64,000 nt of DNA, from NCBI RefSeq assembly GCF_035046485.1, contig NC_085137.1, positions 135,164,703 through 135,228,702 on the forward strand, read 5' to 3'. Of the stretch, positions 1 through 64,000 are shown in pieces. Positions within the stretch are counted from its first letter, which is position 1; each line of letters starts with the position of its first letter. Below the pieces are notes generated by a model, which was given only the letters and a program-made list of their open reading frames with translations, was not told where the DNA came from and ran no database searches. The DNA is from Aedes albopictus. Its lineage: Eukaryota; Arthropoda; Insecta; Diptera; Culicidae. The position numbers were made by a program, and so were the translations under genes.

Positions 1-248
1 CGGTGATCACGAGTACACAGAAAACAGAACAGCAGATAAACAAATCTTTTACATTTGTTTCCTTTACCCCATTTTTGACAGCTTTCTCTCCAAGTCTCTG
101 GTACGGAAGGTTAGTTGGCCGTATATTAGCCGAAAAATTCGCCAAGTGACTTTAGAGCAGTTCTATTAGAGCGTTATTAACTTTGTTGATCATGTTCATT
201 CGACTATAGAACTTAATGGCACGGCGGTGAATACTGGTAACCCTATAC

Positions 249-2950
249 TAAAGTGACCAGATATTTTCTAAGCCGATGCGGGACGCTGGGTTCAAATCCT
301 TGAAATATGACACTTAAAATTATGGTCCCACAAAGAAGCTGGAAAATTAGTTTTTAATAATTTTTGCTAACATATTTTATTCATTTTTATTTTTTTATTC
401 GTCTCTCATTACATCGCATCACTGTACAAATCATCTGAAATGCAATACGGTATGCTTCAATAAACATTCAAATGAATAGAAGTAGCAGTGGAAAAACATA
501 TTGGCAGTTAGTATAGTGGTAGAGCGGAAATTCCTTTCAACAAATAGAAACAATTGTTTAACTTGCAAACAAATAACAATTAATTTTTATATAACAAACT
601 GTTGCTTACTGATAACTTTCTGTAACAACTGTGATAACTTACAAAACTTATCCATACTTGTCTACTGAATGAACTTTCTTTAACAAATCATCACAAGTAA
701 GCATTTTCTTATGGAAAGCTTCACAATTTTCGGTGAAATTTTGCCTGACCTGCAGTAGTGATTTCAAGGTTTCGATGCTGAGTTGTGTCTTTTCCGTCGT
801 CCAAGTTTTGTTAACTACAGAAAATATTCGTTCTGTTACAGCATTAGTTCCTGGGAGACACATGGCCAAATCAACTATTCTCTTGATACTTCCGAAAGGA
901 ATGTTATGTCCTTCAAAATGAGAGAAAATCTCTACCCATTTTTCCTCCACTGTTGCCTGTTTTTCTTTCCATGTGCAAATCTGGTTCTTATCAACATATT
1001 TCCTAACATAGGATACTTCATCAAATAGTTAACACTCAATTTTGTCAACCTTAATCAAATCTTTACTTTATGAAAAATTGGTTATGTACTCAAAACTTTT
1101 CTGAACGTCGGCCCATTCGATTTCACTATTCAAGTTGACCCACTTAAAACAGGACGCCTCTTGAAATTGGACAATACGAGCATCCAAATAAGAAACACAT
1201 TTTTGGTAAAAATCTTTGATGCTAGCTTTGAATCTACATGTGTCGGGCCAACCGTCACTTTCCAGCTTTGTCAACTGACTCCGTACTGCTAATGGCAGGT
1301 AATCAATTTTCAACCTTTCTTCCAGTTTGAACTTCAGATCTCCTATTTCAGACGCTACTTCAGTCATAGTTACATTATCACCTTCGATTCTTTTAACTGT
1401 GTGATTGAAGATTGCCGCTTGGTTATGTACAAAGTAAAGCCACATTTCGGAAGAATCGTTTTCGAAAAAATCCTTAAGTATCCTCGGACAATTATCAATA
1501 GATAAGAAATAAGATTTCAGAGGAGAAAAAAGCTGCAATACACGCTCAACTGCTGGCATTAATGCCAACCACCTGGTTTTGCTGTAGCCTAGCAATTTAC
1601 TATACTCAACTTCCGCTTCTTCACAAAAATTCTTCAACAACTCAACTCTCACAGTATAGATATGAAAATGACCGTAAATTTTTATTATGATTCCCTCGAC
1701 ATCCACCGGTAGTTGATCGGCGGCTGACTGTATAGTATTGTGCACTATGTGTGCGGCGCAACCTACTCCTATGATCGGTTTTTGCAGGAAATTTTTAAGT
1801 CTGCTGAAAACATTGTTAGCTCCTCGCCTTTGCAATCCTCCAAAATTAGTGTTTGCATTATCAGCACATAACGCAACCACTTTAACGTGTAAATTGTACT
1901 TTTTCAGGGATTCGTGAATCGAAGTTGCAATGATTTCGGAGGTTTCACCGGGGAGAGAAACGAAATCCAAAAGTTTAATTTGAATCCCAGCTCGATAGTC
2001 AAAGTAGCGGATTAGATATGGGAACAATTTAGTATCCTTATGATTAGACGCGTCCGTAAAAATAGTCAAAAAATCCACGGTTTCCAAAGTTTGCAGCATC
2101 TCCTGTACAGAAAAAGGGGCAAGAACGTTTTTAACGATGGCTTCTGCTTTGGTGCGCGCACACGAGAACTTGGGCTCGAACAATGATCGGATGAGTTTTG
2201 AGGTACAATCCAGCGACCGAAACGTTTGATTGTGAGCAATAGTGTGGTATACGTAGACGACTTCTGCAGCAGCAAGTTCTCTTTCTTTCGCACCAAATTC
2301 CACCTTACGAAAAAAAGTGCTCACCTTGGAAGACGATGCTGCTGCCATCAATGATTTTTTATGCTTCTCGGAAGCGATATGCCGAGTGATGTCATTTTTC
2401 CCTCCGGAGGCAATCGAGAAGTCACTGTTGCAAGTAGCGCAATGAACCCCATGTTGGGTTTTGGACTGCTTGATGAACGGGAACTCGGCCTTCATGTCAT
2501 CCGAGTACGTGCAGAGCCGTTTTTTCGACATTTTTCCTGCAGGATGTCATCGTTAAACCAAAAACATACGCACAGAGGCAAATTATTTACATACCTTGTT
2601 GTTTCCCGACCGGCGAATGCACTCAATTTACTAGAAATCGGCCAAACAGAAAAAAGCTCAGTTTTTTTTTCAGAGAATAACCGTCGCCGATGAAATCAAA
2701 ACACGAATGCGGTACTTTTGTTTAGCTGTCACAGCGCGAATGAGTCAACATTGCTTGGTTAGAAAAGTCATTTTCAGCCCTTTAGTATTGATTCATATTC
2801 TTTCCCTTTAGAAACGGAGTGAAACCGAACACTGAAAAAAAATCTATGCCATTTTTGCAATCCGGGACGTTTCCGGGACGCTCGGTGATGCGGGACAGAT
2901 AAGTCAAATGCGGGACTGTCCCGCATAATCCGGGACGTCTGGTCACTTTA
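249..2950 (-). mobile_element. Complete hAT-superfamily DNA transposon with 8-bp target duplication
   Basis: The element is bounded by a perfect 13-bp terminal inverted repeat, TAAAGTGACCAGA (249-261, and its complement at 2938-2950). The 8-bp sequence CCCTATAC stands directly outside both ends (241-248 and 2951-2958), which is the hAT target-site duplication length. Subterminal GCGGGAC/GTCCCGC words recur near both ends, as expected for transposase binding sites. The single transposase frame lies on the minus strand. Perfect duplications and terminal repeats indicate a recent insertion, but the coding frame carries stops, so this copy is probably not autonomous. Confidence 0.95.
648..2531 (-). 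pseudogene. hAT transposase with N-terminal BED-type zinc finger, broken by two in-frame stops
   Basis: One minus-strand frame runs from the ATG at 2531 to 648 and is interrupted by TAA at 1068-1070 and TAA at 1029-1031; there is no frameshift between the two open parts. The N-terminal 487 residues hold a BED-like zinc finger (C31, C34, H51, H57), a first acidic motif FTDASNH (D160), a second CADNANTNFG (D224) and the hAT C-x2-H signature GCAAH (C258, H261). The downstream 100 residues contain the hAT C-terminal dimerisation block with TERIFS, which carries the expected catalytic Glu. Length across the stops is about 627 residues, usual for hAT. Function: cut-and-paste transposition in the nucleus. 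Readthrough to a full protein is unlikely. Confidence 0.92.
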
Positions 2951-2958
2951 CCCTATAC

Positions 2959-3814
2959 CCAGCTCAAGCCAAGTAGAAGATCAGTTGAGTATAGACAGAT
3001 AGAAGAGCAAAATTGTCGATAGTTGTCGAAGTGGTAGAATTAGAATATTAAATTGAAACTGTTTTTGGAGGAATGGTTTGAAACCTAGTGGAAGGAAGCA
3101 CTGACAAATTGAAAAAAGTAAAAGTGTAATAAGAATAAGTAAATTGAAATTAAATAAAATCTTTTAGTTCAAGCTGATCAACAAAACAACGACTTTCGAT
3201 CTGCTGTAAAACCAGTGTCGCGATAGAATCCCTCTCCGCTCCAACAGAACCGACTTGATACCTTTTTAACAGCTTAGTGATTACTTGAGAAATGGGCACA
3301 AATGTCGCAATAATTGAACGTGTGGTTTCGTACAATGATTAAAGTATATTTTTAGTGTTGAGTTCTTTAGTCATTTAGTGATAATAACTAAAGAACTCCA
3401 GCAAAAGAACCACATGTAGCCACATATAAACTAAGGCACAGCCGCCTATACATAGAACTTGCAGCTGAGCAGACATTCATATCTCAAATACAGCTATGTT
3501 ATTCACACTATGATTCTATTCAAGCGAAATGCTCGTGGAAATATTTAACAATGAAACTACATATTCCTTGAGTTATTGACCAGTGTCCTCCTTATTAAAT
3601 GTGATCGAATAATGAAACGAAGCACTACTACACGATCAATTGACTTGTAATGAAATAATTGGCCATTTGTTCCACTGTCAAGTGCCACAGTGAACGCGCG
3701 CGGTAGAGAAATGAGACAATTGTAAACCTAGAGCAGCCCGTTTGGTTAGATATCCTCACGTACCTCTGCTGGTACCTTGGTTTGCCTGATCTGAATAAAA
3801 CGCAGCGCCGCTGT
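2959..3814. other. Intergenic DNA with one short hairpin
   Basis: No gene, domain or repeat family is recognised. The only structure seen is a perfect 12-bp inverted repeat, GAGTTCTTTAGT (3360-3371) and its complement (3387-3398), with a 15-nt AT-rich loop. The only reading frame, about 60 codons near 3150-3335, shows nothing recognisable. Confidence 0.5.
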
Positions 3815-4315
3815 TCAGTAATCGCTTACAGAGAATCGCGGCATTGCGCGTGGAAAACGTGTTATTATGTGCTTCTGCTGGCTTATGGGAAATGATAGGA
3901 ACTGTTTTCCTTTGACGGCGGTTCGCCAAGGAAACACATCTTTAGCCACTATCAGATATCGCAAAACGGTTGTGGTTGGTGGTGAAGCAGCGCGACGGCC
4001 CTCCTTATACGGGTCGGACACTGTCCGCTCCGTTGGCCTTTTTGCGCGAACAACCGTAACGGTAAGAAAGCATCGATGACAACAACGTGAAGGTGCGCGG
4101 ATGATCGTCTGGACCTGTTGTTGGCCCGATCCGGGTTCGGGTTTTTCCTCCTTCTTGCTTTCCATTGGTAGTAGGTAACTGCTGCATCGACAAGCACGCT
4201 CTTTTCGGTGAAGGTGATCAAAGTATGTTGGCGCCACGGACCGGGTTTTACACCACGAATGCTGCCGACTGGAGCGAACATGTGCATAATGTTGGTTATT
4301 TCGGTGTGGAAGCAA
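3815..4315. other. GC-richer stretch with overlapping open frames on both strands, not recognised
   Basis: This 500-bp stretch is visibly richer in G+C than its surroundings and therefore stays open in several frames on both strands; the longest is 166 codons on the minus strand. The predicted peptides are basic and of mixed composition, without a domain, signal peptide or repeat that I recognise. It could be an exon, an untranslated region, a promoter-proximal segment or chance. I do not call a gene. Confidence 0.3.
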
Positions 4316-5900
4316 ACTGCGATTAGGATTAAGTCATACTCGGGTCGTACTCTTCGTAGGCAACTAGACTTAACATGGGTGATTTATCATAGAATGTAGG
4401 AAGTACTGCAAAGCTGATGATCATCGATCATTTAAATTGCTAGATGACATGGCAGAGCTGCCCCTTTAAAAATGTTACGTTAATAAATGTCCTCGGCAAG
4501 ATCTGCGAGGCAGGTCTTCTTATTTTTTTTTGGGATCTACATCCCCACTGACACATAACTTGCATCTCAACTAAGTTATAAATCTGGAGATTACATTTCC
4601 AATTGACCTTTTTTGCATTTATACATTGTTTGACAGACACGACAACATTCATTCCCGTAACACTAGAAAACTTCCAACGAGGATCGCATAGAGTGTAATT
4701 TTCCCGTGAGTGCATACCTCTAGCTGGTAGCTACAACGTAATTCACGGAGTCAATCATTTCATTACAACTAATTCAATAACCAACCCTATACGGCCTGGC
4801 TGCACCCATCATGCCCAGTCGGTAGCACATTGAATTTCAAATTGGCACTAATATAGCAATTGATTGGCCATCGTCGGATGTTGGATTTGACAGGCGATCG
4901 CAGTTCAGTAAATCACCCACAGCGTGTGAGCATGGATGCAATGTTTCAGAAGAAATCCCTTCAAAGGAAAAGAAAAGGGCTAATCTGTGCTGACAGCAGG
5001 GTATTGATGATCATGATACGCACCCACGGATGTTGCAGTGTATATGTATCAGCTGATCGACTTTGATCGCCATAAGTAGCCACCATCGAGAGGGTCATTT
5101 CTAGGAGTCTGTTTCAACCTGAAACTGATTGATCCAAGAAATTATGGGCTTTCGGAAGCTTTCATTTCTTTACAAACCTCAAAGCTGAGAACAGTTTCCA
5201 TCTCACTCACTGAGTTATTCCACGAAGAAGAAAATGAAACAACCCGCATTGCTGTGCAAAATTAAATCCGCTCTCCGTTCAATTGAACTTGATTGATCTG
5301 GACAGATTTAACTGTAAGTGCACGTCATACATCGTCGTACAGCAAAACTGGTACACAAGTAAGTGGGCAAATGATCTTGGAGCCCCCAGTCTTCTAAACT
5401 GTATGCACTATACTAGTTGCATATCATGTTCCTACACGCTCCTCGTGAACGAGATTGATGCACTTCGGGCGAACTGCGTGCGAATCCAGTTTGTACTTGC
5501 TTGTTACACCAGCAAGCAACGCCTCTACACATATCTGCTTTTTGACTCAATCAATCGTCATCCAATTATCTAGGCTTGGCCGGCCGGGCATCCTCCTCTT
5601 GCAAGTCTCCATACCGGGCTCTGAATCTACTCTGAGGGACGATGTGTCACAAAAATGCCAATCCCATGTTTAATTAGTTCGGTTCGATTTTGAAGCTATG
5701 GCTGCGCTACGGCCGACGCTGACCTACTTAAATTGGTCAGCGATCGAACCGAAACTGAAATTGCCCATAAGGGTTTTATTATTTGATCGAGACGGGATCA
5801 CGTATTGAGTGGCGCCTACTCTACCCTACTTGGTATTCCGATCTCAATCGGTGCTTCAATGTGTTACAATGCTATTTTAAACGGTTTTATGTTATCTCAA
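4316..5900. other. Intergenic DNA with an interrupted hairpin
   Basis: No gene is recognised. At 5680-5751 an interrupted stem can form: CGGTTCGAT (5680-5688) pairs with ATCGAACCG (5743-5751), and an inner 8-bp arm CGCTGACC (5717-5724) pairs with GGTCAGCG (5735-5742). The arms are contiguous on the right side and separated by a 28-nt bulge on the left. It may be a remnant of a small inverted-repeat element. Confidence 0.35.
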
Positions 5901-6400
5901 TTTATAATTAGCTCGGATATTCAAACTCCGTAAAAATAATCATCGGACATAAACAAACCGACGACGACGACGCTGTACAACGCGAGCCCCCATCGTCTCC
6001 CTGATACAAAAAGGCCTTTAACTGCTGCTGCTGCTGCTCTGGAGTAAGTACGCGCGAGCGTTTGTTCACATCTAGCACATTATTTATTATTTTTATTGCT
6101 CTAGCCGGCCACCACTTTGGGCGAGCTGCGCGCACTGCCTTACACGGACTGACAGCTCCTCTCCACTACATCGTACTACCCTCCTAGTACTGGTAGTACG
6201 ACGGACGGACAGGCCAAGCCAACAGCTGCGGCAACTATCTTGCTGGTATCTGCTTGCCTACTGCAACTGTTCTCTCCTACGACAGCGACAGGACCGTTTC
6301 GATCCAGTTCCCGAATGCATGTGCAGTAAGTCAATCGCGTACATCGCGTTGCAGCTATGTTGCAGGGCTGGGAGTGGGTCATTCTACTGTGGTCTGTTGA
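5901..6400. repeat. Trinucleotide-rich stretch (GAC and CTG runs) in unrecognised DNA
   Basis: Short trinucleotide runs occur at about 5961 (GAC repeated) and 6022-6039 (CTG repeated, read as five Gln on the minus strand within a 75-codon open frame). Poly-Gln runs are common in dipteran regulatory proteins, so an exon is possible, but no splice structure or domain supports it. Confidence 0.3.
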
Positions 6401-9400
6401 ATATTTGATTTTTTTGGTTAAAATTTATTCTAAAACTGTAGGACAGCAGCAAGTCCATAGCATAGTGTTTTTTTAGACAAGACAGAAATCTACTTAGTGT
6501 CACCAATGTCAGGGATCGGCTCATGGAACGAGACACATAGATGAATTGTGGTGGTATTACTTGTCAAGGACGATTGTCCGGTAAAAGAAAATATCAGAAA
6601 AGTGAAACATTCGAATTGCGAGGGGAAGCATTGGCTAAACTTTTGAGATTTCCTATTCATAAAAAGTTGTTAAATCATGTAGCCAGCAGATGAATACGAA
6701 CGTCAGTACCTTTAACTCTGTGAACGATTTTTTACTACTCATTTCTATTCGCAGGTATTATGCAATCTTTTTTGAGGCGAATCAGGCGCAATGAAACTTA
6801 TAAACCCCAAACCTTTCCGGGATCTGCAGACCAGATATTAGTGGGTTGCAAGCAAATAATCATTCAAAAAAGCCTTTATAAAGCATCAAAACTGCATAGA
6901 AGATGTTTCGAGGTTTCACGATCCGTTTTATAAAATCGACAGATCTCACACTGAAACTATGGCCAATATTTTTCGAGTGATCAGAAGGCCGGCTCCAGAG
7001 GCACGTGTATTGAGCTCTCTAGTCAAGCTCTAAAAGCTTTTTGGTTTTAAATACATTTGGTCATATAAATTGCAATCAGTCTCCAACAAATTGGAAATCA
7101 TCCTCTGCACTCAACTATTACTTCTCGGCCTCTCAATGTACGTAATCATCCAAAAGTAGCAGATTGAGAATCGCAAGCTTATTGATGGAGTGTTGCGCAT
7201 CGCTTCCGTAATAGCAATAATTGACACAAGGCGATAAATTTATGGAAACTTTGATTATGTGTGTCACTAAAACAATGAATGCTGAACAGTGAGCGTATTA
7301 ACTGAACATTGGCTGGTTAATAGTGTCAGTGGCTAAACACAATTATAGCTGAATATCGGTCTGAAGTATGGCTTGATCAACCTCTTTATTCAGCAATACA
7401 TAGAATAAAATATTATTCATCTGTGTAACCAGCTTCAAAACATACACCAACATGCAGAATTAATCATCTGCTGTTTAACCTACAATCAAATTATTTTTGA
7501 AAGCTGACCCAAGCAATCTTTTCGTACAATACACAAAGCTTCTTCAGCCTTAGTTCAGCTTGTATGCTAGATAATTCAGACACAACTAGTAATGCTCTCG
7601 TTTTCCAGATATGTATTCAATTGTGTGGGGTGTAGATGCTAAGGTGAGTTATTAAATCAGGAGGGCCGAGTTCAGTTCCCAGTTTTCCCAAAGATGAATT
7701 TATACATTCCTAAACATCTCTCCTAAAAATAGAAAACCGCAAATGGTAAAAAATAAGCTTACGAAAGTTTGAATGTTTTCTTAACCACAATAAACAAATT
7801 TGATTGATACTGATTAAGCGCATATTAAACCTTAAATCAGCCTTTCAATGAACCTCAAATCAGCTGAAGGTTGAATTGAATCACCAAAATTAGATCTATA
7901 GGAGCTGAACAAAGAATTGTCTCTCTTGTGTTCAGCTAATATTGCCCAATAGAAGGTTGCTTTAAAATAGTTGGGAAAACATTTGTACAGCATCAAATTG
8001 TTACCAGGGTAGCCCCTTTTATTGCTGGTCACCAAACAAACGAAGCATACGGAACTTTTGGGCGGATTTTTGCAGTATCATTCCAAACTATCTTTTATGG
8101 TATTGGGCCGCATCAGAATCATCCAGAATCAGTCTCAAGCAGAATAGAGAATTTTCGGACAAAACACGGCACGCAACAAACGACAAAGAAGGCGCCGGGT
8201 TAATCTTTTGTCCAAACTTTTACAGATAATGGCATAATCACGACATTCTTTTTGTCTGTGACAAAACAGAAGCTAAGTTTTTTTTTCGTACTTTTCAACT
8301 CGTGAATGAAGTTACTCTTCGAAAATCGCAATGCAAGGCTTAAAAATATATAAACGCGAGGTGAATGATCTTTGTCATATTGTTTTCAAGTTGGGACAAA
8401 CCCATCTCGCATTGGGTCGATTTTCCAAACAACATTAATATTGCGCGATGCTTGGAATTTGACTCAGTAGTGGTCCTAAGTATACGACCTAGTCATTAGG
8501 ATGAATTTGTACCTCTGTTAGGTTCATCTTCCTATTACTATCAAGCATGGGAAACACCCATTCAATTATTTCGTTTACCTCACTGACTAGACAGTATAAT
8601 TTTCCAGGTTTTTCCAGGAGGGAATATAGAAACTACCTATATACCTAATTAAAAAAAATAACTCAACTTTTATATAATGAATAAACTTTTCAAAAACAAT
8701 GCAGAAGTAGGTATCGAAATTATTTGTTTTTGCAAAGCTCCTCCGAAAACAAAAAAAAAACACTTAAGGAATACATATTTTTATACTTTCCTCAGAGTTC
8801 TATTGAATTAATTGCTGGAAAAACATTCAAGGGTCCAATCAGTAATAGTAATAAATCACATGTTTTAAAACTAGACTGGTCTGTTCTCTGTGTTGGTGGT
8901 GTAGTGATGAAGAGATTTTGGTAAAATTGGTGGAAATTACGGTAGCATATCAACAATCTTGAACAAAAACTACTGGTACTGTTTATCCTGGCAGTTCCGA
9001 TGAATATTTCTCATATTTCAAGGATTCAATTGGGAATTCTTTCAGATTTGTTTTGAAATTCGATTGAAAATCGAATCCAAGATTCACTTCAACATTCCAT
9101 TCAGGATTTCTTTCGAAATGCTATCCATCATTCCTCCTTGGATTCCTACCATAATTCCTTCGCAGTTTCAGATAGAATTCTCCCCGTGAGGTATTCCTTG
9201 AATTTATCAGATGTTTTTTTTTTTTCCTAGAGGTTTGTCAAAAATTTTCTCTGCGAAATAATCTCCCGGGATTTCTTCCAAAGATTTTCTCGATATGCTT
9301 CCGAAGTTTCTCTCTGAATTCCACCCGAAAATCATTCCAAAATTAATTCAAAATTGCCATCAGGAATTTCTTTTACTGATTTTCTGGAAAGTTTTCCAAT

Positions 9401-9430
9401 TGCTTATTGTGATTTTTACGAATTTTGGCA
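6401..9430. other. AT-rich intergenic DNA, nothing recognised
   Basis: About 3 kb of AT-rich sequence without a recognisable gene, terminal repeat or tandem array. The reading frames present are below 70 codons and have no identifiable domain. Confidence 0.5.
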
Positions 9431-9445
9431 GAAGTTCTTTCAGGT

Positions 9446-9775
9446 AGGGTAGAAGCTTCAGTTTTGGCCAGTCCGGAGTTTTGGCCATAGTGCTGTATTC
9501 AGCCTGTTACGATCAAAATCGGTTCAAATATATTTTTTACTAGTAGATCCTATTGTAAAATGATGATTACAGCTGTGAAAATCACACATTTTGATTAAAA
9601 AATGGAAGAAAAAAATATGTTTTCCTAAAAAATCAGCTCCCATATGTCTATTTTGGCCAGGATGCTTCTAATTTGGCCACTCCCATAAGAAATACACGTG
9701 ATTGATCAAAATAGAAACCAATGTTGAAAATATGGCCAAAACTGCGTCAATGCTTCTATTTTGGTCAGTGCCACT
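9446..9775. repeat. Degenerate inverted-repeat element with TTTTGGCCA words
   Basis: The left side, starting GGGTAGAAGCTTCAGTTTTG, and the right side, around 9722-9775, share imperfect inverted words (TTTTGGCCA, GCTTCTATTTTGG). The start and the repeated 'ttttggcc' words resemble the intact MITE at 29800-30015, so this is probably an old relative. Ends are not clean and no target duplication can be assigned. Confidence 0.45.
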
Positions 9776-9909
9776 TATAATACAAAAATCAAGTATTAGC
9801 TTGATTTCTGCATTTTTCCTATAAATTATAGATTGAAACCTTTCATTTGACATATTGGTAGTTTTCAAATGATTTTTTGTTATTTTTATAAAAATTATTT
9901 CCCTTAGAC

Positions 9910-12290
9910 TGACGAAAACCAGTGCTCGCACCCTTTTTTTTTCAAGGATTTCTTTAAGAGTTTTTCGATATTTCTCTTGAATTTCCTTGCGCGATTTCGC
10001 ACGTAGTTTCTCCAGAAATTTCTCTTGGAGGTTTTCAGAGTTCCTGCTTGAATTTTCCTAATATTTCCTCCCGTGATTATTCCCAGAACTCCTAGATGTC
10101 TCAATTTTTCTCAGGAATTGTTCCGAGATTTCTGCGATAGGCGTAAGCGGAGTTTTTCGCAAGATTGTACCTGTATCCTTTCCGATATTTCTCCGGGAAT
10201 CCCAGGAAGTTATCGCAGGAAACATTCCAAGAAAAAATCCTGGAAAATCCATGTGAGAACTTCGTCAGGAGTAAACATTCAAGGAATTCCAAAAAGGAGC
10301 ACCCTGAATTTCGGACCAATAGAAATAATCCAGAAACAAAAATCTGTGAAAAACAATCTCAGAAGGATCACTGCAAGATATCCTGTGAACAACTACGATA
10401 AAAAGGTTGGAAAAAGCTGTAAAAGAAATCACGAGAAGAAATCTATCAGACATAAAAAATAGAAAAAAAATCTAGGGAGAACGGCCAGGGTAAATTCAGA
10501 AAAACTCTGAGAGACAACCTAGGACCAACACCGGAAGGAATCTTCTGTAAAGTCTCGGGTGAAACTGCGAGAGAAATATAAATTTTGAAAAATAAATTTC
10601 GCGAGAACATTTAGGAACTATACCAAAAACCAACTGAAACTTCTGTAGAAATCCAGGGAGAAACTCTACAAGAAATCTCATGGAAATTTCATGAAGAAAA
10701 TACAGGTGTAACTTTGGAAGAAATGCCGGGAGGAACTACTGCTGAAAATTCGTGGAATTTCGTGGAATTACTAAAGAAATCCTGGGGGAGCTCTAGAAGA
10801 ATTCCCAGGAATGACTTCTGCAAAAACTCTGAGAGAATTTCCTGGGGAAGTCTCAAGAAGAGCGCCGCAAGGAATATTCAAGGCGAATCCCGCAAGAGAA
10901 ACTCTATGACTCTCTCTCCCAAACCTCCATCCAGGGGTTTTTCCCTATTTGCTCCCAAAGTTTGCGGTGGCGGTGATTTTGAATGTATCAGAGGTAAACT
11001 CAGGGAGTTCCAGGGATGTCGCTGATGGTTCTCTGAAAATTAGGGGGGGGGGGTTGCTCCAGAGGCGTTTTAAGAGAAGATCTCAAGGTTGATTCGGGTG
11101 TTTTTAGGAGCATTACAGGGAGTCTAAATGTTTCTCAGGGGAGTTGTAGGAGGAGTCTCAGGTGTGATTTAGGTGATCTCAGCAAAATTCAGAGAATTCT
11201 AAGGAGAATTCAGAGGGACACAGGGAGACTCAAGGACATATCAGGGTATCTCAGAGGGCTTAGGGTGTCTCAGGTGCGTCTTAGGTGGTTTCAGGAGGAT
11301 TCGGGGGATCCTCAGAGGGGGTTTATTAGGGCACAGGCAAACAGACGTATCACTTGGAACAAATCATCGTCATGAAAACATAATCGCCCAATTACACTGT
11401 GTTTTGCAAACCACTGAGTAGATGGCCTTTTTCTGCCCTTTTTCAGTTTATGCCCATTTTCATTTTGTGTATCCCCAGTCCATAGTATTAGAAGAGGTTC
11501 CAGTGTATTCCGAGAAAAAACTCGTGGAAAATTCGGACGAGAACTCTGGAAGTTTTTATTAAAGAAATCCCAAAAGGGTCATCCAAAAGAATCCCGGTAC
11601 AGTTTAAGTTGGGAATTCAAAATAGAACACTGGGTGTAATTCCGGAAAAAAATCTCTGATGGAAATCTCGGGAAGATCACAGAAAAAATCTTAAAAACAA
11701 CTGCAAAGAAAAACCTGGAAAAAATAAAAGAAATCGCGACTAGAGCTCTATGAGAAATATTAACTCCTGTAGAAATCCCAAAAGGTACCCTGAATGTATC
11801 CTGGAAGAAATCTTGGTAGAAAGTCCAGGATTAATTCTGGAAAACTCAGAGCAACACTGGGAAATTTCAAGTGGAACTTCAAGAGAAATCCCGCGAGATT
11901 CGTTAAGATAAAAACCCAGGAGAAACTCTAGGCGAAAGCTCACGATAATTTCTTGGAGACAGTGCAGAAGGAACTCTGGGATTCTAGGGGCGCTTTCGCG
12001 AAAACTTTCGAAAGAAATTGTGGGGTGAACTTCTCAGAAACCCCATGAAAAACTTCTTGAAAATCGAATGTCCCAAGAATGATTCCTGTAGTGTAGAAAT
12101 ACCGAGAAGAATACTTCCTGAAAATTCCTGGAGGAACTCCGTAAAGAATTTCGGAAAACAATTCATGAGGAATCCCGAAGAAAATCTAGGAGAAATCTTG
12201 CAACTACACCTGAGAGATATCCTGGGAGAAACTTCTGCAGAAATCCCGGGATAAACCCTCAGAAAGCTCATGATGATTTCCTGGAGAAAA
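9910..12290. repeat. Degenerate short-unit array A (GGAATTCC / GGAGAAA theme) with strand switch
   Basis: Sequence is a long run of imperfect 10-15-bp units. From about 9910 to 10140 the units read as TTTCTC/GGAATTTC words, after about 10200 mostly as the complementary GGAGAAA/GAAATCC words, so the array changes strand. A middle part (about 10270-10560) matches 53860-54440 in array B almost unit by unit, including the phrase around GGAATCTTCTG. A GGGAGTCTCAGG-like sub-array occupies 11090-11330. The many 60-135-codon open frames here are by-products of the repeats. Confidence 0.7.
11332..11353 (+). repeat. Solo end of the CACAGACAAACAG MITE family
   Basis: This 22-bp stretch matches the terminal inverted repeat of the MITEs at 15796-16048 and 57956-58218 with three mismatches (starts CACAGGCAAACAGACG). 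No matching opposite end was found within the next kilobase, so it is either a broken copy or chance similarity. Confidence 0.4.
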
Positions 12291-12607
12291 TGCTTGCTTT
12301 TCGAATGCTTCCAGTAAAAAGCTACAACATTACGAATAAATGATTTGTTTTGACAGTTCTGCAGTACTGCATGCATGTAGTAAACACTCAAGAAAATACA
12401 TGTTCGAATATTTTTTTATTCATAGCAACGATGCAGTAAACTCTGTGGACTTTACGTCTAAGTAGTAAGGGTCGCTACTTTTATTCATACGACCCATTGT
12501 ACCTGTCCAAATTATATTTACCTGAGGGTGTCCAAAACATATAATCAGTGTCCAAATTTACAGGCGACTGAAAATAGTGATTTTCTCAAATTAGATTGCT
12601 TTCGTTG

Positions 12608-12785
12608 TGGAGCGGACCTGGTGTGATGGTTAGAACACTTGACTATCACGCCGAGGACCTGAGATCGAATCCCACTCCCGACAAACTCGCAATATGTGAG
12701 TTCTTCCTTCGGAAAGGAAGTAAAGCGTGGGTCCCGAGATGAACTAGCCTAGGGCTAAAAATCTCGTTAATACAAATAAAAAAAA
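12608..12785 (+). mobile_element. tRNA-derived SINE, full length, 11-bp target duplication
   Basis: A 178-bp retroposon flanked by the perfect 11-bp repeat TGCTTTCGTTG (12597-12607 and 12786-12796). The 5' half is tRNA-like with an A-box-like GGTGTGATGG and a B box GATCGAATCC; the body contains CCTTCGGAAAGGAAG and ends CTAGCCTAGGGCTAAAAATC, followed by an A-rich tail. It resembles the mosquito Feilai-type SINEs in architecture, but I cannot verify the family name. RNA polymerase III would transcribe it; mobilisation would use a partner LINE. Confidence 0.9.
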
Positions 12786-12796
12786 TGCTTTCGTTG

Positions 12797-15319
12797 AGGT
12801 ATTTGTCTCCAGAATCGTAACCAACAGTCACATTATAAGCGTAACTGTGCAAAATATTGAATTGCTTTCTAAGGAAGTTAGGCGACATTTTTTTTCAATG
12901 TTGTCTTCAGTCTGTCCAAAACACAAGTTATGTAATACATACTTGAATTAAGATAATGAAAAAACAACTAAATTGTAAACTCGCTACCAGCCCTGTAGTC
13001 CGTTTAGCAATGCCATGCACATCGATCCCGCTTAGGTTTGATACGCTCGATACCTCCGCTGTAGCCAGCCCGCACCATGGGATTCGTCTAATAGCGATAT
13101 GTTTAACGATAATTATGCTCTTATAAACATCTCATATCTGCACGATGAACTCGTACAATTTTGTGATATGAACGCGACTAATCATGGGTTTTCGCGTGTT
13201 CGCGTCGATCACTCCCAGGCCCAGGCCCAAGCCGGCGATGCGATGTTTGCTTTCCCCCGGGCTGCCCGCTGTCCCTATAAATTATGGCGAGATCCGATCC
13301 GAACCAGCAAGGGGGTACCTAGCTGATAAAAGCCTCTCTCTCTTTCTAGAACCAGTTGCGTTGTAACGAACGGCGGAGTGGGTCTAGAAGGGGTGGGCAA
13401 TTGCCACGCACCGCCCAGTGTAGATCAAGTGATCTCGGTGGAGATTGTTGTTTACAGATTGTAAAACTAGGTTTTACCGCAGATTCCGTCGAAGATAACT
13501 GTAATTCTTCGCTGGAAGTGTCGCCCAACCGGTGCAATAGACGATTTATTGGCACATGTTTGCAGGGTTAGGCATATGACTGCGCACGGTTGCGATGGAT
13601 TTTTTTTTTCGTATTTGAGTTGCTAGAGATGTGACGCTACCGTCAGTAAATCAATCTGCCTACATATTTTTAGAATGTGACAGAAGATAATAAAGATCAT
13701 AAAATGATCGATGTGATAAAACTGAATAGATAACTTGATTTACTAAAGTCTAAAACTTTACGTTTTGGGGAAAACGCGATAGCGATCTGAGAATCAAGCT
13801 CTTTTCGAGTTAAGACGTTCGTCAAGACTCAAGAGGAAACAGAGAGACGATTTTGATTGAGTTTTTCTTTTCGAGATAGCAGTGGAATCGTTAACCATTC
13901 TTCTACTATCACTAAGATGCAGATTTCAGATTCATGTTTGTTTCTCATAGTCTACAAGTTCGAAAGTAGTTTCTCCGACATCTACGATTTCTAGGTAGTC
14001 AACACTTCCATAACATTCAAACCAAAAAAAAAGCTTCTGGCCATTGAAATTAAGAATTTACCATACCATCATGTGACGTTTTCCCAAACTGTGTATACAT
14101 ACCTGTAAAGAGAAGAGAAAAATATATATTTATAATGATTGTAGCATAATGAGCTGTAAAAAGAAAACATCAAACCGTACGCGATGTGACAAATTTATTA
14201 CATTTCACTGAGACACATTCATTTGCCTTCCCAAAAATTGTTCTGAAGGAAATACTTCAAATAGCGTAAATCTTGTCATTCCTACGGTCAGAAATGCAAC
14301 TTAGTCGCATATAAATTCCCCCCGCGTCACCATCCCTCCTCACCAACTGCAGCACATTTACCTTCCTGAAATAGCACCACGCGGATCAACTGATAACCGT
14401 GAAAATATCTTCAGCTTACAATGTATGCAAAGCGTTCTCCCACGGGATATCTTTCGATGTGTAGCTGACTCGTCGCAAATGCCATAGAAAATGCAGCCAC
14501 GAAAAAAAAAACAAAACATTTGCAAAAACCCCACTATATTATGTTACCGTTTAGTAGTAGCCTCACTCAACTCGCAAAAGAACACAAATCAGCAAAGAAA
14601 CGGCGGCAGCAGCAGCCGCAGCACCACCGGGGCAATTCACGTGAGCAAATTGCCACAATTTAATGGCTTAATTTGCCAAACTCGCGGCGAGAAACAATGA
14701 CCTCCGCGAGCAGCAGGCAAACGCGTACTTTGCTTATTACCGCACTACCGCGCGGCGCGCACACACCGCAGGCAAAGCAGCTCAGCGCGCTCGCAGGCCG
14801 GCAACGGTGCCCCACTGGCCCCACTATCATGCGTTGCGCATCCCATGTTCTAGGTATCTCTAGGTTAGGGTAAAGTTATCAATAGTTGATCGCTTTAATA
14901 TTTCATCGGATAATCAGTTACTTTCGCCCAGCTCCTAATTCAATTATTTTTATTAGAAAAAATTTTGGAGTTTTAATTAGCAATTACTTTGTTTGAAATT
15001 ACTAATAACAATTTCAGAGCTGTTGAATTCCAACACACGTGGTTAGTAGACATTTTTTTCGCCCAGGGCTAAAAATGCTCCAATGAAGTCAACAATCATC
15101 ATAAAATCGCCCAAGACATCCATTAGAAAATTCGCCAGAAATTGCGTGTGGAATTTCAACAAATTTTGCCCAGGGACTCGTTATGATTATTTCAATAATG
15201 CTTTCAAAAACATCTTCAAGATAGGTTTTACAAATATAAACTATGTTTTTACATCGAAACTTATATTCATGTCTATGTTGCCCTTTACAGGCTTGTACAA
15301 ATTTGTAGGTACGTCGAAC
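12797..15319. other. Intergenic DNA with scattered promoter-like and GC-rich stretches
   Basis: No gene is recognised. A TATAAATT word sits at about 13274-13281 in a GC-richer stretch (13230-13580), and a second GC-rich stretch at about 14580-14860 contains CAG/CCG runs. Either could be a 5' region of a gene lying outside or spliced across this area, but no coding exon with a domain is visible. The remainder is AT-rich. Confidence 0.35.
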
Positions 15320-15556
15320 CGTACTGGGAAAAACTTGAAAATTACAAAACACTGAATGTTAATTAATTGGCAAATTGAGAGATGAAATTGTGAAAAACTT
15401 GTTCTGTGGCTTAGTTGGTTAAAGCGTCGGTCTAGCGAACACGGAGTCGTGGGTTCGAATCCCACCTCAACGCAATTTTTTTTCACAACTTCATCTCTCA
15501 ATTTGCCAATTGATCAACATTCTATGTCTTCTAATTTTCAAGTTTTTCCCAGTACG
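15320..15556. mobile_element. Fold-back MITE with a tRNA-Thr-like core in its loop
   Basis: Two roughly 75-bp arms form an imperfect inverted repeat: the left starts CGTACTGGG at 15320, the right ends CCCAGTACG at 15556. Both carry the phrases AACTTGAAAATTA, TTGGCAAATTGAGAGATGAA and their complements. The loop between about 15398 and 15480 is occupied by a tRNA-like sequence. No clean target duplication is visible just outside. Confidence 0.85.
15401..15483 (+). other. tRNA-Thr-like sequence with A box, B box and T-run, probably not a functional tRNA
   Basis: The A box TGGCTTAGTTGG (15407-15418) and B box GGTTCGAATCC (15452-15462) are intact, and an eight-T run (15476-15483) follows as in a pol III terminator. 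The whole matches eukaryotic tRNA-Thr best, with CTAGCGA where a Thr anticodon loop has CTAGTAA. Acceptor-stem halves do not pair well and the anticodon stem is mismatched, so it is a tRNA-derived promoter or pseudogene. A second copy with different flanks lies at 21684. Confidence 0.7.
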
Positions 15557-15795
15557 AAACTGATATTGTTTTTTGGAAATTTTTCAAACAACTATTATTA
15601 TTTTTGTCAATTTCTTGATTTTGCTTTGGCTGACCAAGCCATGTGGGAATTATTTTTGTGCTTTTAAGGAGTTGTGTTTTCAGTTTAGGAATTCGATCGA
15701 TTGTTGACTTTGGTTCTGAAAATGTTGCTAATAAAATGTTAAACAATCTCTGAAAATTTTATTACAAATCCGAGTTTCAACTATTATCGATTAAT

Positions 15796-16048
15796 CACAG
15801 ACAAACAGACGTAACACTCTGATATTTTGCATCGTACACCGATTTAACGGTCTATTTGAAAATATGATAGTAGGCCAACTAACCACCCGTAGCGCTCGCA
15901 TCGTTTTTGCTCGAGTTTGACGTTTGCCCACTAACGCCACCTAGTAGACGGTCGGCCAAACTCAGTCCTTTTAACATTGGGCGAACATGTTTCCGTGACT
16001 ATGATTTGATTCGAAAAATGTTCGAAGTGTTACGTCTGTTTGTCTGTG
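15796..16048. mobile_element. MITE with 22-bp terminal inverted repeats and 7-bp target duplication
   Basis: A 253-bp element starting CACAGACAAACAGACGTAAC and ending with its complement, flanked by the exact 7-bp repeat GATTAAT (15789-15795 and 16049-16055). The bases beyond differ on the two sides, so the duplication is 7 bp and not 8. No coding capacity. Same family as 57956-58218 and related to 58283-58551. Confidence 0.9.
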
Positions 16049-16093
16049 GATTAATGTAAACAGCTGATATAGATGTGCGTAATGTACAATGTA

Positions 16094-16793
16094 CAGGGGG
16101 TGGCCAAAATGTTTGGGATAGGCAACTTTTTTTCCCACACAAAAAATTTCAACATGTTGTAACTTTTCATAGAGTGCTTCAAAAAATCTCAAATTTTGAC
16201 TGTTTGTCAACCTATTATATGTGCATCATTGGTACAAATTTGGGCTCGATTAATTTTTCGCAAAGTTGTAACCGTTCGGGTAAAACACTATTATTTCAAC
16301 ATCTAATTTTTGAACTGTCATATCTCGGAAACCAGTGAACCGAATTGAATGAAATTTTCAACGTTTATCAACAATATATTGATACTTGATACGACGTTTT
16401 GACATGTAATTTTTTTCTCATGGTGAAGTAAGTTATACAGGGTTGATGATAACTTTTTTCAACGTTCAAAAATACCTATGTTTTAATTATTTATGAAGCA
16501 TTAACATATTGTTAATGTACGTTCAAAATTTCATTCAATTCGGTTCTCTGGTTTCCGAGATATGATAGTTCAAAATTAGTTGTCTAAATAATAGTGTTTT
16601 ACCTGAACGGTTCTAACTTTGCGAAAGATTAATCAAATCGAGCCCAAATTTGTACCAATGATGCACATATAATAGGTTGACAAACAGTCAAAATTTGAGA
16701 TTTTTCGATGCACTCTATGAAAATTTATAGCATGTTGAAATTTTTTGTGGTGGAAAAAAAGTTGCCTATCCCAAACATTTTGGCCATCCCCTG
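16094..16793. mobile_element. 700-bp fold-back MITE of Tc1/mariner type (TA target)
   Basis: Almost the whole 700 bp is an imperfect palindrome. Ends are CAGGGGGTGGCC and GGCCATCCCCTG, flanked by TA (16092-16093 and 16794-16795). Both arms share long stretches, for example around TTTGGGATAGGCAACTTTTT and GAAACCAG/CTGGTTTC. The TA duplication and CAGGGG-type end fit a non-autonomous Tc1/mariner element. No transposase remnant is seen. Confidence 0.9.
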
Positions 16794-16828
16794 TACTTAA
16801 GTGTCAAATATTTATAGCATAATTTTAA

Positions 16829-17060
16829 GGACAAACGTATTGAAATCCCGCTTCAAGAGTGCATAAGAACTTCAGACGCACACATCTCAAGAAGCAAGCT
16901 TTAAACAACAGTGCCTTTTATTATTCTGTTCTTGCTCACTTGTAATAAGCTTAAAATAAAAAGATCAGGAGCACTGGTTTTGTTTACGAAGAGATTTGTG
17001 CCCTCGAAATCGTGAGTAGGTGCCAAAGTCGGCCATTTTGGGATTGTAACAAGTCTGTCC
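16829..17060. mobile_element. TTAA-flanked MITE (GGACAAACGT ends), copy 1
   Basis: Flanked by TTAA at 16825-16828 and 17061-17064. Ends GGACAAACGT and AAGTCTGTCC are imperfect inverted repeats. The body contains CGAAATCGTGAGTAGGTGCC followed by AAGTCGGCCATT, which recurs in the copies at 18658-18898 and 44983-45227. TTAA targets are typical of piggyBac-like elements; the superfamily is inferred. Confidence 0.85.
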
Positions 17061-17282
17061 TTAAGGAATTCCCAAACACAATATTTATTAAACCTTGTCT
17101 ATTCAAAGATACGAAAACTCGTCCATTCTTTAAATGTTTTCTCACTTCTAGTATTTTTCTCAATCCACTGTCGAACTATTCCCTTTTAAATATCACATTG
17201 ACTGCCATAACTTTTTTCAATTCAATCAAAAATGCATTTCTAGGTTTTTAGGGATGTTTGAGGGGGATTTTAGAGCTGTTAA

Positions 17283-17375
17283 CCCTTATGTGGCCGACAG
17301 GGTACCCGGGTACCCAGCGCCCATTTGAAAAGCACGGTGTAAAATAAAGCAAAAAATTTGTCGCACACATAACGG
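17283..17375. mobile_element. Short TTAA-flanked MITE (CCCTTATGTG ends)
   Basis: A 93-bp element between TTAA sites at 17279-17282 and 17376-17379, with ends CCCTTATGTG and CACATAACGG (one mismatch). It contains the palindromic GGGTACCCGGGTACCC. The CCC start and TTAA target fit a piggyBac-type MITE. Confidence 0.75.
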
Positions 17376-17752
17376 TTAATGAGAGGCTTGATAGGTTTCA
17401 GTAGAGTTTCAAAGAGTAGTCAGAAATTATCAGTGTTTTAGAGTGGTTCAGAGGGATTCAAAGGGGCGCCAGGGGATATCAAAAGGTTGGGAGGGATTTA
17501 TGTGGTGTTTGATAAGGTTTCAGTGAGTTTCCGGAGGTGTTATGATGGTATTCACAAGCTTCAGGATGGGGGTTAGAGGGATGAATAAAAGTTTCATGAA
17601 AGCAGTTCAAGCTTTCGACAGATTTTGTGTTTTCAGAACATAAATTCATTATCTTTACGGATACAATACTCCCCTCGTATTCAAACTCTCTCGAAAGGTC
17701 AACTTCAATTGGCTCCGATAAATCTATTCGCCAGACTGCATAAATAGTAACG

Positions 17753-18150
17753 TGGTTCAAAAAATCGTTTTTGCTTCATATCGCTTATTCGATTCGTTCG
17801 CCGTGGAGTGGACCTGGTGTGATGGTTAGAACACTTGACTATCACGCCGAGGACTTGGGATCGAATCCCACTCCCGACAAACTTACAAAATGTGAGTTCT
17901 TCCTTCGGAAGGGAAGTAAAGCGTGGGTCCCGAGATGCACTAGTAGCCTACGGCTAAAAATCTCGTTAATACTATTCGATTCGTAACAAGGTTTTATGTA
18001 TCCTCCCAAAACATGAACTCATTTGGATGGAAACTGAGAATGCACAAGCACTTCAAAGTTTGTATGAGAATAACTTGGGAAAACAATGTTTTTCATTCGA
18101 TATGCAGTACCATTTTCCCAAGTGCCTTAGAGGGTTAGTAGATACTCCTA
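17753..18150. mobile_element. Half of a GTGGTTCAAAAAATC-type MITE, split by a SINE
   Basis: The segment starts GTGGTTCAAAAAATCGTTTT and continues, after the SINE at 17798-17972, with the interior found in the complete copy at 52436-53209 (shared phrases CTTCAAAGTTTGTATG, GGAAAAC, CCCAAGTGCC, TCCTAGGCTACT). The opposite arm is missing and array C follows instead, so this is a truncated copy. Confidence 0.75.
17798..17972 (+). mobile_element. tRNA-derived SINE, full length, 12-bp target duplication
   Basis: Same family as 12608-12785: A-box-like GGTGTGATGG, B box GATCGAATCC, body CCTTCGGAAGGGAAG, 3' end GGCTAAAAATCTCGTTAATA. Flanked by the exact repeat TATTCGATTCGT (17786-17797 and 17973-17984). 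It is inserted within a MITE copy, so it is younger than that MITE. Confidence 0.92.
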
Positions 18151-18657
18151 GGCTACTCCTCTATCAGATCCAACTCATGTTCTCTTAAATCCTCCTGAAA
18201 AGCCTCTGAAACCTAAACTCCCTGCGATTCCCTGAAACAATTTTTAAACCTCTTGAAACTCCGTGAAACATACTTACAGCCTCCTGTAACGCCTTTGAAA
18301 CGCCCTCCTACATTCCTTTTGCAGCCTCTTTAAACTACAGTGGAATCCCGTAAATTCTTTAAAAGCTTTTCTAATCTTGTGAGAAACATCCTGGAATACT
18401 TCTGAAGGCCTCTGAATGGTTCAGAAAAGCCTCTGCGGCCTCTTGGTACCTCTACAAAACCACCTGTATCCCCATGAAACTCCTCTAAAACTCTCTCAAA
18501 CGACCTTGTAAAGCCCCTGAATTTAGCTCTGAACACTCATGAAATCCTCTTGAAGCCTCTTGAATCGCCTCTGGAATCCCCTAAACCTGTTTTGAAAGCC
18601 CTTTCAATCTTTTGAAACCACATGGAACTCCTTGATAATCCCGTGAATCCCATTTTA

Positions 18658-18898
18658 GGACAAACGTCTTGAAATCCTTCAACAGTGCATAAGAACTTCG
18701 GACGCACAAATCTCAAGAAGCAAGCTTCAAACAACAGTGCATTTTATTATTCTGTTCTTGCTCACTTGTAATAAGCTTAAAATAAGAAACTCGGGTTTGC
18801 TGGTTATGTTTACGAAGAGATTTGTGCTTTCGAAATCGTGAGTAGATGCCAAAGTCGACCATTGTGGCGGCCATTTTGGGATTCTAACAAGTCTGTCC
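18658..18898. mobile_element. TTAA-type MITE, copy 2
   Basis: About 85-90% alike by eye to 16829-17060 over its length, starting GGACAAACGTCTTG and ending AACAAGTCTGTCC. The flanking TTAA sites have decayed to TTTA and TTAG. It lies inside array C. Confidence 0.8.
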
Positions 18899-19416
18899 TT
18901 AGTTATCCATGGCATCCTTTTGTGCCACCTTCATCTTCCCGATACCCCCAATATTCAATATAGACGATGCGGAAAGCTCACGGATATTCATGAGACAGAC
19001 GAACAAACTGGAATTCCTTGAAAAGTCTCTGAAAGACTTCTTAAACTCAAATGAACCTTCTGCAACTCTCTGAAACTCTGATCTTACCCTCGTAAGCTCC
19101 TCAAAACACATGCTGTTGAAATCTTGTTGTAACCTCCCGAAACTCGTCTGAAACTCCCTAATCCTTCTGAAAAGCTTCTGCAACCTAAACCTCCTGCGGT
19201 CCTCCGAAACCTTCTGAAAACCCATGAAACACATGTGAAGCCTCCTGTAACGATGCTGGAATTTCCTTTAACGTCTTTCTTGGTGCTATCTGAAACGCCT
19301 GTGGAAACTCCAAAACCATACGGAAGCCCTTTGAATCTCCTGAGAAACCCTCTGGAACTCTTCTGAAGCCTCCTAAATCCTCCTGATCAACCTCTGCAGT
19401 CCCCGATAACCACTCT

Positions 19417-19750
19417 TTTTTTTCCCTCCTAAACCATAGGGGGATAATCTGCTTAACAGACACCCTAACAGAAGGTTAGGGTAGTGTAGGTCTGACAGGC
19501 CGTCTTCTACAACAAAAGTAAAATCCAGGACTACTCTCTCCTCGTACCCACTAAACCATTCCTATGGTCGCCAAACCCTACGTCTCTCCGGAACCACCAA
19601 GAAGGTATTGCTTCAGAGAGAGGCTAGTGCACATCGCACCCACAAGGTTAGCTGCGTAGCCTGCAGCAACGAACATCGATGACTCGCTTTGGAGAGTCCA
19701 TCACGGTAGCATGCTGGCGCTTAGCCAGTTTCCCGAGTGGTCCTCGCCCT
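19417..19750 (-). mobile_element. Poly(A)-tailed retroposon on the minus strand with 11-bp target duplication
   Basis: Flanked by the perfect repeat ATAACCACTCT (19406-19416 and 19751-19761). A T-run immediately inside the left end is the poly(A) tail of a minus-strand insertion. The 334 bp show no open frame; read on the minus strand they start AGGGCGAGGACC and end GGTTTAGGAGGG plus A's. This is either a SINE or the 3' end of a 5'-truncated LINE; I cannot name the family. Confidence 0.8.
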
Positions 19751-19934
19751 ATAACCACTCTCACACTCCTTGAATGTCTACGAAACGCCTCTGAAACCCC
19801 CTAAACTTCCTTTGCAAGCTATTTGAATCCTCTTAAGCCCCCCCTGAAATCCCTTTGAAGTCTCTCTGAACCACTTGATAATCCCATGGAGCCCATTTAA
19901 ATATAAATACGGCACTTCCAATTATATCACTGTA

Positions 19935-20980
19935 TCCTAGCTTGTGACCGCGCAGAGCTATGGAGAATCATGGACGAAAACGGCTTTCCTGGGAAGCTGA
20001 CTAGACTGATTAAAGCAACGATGAACGATGTGCAAAACTGCGTAAGGGTTTCGGGTTAACTATCCAGTTCATTCGAATCTCGCCGGGAACTGCGACAAGG
20101 TGACAGACTCTCAAGCCTACTCTTCAGCATCGCTCTGGAAGGTGTGATGCGACGAGCCGGGCTCAACAGCCGGGGAACGATTTTTACAAAATCCGGACAA
20201 TTTGTGTGCTTTGCGGACGACATGGACATTATTGCCAGAACATTTGGAACGGTGGCAGAACTGTACACCCGCCTGAAACGCGAAGCAGCAAAGGTCGGAC
20301 TGGTGGTGAATGCCTCCAAAACAAAGTACATGCTGGTAGGCGGAACCGAACACGACCGGATCCGTCTGGGTAGTAATGTTACGATAGACGGGGATACTTT
20401 CGAGGTGGTGGAGGAATTCGTCTACCTCGGATCCTTACTGACGGCTGACAACAGCGTGAGCCGTGAAATTCGGAGGCGCATCATCAGCGGAAGTCGGGCC
20501 TACTACGGGCTTTAGAAGAAACTGTGGTCGAAAACGATTCACCCTCGCACTAAATGCACCATGTACAAAACGCTAATAAGACCGGTGGTCCTCTACGGGC
20601 ACGAGGAGGACCTGCAAGCACTCGGAGTTTTCGAGCGACGCGTGCTAAGGACGATCTTCGGCGGTGTACAGGAGAACGGTGTGTGGCGGAGAAGGATGGA
20701 CCACGAGCTCGCTGCACTTTACGGCGAACCCAGCATCCAGAAGGTGGCCAACGCCGGAAGTATACGGTGGGCAGGGCATGTTGCAAGAATGCCGAACAAC
20801 AACCGGACCAGCTTTGCAAAGCTGGTGTTTGCAACTGATCCGGTTGGCACAAGAAGGCGTGAAGCGCAGAGAGCACGATAGGCGGACCAGGTGGAGCGTG
20901 ACCTGGTGAGCATTGGGCACGACCGAGGATGGAGAGCGGCAGCCACAAACCGAGTATTCGCCTTGACGGAGGCTCTCTGA
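19935..20980 (+). pseudogene. RTE-clade non-LTR retrotransposon, 5'-truncated, C-terminal half of reverse transcriptase
   Basis: One plus-strand frame runs to the TGA at 20978-20980 with in-frame stops near 20056, 20513 and 20879. It covers RT motif B (RQGDRLSSLLF), motif C (FADDMDI, about 20213), the SKTKYM region, EFVYLGSLLT, LIRPVVLYGHE, and RRVLRTIFGG and WAGHVARMP. This order of C-terminal blocks is that of RTE/BovB-like LINEs. Part of the Gly-His-Glu-Trp region is deleted (GHEED). The 5' part, including motif A and the endonuclease, is absent. Confidence 0.9.
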
Positions 20981-21343
20981 GAGAATTGCGCTGTGCGTGA
21001 AAACAAATTTTTTTTAACATGGGAAAGGAAAGGAGCTGCATTTTCAAATGCTTCTAAAATATTTTAGGGACTTCAGATTGAAAAAAGTGTTAATGTTTTG
21101 CTATATACTTTCAATTAGCTACACGCTAACTGGTTTTAGACAAAAAGTTTTTAAATCACAATGTTATGTCTATAATATAGAGTATCAAAATCTCATTCGA
21201 TAACATTAAGAACATTTTGCTTAAAAAAATTCTATAAAGAATTAGAAGCATTTGAAAATGCAGCTTCTATCCATTCCCATGTTAAAAAAAAATTGTTTTC
21301 ACGCACAGCGCAATTCTCTCAGAGAGCCTCCGTTAAGGCGAAT
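20957..21343. repeat. Inverted repeat that includes the 3' end of the RTE frame
   Basis: Arms of about 100 bp (20957-21058 and 21242-21343) are near-complementary, sharing GAGGCTCTCTGAGAGAATTG and its complement, the adjacent GCGCTGTGCGTG, and CATTTTCAAATGCTTCTAA. The left arm begins inside the last codons of the RTE frame, so retrotransposon coding sequence is part of the fold-back. The roughly 180-bp spacer is AT-rich and not recognised. Confidence 0.85.
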
Positions 21344-21683
21344 TGTGGCGTACTATTGTTGATTATGTCTTGTCTTAATGATGTTGAACAAATAAATGTA
21401 TGTAGCTTGCGCCGCATCGGCACAGTTAGTCGTCAAGCGTGCGACCGAGCTCTCGACGCATAATAAATTAGACACCAACAAACAGATTGCTTGATGGCTA
21501 GGTATGCGGAATGCGAGGGAAAGTCTCGGCTTCACAAAAAAACAATCCGCTCTGACTTGTAGTTAGACCAACGCGGATGTGTTGTGGATTAGATGCCGAA
21601 AGAGAGGTGAATTTGTGAAAAAGTAGTGTTCATGGTGTGGGCTCGGAGTCAGTTTGGCTTTCTTTTCCGCAGCATCGTTACTT

Positions 21684-21757
21684 GTTCTGTGGCGTAGTTG
21701 GTTGAAGCGCCGGTCTAGCGAATACGAAATTTTTGGTTCAAATCCCGCCAGAACGCG
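21684..21757 (+). other. tRNA-Thr-like sequence, second copy
   Basis: A box TGGCGTAGTTGG (21690-21701) and B box GGTTCAAATCC (21735-21745). The acceptor halves GTTCTG and CAGAAC pair perfectly, better than in the copy at 15401, but the anticodon stem is still mismatched and no T-run follows. Unlike that copy it is not enclosed by obvious inverted arms. Probably a SINE head or tRNA pseudogene. Confidence 0.6.
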
Positions 21758-22026
21758 ACGTTTGTCCGATTACACTTCAATACAAACTCCGGATTTATAT
21801 GTTTGTCCTCCCTTGCTTAGCTCACTCCATAAGGGTTAATTCAAATAAAATGTAACACAAAATTCAATTATTTTAGACCCCGTCTCTGTGTCTAGCCAAC
21901 AAGGAAAACAAACAAATATTTTTTAATGATGCGTAAGATATCTCAAAACCCCCTCCCCCCATAAATACTTACGCAAGCCCCCTACCGGTTTGAATGTTTT
22001 ATATTCTCTAAAAACTGGACTTAAGG

Positions 22027-23455
22027 TATTTGAATACGATGTTACTAAAATACTGTGGAGAAGCACTGGTGAGAGCACTACACTGGGTCATTCCAAGATT
22101 TAAGAGGAGGAAGCAGTACCGGAGGAATGGATGGAAGGTATCGTGTGTCCCATCTACAAAAAGACCGACAAGCTGGATTGGGGAACTATCGCGCCACACT
22201 ACTGAGCACTGCCTACAAGATATTCTCTCAAATTTTATACCGCCGTCTATCACCGCTTGCAAGAGAGTTTGTGGGGCAATATCAGGCTGGATTGATGGGT
22301 GAACGCGCTACAACGGACAGACTAGATGTCCGCCATCCGCCAGGTGTTGCAGAAATGCCGCGAATACAACGTGCCCACACATCACTTGTTTATCGATATT
22401 AAATCAGCGTATGATACAATCGATCGAGACCAGCTATGGCAGATTATGCACGAATACGAATTCCCGTATAAACTGATACGATTCATCTTGGCGACGATAG
22501 ATCGAGTGATGTGTGTAGTTCGAGTATCAGGGACACTCTCGAGTCCCTTCGAATCTCGCAGAGGGTTACGGCAAGGTGATGGTCTTTCGTGCTTGCTGTT
22601 CAACATTGCTTTAGAGGGTGTAATAAGGAGAGCGGAAATAAGCACGAGTGGAACGATTTTCACGAAGTCCGTTCAGCTGCTTGGTTTTGCCGATGATATT
22701 AATATTAGATAGCTCGTAAATTTGAGACGATGGCGGAAACGTATATCCAACTAAATAGTGAAGCCAGGCGAATCGGATTAGACATTAATTTGTCGAAGAC
22801 AAAGGGCTCCGGAGAAGAATCACCGCGCCCGCAACGCAGAATTTCTATCGACGGTTATGAAATCGAGGCGGTTGAAGAAATCGTGTACTTGGGCTCACTG
22901 GTAACCACCGACAACTATACCAGCATACAAATTCAGAGACGCATTGTCGAGCTTACTTTGGACTCCGCAGAACTCTACGATCGAACAAAGTTCGCCGTCA
23001 CACGAAGTTAACTATCTACAAATCGCTGATAAGACCGGCAGTCATCTATGGGCACGAAGCATAAACTCTACGTGCAGAGGACCGACGCGCCTTTGGAGTT
23101 TTCGAATGGAAGACGTTGCGTACCATCTACGGCGGAGTGGAGATGGAAGACGGGACTTGGAGAAGGCGAATGAACCACAAGCTGCATCATCTGCTGAAAA
23201 AACCAACCATCGTCCATACCGCGAAAATCAAGACGCTAGGATGTCGGATAGCAACCCGAATAAAATGGTTCTCGAGAGCCATCCGACCGGTACAAGAAGA
23301 CGTCGTGCGAGGCGAGCTAAGTGGGTCGATCAAGTGGAGGACGATTTGCGGATCCTTGACAGAGTGCGAAACTGGAGTGGAGACACACAGCCATCGACCA
23401 AGTAGACTGGAGACGACTCCTACGTACATCAGAGGACACTCAGGCCTTAGTCTAA
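22027..23455 (+). pseudogene. RTE-clade non-LTR retrotransposon, decayed reverse transcriptase
   Basis: The segment reads through an RTE-type reverse transcriptase in several frames: EEWMEGIVCPIYKK, NYRATLLSTAYKI, motif A FIDIKSAYD (about 22390), RRGLRQGDGLSCLLF, motif C FADDIN (about 22689), EEIVYLGSLVTT, LIRPAVIYGHEA, WRRRMNHKL and EDDLRILDRVRNW. Frame changes occur near 22320, 22705 and 22960, and a stop follows GHEA, so it is inactive. The endonuclease is missing. Confidence 0.88.
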
Positions 23456-24946
23456 CCGGTAAAACACATTCGTTTGAGTTCTATCGAGAAATGTTCAAGT
23501 CAACTATCCGACACATTACCCTAGTTAGCCGCATCCACATGACATGGGGCAGACTAATGGACGCGCGTAGTGCGCGTCCTGCTGAGTCGATCGAATTTTT
23601 GTATGTACTCTACTTATCCAAGAGGACCTCTGTCTCTGCCGCTCTGATCTAGGTATGTAGGGAAAAAGAGCTGTAGAAAAGGCCGCCGACAAACGCTACC
23701 GCACCGAAACTCTGTCTGTACGTACACCCGTCATGACAGCCGCTGAGCCGAATAGTGTCACTCACTCAATCGTTGATGCTGACTGATGTCTCGGCTTTGT
23801 CGCAGCTCTACATCTGACGCGGCTACTATTACGAAGACGAAAGTTTTAAAAATAGGTGGTTCAATTAAATTCATCACAACGCTCTGCCCTGCTAGCTTCT
23901 GTTTCGCACACGACAAAGCAACAACGATTAGAATCAAACCGAGATGATGTGTACGGTCAGGAACGTGTATTTTAGTTTAGACGGAGAGTACTTACGATAG
24001 GGACAGCAGATTCCTGTACAGATCCATGATTGATCCACAAAAAATTTGAATCCGATGTTATCTCTCTTAAGAAAGCAGGTCCGGAGCAATCTAGATCAAC
24101 AGATTCCGCGCTGGGAATTTCCAGTTGCCTTTGTGTGATGGTTTGTTACTTCAGGCTACAGACATCACACTCACTGCTATCTTCTAGGAACAATACAGAG
24201 ACACCAAAGAAACGCTAATTAGGTCTTCCCCCGCTATAATGCTGTGTCATTCGTATTATCGCTGCTCTACGTGAATGATAGCACTGTGTTATCGCCGTGC
24301 AAAACGGTAGCCAATTTTGTATTTCACTGACTCAATTGGCACCCAGACGGAAATGCTTCATCGATAGTCTATTGTTACGTAATTGATACGGTTCTTCGTT
24401 CAGCTGATCGATTGCGATTATTCCAATCGGACTTCACAAGCACTGACAATTAATACTTTTTCAAATTCTTCCTCCAAAGAACGGCAAAATTTCACTGAAA
24501 AGACTTCATAAAGACGATCAAGATGAAACCCTTTCTTCAGGCATCCAACCGAATATCAATTTTCGAACGGACCGTCGCGAATCGTTGAACAAAACTCAAT
24601 GATCCTATGCTCTTAGTTCGACAATCTGTTGATTTGGATTAAATTAGATGCGCAACCGACCGGCACTATAGCGATTTAAAACCGGAGCGTCATCCATCGT
24701 CCTCATCGCGTTCGGTGTCTTTCTCTATGCCACCAACCAATCAAGCTGACATTTGCACCACCAAAGCAAAGCGAGCAGTTTGAGTGAAGGGTGGAGTGTT
24801 CAAGTAGAAGTAACTGCAGTAGCGAAAGGATCCGAGAGGAGAAGGAGTTCAAAGTCCGCCCGCTCGTCTACCGTCTTCAGTGAGGTTCTGATGCAATTGC
24901 AATGGGACACGAACGAGATGAAAGAAGTTACTGCCGAGGAAGGGTA
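23456..24946. other. Intergenic DNA, nothing recognised
   Basis: About 1.5 kb without recognisable repeat ends or protein domains. A 64-codon frame at 24753-24947 is basic and Ser-rich and has no identifiable domain. Confidence 0.45.
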
Positions 24947-24954
24947 GTGCACAA

Positions 24955-25748
24955 TAGTATGGGACAAACATCAAATTCTCGCTCCAGTTGACTTTTTCGA
25001 TTCCATTAAGGTCTCATATGAACTGTGCAAAATTTCAGCGCAATCGGTGAAACTATAATTTAGCGCAAGCGATTCAAAGTTTACATAGGATTTACTATGG
25101 GAAAAGTTACACTTTCAGATAAAAATTCCCGGATGTCGCCCTTAGTCTCGTTAATTCCAATCGATCAACGCTTCTTGTAAAAAAATCATTCATGAAACTT
25201 TCCTTCGAAGACCGCAAAACAATTGAATGCATGTGGAAAAAGTTATTGATTTATTACCGATTAGTGATCCGACGAACGGCTTTTTGTTTTGTTTTATCAG
25301 CAGCACTGCTGCTGCCGTTTCTGCATGGGGTGGCGGGTGGCATCACCACCCCCAGGAACAGCAGCAGCCAAGGCAGCAGCTACAGTGCTGCTGATAAAAC
25401 AAAACAAAAAGCCGTTCGTCGGATCACTAATCGGTAATAAATCAATAACTTTTTCCACAAGCATCCAATTGTTTTGCGGTCTTCGAAAGAAAGTTTCATA
25501 CATGATTTTTCTACAAGAAGCGTTGATCAATTGGAATTAAGGAGACAAGGGGCGACCTCTGGGATTTTTTGTTTGAAAGTGTAACTTTTCCCATAGTAAA
25601 TCCTATGTAAACTTTGAACCGCTTGCGCTAAATTATAGTTTCACCGATTGCGCTGAAATTTTGTACAGTTCATATGGGACCTGAATGGGATCTAAAAAGT
25701 CGACTGGAGCGAGGATTTATTTTTTCCATACAAGCGTGTCCCATACTA
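24955..25748. mobile_element. 794-bp fold-back MITE with 8-bp target duplication (hAT type)
   Basis: Ends TAGTATGGGACA and TGTCCCATACTA are perfect inverted repeats, flanked by the exact 8-bp repeat GTGCACAA (24947-24954 and 25749-25756). Long imperfect arms continue for over 300 bp each (shared phrases CATAGGATTTACTATGGGAA, GTTTCACCGATTGCGCTGAA). The central loop holds CAG/CTG runs around 25300-25400. Non-coding. Confidence 0.92.
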
Positions 25749-25756
25749 GTGCACAA

Positions 25757-26559
25757 GTACCAACAGTAGAGGTACATACATCTTAATCTGGTGGGAGGAA
25801 TGGTGACGACGACATACGGGATGATAGTGAGTGCGAGCGAATCTCGTGATTGCATTTCGATGGTGACGAAATATTTACGAGCTGTGATTTTATTGGAGAA
25901 TGATTTGGAAATGATACATGTATGAATGGTTTAATACAGGATGCGCCCACCGAATGCAGTGCAATCGTGATGTAATGGTTTGGAATTTTAATAATCCCAT
26001 CATGAGATATGAGAGTCATTTTTTCATATTAATAGGGGAGTATCCAACAAATACGACATGCTCATTACTTAAGCTTAGCAAACATTACAATATCAATTGC
26101 GATGTTCTAGGAAATCAAAACTATTATTGAGTTTAGTAGATGGGATCTACAGCGGCAAGAGTTTATTTTATTTTGTTAATATAAAAATATGCTACAGGAT
26201 CAACTAGGCTTATTACAGCGCATATAGTATATTAACTGAGAATATGAGATGCTTTCGAGATATTAAGAATTACCCAAACTGTTCTGCAATTCAGAACAGG
26301 GTATCTACAGCTGTAAAACAACTTGTTTTTTGCTTTAAGTTACGCAGCATTACCAACCGTAAGGACTGTATCTCCGGTAAACTCAAGAGTTTTTTTTTTA
26401 ATATATTTATAGGATTTCCTACACATCCAAGAACTTCATGAAGATGTTAAAAGGATCATGAGAAGAAAATAATGATACAAATATTCTCATCATGTAATTT
26501 TGCCAGATGTAAATATGCATTCACTCACGTGCACTGAAAAAGCTACGCACGCTAGTGAA
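25757..26559. other. AT-rich intergenic DNA, nothing recognised
   Basis: No gene, terminal repeat or tandem array could be identified in these 800 bp. Confidence 0.45.
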
Positions 26560-27032
26560 GTGTGGATTCTATGTTCTGCTCTTCAGAGAAGTTTGGTTGT
26601 TCTGAGATAACCCAACAGCATGTTAGAATGATTCCAACAATACCAACGGAATCATAGATTGTAATTGGATCAAGGATTAGTTTGGACAACCCTGAATGTC
26701 CATAAAGTATAATAAAATTTATATCAGTCTTCAAGTAAATCTAATAATATTGATTGTGCAGCGTTACTCAGTAAAGCAGATATGGCAAGTGTTACGAGCA
26801 TAAATCGGAAATTCTGCTCCTCGGAATAGTTTGGTTGATCTGGAACATACCAAATGAGTTTTGAAACAGTTTGTACAGTTTTAGGGGTATCATAGCTAAT
26901 AGTTGAACAACAAGTTCACTACGAAAATAACTACTGTAGATATCAAGAGCTAAACTCTAGGACAGTTTGGACGACCCTGAATATCTCAAAAGTATATAAT
27001 AATACCTATAAGTCTTCCACCAGGTCCGATAA
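26560..27032. repeat. Tandem repeat of about 290 bp, continued at 28415-28490
   Basis: The phrases AGTTTGGACAACCCTGAAT (about 26672) and AGTTTGGACGACCCTGAAT (about 26963) are 291 bp apart, and TTCTGCTCTTCAGAGAAGT versus TTCTGCTCCTCGGAATAGT repeat near 26573 and 26814. A further unit (TGTTACGAGTGTAGACC, then TGCTCTTCGAAGTAGC) appears at 28421, after the Harbinger-type MITE, and is cut by the RTE insertion. Confidence 0.65.
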
Positions 27033-27694
27033 CACAGCGCAACATTTTTTTGTCTCAAGAGCAAACTTATGTGTCTCCGAAGGATTTTGGGCCGCTGAAT
27101 CCGAATCCGGGCTCAGATTTGCTCTAACACGTCACAATTTTGAGCTATACCTCAATTTATAGGGCAAAATATGCGATTTTGGGCTTTTTTGACTGCAAGC
27201 CATTAAGCTTGGAAATATTTTTTTTAAGCAATCAAAAGGTTAATTGGTCAGTTAACATCTAAATTAACGACTCATGCACAATATTTCGTTTTACCTAATA
27301 AAATATGATGGATTTTAGCATTTTATGTTAGTATGAAAACTTGCATGCAACTTTTGGAGGGTGACTTGTATGGGAAATATCGTACCTAACATAAATCGCT
27401 TAAAACTATCAAATTCGCTTTGGTAAAACGAAAGATTTTGCATGAGTCATTGATTTAGATGTTGATTGACCAATTAACCTTTTGATTGCTTAAAAAAATA
27501 TGTCCTTGCTTAATGGCTTGCAGTCAAAAAAGCCCAAAATCACACATTTTGCCCTATAAATTGAGGTATAGCTCAAAATTGTGACGTGTTAGAGCAAATC
27601 TGAGCCCGGATTCGGATTCAGCGGCCCAAAATCCTTCGGAGACACATAAGTTTGCTCTTGAGACAGACAAAAAGTTAATTTTTGTTACGCTGTG
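27033..27694. mobile_element. 662-bp fold-back MITE with TAA target duplication (PIF/Harbinger type)
   Basis: Ends CACAGCGCAACA and TGTTACGCTGTG (one mismatch), flanked by TAA at 27030-27032 and 27695-27697. Arms of about 200-300 bp are nearly identical inverted copies (AGCAAACTTATGTGTCTCC, AAATTGAGGTATAGCTC). A 3-bp TAA/TTA target is characteristic of PIF/Harbinger. Non-coding. Confidence 0.88.
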
Positions 27695-27697
27695 TAA

Positions 27698-28414
27698 CTA
27701 TAGTTGATTACACTAGTTTACAAAATAAAACGAAAGTCGTGAACTTCTGTCAACGACCAAAATTTTTGAAGCACAATTTAGTACTGATTTCGAAACCGTG
27801 CTTCAAAATTTTTTAAGTAGAGCACTTTTTGAGTTTTAGCTCAATATCGAGTTTTACAACTTTTAAAAATATGGAATTTAATAAAATTCAAATAACTTGC
27901 GTTTTGTTCAACCAATTTCAAATCTTTATCCATAAATTAAAAGCTGAATACAATACCATTCGATCATCTGAATGCATGTTTTGCGTCAGATTGATAAAAT
28001 TCAAGATATTGGTGAGTTTTAGGGACGATCTCCTTAAATTTTAGCCAAATTTCCAAAAATATATGAAGAAATGTATTTTTTTCAATAAGAAAAAAACAAT
28101 CTAAAAATTCTTTCTCAACGTTTATTTGACATATCATATGTAGGCGAGTTACAGTAAAAAATTCAGCTCAATCGTAGCATTTATTACGGAGAATGAGATT
28201 TGTGAAGTGAGCGACGTTGCTTAAAAAAAGAACAAAAATCGATTTCAAATCATAAACCTTGTATGGAAAGTCGAAAAAATTTCCGCTCTACTGTAATTTT
28301 TTTCCTTCGCGTTTTCGAACTCAGGGCATGATTCTACACCAAAAATGATCATCAGCTTACCGAGTTCAAAAATGCTGTAAACTAGTGTTATGTATCACTC
28401 TATAAAATTGATAT
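27698..28414. other. AT-rich intergenic DNA, nothing recognised
   Basis: No domain-bearing frame or repeat ends found; a 71-codon frame at 27829-28044 is not recognised. Confidence 0.4.
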
Positions 28415-28490
28415 AATTACTGTTACGAGTGTAGACCAGAAGTTATGCTCTTCGAAGTAGCTTAGTTGGCCTGGAATATCTCAACGGCCT

Positions 28491-31083
28491 GAGATTAGTC
28501 AACTTTGCTGCCGCCAGGGGGGTGGCCATTAGTAGCACCTACTTTGCACGCAAGGATATCCGCAAGCACACCTGGAGACACCCAAACGGCGAGACTTGCA
28601 ACCAAATCGGCCATGTACTGGTAGATGGCCGACATTTCTCGGACGTAATTGATGGATGAACTTTTCGAGGTCCCCACATCGACTCAGATCACTATCTCGT
28701 AGTTAGTAAGATTCGAGCTCGGTTATCAACCGTGTCGGACTCTAGGAACCGGCGATCGATGCGTTCCAGCGGTTTTCAGCAGACGGTACGGTAGCTGAAT
28801 ATCACCAGAAGCTGGACGAGCGGATAAGTGAGATCAACGAGAGCGATAATCTCAACACTCTGTGGGAGTCTATCCACGGAGCGATGAGTACAGCAGCGCG
28901 GGAGGTGATAGGTACTGCTCAAAGACGACCTAGAAACGGGTGGTTCGACGAGGAGTGCCAGAGAGTAACGGACGAGGCGAGAAGAATGTTGCCAGAAACC
29001 GGATGTTGGTGTCGGGGACCCGGTAGAGCAGGGAGCGATATAGGGAAGCAAGAGTAGCCGAAAAACGAATCCACCGCAAAAAGAAAAAAAAAGCACGAGG
29101 AAAATGTGATTGCTCAGGCGCAAGAGAGTATGCAACAGAATGATATGCGGAGATTTTACGAAACTGTCAATGGCGTGCGGACAAAAACAGCGCCTTCTCC
29201 CGTCATGTGCAACGACCGTAATGGAAACTTGCTGACAGACAAGACAATGGTGGCTGCCAGGTGGAGAGAGCACTTCGAGGTATTGTTGAACGGTGGGAGT
29301 GGAAGAGCGATGGACAGAATTCGAATCGACGACGACGGACAAGCTGTGGAACCTCCAACGCTAGACGAGGTCAAGACAGCCATTAGGGGACTGAAGAACA
29401 ACAAGGCTGCTGAGGAGGACGAACTCCCGGCCGAGCTTCTCAAGCACGGTAGTGAGCAGCTGTATCAACTCTTACATCGTATTTTATTGAAGATATGGGA
29501 GGAGGAAGAACTGCCTGCTAGTTGGTTGGATGGTCTCATTTGCCCTCTTTTCATGAAAGGGCATCGACTGGAGTGCGCGAATTACAGAGGAATAACACTC
29601 CTCAATTCAGCGTACAAAATTTTGTCCGGAGTTCTGTTCCACAGGCTGAGGCCGATTGAGGAGTCGGCGAATATCAGGCAGGATTTCGTGAGGGCCGATC
29701 AACGACGGACCAGATGTTCACCCTGCGGCAGATTCTCGATGAATTTCGGAAGTACAACTTGCAAACTCATCATCTGTTTATTGATTTCAAGGCGGCGTAG
29801 GGTAGTGGAGGTATTTTGGCCCGGGGCATGTATTTTGGCCCACCATGGGATTTTAATTACATTTATCATATAATCTCTACAAAATCTTGGCAAATGATTT
29901 TTAGAAGTTCCAATAATCATTTGCCAATATTTGGTAGATATTGTTTGATAAATTTAATAAAAAAAACCAGGGTGGGCCAAAATACATGCCCTGGGCCAAA
30001 ATACGTCCACTACCCTACGATTCAGTGAAGAGAAACGAGTTATGGCAGATTATGATCAAACATGGATTTCCGGCGAAGCTGATTAGACTGATTTGTGCGA
30101 CGCTTGACGGATCGAAATCAAGTGTACGGGTTGCGGATGAAATTTCGTCATCTTTCGTAAACTTTGAAGGACTGAAGCAGGGCGATGCTCTTTCGAACTT
30201 ACTGTTCAACAGAGCACTGGAAGGAGCGATACGGAGAGCTGGTGTGCACAGGAGCGGAACCATTGTCACGAAGTCGCATATGCTCCTGGGCTTCGCGGAC
30301 GATATCGACATCATCGGAATCGATTGTCGGGCCGTGGAAGAGGCGTTCGTACCTTTTAAGAGGGAGACTGCGAGGATTGAACTTACGATTACCACCACAA
30401 AGACTAAGTACATGATTGCTGGTGTTCAACGTCGTTTCGGACGTGGTAGTGGTGACGAAGTGGTGCTAGGTGGGGAAAAGTTTGAAGTTGTGGATGAATT
30501 TGTTTATCTTGGTACTCTAGTGACGTGCGATAATGATGTTACCCGCGAGGTGAAAAGACGGATTGCGGCTGCAAATCGGGCCTTTTTTGGTCTGCGAAAC
30601 CAGCTGAGGTCCCGCAGGCTGCAAACGAAGACAAAACTCGCGTTGTACAAGTCTCTGATTCTCCCGGTCGCTTTATATGGTCATGAAACGTGGACGTTGA
30701 AAGAAGTTAATCGGAGAGCCTTGGAGTCTTCGAACGTAAAGTGCTGCGAACAATACTCGGCGGTAAACTGGAGGACGGCCTCTGGCGGCGTCGCATGAAC
30801 TACGAATTGTACCAGGTATATAAAGAGATGGATATAGTGAAGCGAATACAACACGGCAGGTTGCGGTGGGCTGGACACGTAGCTCGTATGCCGGAGGAAC
30901 GACAAGCTAAAATTATATTCAGCAGAGAACCAGGAAGGAGTCGTCGTCGGCTTCGTGGAAGGCCGCGCACACGTTGGCTTTTTGCAGTTGATGAGGACCT
31001 AAGGACTCTAAACGTTCAGGGCGACTGGAAGCGATTGGCCCAGGGCCGAGGCCAGTGGAGGCGTATACTTCATTCGGCGTAGA
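28491..31083 (+). pseudogene. RTE-clade non-LTR retrotransposon: endonuclease tail plus reverse transcriptase, disrupted
   Basis: From 28491 the plus strand encodes the C-terminal part of an APE-type endonuclease (ARKDIRKHTWRHPNGE, then DSDHYLVVSKIRARL, with one stop near 28660), a linker (NGWFDEECQ), and RT blocks: LKNNKAAEEDELPAELLKHG, NYRGITLLNSAYKI, motif A FIDFKAA, LKQGDALSNLLF, motif C FADDIDII (about 30295), EFVYLGTLVT, LILPVALYGHETWTLK, WAGHVARMPEE, GRPRTRW, ending TAG 31080-31082. Damage visible: 1-nt shifts near 29675 and 30723, and a 216-bp MITE splitting motif A. RTE elements move by target-primed reverse transcription. Confidence 0.93.
29800..30015. mobile_element. 216-bp TA-flanked MITE inserted in RT motif A
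   Basis: Ends GGGTAGTGGAGGTATTTTGG and its near complement, with about 45 bp of terminal inverted repeat containing two TTTTGGCCC words; the interior also folds (GGCAAATGATT with AATCATTTGCC). TA stands on both sides (29798-29799 and 30016-30017). Removing the element plus one TA restores an uninterrupted RT reading of the flanks, so the insertion point is exact. Tc1/mariner-type by target; non-coding. Confidence 0.95.
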
Positions 31084-31319
31084 CTCACCGCTACGAGTTG
31101 TAGCCCATCAAGTATCAAGCAAGATAGAGTAGTTCTAGATTTCAGCAAAGTTGTTGAGGAGTTCAGGGACTCTACGATAGTACGTTATATATTACATATT
31201 TGCTCCAGTAGGCGACGTTGGTGATCATATAACTTCAGGCTTCTTAACAGCTATCCCCAGTATCGTTGCACTCGTGTTGTGAATATCAAGCGTGGTTCTG
31301 CAATGCGTAGTGTACGAAG

Positions 31320-31850
31320 CATAACTTGAAACCATTCTTGGGTTAAGTGCGGAGCCTCTGGCAAAGTTGATCAGGACATCAAGAGCTATCCGATATCAAA
31401 CTTGTTGATTCTTGGCTTATCTGCTAGATGGCGCTAGTGAGTCTTAGAAAAACTAAACTGCTGTACCTCAAGAATCGGACCACATAGAAGAATTTCGTCT
31501 TCGGCTAAGTTGATCAGGGCATCAAGAAGTATCCGATGGTGATCTAGTTAATTCTAGATTTATCCGTTAGGTGGTCTTAGAATTTCTAAGACCTTAACTG
31601 TTGTATCTCGAGAATCAGACCACAAAAAAATCTCGTTTTCGGTAAAGTTGATCAGGACATCAAAAGATATCCTATAAGATGTGCTATTCAGAAACCACGT
31701 ACGCTTTTCTATATAAATTGTTATTTTTTTTTTGTATAGACGAAAGAGAGCTGAAATGACCAACATGGTATGTGAATGATCCCTAATGAACTAGTTGATT
31801 CTGAATGCATTCGTTTGGTAGCGCTAGTGAGAAGTTCTAAAGTACTGTAC
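31320..31850. repeat. Tandem repeat of about 140 bp, three partial units
   Basis: GTTGATCAGG begins near 31367, 31510 and 31648 (spacings 143 and 138). Each unit continues with CATCAA, a TAGATGGCGCTAGTGAG-like or TTAGGTGG word, and a CTCGAGAATCAGACCAC-like word. It follows directly downstream of the RTE element. Confidence 0.75.
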
Positions 31851-32084
31851 AGTGACCGGCACAAAATAAGAATAACCATATACATAGTTGTTACAGTTTT
31901 TAATGAAAACTACATACAAAAATGATAAAATATAACTTGCAATGAATGCACTACATCCATTTTACATTGTTGTAGTAATCGGTGTTGAAATAAGTCTGGT
32001 TTTTGAGAGATAAAGTGATTTCTGATAAGATTGAGAAAATTGTTTAAAAATTGGGTATGACAGAAAAAAAAGATCCACTTGGTA

Positions 32085-32446
32085 ATAGGAAGCAATCAGT
32101 GAAGTACTAGATTGAAAGTAGTGAGCTGGATTTTTGTATGGTGAGATGATCAATTCTCCGTTTCTGCAATGAAATGGTACAAACAGCGTGGGTTATATGA
32201 TTTCTTGCCTAATTTGATGCTGTTTGAGCAAAAGTTTGGTTAACTGTGTTGTTGTATTATTTATTTCTTACAACTTCAACAACACAGTTACCCAAACTTT
32301 TGCTCAAACAGCATCAAATTAGGCAAGAAATCATATAACCCACGCTGTTTGCACCATTTCATTGCAGAAACGGAGAATTGATTATCTCACCATACAAAAA
32401 TCCAGCTCACTACTTTCAATCTAGTACTTCACTGATTGCTTCCTAT
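32085..32446. mobile_element. 362-bp near-perfect palindromic MITE (ATAGGAAGC ends), complete copy
   Basis: Two arms of about 160 bp are almost exact inverted copies, from ATAGGAAGCAATCAGTGAAG at the left to its complement at the right, around a central AACTGTGTTGTTG...CAACAACACAGTT loop. TA lies at both ends (32083-32084 and 32447-32448). Other family members: 38351-38685 (complete, diverged), 52322-52435 (left half), 62698-62805 (right half). Confidence 0.92.
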
Positions 32447-32448
32447 TA

Positions 32449-33820
32449 ATTCTGAAACTTCAAAATTTCGCCTAATTTTACACGTTTTGCTTCTTGGTGT
32501 ATGCTATTTTGATGTTTTAGAGATATAAAATTTATTTTGGTATGAGTTTTATCAATTTTAGGGTGATATGGGGCGTATTTATGATTCATGGTTAGTATAA
32601 GGGTAAAATTGTCCCTTAGCTGCAGAAACTATCTGTAAGCGAGAATAAATGCTATTAATCTACAAAATAACAATAATTCAGCTTGCAGATATACAGGGAT
32701 GTACATTTTTGGACCATTTTTATGAGTTTTGGTTGACTTATGCAAAGAAATGCACATGTTGTGAAGATTACTGAGCGATAACTCTAAACGCTCTCACGTT
32801 TGTGTATCGCAATGATCACCTCTATCTACTTGTGCTTAAGCTTGCTGAAGGTATATTCTATCATATACTCATTGATAATTACATATTTTCAATGTATTAC
32901 TAGTGGCACAGACACTGTCTGTGCTAGTGGTATTATACATGGTGCTCACTTAAAATGTACTTTTCAATCAACATGCCGAATCCAAAAGATATTTTTTGTG
33001 TTAAACTGTAATATCGTCGTATAATAAACTGTGATTTCCAGACAAAATGCCTGTAACTCCTCAACCAAAATGAATATGTAATAACAAACCCGCACAAAGC
33101 GATATGTTTTCAAATGTTCTGTTGATGTTTTTTGAAAAATTTGATGAGAAATTAAAATTGATGAAACAAACGGTCAGAAAATTGGGTGTTCATAAACCAC
33201 CCGAAGCTTATTTTGGAAAACTGTTCTAAATCGATCAATTTTAAAGTTACATAATAACTTTTTCAGCAAACTTGCTCAAAATCAATATATTCACAATTTT
33301 GCCGAGAAATTAATTTTATTCAAAATTATTCCTGGAAATTGATAAAGTTTAGTTTTCAATTTCTTGAATAATATGGATCACCCTTTTTTTCATAATTAGG
33401 GCCTTATTATTAGGAACAACTTTGTAGCAGACCATATTTTTCTAGAAAACCTATCGGAGGAGATAAAGCATCTTTCCTCGTAAATCTTCATTCTTTTGTT
33501 GTTTGTACGTCTAAATGAATATTTCTTTCTGTAGGAAGTACAAACATTTTAATTTAATCCAAGCATTTTTTCTCGCATGCCTTTCTACAAATTTAGGTTA
33601 TTTTTTTATGTTGAACTAAATTTAACGATCCTGTTTTATTGGTTTTATCGCTTCACTTTTGCAGTCTCTAAAGATAGTTTAAAACCTCTCGATATTCATT
33701 GAATCTCCTTTGGAATCCTCCTAAGATTCCCATAGCATTCCCTATTATATTTGGGTTAAACCAAGCTTATACAAATATTCGACTATTACATTATTTTATA
33801 TGAGTTGATAATATTATTTC
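32449..33820. other. AT-rich intergenic DNA with a short array C patch
   Basis: No gene found. At about 33660-33745 the CTCGATATTC/CTCCTTTGGAATCC words resemble array C. The remainder is unrecognised AT-rich DNA. Confidence 0.4.
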
Positions 33821-33829
33821 AATGATTGA

Positions 33830-34250
33830 TTTTAAACATTTAATTATTTATTTTTCATTTATCCATACAAAAAGTTCACCCATTCCCCAACACACCCCCA
33901 CTCCAACACGAAGACACCATGCTGCACTTCTCGCACTCAATCGATCCTCAACTCACGCAAACATACCGACGAACCCCAAAGCCCGCGTTCGCGTACAACG
34001 CAACGCAACCCGTATTCCAAACAACTGGCGCCTACCGGTCGATCCAAAGTATCAACTTTCACTACCAGACGCCACCTCGCTCAAGCGTGCACCGATCAGC
34101 GAGCGTGATTCGAACCCATCCCGGCCCGGTTCATGCTATGCTACTGCTCGGCTCGCCTATGAAACCCCGTCCGTTCCATACAACGGAATGATCGATTCGA
34201 CGCACATAGCGCAGGGTTGAGCGCGAAGCAATCGAATCGAAGCTTGAAAG
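33830..34250 (-). repeat. Possible minus-strand retroposon (SINE-like), low confidence
   Basis: A sharply GC-richer block with an AT-rich left edge (AAATAATTAAATG-like on the minus strand, as an A-rich tail). On the minus strand it carries GTAGCATAGCATG and, 25 nt later, GGTTCGAATC, which resemble pol III A and B boxes but are closer than usual. Open frames of 90 and 132 codons on the plus strand show no domain. It may instead be an exon or regulatory DNA. Confidence 0.3.
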
Positions 34251-35100
34251 CAGCGAAGCCTTAACCGATACCATGGTCGGTGAATCGACGACCTATTTGA
34301 ACTTCTAGTTCTAGTCTCCTTGGATGTTAAGTCATTTAGGTATTAAAGATTTTTATCAAATTCAGATATTCGAGTCGATACAATCGTTGCTAAATATTCT
34401 AATGAAACTTCGTAATACACATCAAGTCATCAAAGTAGAATTATAGATGTCCATAAAAAGGGAAAAATCAGAACGTTCCTTACTTAACCCTTCTACGACA
34501 CGTATGACTGTATTCCAGTACACGCGAACGATTCATGCATTCTTGCAAAACTCGCCAACCTCTAACCAATCAGGCGATTATTAGTAATCAATGAACCGCA
34601 TCGCCAGGGCACCCTTTCCCTTATCAATGTTAGCTGTATTTGTTTATTTTTGTACCTACTCTTCTCCAACACGTTTCCGACCGATTTCTTGTGGGGTTTT
34701 GAATTTTGATTCCGGTTCGCCGCTCTGTGGGTTCATTCTGCGTATCTGGAACGCATCGAGCGAGAATGCTTGGACGAGAATACAGCCGATCAAATCGCTC
34801 GGAGTCATTTCCGTTCGTTTCGTTAGCATACATTGGGAAACAGTGCCGAGCACTGTCGACGCCGGAATGGAATTTATTGATGATAAGCGATCATACGCAC
34901 TCTAACATTGCGTAAATGGGAGCAATGTTGGTGGCAGATTTGCACGTATGTACCATATGAGACTTTGGATGATCGCGTCCGCGATGATCATCGATCGCAC
35001 TGCTGTTGGGCATTTGATCGTTTCTGTATGCTGTAACTTGTTTGCTCGCGATAAGATGCAGCCGAAGTTTTCGGTGGTCCCCTTGGAACTTTAGAGGTCA
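34251..35100. other. Upstream region of the proline-rich protein gene
   Basis: No repeat ends are recognised, in contrast to most of the window. Overlapping open frames on both strands at 34591-34915 look like chance. The region directly precedes the TATA box at 35152 and could contain cis-regulatory sequence; nothing specific can be named. Confidence 0.4.
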
Positions 35101-35151
35101 GAAGAATCTAGCCAAAATACAACCGGTCGTCTCGGGCAGAATTGTCACAGG

Positions 35152-35185
35152 TATAAAAGATGATGTTAGAATGCAAAACAACAGT
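35152..35185 (+). promoter_or_regulatory. Core promoter: TATA box and initiator-like ACAGT
   Basis: TATAAAAG (35152-35159) lies 29 nt upstream of ACAGT (35181-35185), a spacing expected for TATA and the arthropod initiator (consensus TCAGT). The presumed start site is followed by a 5' UTR of about 70 nt to the ATG at 35253. Confidence 0.8.
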
Positions 35186-35252
35186 ACTCATCATCTGTTC
35201 TTCAATTAGCAAACATCTCTTACGTACAATACGCACAGTTGACGGTTGCACA

Positions 35253-36048
35253 ATGCGGGTAAGTATCTTATTCCTCTCATTTGCAAGAATTGTAATCAGG
35301 CTGAACTCGCGTTTTCTTACCATTACAGTTTACGTTCGTTTTGCTGGTAGTGCTACTAGCAGGAGTAACGCTGTCATCTGCCAAACCACTGATTTTAACG
35401 AAAAAATTCCTGCGTTATGTCCTGCCCACGATAACAGCCAAAGTGGCCGGTCTTTCCGGCCTAAGTGGACTTACTGGTCTCACTGGTCTTACAGGATTGA
35501 CCGGACATAGCGGTAAACTAGGTGGCGCCAAGAAAACAGAGTCGATCGGTTCGGTGTATTTGCCGAATCGAGTGTACTCATTCCTGTTCCCCAAGGATTC
35601 GATCGACCCACCAGCGTCTGTTGTGTACCACTCCTTGGAGGATTACTGCGTTCCGGATCCGTTTGCTCCGGTTCCAGTCCCACCACCGCCACCACCACCA
35701 GGAGTAGTACCCTTCCCGCCTCCAGTAGCTTACCCACCACCCCCACTGGTCTACCCTGCACCGCTTCCAGCACCTCTAGCCGTTGCTCTGCCCCCACCAC
35801 CACCACCAGCAGTACTTCCCGCAGCAGTAGGACAAGGCTGGGAGCAACCCGTTTCAGCACCAGTGGGACAGAGCTGGGAGCAGGACAATGCCCAAACCAC
35901 GGTGAACGTGCAAACTCCCCTCGGTGGACCAACCTCGGTCTACGTTGCCGAAACGCCAGCCGGACGGCACGAGGCTCCTCTTCCGGGCTACAGCAGCTCA
36001 GTGGTTGCCTCGAACACAGCCCCAGCTCCCGGTACGGCACCGTACTAA
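35253..36048 (+). CDS. Secreted proline-rich protein, two exons (35253-35258 and 35329-36048)
   Basis: Exon 1 encodes only Met-Arg; a 70-bp phase-0 intron (35259-35328) has GTAAGT at its start and a pyrimidine-rich TTACCATTACAG end. The joined frame gives 241 residues. Residues 1-20 are a signal peptide (hydrophobic core TFVLLVVLLAGVTL, likely cleavage after SSA). Residues 43-61 are tandem GLS/GLT triplets. YHSLEDYCVPDPF holds the only cysteine (109). Residues 115-167 are runs of Pro with Val/Ala/Tyr, followed by two GQxWEQ repeats and a Ser/Ala/Pro tail. Composition suggests an extracellular structural protein (cuticle, eggshell or salivary/peritrophic type), but I recognise no named family. 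The start is chosen because splicing adds the missing signal-peptide residues upstream of the first in-frame TTG. Confidence 0.88.
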
Positions 36049-36581
36049 ACAGTAAGCGAACACAAAATGCTAGCCAAATTGCCTCCGCATGACGCAGCTG
36101 CCAGTGCAACCGCGAACGGAGTTATTGTACGAAGTAAATTATTCTAGCCAATTGCACAATATTAGGACGAATTATAGCACATTTGAGACTTTTGAAATGA
36201 AGAAATGGTTCAACATTAGGAAAGAAATCCTTACAATAAGGGGATGACTACCGAACCATGATAAAAACCAGATCAACTAGATCGAATCGATTGGTTTATA
36301 TTTGGTACTCGATTTTATAACATCTCATCCAGTTGATTGTGTTCAAACTTTCAGTTCTCTGAAAGTTTTTCTACAGAATCATACACAGTAGCGAAAAGAC
36401 CATTACACCAAACAGTCGAAAGTTCATCACATAAAAGTTAGGGAATGCAACAGGTAAAAATAGGTAACACGATTGTGATCCAAAATTTGAAGCATTCTAA
36501 GAACAATAAGTTAAGTATCATGTTTGAATACCCAAAGGCCGAAAAAGTGATTGCCGTTTGGAAAAAAGAAGAAAAAAAAAC

Positions 36582-36587
36582 AATAAA
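36582..36587 (+). terminator. Candidate polyadenylation signal AATAAA
   Basis: First canonical AATAAA found downstream of the TAA at 36046-36048, giving a 3' UTR of about 550 nt. Another candidate lies near 36636 (GAATAAAT). Assignment by position only. Confidence 0.45.
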
Positions 36588-36936
36588 ATGAATTGAAATG
36601 AAAAAATAACCTACACCTTTTTCTTCATTGCTCTGAATAAATCCAATCTGTCCAAAACAGTAGAAATCCCATGAAAATTCAACTAGTACCTTTAATAGAA
36701 TTCAACAGTTTTCATGTTGCAAACAAACTAGGACCGCCTTAGCCAGAATACTTCGAAACTTTAATGACCTGAGCAAGCTTGACCAAAAGACTTAGCATTT
36801 GTCTTGCTTATGATGTCATTTTTATAAATCGTCGTTTATTTTTTTCATTAGCAGAAGAATCAAAACGTTCTTCTGGATTGTAAAAAGAAACAGGATGCGA
36901 ATATTTCATTTTTGAACTCGCACAAAAAAAATAGTA

Positions 36937-37182
36937 GGCATCTCTAGAAATGAACTGAACGAATAGACGAGTGCACCGATGAACTGAATTCATCGCGGTC
37001 CGAGAATTTTGACACTACAGCGGGGTCGTTCCCAATCAGAATTGTGCAATTCTGATTGGAAATCTTTCACTTCTGATTGGAAGCGACCCCGCTGTAGTGT
37101 CAAAATTCTCGGACCGCGATGAATTCAGTTCATCGGTGCACTCGTCTATCCTGCAATCACGAAGTTCATTTCTAATGATGCC
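36937..37182. mobile_element. Tiny hairpin element (GGCATCTCTAGAAATGAACT) split by a MITE
   Basis: GGCATCTCTAGAAATGAACT (36937-36956) faces AGTTCATTTCTAATGATGCC (37163-37182), 18 of 20 complementary. Without the inserted MITE (36966-37146) the loop would be about 25 nt, like the uninterrupted hairpins at 56011-56058 and 61202-61252. Confidence 0.75.
36966..37146. mobile_element. TA-flanked MITE (GACGAGTGCACC ends), copy 1
   Basis: Ends GACGAGTGCACCGATGAACT and its exact complement, with arms of about 65 bp that also share GAATTTTGACAC and AGCGGGGTCG. TA on both sides (36964-36965 and 37147-37148). Related copy at 38781-39106. Tc1/mariner-type by target; non-coding. Confidence 0.92.
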
Positions 37183-37184
37183 TA

Positions 37185-37564
37185 CACTCAGCGAACAAAA
37201 ACTAACGAAATTCATCGAAATCCATTACGAATTTTTGCTATAACTAAAACTTATGGATGCTATAAAAATACCTTATGAAAATTGATCGTGATTGTTATAA
37301 CAAATTTCATAAGATAGACTTATGAAAAGAGCAAAATGATGCAGACGGGAATCGATCCCAGAACGTCAGAATCACTGAGCACGTGTTCAATCCACACGGC
37401 TACCAACGCCTGAGTATTCCTTGTTGCTGAATACATATGTATAAAAGCCAAGCTGTGAGACGAGTTTGCATCAGAGCGACCTTATGAAATTCATTTTGAT
37501 CATTATGAATGTTTAAAGGCCGTTTCATAAGCTACGCCTTATGAAAATCTTATTTGGCTGAGTG
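37185..37564. mobile_element. TA-flanked MITE (CACTCAGC ends) with internal minus-strand tRNA-like core
   Basis: Ends CACTCAGCGAAC and TTGGCTGAGTG with TA outside (37183-37184 and 37565-37566). CTTATGAAA words occur in both arms. Inside, on the minus strand, 37341-37411 is tRNA-like: A box GTAGCCGTGTGG (37392-37403), B box GGATCGATTCC (37348-37358), then TTTT runs. It starts immediately after the hairpin element to its left. Confidence 0.8.
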
Positions 37565-37568
37565 TACT

Positions 37569-37706
37569 ATGGGCCTTTTCATTTGACGTCTTAAATCAGC
37601 TGATTTTTGACAGTTCTTCTATCAAAATGACAGTTCAACGTTTGCGTCTTTGTTCGGGTGTTGTAAACAGTGGCATACACGGACCTGTCAACTGAAAAGG
37701 CCTATT
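37569..37706. mobile_element. Short MITE (GGCCTTTTCA ends)
   Basis: GGGCCTTTTCATTTGACG at the left faces GTCAACTGAAAAGGCCTA at the right. The interior has TTTTGACAG and CTGTCAA words. TA-like flanks are present but not exact. Confidence 0.6.
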
Positions 37707-37707
37707 G

Positions 37708-38340
37708 AATTTTGCACGATGAAGACACGAATGAATGTTAGGTTCACTCACGTTCTCCCTGTCCTCTTCTCTCTCACACGAATTTTGACAGTTTCCGGTG
37801 GATTGTTTTGATTCCCGTTCGTTACCGTTCTCTTCTATCTCAGGGAGAATTGTGGTTAAATTTCTACGCTGAACTCTATTTAGTTTTGCACGGTGACGTC
37901 ACGAACATTTGGTTCATTCTCGTTCTTTCTGTCCTCTTCCTTCTTACACGAATTTTGACACTTTCCCGTGGTTTGCTTTGATTCCCATTCGTTGCCACTC
38001 TCTTCTTTCTCGGGGAGAAAATTGAGGTTAAATTTCTATGCAAAACTCAATGGACTTATCCACCATCTTCTTTTTTCTCCGAGTTTATTCTTCTTTTGTT
38101 CTGTAAATGCGGGTACTGTTATAAAATGACGCGTTCATGAAGATTCAGTGACCAAAACTTTACTGGATGTTCACTGGATCTCGCCGGATGCAAGATGCGA
38201 GCAGTGGTTTTTGTCAACACGACCCGCAGTTATCATAGGGCCATAGAGTTTTGCATAGAAATTTAACCTCAATTTTCTCCCCGAGGGAGAAGAGAACGAC
38301 AACGAACGGGAATAAAAACAAACCACCGTAAACTGTCAAT
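37708..38340. repeat. Two direct and one inverted copy of a ~170-bp unit (MITE-derived)
   Basis: Units begin GTTTTGCACGGTGACGTCAC near 37884 and with a similar phrase near 37712; each contains GTTCTC...CTGTCCTCTTC, ACACGAATTTTGACA, TTGATTCCC and GAGGTTAAATTTCTA. A third, inverted partial unit at 38237-38340 contains TAGAAATTTAACCTCAATTT and CTGTCAAT. It may be a composite of MITE ends. Confidence 0.65.
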
Positions 38341-38350
38341 AGGACAGATT

Positions 38351-38685
38351 GGTGAAGTACTAGATTTGTATTAATGAGCTGAATTTTAGTATGGTGAGAA
38401 GGTCGATTCTCCGTTTCTGCAGTGAAATGGTGCAAAAAGCGTGGGTATTATGATTCCTTGCCTAATTTGATGCTGTTTGAGCAAAACTTTGGGCAACAGT
38501 GTTGTTGTTTTCTCCATTTATTGCAACATAAACAACATAGCTATCCAAAGTTTTGCTCAAACAGCATCAAATTAGGCAAGGAATCATAATACCCACGCTT
38601 TTTGCACCATTTCATTACAGTAACGGAGAAATGACCTTCTCACCATACTAAAATTCAGCTCATTACTACAAATCTAGTACTACAC
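38351..38685. mobile_element. Palindromic MITE of the 32085 family, diverged copy
   Basis: Inverted arms from GGTGAAGTACTAGATTTGTA to its near complement; shares GCGTGGGT, CCTTGCCTAATTTGATGCTG and ACAACAT/GTTGT centre with 32085-32446. Terminal ATAGGAAGC sequences are missing. Confidence 0.8.
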
Positions 38686-38780
38686 CGAACGTGCCCCATT
38701 ATTGGGCTTATTGGGCGGAACTATGGGATTGCGTCAAAAGAACTCAATTTTGGGTAGTTTGGCGGTTCAGTGTAGAGATA

Positions 38781-39106
38781 GACGAGTGCACCGATGAACA
38801 TTGAGTTCACTGAGCCTGAAATTTTTTGACAGCACAGTGGGGTCGACTCTTAACAACTTCTACTCAGAGATGCATCACCAAAATGCACTGATAATATTTT
38901 CTTTGATTTCTTACATGAAATCATATTTAAAGTGATGCATATGCATATAGTTAATGCACTAGACCATATTTTTGCAACTTCATCGCGAAAACTAGATGCA
39001 ATAACTTAAACAAATTTTCAGCTAGGCAGAAGTTGTTGAGAGTCGACCCCGCTGTGGTGTCAAAATTCGTGGCCCGAGTGAACTTTCAGCGGGCGGTGCA
39101 CTCGTC
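38781..39106. mobile_element. TA-flanked MITE (GACGAGTGCACC ends), copy 2
   Basis: Ends GACGAGTGCACCG and CGGTGCACTCGTC with TA on both sides (38779-38780 and 39107-39108). Shares GGGGTCGACTCT and TTTGACA words with copy 1, but is 326 bp long because of a different, longer centre. Confidence 0.88.
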
Positions 39107-39499
39107 TATGGGCAAAACAGTTCTTTCAAGTGAACCATTCTCAATTGAACAGTTCCTTAGAAAGCACTAGTTCTTTTGAACCGTTCTTCCGTTCAGTAGT
39201 TTTTATATGGTTGTTTTGTGATCCGAAGTTCGACGTTTTTATGTTGTCGTGTTATTTACGTGACCACGTAATCAAGCAAACCCGTCTCTGCTCAAATATG
39301 TAAGATTTGTGATATTTCTGTACATTGACTCCCGTTTTTTTAACCGGCAGCATGGCATCGGAGTACTATTTTGTGATAGATCAATCACAACATTCGCTTT
39401 CTTAGAACCCAATCTTCGTTTATTGAAAAAGCTGAATGAACAGTTCTACGAGATACACTAGCGTGCACAGGGGGGGGGCAAGGGGGGGCACTTGCCCCC

Positions 39500-42150
39500 C
39501 CTTCTATAAAAAAATTCTATGCACCATTTTTACAATTCTTGCACCTTGGATCTTACCACGCAATGTTGAGAATAACTGAGCTATGGTGCACCATTGACAC
39601 ATACAATTTCTTAGTATCTCATGCACGACCATGATGTTCTCAGAATCAACTAGGCTAAACTCATGCACCATCTTCTAACTAATCAGTGCAAAACAACGAG
39701 TATCACTGAATAACAGTGACGACTAATACAGCACACTAACATCATGCACCTTCTTCAAAGCTTTCAATGCACCATCATGATGTCCACAGAATGATCTAGG
39801 TATCCACGTATTAAAATAATCGCATGAAATGTCTTTTTATCAATTAAGTATCTAATACCTCATACTGATATGCACCATCATGAAACTTCATGCACCATCA
39901 CAGCTCTTCAAGCACCATTTCAGCGTTTATCATATCATGTATGCATTTAAAGCACCGTAATGCCGTGAGCATTACATAAAATACATTTTTTTGTATGCTA
40001 TGCACCATTTTTGCAATTCGTGCACCTAACCATATTGATAAGCATTGAAAAACGGTGACAACTAAAGCATCATATCATGCACCTTCTTCAAAGCTTACCA
40101 ACCACCATTTTGGCACTCACTATATCATCTAGGCATCTTATGCACCATTATGATGTGGTTCTCAAGTGAATTTGATACATCATTTTGGCAATTCGCATAC
40201 AAAATAGCACTCATTGTACCTGGACTATGTTGATTTCTGTGCCGTATTGAGTTTCCTGCACCATTTTTGCAATTCGTGCACCTACATGTGGAATTTGTTG
40301 AGTATAACTGAATCATGGTAAAACTAATGCACCATACAGACATCATGTAGCTCCTTTGCATTACATGCACCATCATGATGATCACATACATATCTAAACA
40401 CCATCTCACGCGTCATCTAAGCATTTAAATCACATTTGAATTTCATAAGCTCCATTTTGTCATATCGTACACCCAATTGTATTCCATGTACCTGGCCATG
40501 TTGACTTCCGCACCACATTAAATTCTATGCATCATTTTTGCAATTCTTGCATTTTGGATCTAACCACCCAATGTTGAGAATCACTGAATCATGGTGGCAA
40601 CAAATGCACCCCTGATACATACAATTTCTTAGTATCGCATGCACACCCATGATGTTCTCAGGATCATTTTTAGGCTAATCTCACGCACCATCTTTTAACT
40701 AATCAGTGATGTCAGCAACATATTCGAATAACATGCACCATTTTGGCATTTCGTATTCAAAAACTGTAATCCATGTACGTGAACCATGATGACTTCGGCA
40801 CCACATTGAATTCCAAGCACCATTTTTGCAATTCGTACACCTAGCCATACACAATGGCAAGTGTCGCTGAATAACGGTGACAACTAATACAGCACACTCA
40901 TATCGTGTACCTTCTTCAGAGCGTCCACAGAATGAACTAGGTATCCACGCATTATGCTGATCTCATCCACTATCTTTTAATCAACTAGAAATCTAATGCA
41001 TCATACTGATATGCACCATCATTAAATTTCATGCACCATCAAAGCTTTCCAAGCTCCATTTCAGCATTTATTGTATCATCTAGGCATCTGATGCACCATT
41101 ATGTTGTGAGCATCACATTAAATACTTTTATTTTGCATTCTATGCACCATTTTTGCAATTCGTGCACCTAACCATGCAACATGTTGATAATCTTTGAATA
41201 ACGGCTACAACTAATGCAGCACACTAGCATCTTACGCCTTCTTCAATGCTATCCATGCATCATTTTGGCATTCATTATACCATCTAGGTATCTTATGCAC
41301 CATTATGATGTGGTTTACATTTGAATTTGATGCACCATTTTGGCATTCCGCATACAAAATAGTATTCCACGTACCTGGAACATGTTGATTTCAGTGCCAC
41401 ATTGAGTTTCCTGCACCTTTTCACGAATTGCATGTGCACCTTCATATGAAACATGGCGAGTATAACAGAATCATGGTGAAGCTAATGCACCATACATACA
41501 TCATTCATACCATGCACCACCAAGATGTTCACAGAAGCGTCTAGGCACCATCTTACGCATTATCTTTGAATCAAATATGTGTCTAATTGCGAAATAATGC
41601 ACCATCGTTAAATTTCATGCATTACTAAAGCTTTTTATGCGTAATCATGGCGTTCACTATATCATCTAGGCATCTATTGCACCATTATTATTGTATGATG
41701 TTTCGCACATCGAAATTGCATTTCGTGTACGATGTCAACTCTAATGCATCATACTGCCATCAAGCACCATCTTTGAATGACATGCTCCATATCAGCATTC
41801 AATGCACCATACCAATGAACTCAGTGTTATCAGAAGATCCTATACACCACGGTGACATCATGCACCTTTATTGCCGCACGCAATTTGATTTTTACGCAGC
41901 ACCAACATTTTTATGTTCACACCATCTCCAAATCTCATGTTTTATCTTCTTCTATATTCTATAAATCAAATTGCAATTACTTGTCACGCATGCACTATCT
42001 CGACGTTCCCTTGATCATTAAGGTATATAATGTACCATACTCACATCACTCACCTTTTTAAAATTCTATGCACCTTCTTGGTGTTCATTGTATCATCCAC
42101 AATTGCATTTTATATACCATTTTGTGATTCGCGCATCAAAACAGCATTCC
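39500..42150. repeat. TGCACCAT-type degenerate repeat with ~1-kb higher-order period
   Basis: TGCACCAT and GCACCATTTTTGCAATTCG recur dozens of times with irregular spacing (near 39519, 40008, 40256, 40527, 40816, 41140). A longer unit is visible: the stretch around TCTATGCACCATTTTTACA at 39519, through GTTGAGAATAACTGA and ACATACAATTTCTTAGTATC, returns at 40526. Short remnants of the same theme occur at the right end (51990-52055). Confidence 0.8.
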
Positions 42151-44982
42151 GCGGATCATTTTGAGAATCACTTTACCAGCTTGAGAAATATCTGGAGTAA
42201 TCCGTGAAGGCATTCCAGGAGAAATCTCTGGAGAAATTTCAGAAGGAAGCTTTGAAGGACTTTCTGGAGGAATCCCTGAAGGCATTATTAAAGAAGTGCT
42301 TGGAAGAATTCTTGAACGAAGCTCTCAAAAACTGGAAGAGGAGTCTAGAGAAAATCCTGTAGAATTTGCAGGAGGAACTACTAGAGGAATTGCTGGAAAA
42401 TTATTGAAGGAATTCCCTGAAGGCATTCCTAAAGGAATCCTTGGAGAATTTCCTAGGGGAATCCGTAGAGGAATTCATGAAAGAATTCATGGAGGAATTT
42501 GTGGAGAAATATTTCGAAAAACTCCTGGAAAAATTCTGGAAGAGTTCCAGCAGGGGCTCATTAACGAACCCCTGGAGTAAACTCTGGAGGCATTCCTGGA
42601 AGAAACCCTGGAGAAATTCCTGGAAGAATTTCTGGAGGAATCTCTGAAGGCATTCCTGAAGGAATCCTTGGGAGAATGCCTGGAGGTTTCCTTGTAAGTA
42701 TTCCTGGAGGAACTTCTGGAAGAATGTCCGTAGGAATTTCTGCAGGAATCCCTGAGGAAATTTCTGGAGGGACATTGAGAGGAGTTTCTTGAAGAACTCC
42801 TGGAGGAAGCTATGAGAAATTCCTGGAGAAATCGCTGGTGTAATCCCTGGAGGAATTTCCGTGAATTACAGGATGAAACACTGGAGGGGTAAAAGAAGGA
42901 GTCCATGAAGGAATCCATGAAATAATTGATGGAGGAATTCCAGGATGAATTGCTGGAGGAATTCCAGAAGGATTTTTTGAACAAAATCCTGCATGAATTT
43001 GTGGAAGAATTACTCGAGGAATTCAATGACAAATCCTTGCAGAAATTACTGGAGAAATCTCTGGAGGAATTTGTGGAGCAATTTCTGGAGGAATCAGTGG
43101 AGTCATTCCTAAAGGATTTTTTTGAAGAATCCGCGAAAAAAAATCTTGGAGGAATTTCTGGAGGCATTATTTCAAGATACATTGGAAGAATTTCTGGAAG
43201 ATTTTCAGGAGGAATACTTGTAGAAATCCCTGGAAACATTCGTAGAGAAAATCCTAGAGAAAGCTTTGGAAAATTCCTGGAGAAATCGCTGCTGTAATCC
43301 TAGGAGGAATTCCTGAAGGAATTCGTAAAGCAATTCAAGGATGAATCCCTGAAGAATTATTAGAGAAAGTTCTGGAAGAATTACTAGAGGTTTTTCTGGA
43401 AAAATTCCTAAAAAAATGTAGGAATTCCTGGAAGAATTTTTGGAGGATTTCCTGAAGAAATTCTTTGAAAAATTTCTGGAAAAAGATTTGCGGCTTCCTG
43501 GAGGAATGATTAAAGGAACTCCTCGAGCAAAAGAATTCCTAGAGGGATTTTTGAGCAATATCTGACGAAATTTATTGATGAATCCCTGGAGGAATTCCTG
43601 AAGAAATTCCTGGCGAAATCTTTGGAGGAATACCTGAAGAAATTTTTCGAGGAATTGCTGGAACACTTCCAGGAGAAGTTTTTTTTCTGGAGAAATCCGT
43701 GGATAATAGAGGAATTCTTTAAGGAATCCATGAAGAATTTTTAAATGATTTTCCGGAGCAATTAATAGAGAAATTTTTTATAGTTGTCCCAGGAGAAATT
43801 TCTGGACAGATTCGTTGAAAAATTCCAGAAAAAAAATCCTGAAAAAATGTCTGTAGAAATCCCTGGAGAAATTTCTCGAAGAACTCCTGGAAGAGTTCCG
43901 GGAGAAATTTCTTTAGGTTTTTCTGGAGAAATCTGAGCAGGAATTCCTTTAGGAGTCCTTGAAGAAATTCCTGGAGGAATCTCTGTAGAAATTCCCGAAG
44001 GTATTGGATGATTTTCTTGAGGAATCTCTGGAGAAATTCTTGGAGGAATCCGTGTTTGAATTCCGGGAGGTATTTCTGGATAAATTCCTAAAGAATTTTT
44101 TGGTGCAATAACTAGAGAATCCCCTGGATGAATTCTTAAAGGAATTTCTGGCTTCCCAGAGTAACTCCTCGAGGAATTTGTGAAAGATTTTTTTTTGAGT
44201 AGTTTCTGAAGAAACTCATGGATGGACTCCTGGATGAATTCCCGAAGAAATTCCTGGAGGAATCCCTGGAGAAATCCCTAAAGGAATTCCTAGAGAAATT
44301 CCCAGGAAAGATCCGGGAAAAATCCCTGCTGTAATCCTAGGAGGGATTCCTGAAGGAATCTGTGAAGGAATTCAATGATGAATCCCTGGGGAATTCCTTG
44401 AAAATTTTCTGGAAGAATCCTTAAAGGTTTTTCTGGAGAAATTCCTGAAAAAAATGAAGTAATTCCTGGAAAAAAATCTGAAGGATTTGAAAAATTTCTG
44501 GAAAAATATTTGCGGCTTCTTGGAGAAATGATTTAAGGAACTCCTCGAGCAATTTCTGAAAGATTTCCTACAAGGATTTTTGAGGAATATCTTAAGAAAT
44601 TCATTGATGGAATTACTGGCGAAATCCATCGAGGAATCCCTGGAGAAATTTTTCGAGGAATTCCTAGAGGAATTCCTGGAACAGTTCCAAGAGAAGTTTT
44701 TTTTGGATAAATCCGTGGATGAACTCTTGGAGGAATACCTAGAGGAATTTTTGGGGGTATCCATGAAGAATTTTTTAGAGGATTTTCTGGAGCAAAAACT
44801 AGAGAATTTTTTATAGCTGTCCCAGGGAAATTTCTGCAAAGATTCCTGGAAAAATTCAAAAAAAAATATCCTGAAAAAATTCTGTAGAAATCCCTGGAAA
44901 AAATTTTCGAGGAATTTCAGGAAGAGTTCCGGGAGAAATTTCTTCAGGATTTTCTGGAGAAATCCGAGCAGGAATTCCTTAA

Positions 44983-45227
44983 GGTGAAACATCAAGAAAT
45001 CCCACTGCAATTTTGCATACAAACTTTAGAGGCACAAATCTGACGAACGAAGCAGCAAACCAAGCCGCACTTGTTTATCCTGGCTTTGCTCACTTGCAAA
45101 AAGAGGCAGCTTTTCCAAATCAAGCGCATTTGTTTTCGATTTTTTGAGATTGGTGCTTTTGAAATCGTGAGTAGGTGTCCAAGTCGGCCATTGTGGCAGC
45201 CATATTTGTATTCTGTGATGTTTCTCC
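44983..45227. mobile_element. TTAA-flanked MITE, copy 3, inside the minisatellite
   Basis: TTAA at 44979-44982 and 45228-45231; ends GGTGAAACATCA and TGATGTTTCTCC. The right-hand body (GAAATCGTGAGTAGGTGTCC, then AAGTCGGCCATTGTGG) matches 16829-17060 and 18658-18898, while the ends have diverged. Confidence 0.82.
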
Positions 45228-45274
45228 TTAAGGTATTCTTGCAGAAATTCTTGGTGGAATCCCTGTAGAAATTC

Positions 45275-48200
45275 AAGATGGAATTACTGAAGACATTTTT
45301 TAAGGAATGAATGGAGAAATTCCTGGAGGAATTCCCGAAAGAATTCTTTGAGGTATTTTTTTGCGAAACATTCCTGGAGGAATTCCTGGATGATTTTCTT
45401 CAGGAATCTCTGGAAAAATTTCTGGGAGAATCCATGTTTGCATTCCGGGAGGTATTTCTGTATAAATTCCCCCAGATTTTTTTGGATTCATTTATGTATT
45501 CTTAGAAGAATAACTAGAGAAATTCCTGGATGAATTCTTTAAGCAATTTCTGGACAAATATTTAAAGCTTCCTGGAGGAATGTCCTCGAGAAATTAATGA
45601 AGGACTTTTTTTGAGCAATTTCTGAAGAAACTCATGGATGAATTCCCGAAGAAATTTCGGAGGAATCCATGAAGAAATCTCCGGAGGAATTCCTAGAGAA
45701 ATTCCCTGAAAAGATCCGGAAAAAATCTTTTAGGATTTTCTGGAGGAATTAGTCAAGGAATTTCTGGAAGAATCCCTGGAGACAATATTGGAGGAATACT
45801 GGCAGAAATTCTTAGAGAATTTTCTGTAGGAATTCCGGCTGAAATCCCTGGAGGTATTTCATGAGGATTCCATGGAAGTATCCCTGGAGGAATTCCTAGA
45901 AGAGTTCTAGGAGAAATTGATTTAGGATTATGTGGAGGATTCCGTGAAGGATTTCCTGGAAAAATCCCTGGATGAATGCATTGAGAAATTTCTGGTGGAA
46001 TTTATGGAGGGAGAAATTTCTGAAGGAATTCCTGGAGAAATTCCTGGAGGAATCCATGGAGGTATCCTTGAAGGAATTCTTGGAAGGGTTCCCGGAAACA
46101 TTCCTTTAAGATTCTCTGGAGGAATTCTGACAGAAATTCCTAGAGGATTTTCTGGAGTAATTCCTGGAGGTATTTCTGGATGAATTTTTGAAGAAATTCA
46201 TGAATAAATCGTTGAAGGAATGAATCCCTGAAGAAGTCCTTGAGAATTTTCTGTAGAATTTCCTGGAGGAATCCATGGAAGAATTGCTCGAGAAATTCCA
46301 GGAGGAATTCCTGGAAGAGTTCCGGGAGAAATTCCTTTAGGATTTTCTGGAGGAATTTGTACAGCAATTCCTTAAAGAACCCCTAGAGGAAATATTTAAG
46401 AAATTCTGGCAGACATTTCTAGAGGATTTTTTCTAGAAGAAATTTCATGAGGAATCTCTGGAGGAATTCCTGGAGGTAATTCTGATGAAATTTCTGGAGT
46501 ATTTACTGGAGGAATTATTTGGGGAAATTCTGGAGAAATATATGAGGCTTCATGAAGAAATTTCTGAAGGAACTCCTCGAGGAATTTCTAAAGGAATTTC
46601 TGGAGGAATTTCTGCAGGATTTATTTAAAGAATTTCTGAAGAAATTTTTTAACGAATCCCTGCAGGAACTCCTTGAGAAACTCCTTGAAAAAGTTCTTGA
46701 GGAATTCTTTGAGGAATGCAAGGAGAAATCCCAGTAGTTCTGGTGAAAATTCTCAGAGGATTTTTTAGAGGAATCCCTGGAGGAGTTCCTGGTAGAGTTT
46801 CTGGCGCTCTTCCTTAAGGCGAAACCGGAAGCATTTTCTCATTTTTTTTTGGTTTTTGATTTTTTATTAAATAACGAAGCAATATTTTCAAAATCAGTTT
46901 TCGTGCACATGTAGAGTATGGATCAAGGTATCTTCTGATTTTTTTTATGGTGGAAAATGTTTTCCATTTTTGCAGAAACCATTTGTTTGTGAAATTTGTT
47001 CAAAAATGGTTTCTGCAAAAACGAAAACCATTTTCCACCACAAAAAATTCAGAAGATACCTTGATCCATACTCTACATGTGCACGAAAACCAATTTTGAA
47101 AATATTGCTTCGTTATTTAATAAAAAATCAAAAACCAAAAAAAAAATGAGAAAATGCTTCCGGTTTCGCCTTAAGGAAGAGCGCCAGAAACTCTACCAGG
47201 AACTCCTCCAGGGATTCCTCTAAAAAATCCTCTGAGAATTTTCACCAGAACTACTGGGATTTCTCCTTGCATTCCTCAAAGAATTCCTCAAGAACTTTTT
47301 CAAGGAGTTTCTCAAGGAGTTCCTGCAGGGATTCGTTAAAAAATTTCTTCAGAAATTCTTTAAATAAATCCTGCAGAAATTCCTCCAGAAATTCCTTTAG
47401 AAATTCCTCGAGGAGTTCCTTCAGAAATTTCTTCATGAAGCCTCATATATTTCTCCAGAATTTCCCCAAATAATTCCTCCAGTAAATACTCCAGAAATTT
47501 CATCAGAATTACCTCCAGGAATTCCTCCAGAGATTCCTCATGAAATTTCTTCTAGAAAAAATCCTCTAGAAATGTCTGCCAGAATTTCTTAAATATTTCC
47601 TCTAGGGGTTCTTTAAGGAATTGCTGTACAAATTCCTCCAGAAAATCCTAAAGGAATTTCTCCCGGAACTCTTCCAGGAATTCCTCCTGGAATTTCTCGA
47701 GCAATTCTTCCATGGATTCCTCCAGGAAATTCTACACAAAATTCTCAAGGACTTCTTCAGGGATTCATTCCTTCAACGATTTATTCATGAATTTCTTCAA
47801 AAATTCATCCAGAAATACCTCCAGGAATTACTCCAGAAAATCCTCTAGGAATTTCTGTCAGAATTCCTCCAGAGAATCTTAAAGGAATGTTTCCGGGAAC
47901 CCTTCCAAGAATTCCTTCAAGGATACCTCCATGGATTCCTCCAGGAATTTCTCCAGGAATTCCTTCAGAAATTTCTCCCTCCATAAATTCCACCAGAAAT
48001 TTCTCAATGCATTCATCCAGGGATTTTTCCAGGAAATCCTTCACGGAATCCTCCACATAATCCTAAATCAATTTCTCCTAGAACTCTTCTAGGAATTCCT
48101 CCAGGGATACTTCCATGGAATCCTCATGAAATACCTCCAGGGATTTCAGCCGGAATTCCTACAGAAAATTCTCTAAGAATTTCTGCCAGTATTCCTCCAA

Positions 48201-48713
48201 TATTGTCTCCAGGGATTCTTCCAGAAATTCCTTGACTAATTCCTCCAGAAAATCCTAAAAGATTTTTTCCGGATCTTTTCAGGGAATTTCTCTAGGAATT
48301 CCTCCGGAGATTTCTTCATGGATTCCTCCGAAATTTCTTCGGGAATTCATCCATGAGTTTCTTCAGAAATTGCTCAAAAAAAGTCCTTCATTAATTTCTC
48401 GAGGACATTCCTCCAGGAAGCTTTAAATATTTGTCCAGAAATTGCTTAAAGAATTCATCCAGGAATTTCTCTAGTTATTCTTCTAAGAATACATAAATGA
48501 ATCCAAAAAAATCTGGGGGAATTTATACAGAAATACCTCCCGGAATGCAAACATGGATTCTCCCAGAAATTTTTCCAGAGATTCCTGAAGAAAATCATCC
48601 AGGAATTCCTCCAGGAATGTTTCGCAAAAAAATACCTCAAAGAATTCTTTCGGGAATTCCTCCAGGAATTTCTCCATTCATTCCTTAAAAAATGTCTTCA
48701 GTAATTCCATCTT
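45275..48713. repeat. 3.4-kb nearly perfect palindrome centred at 46994
   Basis: The left arm 45275-46993 and right arm 46995-48713 are inverted copies; outside the central MITE I found one substitution (near 46251 against 47737). Symmetry holds for every checked landmark, for example TTAA at 46814-46817 against 47171-47174. Identity stops abruptly at 45275 and 48713. The centre is the loop of a fold-back MITE. Confidence 0.93.
46818..47170. mobile_element. 353-bp TTAA-flanked fold-back MITE, copy 1 (chimeric right end)
   Basis: Ends GGCGAAACCGGAAGC and its complement between TTAA sites. Inner arms are imperfect (for example CAGTTTTCG against CCAATTTTG), but the outermost 45 bp of the right arm match the left arm exactly, unlike copy 2. 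This is explained by a switch onto the left arm at 47094-47127. Confidence 0.88.
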
Positions 48714-49322
48714 TCTGAAGGAACTCCTCGAGGAATTTCTAAAGGAATTTCTGGAGGAATTTCTGCAGGATTTATTTAAAGAATTTCTGAAGAAATTTTT
48801 TAACGAATCCCTGCAGGAACTCCTTGAGAAACTCCTTGAAAAAGTTCTTGAGGAATTCTTTGAGGAATGCAAGGAGAAATCCCAGTAGTTCTGGTGAAAA
48901 TTCTCAGAGGATTTTTTAGAGGAATCCCTGGAGGAGTTCCTGGTAGAGTTTCTGGCGCTCTTCCTTAAGGCGAAACCGGAAGCATTTTCTCATTTTTTTT
49001 TGGTTTTTGATTTTTTATTAAATAACGAAGCAATATTTTCAAAATCAGTTTTCGTGCACATGTAGAGTATGGATCAAGGTATCTTCTGATTTTTTTTATG
49101 GTGGAAAATGTTTTCCATTTTTGCAGAAACCATTTGTTTGTGAAATTTGTTCAAAAATGGTTTCTGCAAAAACGAAAACCATTTTCCACCACAAAAAATT
49201 CAGAAGATACCTTGATCCATACTCTACATGTGCACGAAAACCAATTTTGAAAATATTGCTTCGTTATTTAATAAAAAAATCAAAAACCAAAAAGTGAGGA
49301 AATGCTTCCAGTTTCGCCTTAA
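48714..49322. repeat. Direct duplicate of 46561-47170 following the palindrome
   Basis: Sequence from 48712 repeats that from 46561 (offset 2151), through the array and the whole MITE. The two bases TT at 48712-48713 fit both neighbours, a microhomology junction. After the second MITE the flank differs from that of the first. Confidence 0.92.
48969..49318. mobile_element. 350-bp TTAA-flanked fold-back MITE, copy 2 (probably the original)
   Basis: TTAA at 48965-48968 and 49319-49322. The right end reads CTTCCAGTTTCGCC with a GTGAGG variant, diverged from the left end as normal for an aged MITE, and its two flanks are unrelated (CGCTCTTCC and GCAGAAATTT). Confidence 0.9.
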
Positions 49323-52321
49323 GCAGAAATTTCTTAAGAATTCCCGGAGGATTTTTTGCGGAATTTCTGAAAAAATTCATGGATGGATTCCTCGGAGGAA
49401 TTCCTGAAGAAATGCCTTGAGAATGTCCTGGAGGAATCCATGGGGGAATTTTTCGAGGAATTCTAGGAGAAATTCCTGGAAGAGTTCCGTTAAAAATTCA
49501 TTTAGGATTATCTGGAGGAATGCGAGGATCCATTCTTGGAGGAATCCATAGAAGAAATATTTCAGGAATTCTGACAGTCATTCCTAAAAGAAAATTTCAG
49601 GAGGAATCTCTGGAGGAATTATTGGAGTATTTACCAGAGGAATTATTTGAGGAATTTGTGGTGAAATATATGAGGCTTTCTGGAAAATTAATGGAGGAAT
49701 GCCTGAAGCAACTTCTCAAGGAATTTCTGAAGGAATATCTGGAGAAATTTCTGAAGATATTAATTATTGCATCCCTAGAGGAATTCCTGAATAAATTTCA
49801 GGAAAAAATCCTGGAGAAATTCCTAGGGGATTCCGTGGAGGATTCCCTGGTGGAATTTCTCGCAGAATCATTCGAGGAACTCCTGGAGGAATTCCTGGGA
49901 GAGTTTCGGGTGAAATTACTTTAGGATTTTCTGGTGGAGTCCATGGATGAATTTCGGGGAGAAATCGAAGGCATCTCGGAAGAATTTCTGGAGGAATGTC
50001 TGAAGGAACTACTCGAGCAAATTCTGAACGAATACCTGGAGGATTTTTTTTTTGAGGTTTTCTGAAGAAATTTATGGATGAATTCCTGCAGGAATTCTTG
50101 GATAAATTGCTGGAAAAAATCCTGAAGAAATTCCTGAAGGAATCCGTGGAGGATTTCCTGGACAAATTCCTTGCGGAATTCCTCGAGGAATTCTTGGAAG
50201 GGTTCCGGGAGACATTCTTGGGAAACTCAGGCAGAAATTCCTAGAGGATTTCTGGAGGAATTGCTGGAGGAATTGCTGGAGGAATTTCAGGAGTTCTTCC
50301 TCGACAAATTTCTGAAAGAATTGCCGGTGTAATTTCTGGAGGATTTTTTGTGGAAATTCTGAAGAAATCCATGGAGGAATTCCTGATGAAATTGTTTGAG
50401 AATATTCTGGAGGAATCCATGGAAAAATCCTTGGAGAAATTTCTACCTGGAAGAATTCCGTGAGAAATTCCTTTAGCATGTTATGGAGGCATCCTTGGAG
50501 GAAATATTGGGGGAATTCTGACAAACAGACATTCAGGAATTTTCCTAGAAAAATGTCAGGAGGGATCACTGGAGGAATTTTAGGAGTATTTACTGAAGGA
50601 ATTCCTGGAGGATTTATTTGAGGAATTTCTGGAGAAATATATGAGGCTTCCTGGAGAAATTCTGAAAGAACTCCTCGAAGAATTTCTGAAGGAATTCCTG
50701 GAGGAATTTCTGGATGAAATTTCTGAGGAATTTCTGAAGAAATTCAGTAATGAATCCCTGGAGAAATTCCTTAAGAAATTTCTGGAAAAAATCCTAAAGA
50801 AATTGCTGGAGGATTGCTTGGAGGTATTCCTGAAAGAGTTTTGGAAGAATTTTTTTTAGGATTTTCTGCAGGAATCCGTGGAGGGATTCCTGAAAGAAAT
50901 CACTGGTTGCATATTGAAGGAATTTCTAAAGAAATGTCTGAAGGAACCCCTCGAGGAATTCCTAAAGGAATATCTGGAGGAATTTCAGAAGAAATTCATT
51001 ATTGAATCCCTGAAGGAATTCCTGAAAAGAAATCCTGGAGAAATTACTGGAGGAATCTGTGGAGGATTTCCTGTAGAGAATCCTAGCGGAATTTTTGGAA
51101 GAGTTCCGGGAGACATTCTTTTAGGATTCTTTGGAGAAATTGTGGCAGAAATTCCTAGAGGATTTTCTGGAGAAATCCCTGGAGGAATTTCATGAGGAAT
51201 TCTTGGAGGATTTTTTTAGGAATTCCTATAGGAATTTCTGGCGTTATTTTTCGAGAAATTTCTGGAGTAATTTGTTGAGGAATTTAAGGATTTTTTGAAA
51301 TAATTCATGGATGAATCCCTGAAGGAATTCCTGAAGAAATTCGTTGAGAATTTCCTGGATAATTTTCTGAAGGAATCTAGGAGCAACTCCTAGAGGAATC
51401 CCTGGAGGAAATATTGGGGGAATTGTGGCAGACATTTCTAGAGGCTTTTTCCTAGAAGAAATTTCAGGAGGAATTCCTGGAGGTAATTTTGAAAGAATTC
51501 CTGGAGTATTTACTGGAGGAATTCCTGAAGGAATTATTTGATGAATTTCTGGAGAAATATATGAGACTTCCTGGAGGAATTGCTGAAGGAATTATTGGAG
51601 GATTTTTGGGGGAAATTCTTGGAGGAACTCAAGCACGAATCTTTGGAGAAATCATGGAGGAATCTCTGTAGATTGCAACAAGGATTCCGATCAAAATGTT
51701 CTATCTAGGAGTTCTGACATTCTTCAATTCTAACATCACTAATTGTCTAGGATCAGAATTCTTTCACAACGACAATATTTTTTTCTATAATTGATAATTT
51801 TCTAGATATTCTCCATTGTATTTGATACGTTTATAACATTTTATAAGAGTCGAGATAATGACTTCATATTAAAGTCTCGTATTGCCTTGAAATCATCACC
51901 ATCCGAAGCCTTCTCCAGAATCCCAATATGAAGTACTTGGCGATGTTAGCACCACAACATGTTGAAACCCCTACTTGGGAATTCATATTGCGTGTAACAC
52001 CATCATTCTATTTTGCACCATGATCATACATATATTGCACCATTATTGTAGTGCCCCCCCCCTAAGCAAGAACCCTGCGCACGCTAGTGACGAGATATTT
52101 AGTTTTCTCGTTTTTGAAAGAATGGAGAACTACCGTTCTTTTTAAAAGAACCGCAGTTCAGTCATTCTCTCCTTAGAAATAGTTCTTCGGAACCGTTCGC
52201 GAACGGTTTGCTCATCTCTATCGTTGGCGTATGACGTCATCGTGAACAAGTTCATGGACATATAAAACAAAAACAGGTTAAGTAATACTTCCAGATTTTC
52301 AGCAGAGATCTTTTTGGTCAA

Positions 52322-52435
52322 CAGGGCGCAATCAATGAAGTACCAGATTGAAAGTAGTGAGCTGGATTTTTGTATCGTGAGATGATCAATTCTCCATTTC
52401 AGCAATGAAATGGCTCAAACAGCGCCAGCGTGGGC
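52322..52435. mobile_element. Left half of the 32085-family MITE
   Basis: CAATGAAGTACCAGATTGAA through AATGAAATGGCTCAAACAGCG matches one arm of 32085-32446; the second arm is missing, replaced by the adjoining MITE at 52436. Confidence 0.75.
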
Positions 52436-53209
52436 ATAGCGTGGTTCAAAAAATCATTTTTGCTCCACACCGGTTATTCGATTCCTATCCAGATTATATG
52501 CCTTCTCCCAAAATTTGAGCTTATTTGGTTGAAATTGAAACTGCACAAGCCCTTCAAAGTTTGTATGGGAATTACTATGGGAAAACGATGTTTTTCATCC
52601 AAACCACCGTAGCATTTCCCCAAGTGCCCTAGTGGGTTAGTCGACCCTTGGCAATCCTAGGCTACTCTATCAGCTACAACTTTGCCGAAGACCGCATTCA
52701 AATCGAAAGCCTCATTAATTAGTTACCGATTTTTACCCGGAATAGTAATCTTTACTCATGATGGTTTAACTATGTATTCGGTGGGCATCACTGCATTTTG
52801 CAGTGAAACATAGTAGCCATGATTTCAGTGTGCTATCTTTGGCGCCATATGCAGCAATGTTGCCTGCTGGGAAGCTGGAGGATCACTGTTAAAGTTTGCC
52901 CAGTTGGATACAAATCGATAACTACTTAATGAAACGTCCGATTTGAATGCGGTCTTCGGCAAAGTTGTAGCTGATAGAATAACTTAGGATTACCAAGGGT
53001 CGACTAACCCACTAGGGCCCTTGGGGAAATGCTACGGTGGATTGGATGAAAAACATCGTTTTCCCATAGTAATTCCCATACAAACTTTGAAGGGCTTGTG
53101 CAGTCTCAATTTTCAACCAAATGAGCTCAAATTTTGGGAGAAGGCATATAATCTGATTAGGAATCGAACAAGCGGTGTGGAGCAAAAACGATTTTTTGAA
53201 CCACGCTTG
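52436..53209. mobile_element. ~775-bp fold-back MITE (AGCGTGGTTCAAAAAATC ends), complete copy
   Basis: Long arms are inverted copies, from AGCGTGGTTCAAAAAATC at the left to GATTTTTTGAACCACGCT at the right, sharing GGGAATTACTATGGGAAAAC, GGTTAGTCGACCC and CTTTGCCGAAGACCGCATTC. Exact termini and duplication are uncertain. Truncated relative at 17753-18150. Confidence 0.85.
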
Positions 53210-53289
53210 TGGGCACCCAAGGTGGTACAGAGAGCCGAAGGCCGTTTTCTGTGCTGATGGTATATTAATGTTGAGATATCGAAATTTTA

Positions 53290-55200
53290 TCTATGGTTCT
53301 TCGCTTGAATTCCTCCCGGGATCCTCCTTTGATTTTTATCGCAATTCCTCCTTTTAAATATTTTGCAACTGACAGAATTCTTCTCACAAGTTCTTTTCCT
53401 GGAGGTTTGCCGAAGTTTTTTTTTTCAGTTTTCCGAGAAAAAAAAAACAATGGAGAAAATTTGAAAGTTTAATCATAGTTCCTTAAGAAATTTCTCTAGC
53501 TGGGATAGCTTTCCAATATTTTTTCTCGCAATTTTTTGCAAGATCTTTGTAGAAGCTATTCCAGGGATTTTTTCCAGTGTTTTCCGACATTTCCTATGGA
53601 TTTCCTCCCGGAATTTTTCTTACCAATTCCTTCTTCATTTTTTTTTATATTTCTTCCCAGGATTACTTCCTGAACTTTTTTCTGTGATGTCCCAATTTTC
53701 CTCAGGATTTCTATTCCCAAAGTTTCTCTCGAGATTTCTGCAATAAGTTTGCAGAGATGTTTCTCTTCAAATTTCACCTGGATTTCTTCAGCTATCCTAT
53801 AAGACATTCCGAAGAAAAATCCCTGCAAGAACTCCGGGAGCAGCCATCATAATAAACCTAAAAGGAGCATCCTGAATCTCTGGACAGTTTCTGGTGGGAG
53901 TTCCGAGAAGTAAAGTAATCCCGAGAAAATCTATAAAAAAAAATCTCAGGTGGTTGGATCACAGCAAGAAATCTGGTAAACAACTACATGGAAAAGCCTG
54001 GGAAAATCTCTGCGGAAGAAAACAGAGAACTCCTTGAGATATATTAGCAGTAGCTCCTGCAGATATCCCAGAAGCCACTCCGGCAAAATACATAAGAGAA
54101 AAAGTGAAAGTAGGGTATCGCGCCACTTGGGCGGTGGCTTCTATATTCGTCTGTTTTCCACTATAACTCAGTCATTTTTAAACCAATTGACTTGAAATGT
54201 TGTACACGGGTAGATACTATACCTAATTCACCACATTCCAAAAGTTGTGTTAATTGGTTCAAATTTGACTGAGTTATAGTGGAAAACAGACGAATATAGA
54301 AGCCACCGCCCAAGTGGCGCGATTCCCTATGTGGTAAAAGTCCAGGGTGAATTCAGAAAAACTCTGAGAGATATCCCAGCACCAACACTGAAAGGAATCT
54401 TCTGAGTGAAGTCCCGGGAGAAACTCCGAAAAAAATCTCCAAGATTGTGACAATTCGAAACAAATCCCTCAAGAAACTTTTGGAAATATCCCAGACGAAA
54501 CTGCAATAGAAATCCAGGGAAAAACTTTGGAAGAAAGCTCACGGAAATAACTTTAAAAAAAATAATAAAAACAGAGGGAAGTTCGGAAAAAAAATCTCGA
54601 AAGGAACTCATGCAGTAAATTCGTGAAAAACTTCCTACGAAATCATTGGAAGCGCTCTATAAGAAAACCCAGGAATCCTCCTGTAGCAACTCTGGGAGAA
54701 AACTCCTGGGGAAGTCCCGAGAGAAACACCGGAAGGAATCGCGGCAAATCTTCAAGGGGAATCCCGAGAGAAACTCTGTGTCAACATTTGCAAAATATTC
54801 TAGAAACTCTTTGGAGGTTTGGGCAAAACGCAAGAGGAACTCCGAGAAAATCCCGCGAGGGCCTCTGGCAGCAATACCGGGAAATTCTCTTGAAGGAAAG
54901 GAAATTGAGTAGGTTCCCCGTAAAAAATTTCAGGAGAAATCGGTCGGACTGCAGGAATACTTGACGATACAAGGAAGAATCTAGTTCTAATCTTGGAATG
55001 ATGCTGGTGGGAATGCGGAAGAATCTCCGGAAGGAATTTGGAAAGGAATACCAAGAAAAATGGTGTAAAAAAATACGGAAAGATTCTTGTGAGAAATCCT
55101 GAGAGGCATTCCAAGAGGTATTTTTAGAGAAGCTCCCCAAAAAACTCTGACAGAGTTTCCGGAAAAAATCCTTTCAGTGGAGTTTCTAGATGAAAAAGAC
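53290..55200. repeat. Degenerate short-unit array B, homologous to array A
   Basis: As in array A, units change strand: TTTCTC/GGATTTC words up to about 53790, then GGAGAAA/GAAATCC words. 53860-54000 and 54335-54440 correspond to 10280-10410 and 10490-10570 (shared phrases GGAGCA-CCTGAAT, TTCAGAAAAACTCTGAGAGA, AGGAATCTTCTG). Interrupted by the MITE at 54113-54327. Open frames are by-products. Confidence 0.7.
54113..54327. mobile_element. 215-bp TA-flanked MITE with 64-bp terminal inverted repeats
   Basis: Ends GGGTATCGCGCCACTTGGGC and its near complement (TATCG against AATCG at the tip), continuing through CTTCTATATTCGTCTG and CACTATAACTCAGTCA. TA at 54111-54112 and 54328-54329. Inserted in array B. 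Tc1/mariner-type by target. Confidence 0.95.
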
Positions 55201-55430
55201 CAAGTTTGTTGGTATGTGTTAGAAAGCTTGAAAAATAAAACCGTTCCTATTCGCAGTACCCAGGAAATTTCTGAACACCAACTTTCTCTGTTTTGGACAC
55301 CCCTACGTAGGTATTTCGGACCCTTTTAAGTATGGGCATCCGGTGTTTTAACCAGTTCACAACTATTTTCGTAGATGCTGCCACTTGAACATGCTTGATC
55401 ACATCCTAATCACTTGATTGACAGAGGCTA

Positions 55431-55689
55431 ATTCAGGCCAAACATGTCTAAAGGTCCAATCTGCAGAAGAGGCTCTCTTTGGTTTCTCTCTCTTTCGTTA
55501 ATATCTCAGCTATTTATTTGTATTTTGATTGCCTCCCTGATTTGAACGATGGTAAAAACAATCGCCTTGTGATTTGTACTGCAAAAATAGTTGAAAAGTG
55601 TACCATTATATTGCAATAATTGAAAGAGAAAGTAAACAAAGAGAGCCTCTCAAATGCAGATACGACCTATTGAAATGTTTGGCCTGAAT
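55431..55689. mobile_element. MITE with ATTCAGGCCAAACAT ends, copy 1
   Basis: ATTCAGGCCAAACATGTCTA faces ATGTTTGGCCTGAAT; TA outside (55429-55430 and 55690-55691). GAGGCTCTCTTTG and its inverse GAGAGCCTC lie subterminally. A second copy, in opposite orientation, is at 61856-62118. Confidence 0.88.
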
Positions 55690-56010
55690 TAGAAGAACTT
55701 TGCGGAGTTGATGCGCTGCTAGAATGAAAAACGTTTTTGATGACATCAGCAAGTTTCCTCGGCACCGCATTCTCTTTTCGTAAACATGTTGCGACACTTC
55801 CACGGATGACAAATCAGGACAAATGATGATATACTGTGAGAAAATGATTGCTGCCCGTGCAATGCAATTTAATCTTGCAAATGATTCTGAAATTGTTTAC
55901 GTCTTTATTAAATATGTGAAAGTCTTGGTCCAAAATGTAAGGAGGTCCAAATTATGTTGGTTACCCTATTCGTCTAACTTATTATTATTTATTTTCAAAT
56001 TTCACATGGG

Positions 56011-56058
56011 TATCCCTAGAAATGAACTTTTTCATTAAAAAATTCATTTATAGGGATG
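56011..56058. repeat. Tiny hairpin element, copy 2
   Basis: TATCCCTAGAAATGAA faces TTCATTTATAGGGAT around a loop of less than 20 nt. Same sequence as the hairpins at 61202-61252 and 36937-37182. Confidence 0.6.
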
Positions 56059-56223
56059 TCTACGCAATATTTGCGTTGAAAAGAAAAAATAAAATGGAAT
56101 GGAATTTTGAAAAAAAAAATAAAATAAATGGTTTTTGTGCGATGTGAATGTTTAGTTAAAAAGGTCATTGTATTTCTCACAGCTAGGTAGTGATTAAGTG
56201 TTCAACATATAGTTCGGTTTAAG

Positions 56224-56263
56224 AGATGAACCAGCCTAGGGCTGAAAATCTTTATAATAAAGT
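56224..56263 (+). mobile_element. 3' end of the tRNA-derived SINE, truncated
   Basis: GAGATGAACCAGCCTAGGGC then TGAAAATC corresponds to the 3' end of the SINEs at 12608 and 17798. It is followed by an A/T-rich (TAA)n tail reaching about 56290. Confidence 0.7.
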
Positions 56264-57597
56264 AATAATAATAATATTAATAATAATAGTTCGGTTTGAC
56301 AAAATGCATACGTTTTGGATTGATAATATAATTTTTATGGGAGTTAGGTCTGTCCAATCCTGCAACTTGTTAGGACCAAATATACTATATTAACAATATA
56401 GGTCACTCTTACGATTTTTTGGCGACTCCTTTTTAGTGAATGTGTCGCCACCAAGCGGCAGAAGAGGTACTACTACACACTCAATGCATGCGCCATCCAA
56501 ATGACGTTTATTCTGTCAAGCTGTCATTGCATGATGGGGATGCCCATTTATTCCTAAACAATCGATTAAACAATAATCGATTTTATTTTTCAACTACTCA
56601 AATTAGAAAAATAAAATATTTATTAGCTCAACATTTTCTGGCGTGCTAAACTAACTTTATCAGAATCTGAACCTCCTCTTACTTTTCTGTTCGCATTTCC
56701 ACATGTATTTTTAGAGCACTCTCTACCGAATTTATAATAAACTAGCTGTCCCCGGCAAACTTTGTCTTGCACACTGTGTTTTTTTGTTCTTGAATTTGCG
56801 GAGAAATTTTGATCAGAATCAAATTGAAAATGGACGGAAACGACAATTCTCGTCATTTTCTACCAATTACAAGCTAATTTGATAAGACAAATCAAGAATT
56901 TAGGCTTGTTGAACAGGTAGATTTAAGGTTAAGAATCGCCACTGAATAAACGGATGCTGCCTTTATAGCTTAAAGTGCCCAACACAGGACCCTCTACCTA
57001 ATTGGTCTCACACCCCAACTTTAACTTATTAAAGCCGAATACTTGAAGTACGACTTGACATGAACTGAAGCACATTGTAAAATGAAAAGAAAACACGAAT
57101 GAACTAATCCCAGAATCACTTTCTTGAATTTTGCCGTTCTTATTATCGTGTATAAAGTTTTATAAAATCTAGCTTGACCTCTACATAGAATTTCTGTGTT
57201 CGATGTCACGAAAAGTTTTGATAATAAAACTCACATTCCCATGAAGTCTACGGGTGACTTCCAAATTATATACGTTTCTTTACAAAGATACGTCCAGAAA
57301 CGACGAGAAAATGCTTTGTCAACGAAAACATGTTCACTTTTTTAACACCAACCTAAAATGGATTATTGAATTAAAAGTAATTGTCCTGGCCAACACTGTA
57401 GACACGTTTTTATATGTAGTTCTATAAAAAAATAATCTGAAAAATAGTTCAAAGTTGTCAGGGTTTTCTCGTATACTTCTCTGGCCGATTTTTTTATTCT
57501 TATTTTTATCAAACTTACACACTTTGAGTGCAGGCATCGTCGTGAAAGATATAATAACCACCCAAGTAATAGAACTAGCTGAATAACAGTTTCTTAA

Positions 57598-57712
57598 CCC
57601 TCGAGCAGTCGCGTCTTTGATTACCTGCAGCGACGCCGCGCTCACGCTGTGTACCACATGCGTGCATTTTTCATGGTGCGTGTACTCAGTACACGACGCG
57701 ACCACTCCCGGG
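57598..57712. mobile_element. 115-bp CpG-rich TTAA-flanked MITE
   Basis: Ends CCCTCGAGCAGTCGCGTC and GACGCGACCACTCCCGGG (14 of 18 paired) between TTAA at 57594-57597 and 57713-57716. Much richer in CpG than its surroundings. piggyBac-like by target and CCC tip. Confidence 0.8.
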
Positions 57713-57955
57713 TTAAGCTAAAGTTTGCTTAGGAGAAGTTTGTTCCACTCTTGTACAACACAAATGTTTGTTGGGCATTTAACGCGTTATCGAGCTCCAC
57801 GAGTCTGAAAACCACATATCCGATCCAAATTGCGACATGCAAATATAATTTCTCACGTTTCGTACCTTCCATAGCCCGTAGGGTCTAGCTGCAACGATCG
57901 ATTTTCCAAACTACCAAGAAATATGATCAATAGTTGAATGATCTCTTGGTAAAGT

Positions 57956-58218
57956 CACAGACAAACAGACGTAACAGCTTCAACGATTTTCATGGAAATC
58001 CATCGCTCAGTTCACACTACCATCACCTGGCGGAAAAGTTGCACGAATCACTGTGTTGTGCCATATCGTCAACAGAAGGCGCTAGTGTGAAACGCCAAAC
58101 GCATAGAAAAACGATGCGCGCGCCTCTGGTCGTGAAATCCACAACTATAAAAATTTAAAATGATCGTTAAAAGCGTGGTCGATGGAAATTTCGCAAGTGT
58201 TACGTCTGTTTGTCTGTG
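57956..58218. mobile_element. 7-bp-duplication MITE, second copy
   Basis: Ends CACAGACAAACAGACGTAAC and its complement are identical to those of 15796-16048, flanked by GTAAAGT (57949-57955 and 58219-58225). Length 263 bp; the interiors of the two copies differ substantially. Confidence 0.93.
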
Positions 58219-58282
58219 GTAAAGTCCTGGTATGACTAGGAAAAGTACAGTATTTTGAACAACAACAATAGGGTATTTAAAC

Positions 58283-58551
58283 CACCGACGAACCGACGTG
58301 ACAGCTAGAACGAATAAATTCAAATTTGTTGTCCGCGACGCCATGATGAAAAATAGCCGAACAATATCGCCACCTCTACAACGGCTCGCGATGATTTGAT
58401 AGCTCGACACCAAACCCCCGTGTGTTCATATAGGAAACGGTTCGCGTCTGTGCTGATTTGACAGAAGCGATCGCTCGCTTCGCTGGTCGACCGTTAAATT
58501 AGGGGGGGACAGTTTTGGATCGCCACTGACTGTCACGTCGGTTCGTCGGTG
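58283..58551. mobile_element. 7-bp-duplication MITE, related subfamily
   Basis: Ends CACCGACGAACCGACGTGAC and its complement differ from the other subfamily at four positions, arranged regularly. Flanked by TTTAAAC (58276-58282 and 58552-58558); the next bases differ, so the duplication is 7 bp. Length 269 bp, non-coding. Confidence 0.92.
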
Positions 58552-59170
58552 TTTAAACACTGTCAAAAGTACGACTCCATCAAGGCGCAGCATTGGTAAA
58601 GTTAACTTTTTTCACTGCTCCATAGAAATACAAACGAGCCATTTCTGTACAGAAAAGTAAATTCTCTTCCAGATGCGTCTACAACACATTATACGATCAA
58701 ATAGAGGAGCTTTAATCCGATGAATGTCAGCATGGGCATCAAGAATGATGATATTAAAAGCCATTGTCAAAAGAAAATAACAACCACCAGGGAAAAATAT
58801 AAGTTAACTTTGAGGATGGAAAATTAAAATTATGATGTTAAACGATTTCGGTGTCGTTACAATGAGGGAGCATTCAAATTCTTCTATAGATGTATTCCTA
58901 GATGTCATCTAATGGAATTTTGTTTTGTTGGCGTATATTTTAAATCGATTATATATTAATCGATTATTTGGGAACAAAAAACTTCAACACCCCTAAGATC
59001 TTTTTCAAGAAATGTCGCATTGTACGGTAAACTAAAATTGATCAAAATACATTTATTGACTTTTTCTGACAACAGGTGGTGCTGAAATCATTCGCTAACG
59101 GTGTCTCCATGTCGTTGTATGTAAAAACATGAAGTGACCTATATTGTTAATATAGTATATTTGTTAGGAC

Positions 59171-60528
59171 CCTCTACTCATGATGGTCTTTCTACTATCT
59201 ATTTAAATGCTGGCTTGATTTTTTTAAGAAAAGTCGATCAATAATCATTCGAAAATTGTTGGAATGAACCATTTATTTTTATACCTATCATAGTTTTGTA
59301 TTAAATAATAAATTGATGCACAATATTCGCAAAATCCATTTGCAACAAGACGGAAGCGCCGAAAGCGCGCACAGCAATATATTCTAGGCCTGACCTGATA
59401 GCAATACACATGGATGGACTGATCGCCAGGGCAAACCAGCGACTGCGAAACAACATTGCTGTGTTTATGCGCGTGATGATGATAGCCATTTCATTGTGTT
59501 TGTACCGCTGCTGCTGATGGGAGCCGATATTATTTTGTTTGTGTTGTGTTCGAAACAAAATCTGTCAAAAGTGAGATGATTTTTTCCGCGGTGATTTGAG
59601 GTTCGACGCCGATGGTGCAGGAGGTGAATCAGTGAGTGAACCAGACACAGGCTAGCTCATGGCTCACAACTTTTTTTATTGTGGTTTCCTCCCTCCAACC
59701 TCTCCCGGGCTGTCATGAAAAATAACTTTTGATAGAAGGAAAATGATTCACTTCATGCGATGAATAAATAATTATCTAGAACACACGTCAAAGGGTGCAA
59801 CCCTTCCGCCCAACCCCACTTTACACCATGTTCATGTGTTCATAGGGGAGTGGGTGCCCAAGGGATGTTATCATTTTTCTCGGGAATTATCCCATTACTC
59901 ACTTGGACTTCCTGGTTAGTTCCGCAAGATACAGTTGTTGCTGCTGCGCTACTGGACTTTCGACCGGATCAATGTGTTAGTTTTCTCTCTTTTTATTTGA
60001 AGGTTGCGAGAAATGGCCTCCTGTAGAATGTTTCGTGGGTTGATCCCCGTCGTCGTGTGTCACGATTACTGCACTGATCCTGATGCGGACGAAGGAAAGG
60101 CCTACACACTGTACACTGGCCACCTCGTATCAATCCAACCAATATAACACTTTTCAACACTTTCCCACACCGATTCACACCGAAGTGTCCGCAATTCTAC
60201 CGATCGCCACTAATCTCGAGCACCGTAATTCCGCACGGACAACCGAAAAGCGAAGAATCCGAATCCGTTTCGGTAGCGTCTGCTAAAGTGACAAAAATTT
60301 CACACTCTTTCTTCTTCTCGCTCGTCGACGACGACGTCGATGGAGTTTGCTTTCCTCTCCACATGCACAGTAGGTAGTAGTCGAATCGGGTTGCTTCTCA
60401 CATTCACATAATCATACGCGCGGCGTTTCCAATGTACAATATTTTCAAACAGTGGAAATTTAAAATTTAAGTCAACTGAGAATTTGAACCAACGCTCAAA
60501 GTTGGGAAAAAATCGAATCATCCCCATA
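59171..60528. other. Intergenic DNA, possibly promoter-like, nothing firmly recognised
   Basis: No clear repeat ends or protein domains. The 59580-60300 part is GC-richer with CTGCTGCTG and GTCGTCG words and might be a 5' untranslated or promoter region of a gene outside, but no exon can be defended. Confidence 0.35.
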
Positions 60529-60695
60529 TTTTTTTATCTGTATTAACGAGATTTTTAGCCCAAGGCTAGTTCATCTCGAGACCCACGCTTTACTTCCCTT
60601 CCGAAGCAAGAACTCACATTTTGCGAATTTGACGGGAGTGGGGTTCGATCCCAGATCCTCGACGTGATAGTCACGTGCTTTAACCATCACACAAC
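60529..60695 (-). mobile_element. tRNA-derived SINE, minus strand, slightly 5'-truncated
   Basis: The complement matches the SINE at 17798: TGTGATGGTT, B box GATCGAACCC, body CTTCGGAAGGGAAG, 3' end GGCTAAAAATCTCGTTAATA, and an A-rich tail (T-run on the plus strand at 60528-60536). The first ~15 bp of the full-length copies are missing. Confidence 0.85.
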
Positions 60696-60717
60696 AATAT
60701 TTTCATTTTTTAGTTTT

Positions 60718-60808
60718 GCATTAACGACATTCTAGCCCTAGGCTAGTTGATCTAGGATCAGTTCCTCGATGTGAAAGACATCTGTCCGTTACACCAGCTC
60801 CACTCTAT
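60718..60808 (-). mobile_element. Internally deleted SINE copy, minus strand
   Basis: Carries the 3' end (CATTAACGACATTCTAGCCC, then TAGGCTAGTTGATCT on the plus strand) joined to a 5' tRNA-like part ending GGTGT..GCTCCAC-like, without the central body. It may be a related, shorter SINE type. Confidence 0.6.
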
Positions 60809-61674
60809 CACTAAGAGGAAACATCATCGTTTATCTATAACTCAAAAGCAGCGTTTCCGCTGAAATACAACCAATGTTAGTGAAACATTCTCACTGCACT
60901 TTACTCACTATACGGTTAACAGTGAAACCATTTTTAATGACGTTTTTAAGATTTAGACAAAGAAAACTGCTTTCTAATAATTGATGATTGCTGAATACTG
61001 AATGGTGGTTTGAGCCGTAATTCTACCATCACAATATTTGAATTTCAAGTAAAACAGCAATGGATTCTGTGATACCCGGATTTGGATGACTATGCCTTTA
61101 GGCTGAACTTGAGAGGGTGAACATCTAAAACGGATTAATTCTTTACATTTCACAAAAATAAGTTACTTTGGTTCGCTTTTCGGTGAAATTTATGGGAAAG
61201 TGGCATCCCTAGAAATGAAAAGTTCATCAGAACGTTCATTTTTAGAGATGCCTTAAAAGAACGGATGTAACATGAAGCGAAAAAAAAAGTCTTATTGAAC
61301 AAATAAATATTAATTGAAGATGGCTTAATTAAAATGCTTAATTTAAAATAATGAAAACTGTTATAAAAAAATCTATAAAAAAGCACCGCAAAACAGGCGA
61401 TCTGTGTATGGCACTTGCCAGTTTGAAGTGTGGGAGCTCGTTCGAAGAATGTGACGTCATAAATGTTCACACTAGTGAACACTTTTGGTTGTGTGTGACT
61501 TTTGTTGTGATCATGAATAAACTGCTCTGCAACATTCATACAACACGCGATGAACGATGCATGCAACCAAAATGAATTCATTGCGACATCAATCCGGCAC
61601 ACCGCAGAAGAAATGGGTAAAATGCGTTTTTTAAAAAAATTGTCGTCGCGGTTGAAACCCGAAGTTACCCCACA
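60809..61674. other. Intergenic DNA with a tiny hairpin element at 61202-61252
   Basis: GGCATCCCTAGAAATGAA (61202) faces TTCATTTTTAGAGATGCC (61252), 16 of 18 paired, third member of the tiny hairpin family. A 247-codon minus-strand frame (61150-61893) crosses this hairpin and the one at 61718 and has no recognised domain; I do not call it a gene. Confidence 0.5.
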
Positions 61675-61809
61675 CGCAACAACCGCCTTTTCTCCAAATC
61701 CATACGGAAAACCTAACGTCGGACATAGTGCGCTGAACAGCGGACCTGGTCCTCTGTCCAGCGCACTATGTCCGACAAACGGTTTAGGAGAAAACCCAAT
61801 TTTCGCGTG
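61675..61809. repeat. Strong inverted repeat with perfect 18-bp inner stem
   Basis: GTCGGACATAGTGCGCTG (61718-61735) is followed by its perfect complement (61759-61776) around a 23-nt loop that itself contains GGACCTGGTCC. Outer words (CCGCCTTTTCTCC against GGAGAAAACC) extend the symmetry to about 135 bp. Probably a small MITE. Confidence 0.75.
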
Positions 61810-61855
61810 TCGAAAATTCCGATTTTCAACTTTACGAACAATAATAATAGTGTTC

Positions 61856-62118
61856 CATTTCAGGACAAACATTTCAATAGGTCCTATCTGCATTTGAGAG
61901 GCTCTCTTAGTTCACTTTCTCTTTCAATTATTGCAATGTAATGATACACTTTTCAACTACTTTTGCAGTACAAATCAAAAGACGATTGTTTTGACCATCG
62001 TTCCGTGCAAGGAGACAATCATAATTCAAATAAACAGCTGAGATATTAACGAAAGAGAGGAAAACCAAATAGAGCCTCTCTTCTGTAGATTTGACCTTTA
62101 GACATGTTTGGCCTGATT
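61856..62118. mobile_element. MITE with TCAGGCCAAACAT-type ends, copy 2, inverted
   Basis: Inverted counterpart of 55431-55689: AGGACAAACATTTCAATAGG at the left and GACATGTTTGGCCTGA at the right, with the shared interior TGCAGTACAAATCA, AACAGCTGAGATATTAACGA and GAGAGCCTC/GAGGCTCTC words. Confidence 0.82.
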
Positions 62119-62164
62119 GAAGTTTTTGGTTGTGGTAGTTGCACACTCAATCCTGTATTGCTTG

Positions 62165-62325
62165 TTCAGCACTTTTTTGACGAAAATAGAACAGCAGAAC
62201 TATTTCGGTAGCTTCGGAAATCGATTTTACTGAAGCTCGGTACACCAACTGTCAAAACCTGGTGCAAAAGGTAAACAATGCAGTATAGCTGTATACAGCT
62301 GTTCTATTTTCGTCAAAAATTTACC
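62165..62325. repeat. Inverted repeat (TTTTTGACGAAAATAGAACAG)
   Basis: TTTTGACGAAAATAGAACAG near 62167 faces CTGTTCTATTTTCGTCAAAA near 62298-62317. The spacer contains GGTAC and CAGCTGTATACAGCTG-like palindromes. Probably a MITE; flanking duplication not resolved. Confidence 0.65.
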
Positions 62326-62345
62326 GAACACGGTATTCCAAATTA

Positions 62346-62650
62346 ATGTCATTTTCGTTTTTGTGGCGGTGCTACACCACTTCGTGCTACACTTTTCACA
62401 GAAAAAACGAACATTTTCGGTGCAGTTGCGTTGGTGTGCGTGAATAAAAACCAAAATATTTACAACTTTGCAAATGCTGATTGGTGGACACGGTGCGCAC
62501 CTGCTACACTCTCGAATTTTTGAGTGCTGCACTATCTTGAACGGTGCAGAAAAAGTGCTACACCGGAGTAGCACGAAAATCAAAAACGAACATTTTCGGT
62601 GCAAAAGTGCTGCACCGGTGTAGCACCACCGTAAAAACGAAAACGACATA
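62346..62650. mobile_element. ~300-bp MITE (ATGTCATTTTCGTTTTT ends)
   Basis: ATGTCATTTTCGTTTTTGTG faces AAAAACGAAAACGACAT, and both arms continue with GGTGGTGCTACACC-like words; CGAACATTTTCGGTGCA occurs twice in the interior. Non-coding. Confidence 0.75.
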
Positions 62651-62697
62651 AGTGTGTGTCATTTCAAGAATCATTGTAGTATTCTCCGTTCCTTGCT

Positions 62698-62805
62698 TCT
62701 TCAACAACACAGGAAGTTTTGCTCCAACAGCATCAAATTGGGCAAGAAATCATAATATCCGCGTTCTTTGCACCATTTCATTGCAAAAACCAAGGGGAAT
62801 TACAC
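62698..62805. mobile_element. Right half of the 32085-family MITE
   Basis: TTCAACAACACAGGAAGTTTT through CAGCATCAAATTGGGCAAGA and TTTGCACCATTTCATTGCA matches the right arm of 32085-32446. The left arm is absent. Confidence 0.75.
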
Positions 62806-63155
62806 ATCCTTTTCTAACTGGGAAACCCGCATTTATCCGTTCCTAACCGTCGCTAACCACTGCTAACTGAGCAGCAGTTAGAATTATTTGTATTTGTATT
62901 TATAAGTTACACGTAAACCCGGTGGGTAAACCTTTTGTCAGGTCAAGGAAGCTTTCTGAGAAAATTACATTGTATCACACTTAGACTAGAAAACCGAACT
63001 CGGTTCAATTTGGAAAGAACTTAATCGGTTGCACAATTTCAACCGAGACATTCGTTAAAAACTTGCATTTTGACATAAGGACACCCGTTTTAACCGAACT
63101 GACGGTTGTATTGACATTAGTTTGACAGATTCATTACCGAGTGATTGGTTAAGTA
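62806..63155. other. Short intergenic stretch
   Basis: Contains several AACCGA/TCGGTT words (AACTCGGTT, AACCGAACTGACGG) that may be a degenerate inverted repeat around 62990-63200. No gene seen. Confidence 0.4.
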
Positions 63156-63189
63156 GTGATATTAGGGAATTCGATTAACTCTACCGAAA

Positions 63190-64000
63190 AAACTCGGTTA
63201 TACACAGCACTCTGCCCAAGACTCGCCGACGCGATTGCGGACCTGCGCCGCGCCTGCCTACGGGCTAGGCGGCGGATGCAGCGAGCACGATCAGAGGAAG
63301 AGCGAAACGAACGGCGGGTGGTGTTCGCCGCTGCAAAAGCCGCGCTTAAGACCGAGATAAGAGCAAGCAAAAAGGCCTGCTTTGAGGGTCTCTGTCAGAG
63401 CGCCAATACGAACCCGTCGGGTGACGCCTACAGGATCGTGAGGCCAAGACGAGAGGTGTGATGGCTCCTACAGAGCAATCTCCAGAGATGTTGGAGGGGA
63501 TCATTGGAGGACTTTTTCCGCGTCATGATCCTAGTCCTTGGCCTCCTTTCGTAGGACAACCGGGGACTGGGGCTGGTGATGAGGAGAGGGTCAATGATGT
63601 GGAACTTGCGGGGATAGCTAAGTCCCTTAGCGTAGGTAAGGCCCCAGGTCCGGACGGAGTTCCGAACCTGGCCTTAAAAGTAGCTATTGCAGAGGCTCCC
63701 GAGATGTTCAGGTCTGCTATGCAGAAATTCCTGGACGAGGGAGTTTTCCCAGAAGCTTGGAAGAGGCAGAGCCTAGTACTATTGCCAAAGGCGGGGAAAC
63801 CACCCGGAGACCCGTCGGCATATAGACCAATATGCTTGATTGACACGGCGGGGAAGGTGCTCGAAAAGATCATCCTCAATAGAATGTTGAGCTTCACCGA
63901 GGGCGAAAATGGTCTTTCGAACAACCAGTACGGCTTCCGGAAGGGGAGGTACACCGTAGACGCTATCTTGTCGGTTACAAAAACCGCCGAGAAAGCACTC
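63190..64000 (+). pseudogene. R1-clade non-LTR retrotransposon, N-terminal part of the reverse transcriptase, running off the window
   Basis: The plus strand encodes a basic linker (RRACLRARRRMQRA, ALKTEIRASKKACFEGLC) and, after a 1-nt shift near 63431, the R1-type RT start: KAPGPDGVPNLALK, SLVLLPKAGKPPG, YRPICLIDTAGKVLEKIIL and NQYGFRKG, open to the last base. These phrases are typical of R1/TRAS/SART-like LINEs. The endonuclease is not seen upstream, so the element is 5'-truncated near 63190. The rest lies beyond the window. Confidence 0.9.

Follow-up and report, generated by a model that had tools for sequence, protein, structure and literature searches.

The window, which is the whole 64,000-nucleotide stretch of Aedes albopictus DNA analysed here, very probably carries at 39456..52089 one copy of a large non-autonomous class II family that would number several hundred copies and whose body, of ~9.9 kb, is old, degenerate satellite-like DNA. 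A degenerate minisatellite several kilobases long has integrated in one piece, flanked by clean target duplications, and the count of ends puts its sites in the hundreds. The evidence comes from the ends of the element, their recurrence in the genome and the common order of the repeated body in copies at unlinked sites.

Terminal inverted repeats and target-site duplication

The left terminal inverted repeat is of the A type (CACTAGCGTGCACAGGG, 39456..39472, + strand) and the right one of the G type (reverse complement CACTAGCGTGCGCAGGG, 52073..52089, - strand). Both are 17 bp long and begin with CACTAG, and their single mismatch is an A/G difference at one fixed base; the A-type end lies at the left and the G-type end at the right of all 20 C1 pairs in which both ends were read. 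The element is bounded by the 8-bp target-site duplication ACGAGATA (39448..39455 and 52090..52097, + strand), which occurs only twice on the + strand of the window, both times abutting an end of the element. The inverted ends and exact duplication described in an earlier note on this DNA are thus present as stated. When the outermost 80 bp of both ends are aligned locally, the match extends to ~40 bp.

When the window was simulated 60 times under a first-order Markov model, no pair arose by chance that combined an exact 8-bp duplication, at most one mismatch over 17 bp and a spacing of up to 20 kb. These simulations were relied on instead of a random-pair control (29 of 2,000 pairs reached the score), which is spoiled by the true inverted repeats of the window. 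The real window contains 36 such pairs, including three outside the array: the element itself and two whose "duplication" is palindromic and which are plain inverted repeats. Inverted repeats are abundant within the array, where the other 33 lie. The idea that the insertion had split an older palindromic MITE, leaving one half in each flank, was dropped because 111 of 500 shuffles reached its alignment score.

Copies elsewhere in the genome

The genome of the window contains 646 exact occurrences of the end motif, against 0 for a reversed-pattern control, and the motif had no match in the viral contigs searched. Among the first 100 ends listed, 39 inverted pairs with a spacing below 30 kb were found (31 of them 8-12.5 kb), each joining one A-type and one G-type end; none of the listed ends had a neighbour within 30 kb in any other orientation, and 22 were unpaired. 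The search for further inverted pairs sharing both ends, proposed in the earlier note, yielded copies whose two ends lie ~10 kb apart and which have 8-bp duplications of their own: among the first 22 pairs, these were exact in 20, differed by one base in one and did not match in one, the 2,489-bp copy, which is a deletion derivative. Exact duplications also flank eight of the ten copies for which 20 kb was read. These eight are c01-c04, selected because the right-end list already contained their right ends, and four of the other six. In c06 the 8-bp flanks differ between the two sides, and c07 has no right end at three or fewer mismatches within 19.8 kb. All 28 tabulated exact duplications, that of the window copy included, are distinct. 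Shared inverted ends, locus-specific duplications of constant length and a body inherited as a unit place the family in class II, and its size (median 9,441 bp over the 39 listed pairs) sets it apart from MITEs, which are short non-coding elements of hundreds of bp.

Internal organization of the window copy

Next to the left end, a G-run and a C-run are capable of forming a hairpin (39473..39505, + strand; DNA fold of -16.1 kcal/mol over 39456-39515). They are followed by a TGCACC-rich block (39506..42180, + strand), delimited by motif counts, sequence and copy alignments, in which the motif occurs 34 times (to ~42.18 kb), whereas 200 base shuffles contain it 0.4 times on average. TRF lists no array within this block, and its periodicity is confined to weak lags at 20 and ~1,150 bp. 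After 39688, the window copy lacks 126-145 bp that are found in all nine other aligned copies. A degenerate 12-bp array of the GGAATTCCTGGA type then spans ~42.18-51.67 kb and comprises three parts common to other copies, at 42181..44985 (TRF and alignments), 45225..46818 (alignments) and 49325..51675 (TRF and alignments; mostly deleted in c04), all on the + strand. Sequence and copy alignments define a non-repeated segment of ~310 bp adjoining the right end and conserved among copies (51676..51985, + strand), and the right subterminal part contains two TGCACC motifs and a C-run (51986..52072, + strand). Of the two degenerate tandem arrays proposed earlier, the 12-bp array therefore stands, whereas the TGCACC block is motif-rich and, with no TRF array, not cleanly tandem. 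The symmetrical order proposed with them does not hold, since TGCACC DNA covers ~2.7 kb at the left versus ~60 bp at the right, where ~310 bp is non-repeated.

The three shared parts of the array are separated by DNA private to the window copy. A MITE-like insertion (44986..45224, unstranded) has 68% matches at 18654-18901 and 16825-17041 and was not found in the nine aligned copies. The second private stretch, recognized by self-comparison and, for its first two parts, copy alignments, consists of the first copy of a palindromic MITE (46819..47169, unstranded), an inverted copy of 45275-46818 with one mismatch (46251/47737; 47170..48711, - strand) and another forward-oriented copy of the end of the array with the palindromic MITE (48712..49324, + strand). 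Neither 44986-45224 nor 46819-49324 was found in any of the nine other aligned copies; seven of the nine directly show an unbroken junction for the former and five of the nine for the latter, and copies without a visible junction have deletions or gaps there. The 1.6-kb internal inverted repeat was likewise found in none of the nine. Private DNA (MITE, palindromic MITE and fold-back duplication) amounts to ~2.75 kb and the shared core to ~9.9 kb, so that the 12.6 kb originally reported describes the span of the window copy and not the size of the family, which is ~9.9 kb after subtraction of the private insertions.

An assembly error at the fold-back duplication (45275-49324), with a window copy really ~10.5 kb long, is a possibility of some weight, though a somewhat doubtful one, and would leave the main claim unaffected. 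The arms differ by one mismatch outside the MITE, 46561-47127 is identical to 48712-49278 (a 567-bp direct copy), and the duplication occurs in none of the nine other aligned copies; a very recent true duplication, however, would look identical.

Collinearity and origin of the satellite body

All nine copies with a right end keep the order of the window copy through both satellite-like blocks, with deletions, and c07 likewise follows this order through both. Identity at the same array position (gaps not counted) is 0.895-0.954 in eight of the nine alignments, and neighbouring 12-bp units inside the window copy have an identity of 0.555. The global alignment of c04 fails at the right end and was not relied on. 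Near the right end the copies differ by ~2-9%. Also not relied on were the distances of c04 and c09, which are inflated, probably by deletions that brought array DNA into the compared stretch, and a value for c10 inflated by a nested insertion. There is one mismatch in 232 duplication sites, and the insertions therefore look young relative to the age of the lineages. The shared ends, the individual 8-bp duplications and the array order kept between copies indicate that the satellite moved as one transposable unit, as the earlier note had claimed, and did so many times. Judged from the sequences, the array was already present before dispersal, because the same segments lie in the same order at unlinked sites and 31 of the 39 listed pairs measure 8-12.5 kb.

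The same observations make it very improbable that a short MITE inserted first, each copy then independently acquiring or enlarging the satellite within it. Such a history would accord with an array that is still changing, as 63 of 207 array indels of at least 6 bp in eight pairwise alignments are multiples of 12, although gaps of this length are preferred by an aligner when the array has a 12-bp unit; it is contradicted by the collinear array segments at unlinked sites and by the pairs already 8-12.5 kb long. Even less credible is a composite in which two separate short insertions flank a resident satellite block by chance. The left and right ends, differing at one fixed base, could in principle belong to distinct elements, and 22 of the 100 listed ends stand alone, but the block as a whole is enclosed by matching 8-bp duplications, both in the window copy and in 20 of the first 22 other pairs, and all 39 listed pairs unite one A-type with one G-type end.

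Superfamily affiliation and transposase source

Membership of the family in the hAT superfamily, to which the earlier note had assigned it, is plausible but unproven. The ends of hAT elements begin with the consensus C/T-A-G/A-N-G, which the CACTAG start does not fit, and the Ac target-site consensus fits three of the 28 tabulated duplications. The Buster consensus fits one of the 28 (PMC3517528; here and below, statements on published work refer to the available parts of the cited texts). The misfit of the target sites does not exclude hAT, since for its Tip group target preference was not investigated according to PMC3942097. The 8-bp duplication and the short inverted ends (17 bp, one mismatch) agree with hAT, in which terminal inverted repeats measure 10-25 bp (PMC3942097).

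As previously noted, no transposase is visible inside the element: none of the ten frames of at least 130 codons in the array reaches the Pfam cut-off, the weak hits include no transposase, and the array frame 49421-49924, used as a protein query, has no relatives at E <= 0.001. Elsewhere in the genome, 12 of 23 places with the hAT-type domain DUF4371 were read with 1.5-kb flanks, and none showed such an end at four or fewer mismatches; no autonomous element with these ends was found among them. The pairs of 2,489 bp and 5,917 bp, considered as autonomous copies, are deletion derivatives instead. A transposase-like frame in the window (1068-2546, - strand) sits in another element (241-2958, duplication CCCTATAC) and is not the partner, because the ends of that element, TAAAGTGACCAGA, differ.

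A class II superfamily other than hAT with 8-bp duplications (P, Merlin or an undescribed one) is a rather unlikely home for the family, although the duplications fit neither the Ac nor the Buster type and none of the 12 DUF4371 places read, out of 23, yielded a hAT transposase associated with CACTAGCG ends. Merlin elements have 8-9 bp duplications and can contain internal tandem repeats, but their ends start with GG (PMC8101967), in contrast to CACTAG here, and the combination of short ends and 8-bp duplications matches published descriptions of hAT (PMC3942097, PMC3517528).

Proposed mechanism and comparison with known elements

For the family as a class II lineage, a transposase, most likely from the hAT superfamily and encoded at another genomic locus, would bind the ends, excise the whole block and reinsert it with an 8-bp stagger. 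Additional binding sites for the transposase may be provided by the TGCACC motifs and by the G/C hairpin close to the ends. Each copy would then drift through point changes, array gain and loss partly in 12-bp steps, and nested insertions, the window copy having presumably acquired its MITE, palindromic MITE and fold-back duplication after insertion.

The window element is not described in the available parts of the open-licence literature searched. Tetris, a foldback element of Drosophila virilis, resembles it in being class II, in having internal tandem repeats and no conserved frames, in the 8-9 bp duplications of its complete copies and in a transposase source that was not found, and has been proposed as a source of satellite DNA (PMC4079207). 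However, Tetris carries 220-bp repeats within long inverted arms (PMC4079207), whereas the present family has 17-bp ends, a shared body that is not an inverted repeat and a bulk formed by ~6.8 kb of degenerate 12-bp array. Long foldback arms are lacking here, as the end alignment covers ~40 bp and the inner 1.6-kb repeat is private. In Atlantic cod, the MITEs gadMor-hAT-1784 and -8043 are annotated as hAT and have tandem-repeat bodies without a transposase, with mean insertions of 1.3-5.8 kb (PMC12368964); they differ from the 12-bp array, short ends and 8-bp duplications seen here in their 167-169 bp unit and, in the first family, inverted arms of ~600 bp (PMC12368964). Merlin, which has been suggested to spread proto-satellites, is further distinguished by an IS1595-type DDE transposase encoded in the described families (PMC8101967). 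Pearl/CvA and other satellite-linked MITEs are likewise non-autonomous and linked with tandem repeats, but the review that treats them puts the length of MITEs at ~400 bp (PMC9659126), compared with the 10-kb satellite bodies found here. The Tip, Ac and Buster groups of hAT share 8-bp duplications and short terminal inverted repeats (PMC3942097, PMC3517528), but their full elements encode a transposase within 2.5-5 kb (PMC3942097) or less than 4 kb (PMC3517528), while the window family reaches ~10 kb with no transposase found inside.

Implications

Satellite DNA is often said to be carried by transposons, and the cases found in the available parts of the literature are short elements or repeats situated in longer arms or beside genes. 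A length of ~10 kb is far beyond the usual sizes of non-autonomous elements. The family also indicates that class II transposition can multiply a repeated, non-coding stretch of ~10 kb to a high copy number. We tentatively suggest that satellite DNA could serve as the working body of the transposon, with a ~10-kb array efficiently moved because the TGCACC motifs and the subterminal G/C hairpin would offer many transposase-binding sites. With young insertions, several lineages would have remained mobile, spreading old and slowly evolving satellites over hundreds of sites, and may be polymorphic even now. The dispersed arrays, of common descent and present in many places, amount to a natural replicated experiment in which rates of gain and loss of 12-bp units, local chromatin effects and the seeding of satellites could be measured. 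If the element is still active, its insertions would be expected to be polymorphic between strains.

Structure of the element

Re-reading of the sequence confirmed the inverted ends and the exact target-site duplication that an earlier note had stated for 39456-52089: the left end reads CACTAGCGTGCACAGGG, the right end, on the other strand, CACTAGCGTGCGCAGGG, and the 8-bp duplication ACGAGATA adjoins both directly outside. The similarity between the ends extends past 17 bp, with gaps, to ~40 bp, across a G-run and GCACT. No 17-bp inverted ends (≤1 mismatch, ≤20 kb) flanked by an exact 8-bp duplication occurred in 60 Markov-simulated windows; under the same criteria, the real window yielded 36 pairs, 33 within the array and three outside it, this block among the three. 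A solitary end-like motif, CACTAGCGTGCGTAGCT (26541-26557, minus strand), with three mismatches to the family end, is possibly part of a related element.

The left block (to ~42.18 kb) is dense in TGCACC (34 occurrences versus one of GGTGCA; 0.4 in shuffles) and is not a clean tandem array, harboring a weak ~1.15-kb repeat. The 12-bp array occupies ~42.18 to 51.67 kb (shared-core identity 0.555 at lag 12 versus 0.354 at lag 13), followed by ~310 bp of non-repeated sequence and a short TGCACC-bearing stretch. A Pfam scan of every array frame of ≥130 codons (10 in total) gave few matches, far under curated cut-offs; nine shorter frames touch the left block. GGAA/TTCC-rich stretches at 9940-12300 and 53300-55200 (69% similar to each other over 457 bp) have a character like that of the 12-bp array, and no end of the family (≤3 mismatches) lies within either.

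Elsewhere in the window, a separate hAT-type element (241-2958; 8-bp duplication CCCTATAC, ends TAAAGTGACCAGA) contains a 492-codon open frame (1068-2546, minus strand). A search at 0.001 assigned this frame to no Pfam family, but its best relative shares 71% identity with it, and several relatives bear the name hAT dimerisation protein. At 36985-37127 lies an inverted repeat whose outer bases are palindromic, and a ~80% similar stretch occurs near 38778-39109. A cuticle-protein-like frame (35305-36048) shares 70% identity with an Aedes aegypti protein and 59% with an Armigeres subalbatus protein, with a Cuticle_4 match under the curated cut-off; the source is accordingly taken to be a mosquito of the tribe Aedini. 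Reverse transcriptase gene fragments (Pfam RVT_1) at 20060-20515 and 29938-30798 presumably derive from non-LTR elements.

Copies across the genome

The genome searched comprises 1.344 Gb in 1,494 contigs. The left 301 bp of the window copy recurs in at least 39 other places (95-97% over the first 233 bases; 40 of 879 candidates scored), and the right 410 bp likewise in at least 39 (94-97%; 40 of 663 scored). Exact matches to the end motif number 329 in forward and 317 in reverse orientation, with none on either strand for the reversed control. Pairing was based on the first 100 end places listed, all on one contig (C1), where 39 inverted neighbour pairs lie ≤30 kb apart, every one combining an A-type with a G-type end (the left and right types, which differ at one fixed base); 31 span 8-12.5 kb (range 2,489-24,900 bp, median 9,441 bp). 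Among these 100 ends, no neighbours <30 kb apart stand in any other orientation, and 22 lack a partner. If the listed share holds, extrapolation gives ~250 copies genome-wide with both ends exact.

Exact duplications flank 20 of the first 22 pairs listed, so that the other copies sought on the basis of the earlier note do exist: 20 pairs read at both flanks gave 19 exact 8-bp duplications and one with a one-base difference, and of the two read whole, one (5,917 bp) is exact and the other (2,489 bp) does not match. Ten copies were also read over 20 kb, c01-c04 chosen since their left and right ends were already in the respective end lists and c05-c10 taken from the best left-end matches. Both ends and an exact duplication are present in eight (6,400 to 13,767 bp), comprising 4/4 of the former and 4/6 of the latter. 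In c06 the right end is present, the flanks differ, and another left end lies 28 bp further on; c07 has no right end (≤3 mismatches) in 19.8 kb. All 28 exact duplications tabulated, window copy included, are mutually different. At L019-L020 (C2:366853158-366873157), one 20-kb stretch holds three left ends, of which the second and third, 3.85 kb apart, have the common outer flank CCCTCTAT, which suggests that a tandem duplication took in the flank as well.

The array as a carried unit

By BLAST, the nine copies with a right end are collinear with the window copy, with left block, array and right segment in order, and c07 is collinear up to 51976. Identity including gaps is mostly 82 to 96% (single pieces 75-79%), and same-position array identity, gaps uncounted, is 0.895-0.954 in eight of nine global alignments; that of c04 (0.813) is unreliable at the right end. 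Relative to the window copy, most of the third array part is missing from c04, ~44.1-45.2 kb from c10, and a piece near 51 kb from c08; a 75% out-of-order match at this last place is only a cross-match within the array. Some differences are common to several copies: 41654-42187 is absent from c09 and two further left ends beside c06, and ~112 bp at 44005 is absent from the window copy, c01 and c03 and present in c02, c04, c06, c08 and c09. The collinearity, high same-position identity and common deletions show that the array was already degenerate before dispersal, and was carried rather than rebuilt. The proposal that satellite DNA moved as one unit is thus borne out by the constant array order and by the copies' own duplications at their sites.

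The array still changes: 63 of 207 indels of ≥6 bp are multiples of 12 (about 1 in 12 expected without bias; eight alignments, c04 omitted), although alignment programs favour gaps of these lengths where the repeat unit is 12 bp. Extra segments in c01, c03, c06, c09 and c10, with no mutual match >80 bp, are taken for probable nested insertions.

Several parts are private to the window copy. A stretch of 126-145 bp that the nine other aligned copies have after 39688 is missing from it. A MITE-like insertion (44986-45224) is absent with a clean junction in seven of nine other copies, as is 46819-49324 in five of nine, the remainder being deleted or gapped there without the insertion being seen. 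We read the latter as one palindromic MITE and then a fold-back event adding 2,151 bp, in which 45275-46818 is repeated in inverted orientation and the sequence from 46561 onward is repeated in forward orientation. The resulting duplication (45275-49324), centred on the MITE, has the order A, B, inverted B, inverted A, B, and its arms differ by one mismatch outside the MITE, indicating a very recent event or an assembly error. Without its private parts, the window copy has a core of 9,889 bp.

Age, relatives and mobilization

Across 29 duplications (nine from long copies, window copy included, and 20 from the end listing), one mismatch in 232 sites corresponds to 0.4% (95% interval 0.01-2.4%), and divergence between copies near the right end is 1.7-8.7% (c10, with its nested insertion, omitted). 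The insertions seem more recent than the divergence among copies, as though movement had continued in several lineages, a lead rather than a date since requiring exact ends favours young copies and those with unmatched flanks (c06, c07 and the 2,489-bp copy) were omitted.

The hAT label proposed earlier is suggested by the 8-bp duplication and short ends, but the transposase search, the target sites and the first bases of the ends speak against a firm assignment. These bases fall outside the hAT end consensus. Target sites fit the Ac type in 3 of 28 cases and the Buster type in one of 28, and no transposase with these ends was found among the 12 DUF4371 places (of 23) that were read with 1.5-kb flanks. 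Two papers describe 8-bp duplications and short ends for hAT elements (PMC3942097, PMC3517528).

Internal tandem repeats, as in this family, are described for Tetris (PMC4079207), cod hAT MITEs (PMC12368964), Merlin (PMC8101967) and pearl (PMC9659126). Among the literature matches listed, none describes a ~10-kb family with short ends, a constant-order degenerate 12-bp array and so many ends, although repeat libraries may list it. By analogy with Galileo, for which the Tetris paper (PMC4079207) mentions extra binding sites within internal repeats, the TGCACC motifs and the G/C hairpin near the ends might, at a guess, be transposase-binding sites. The ends, duplications, dispersal and unit inheritance of the family are established, and a transposase from another element would move the block in trans.
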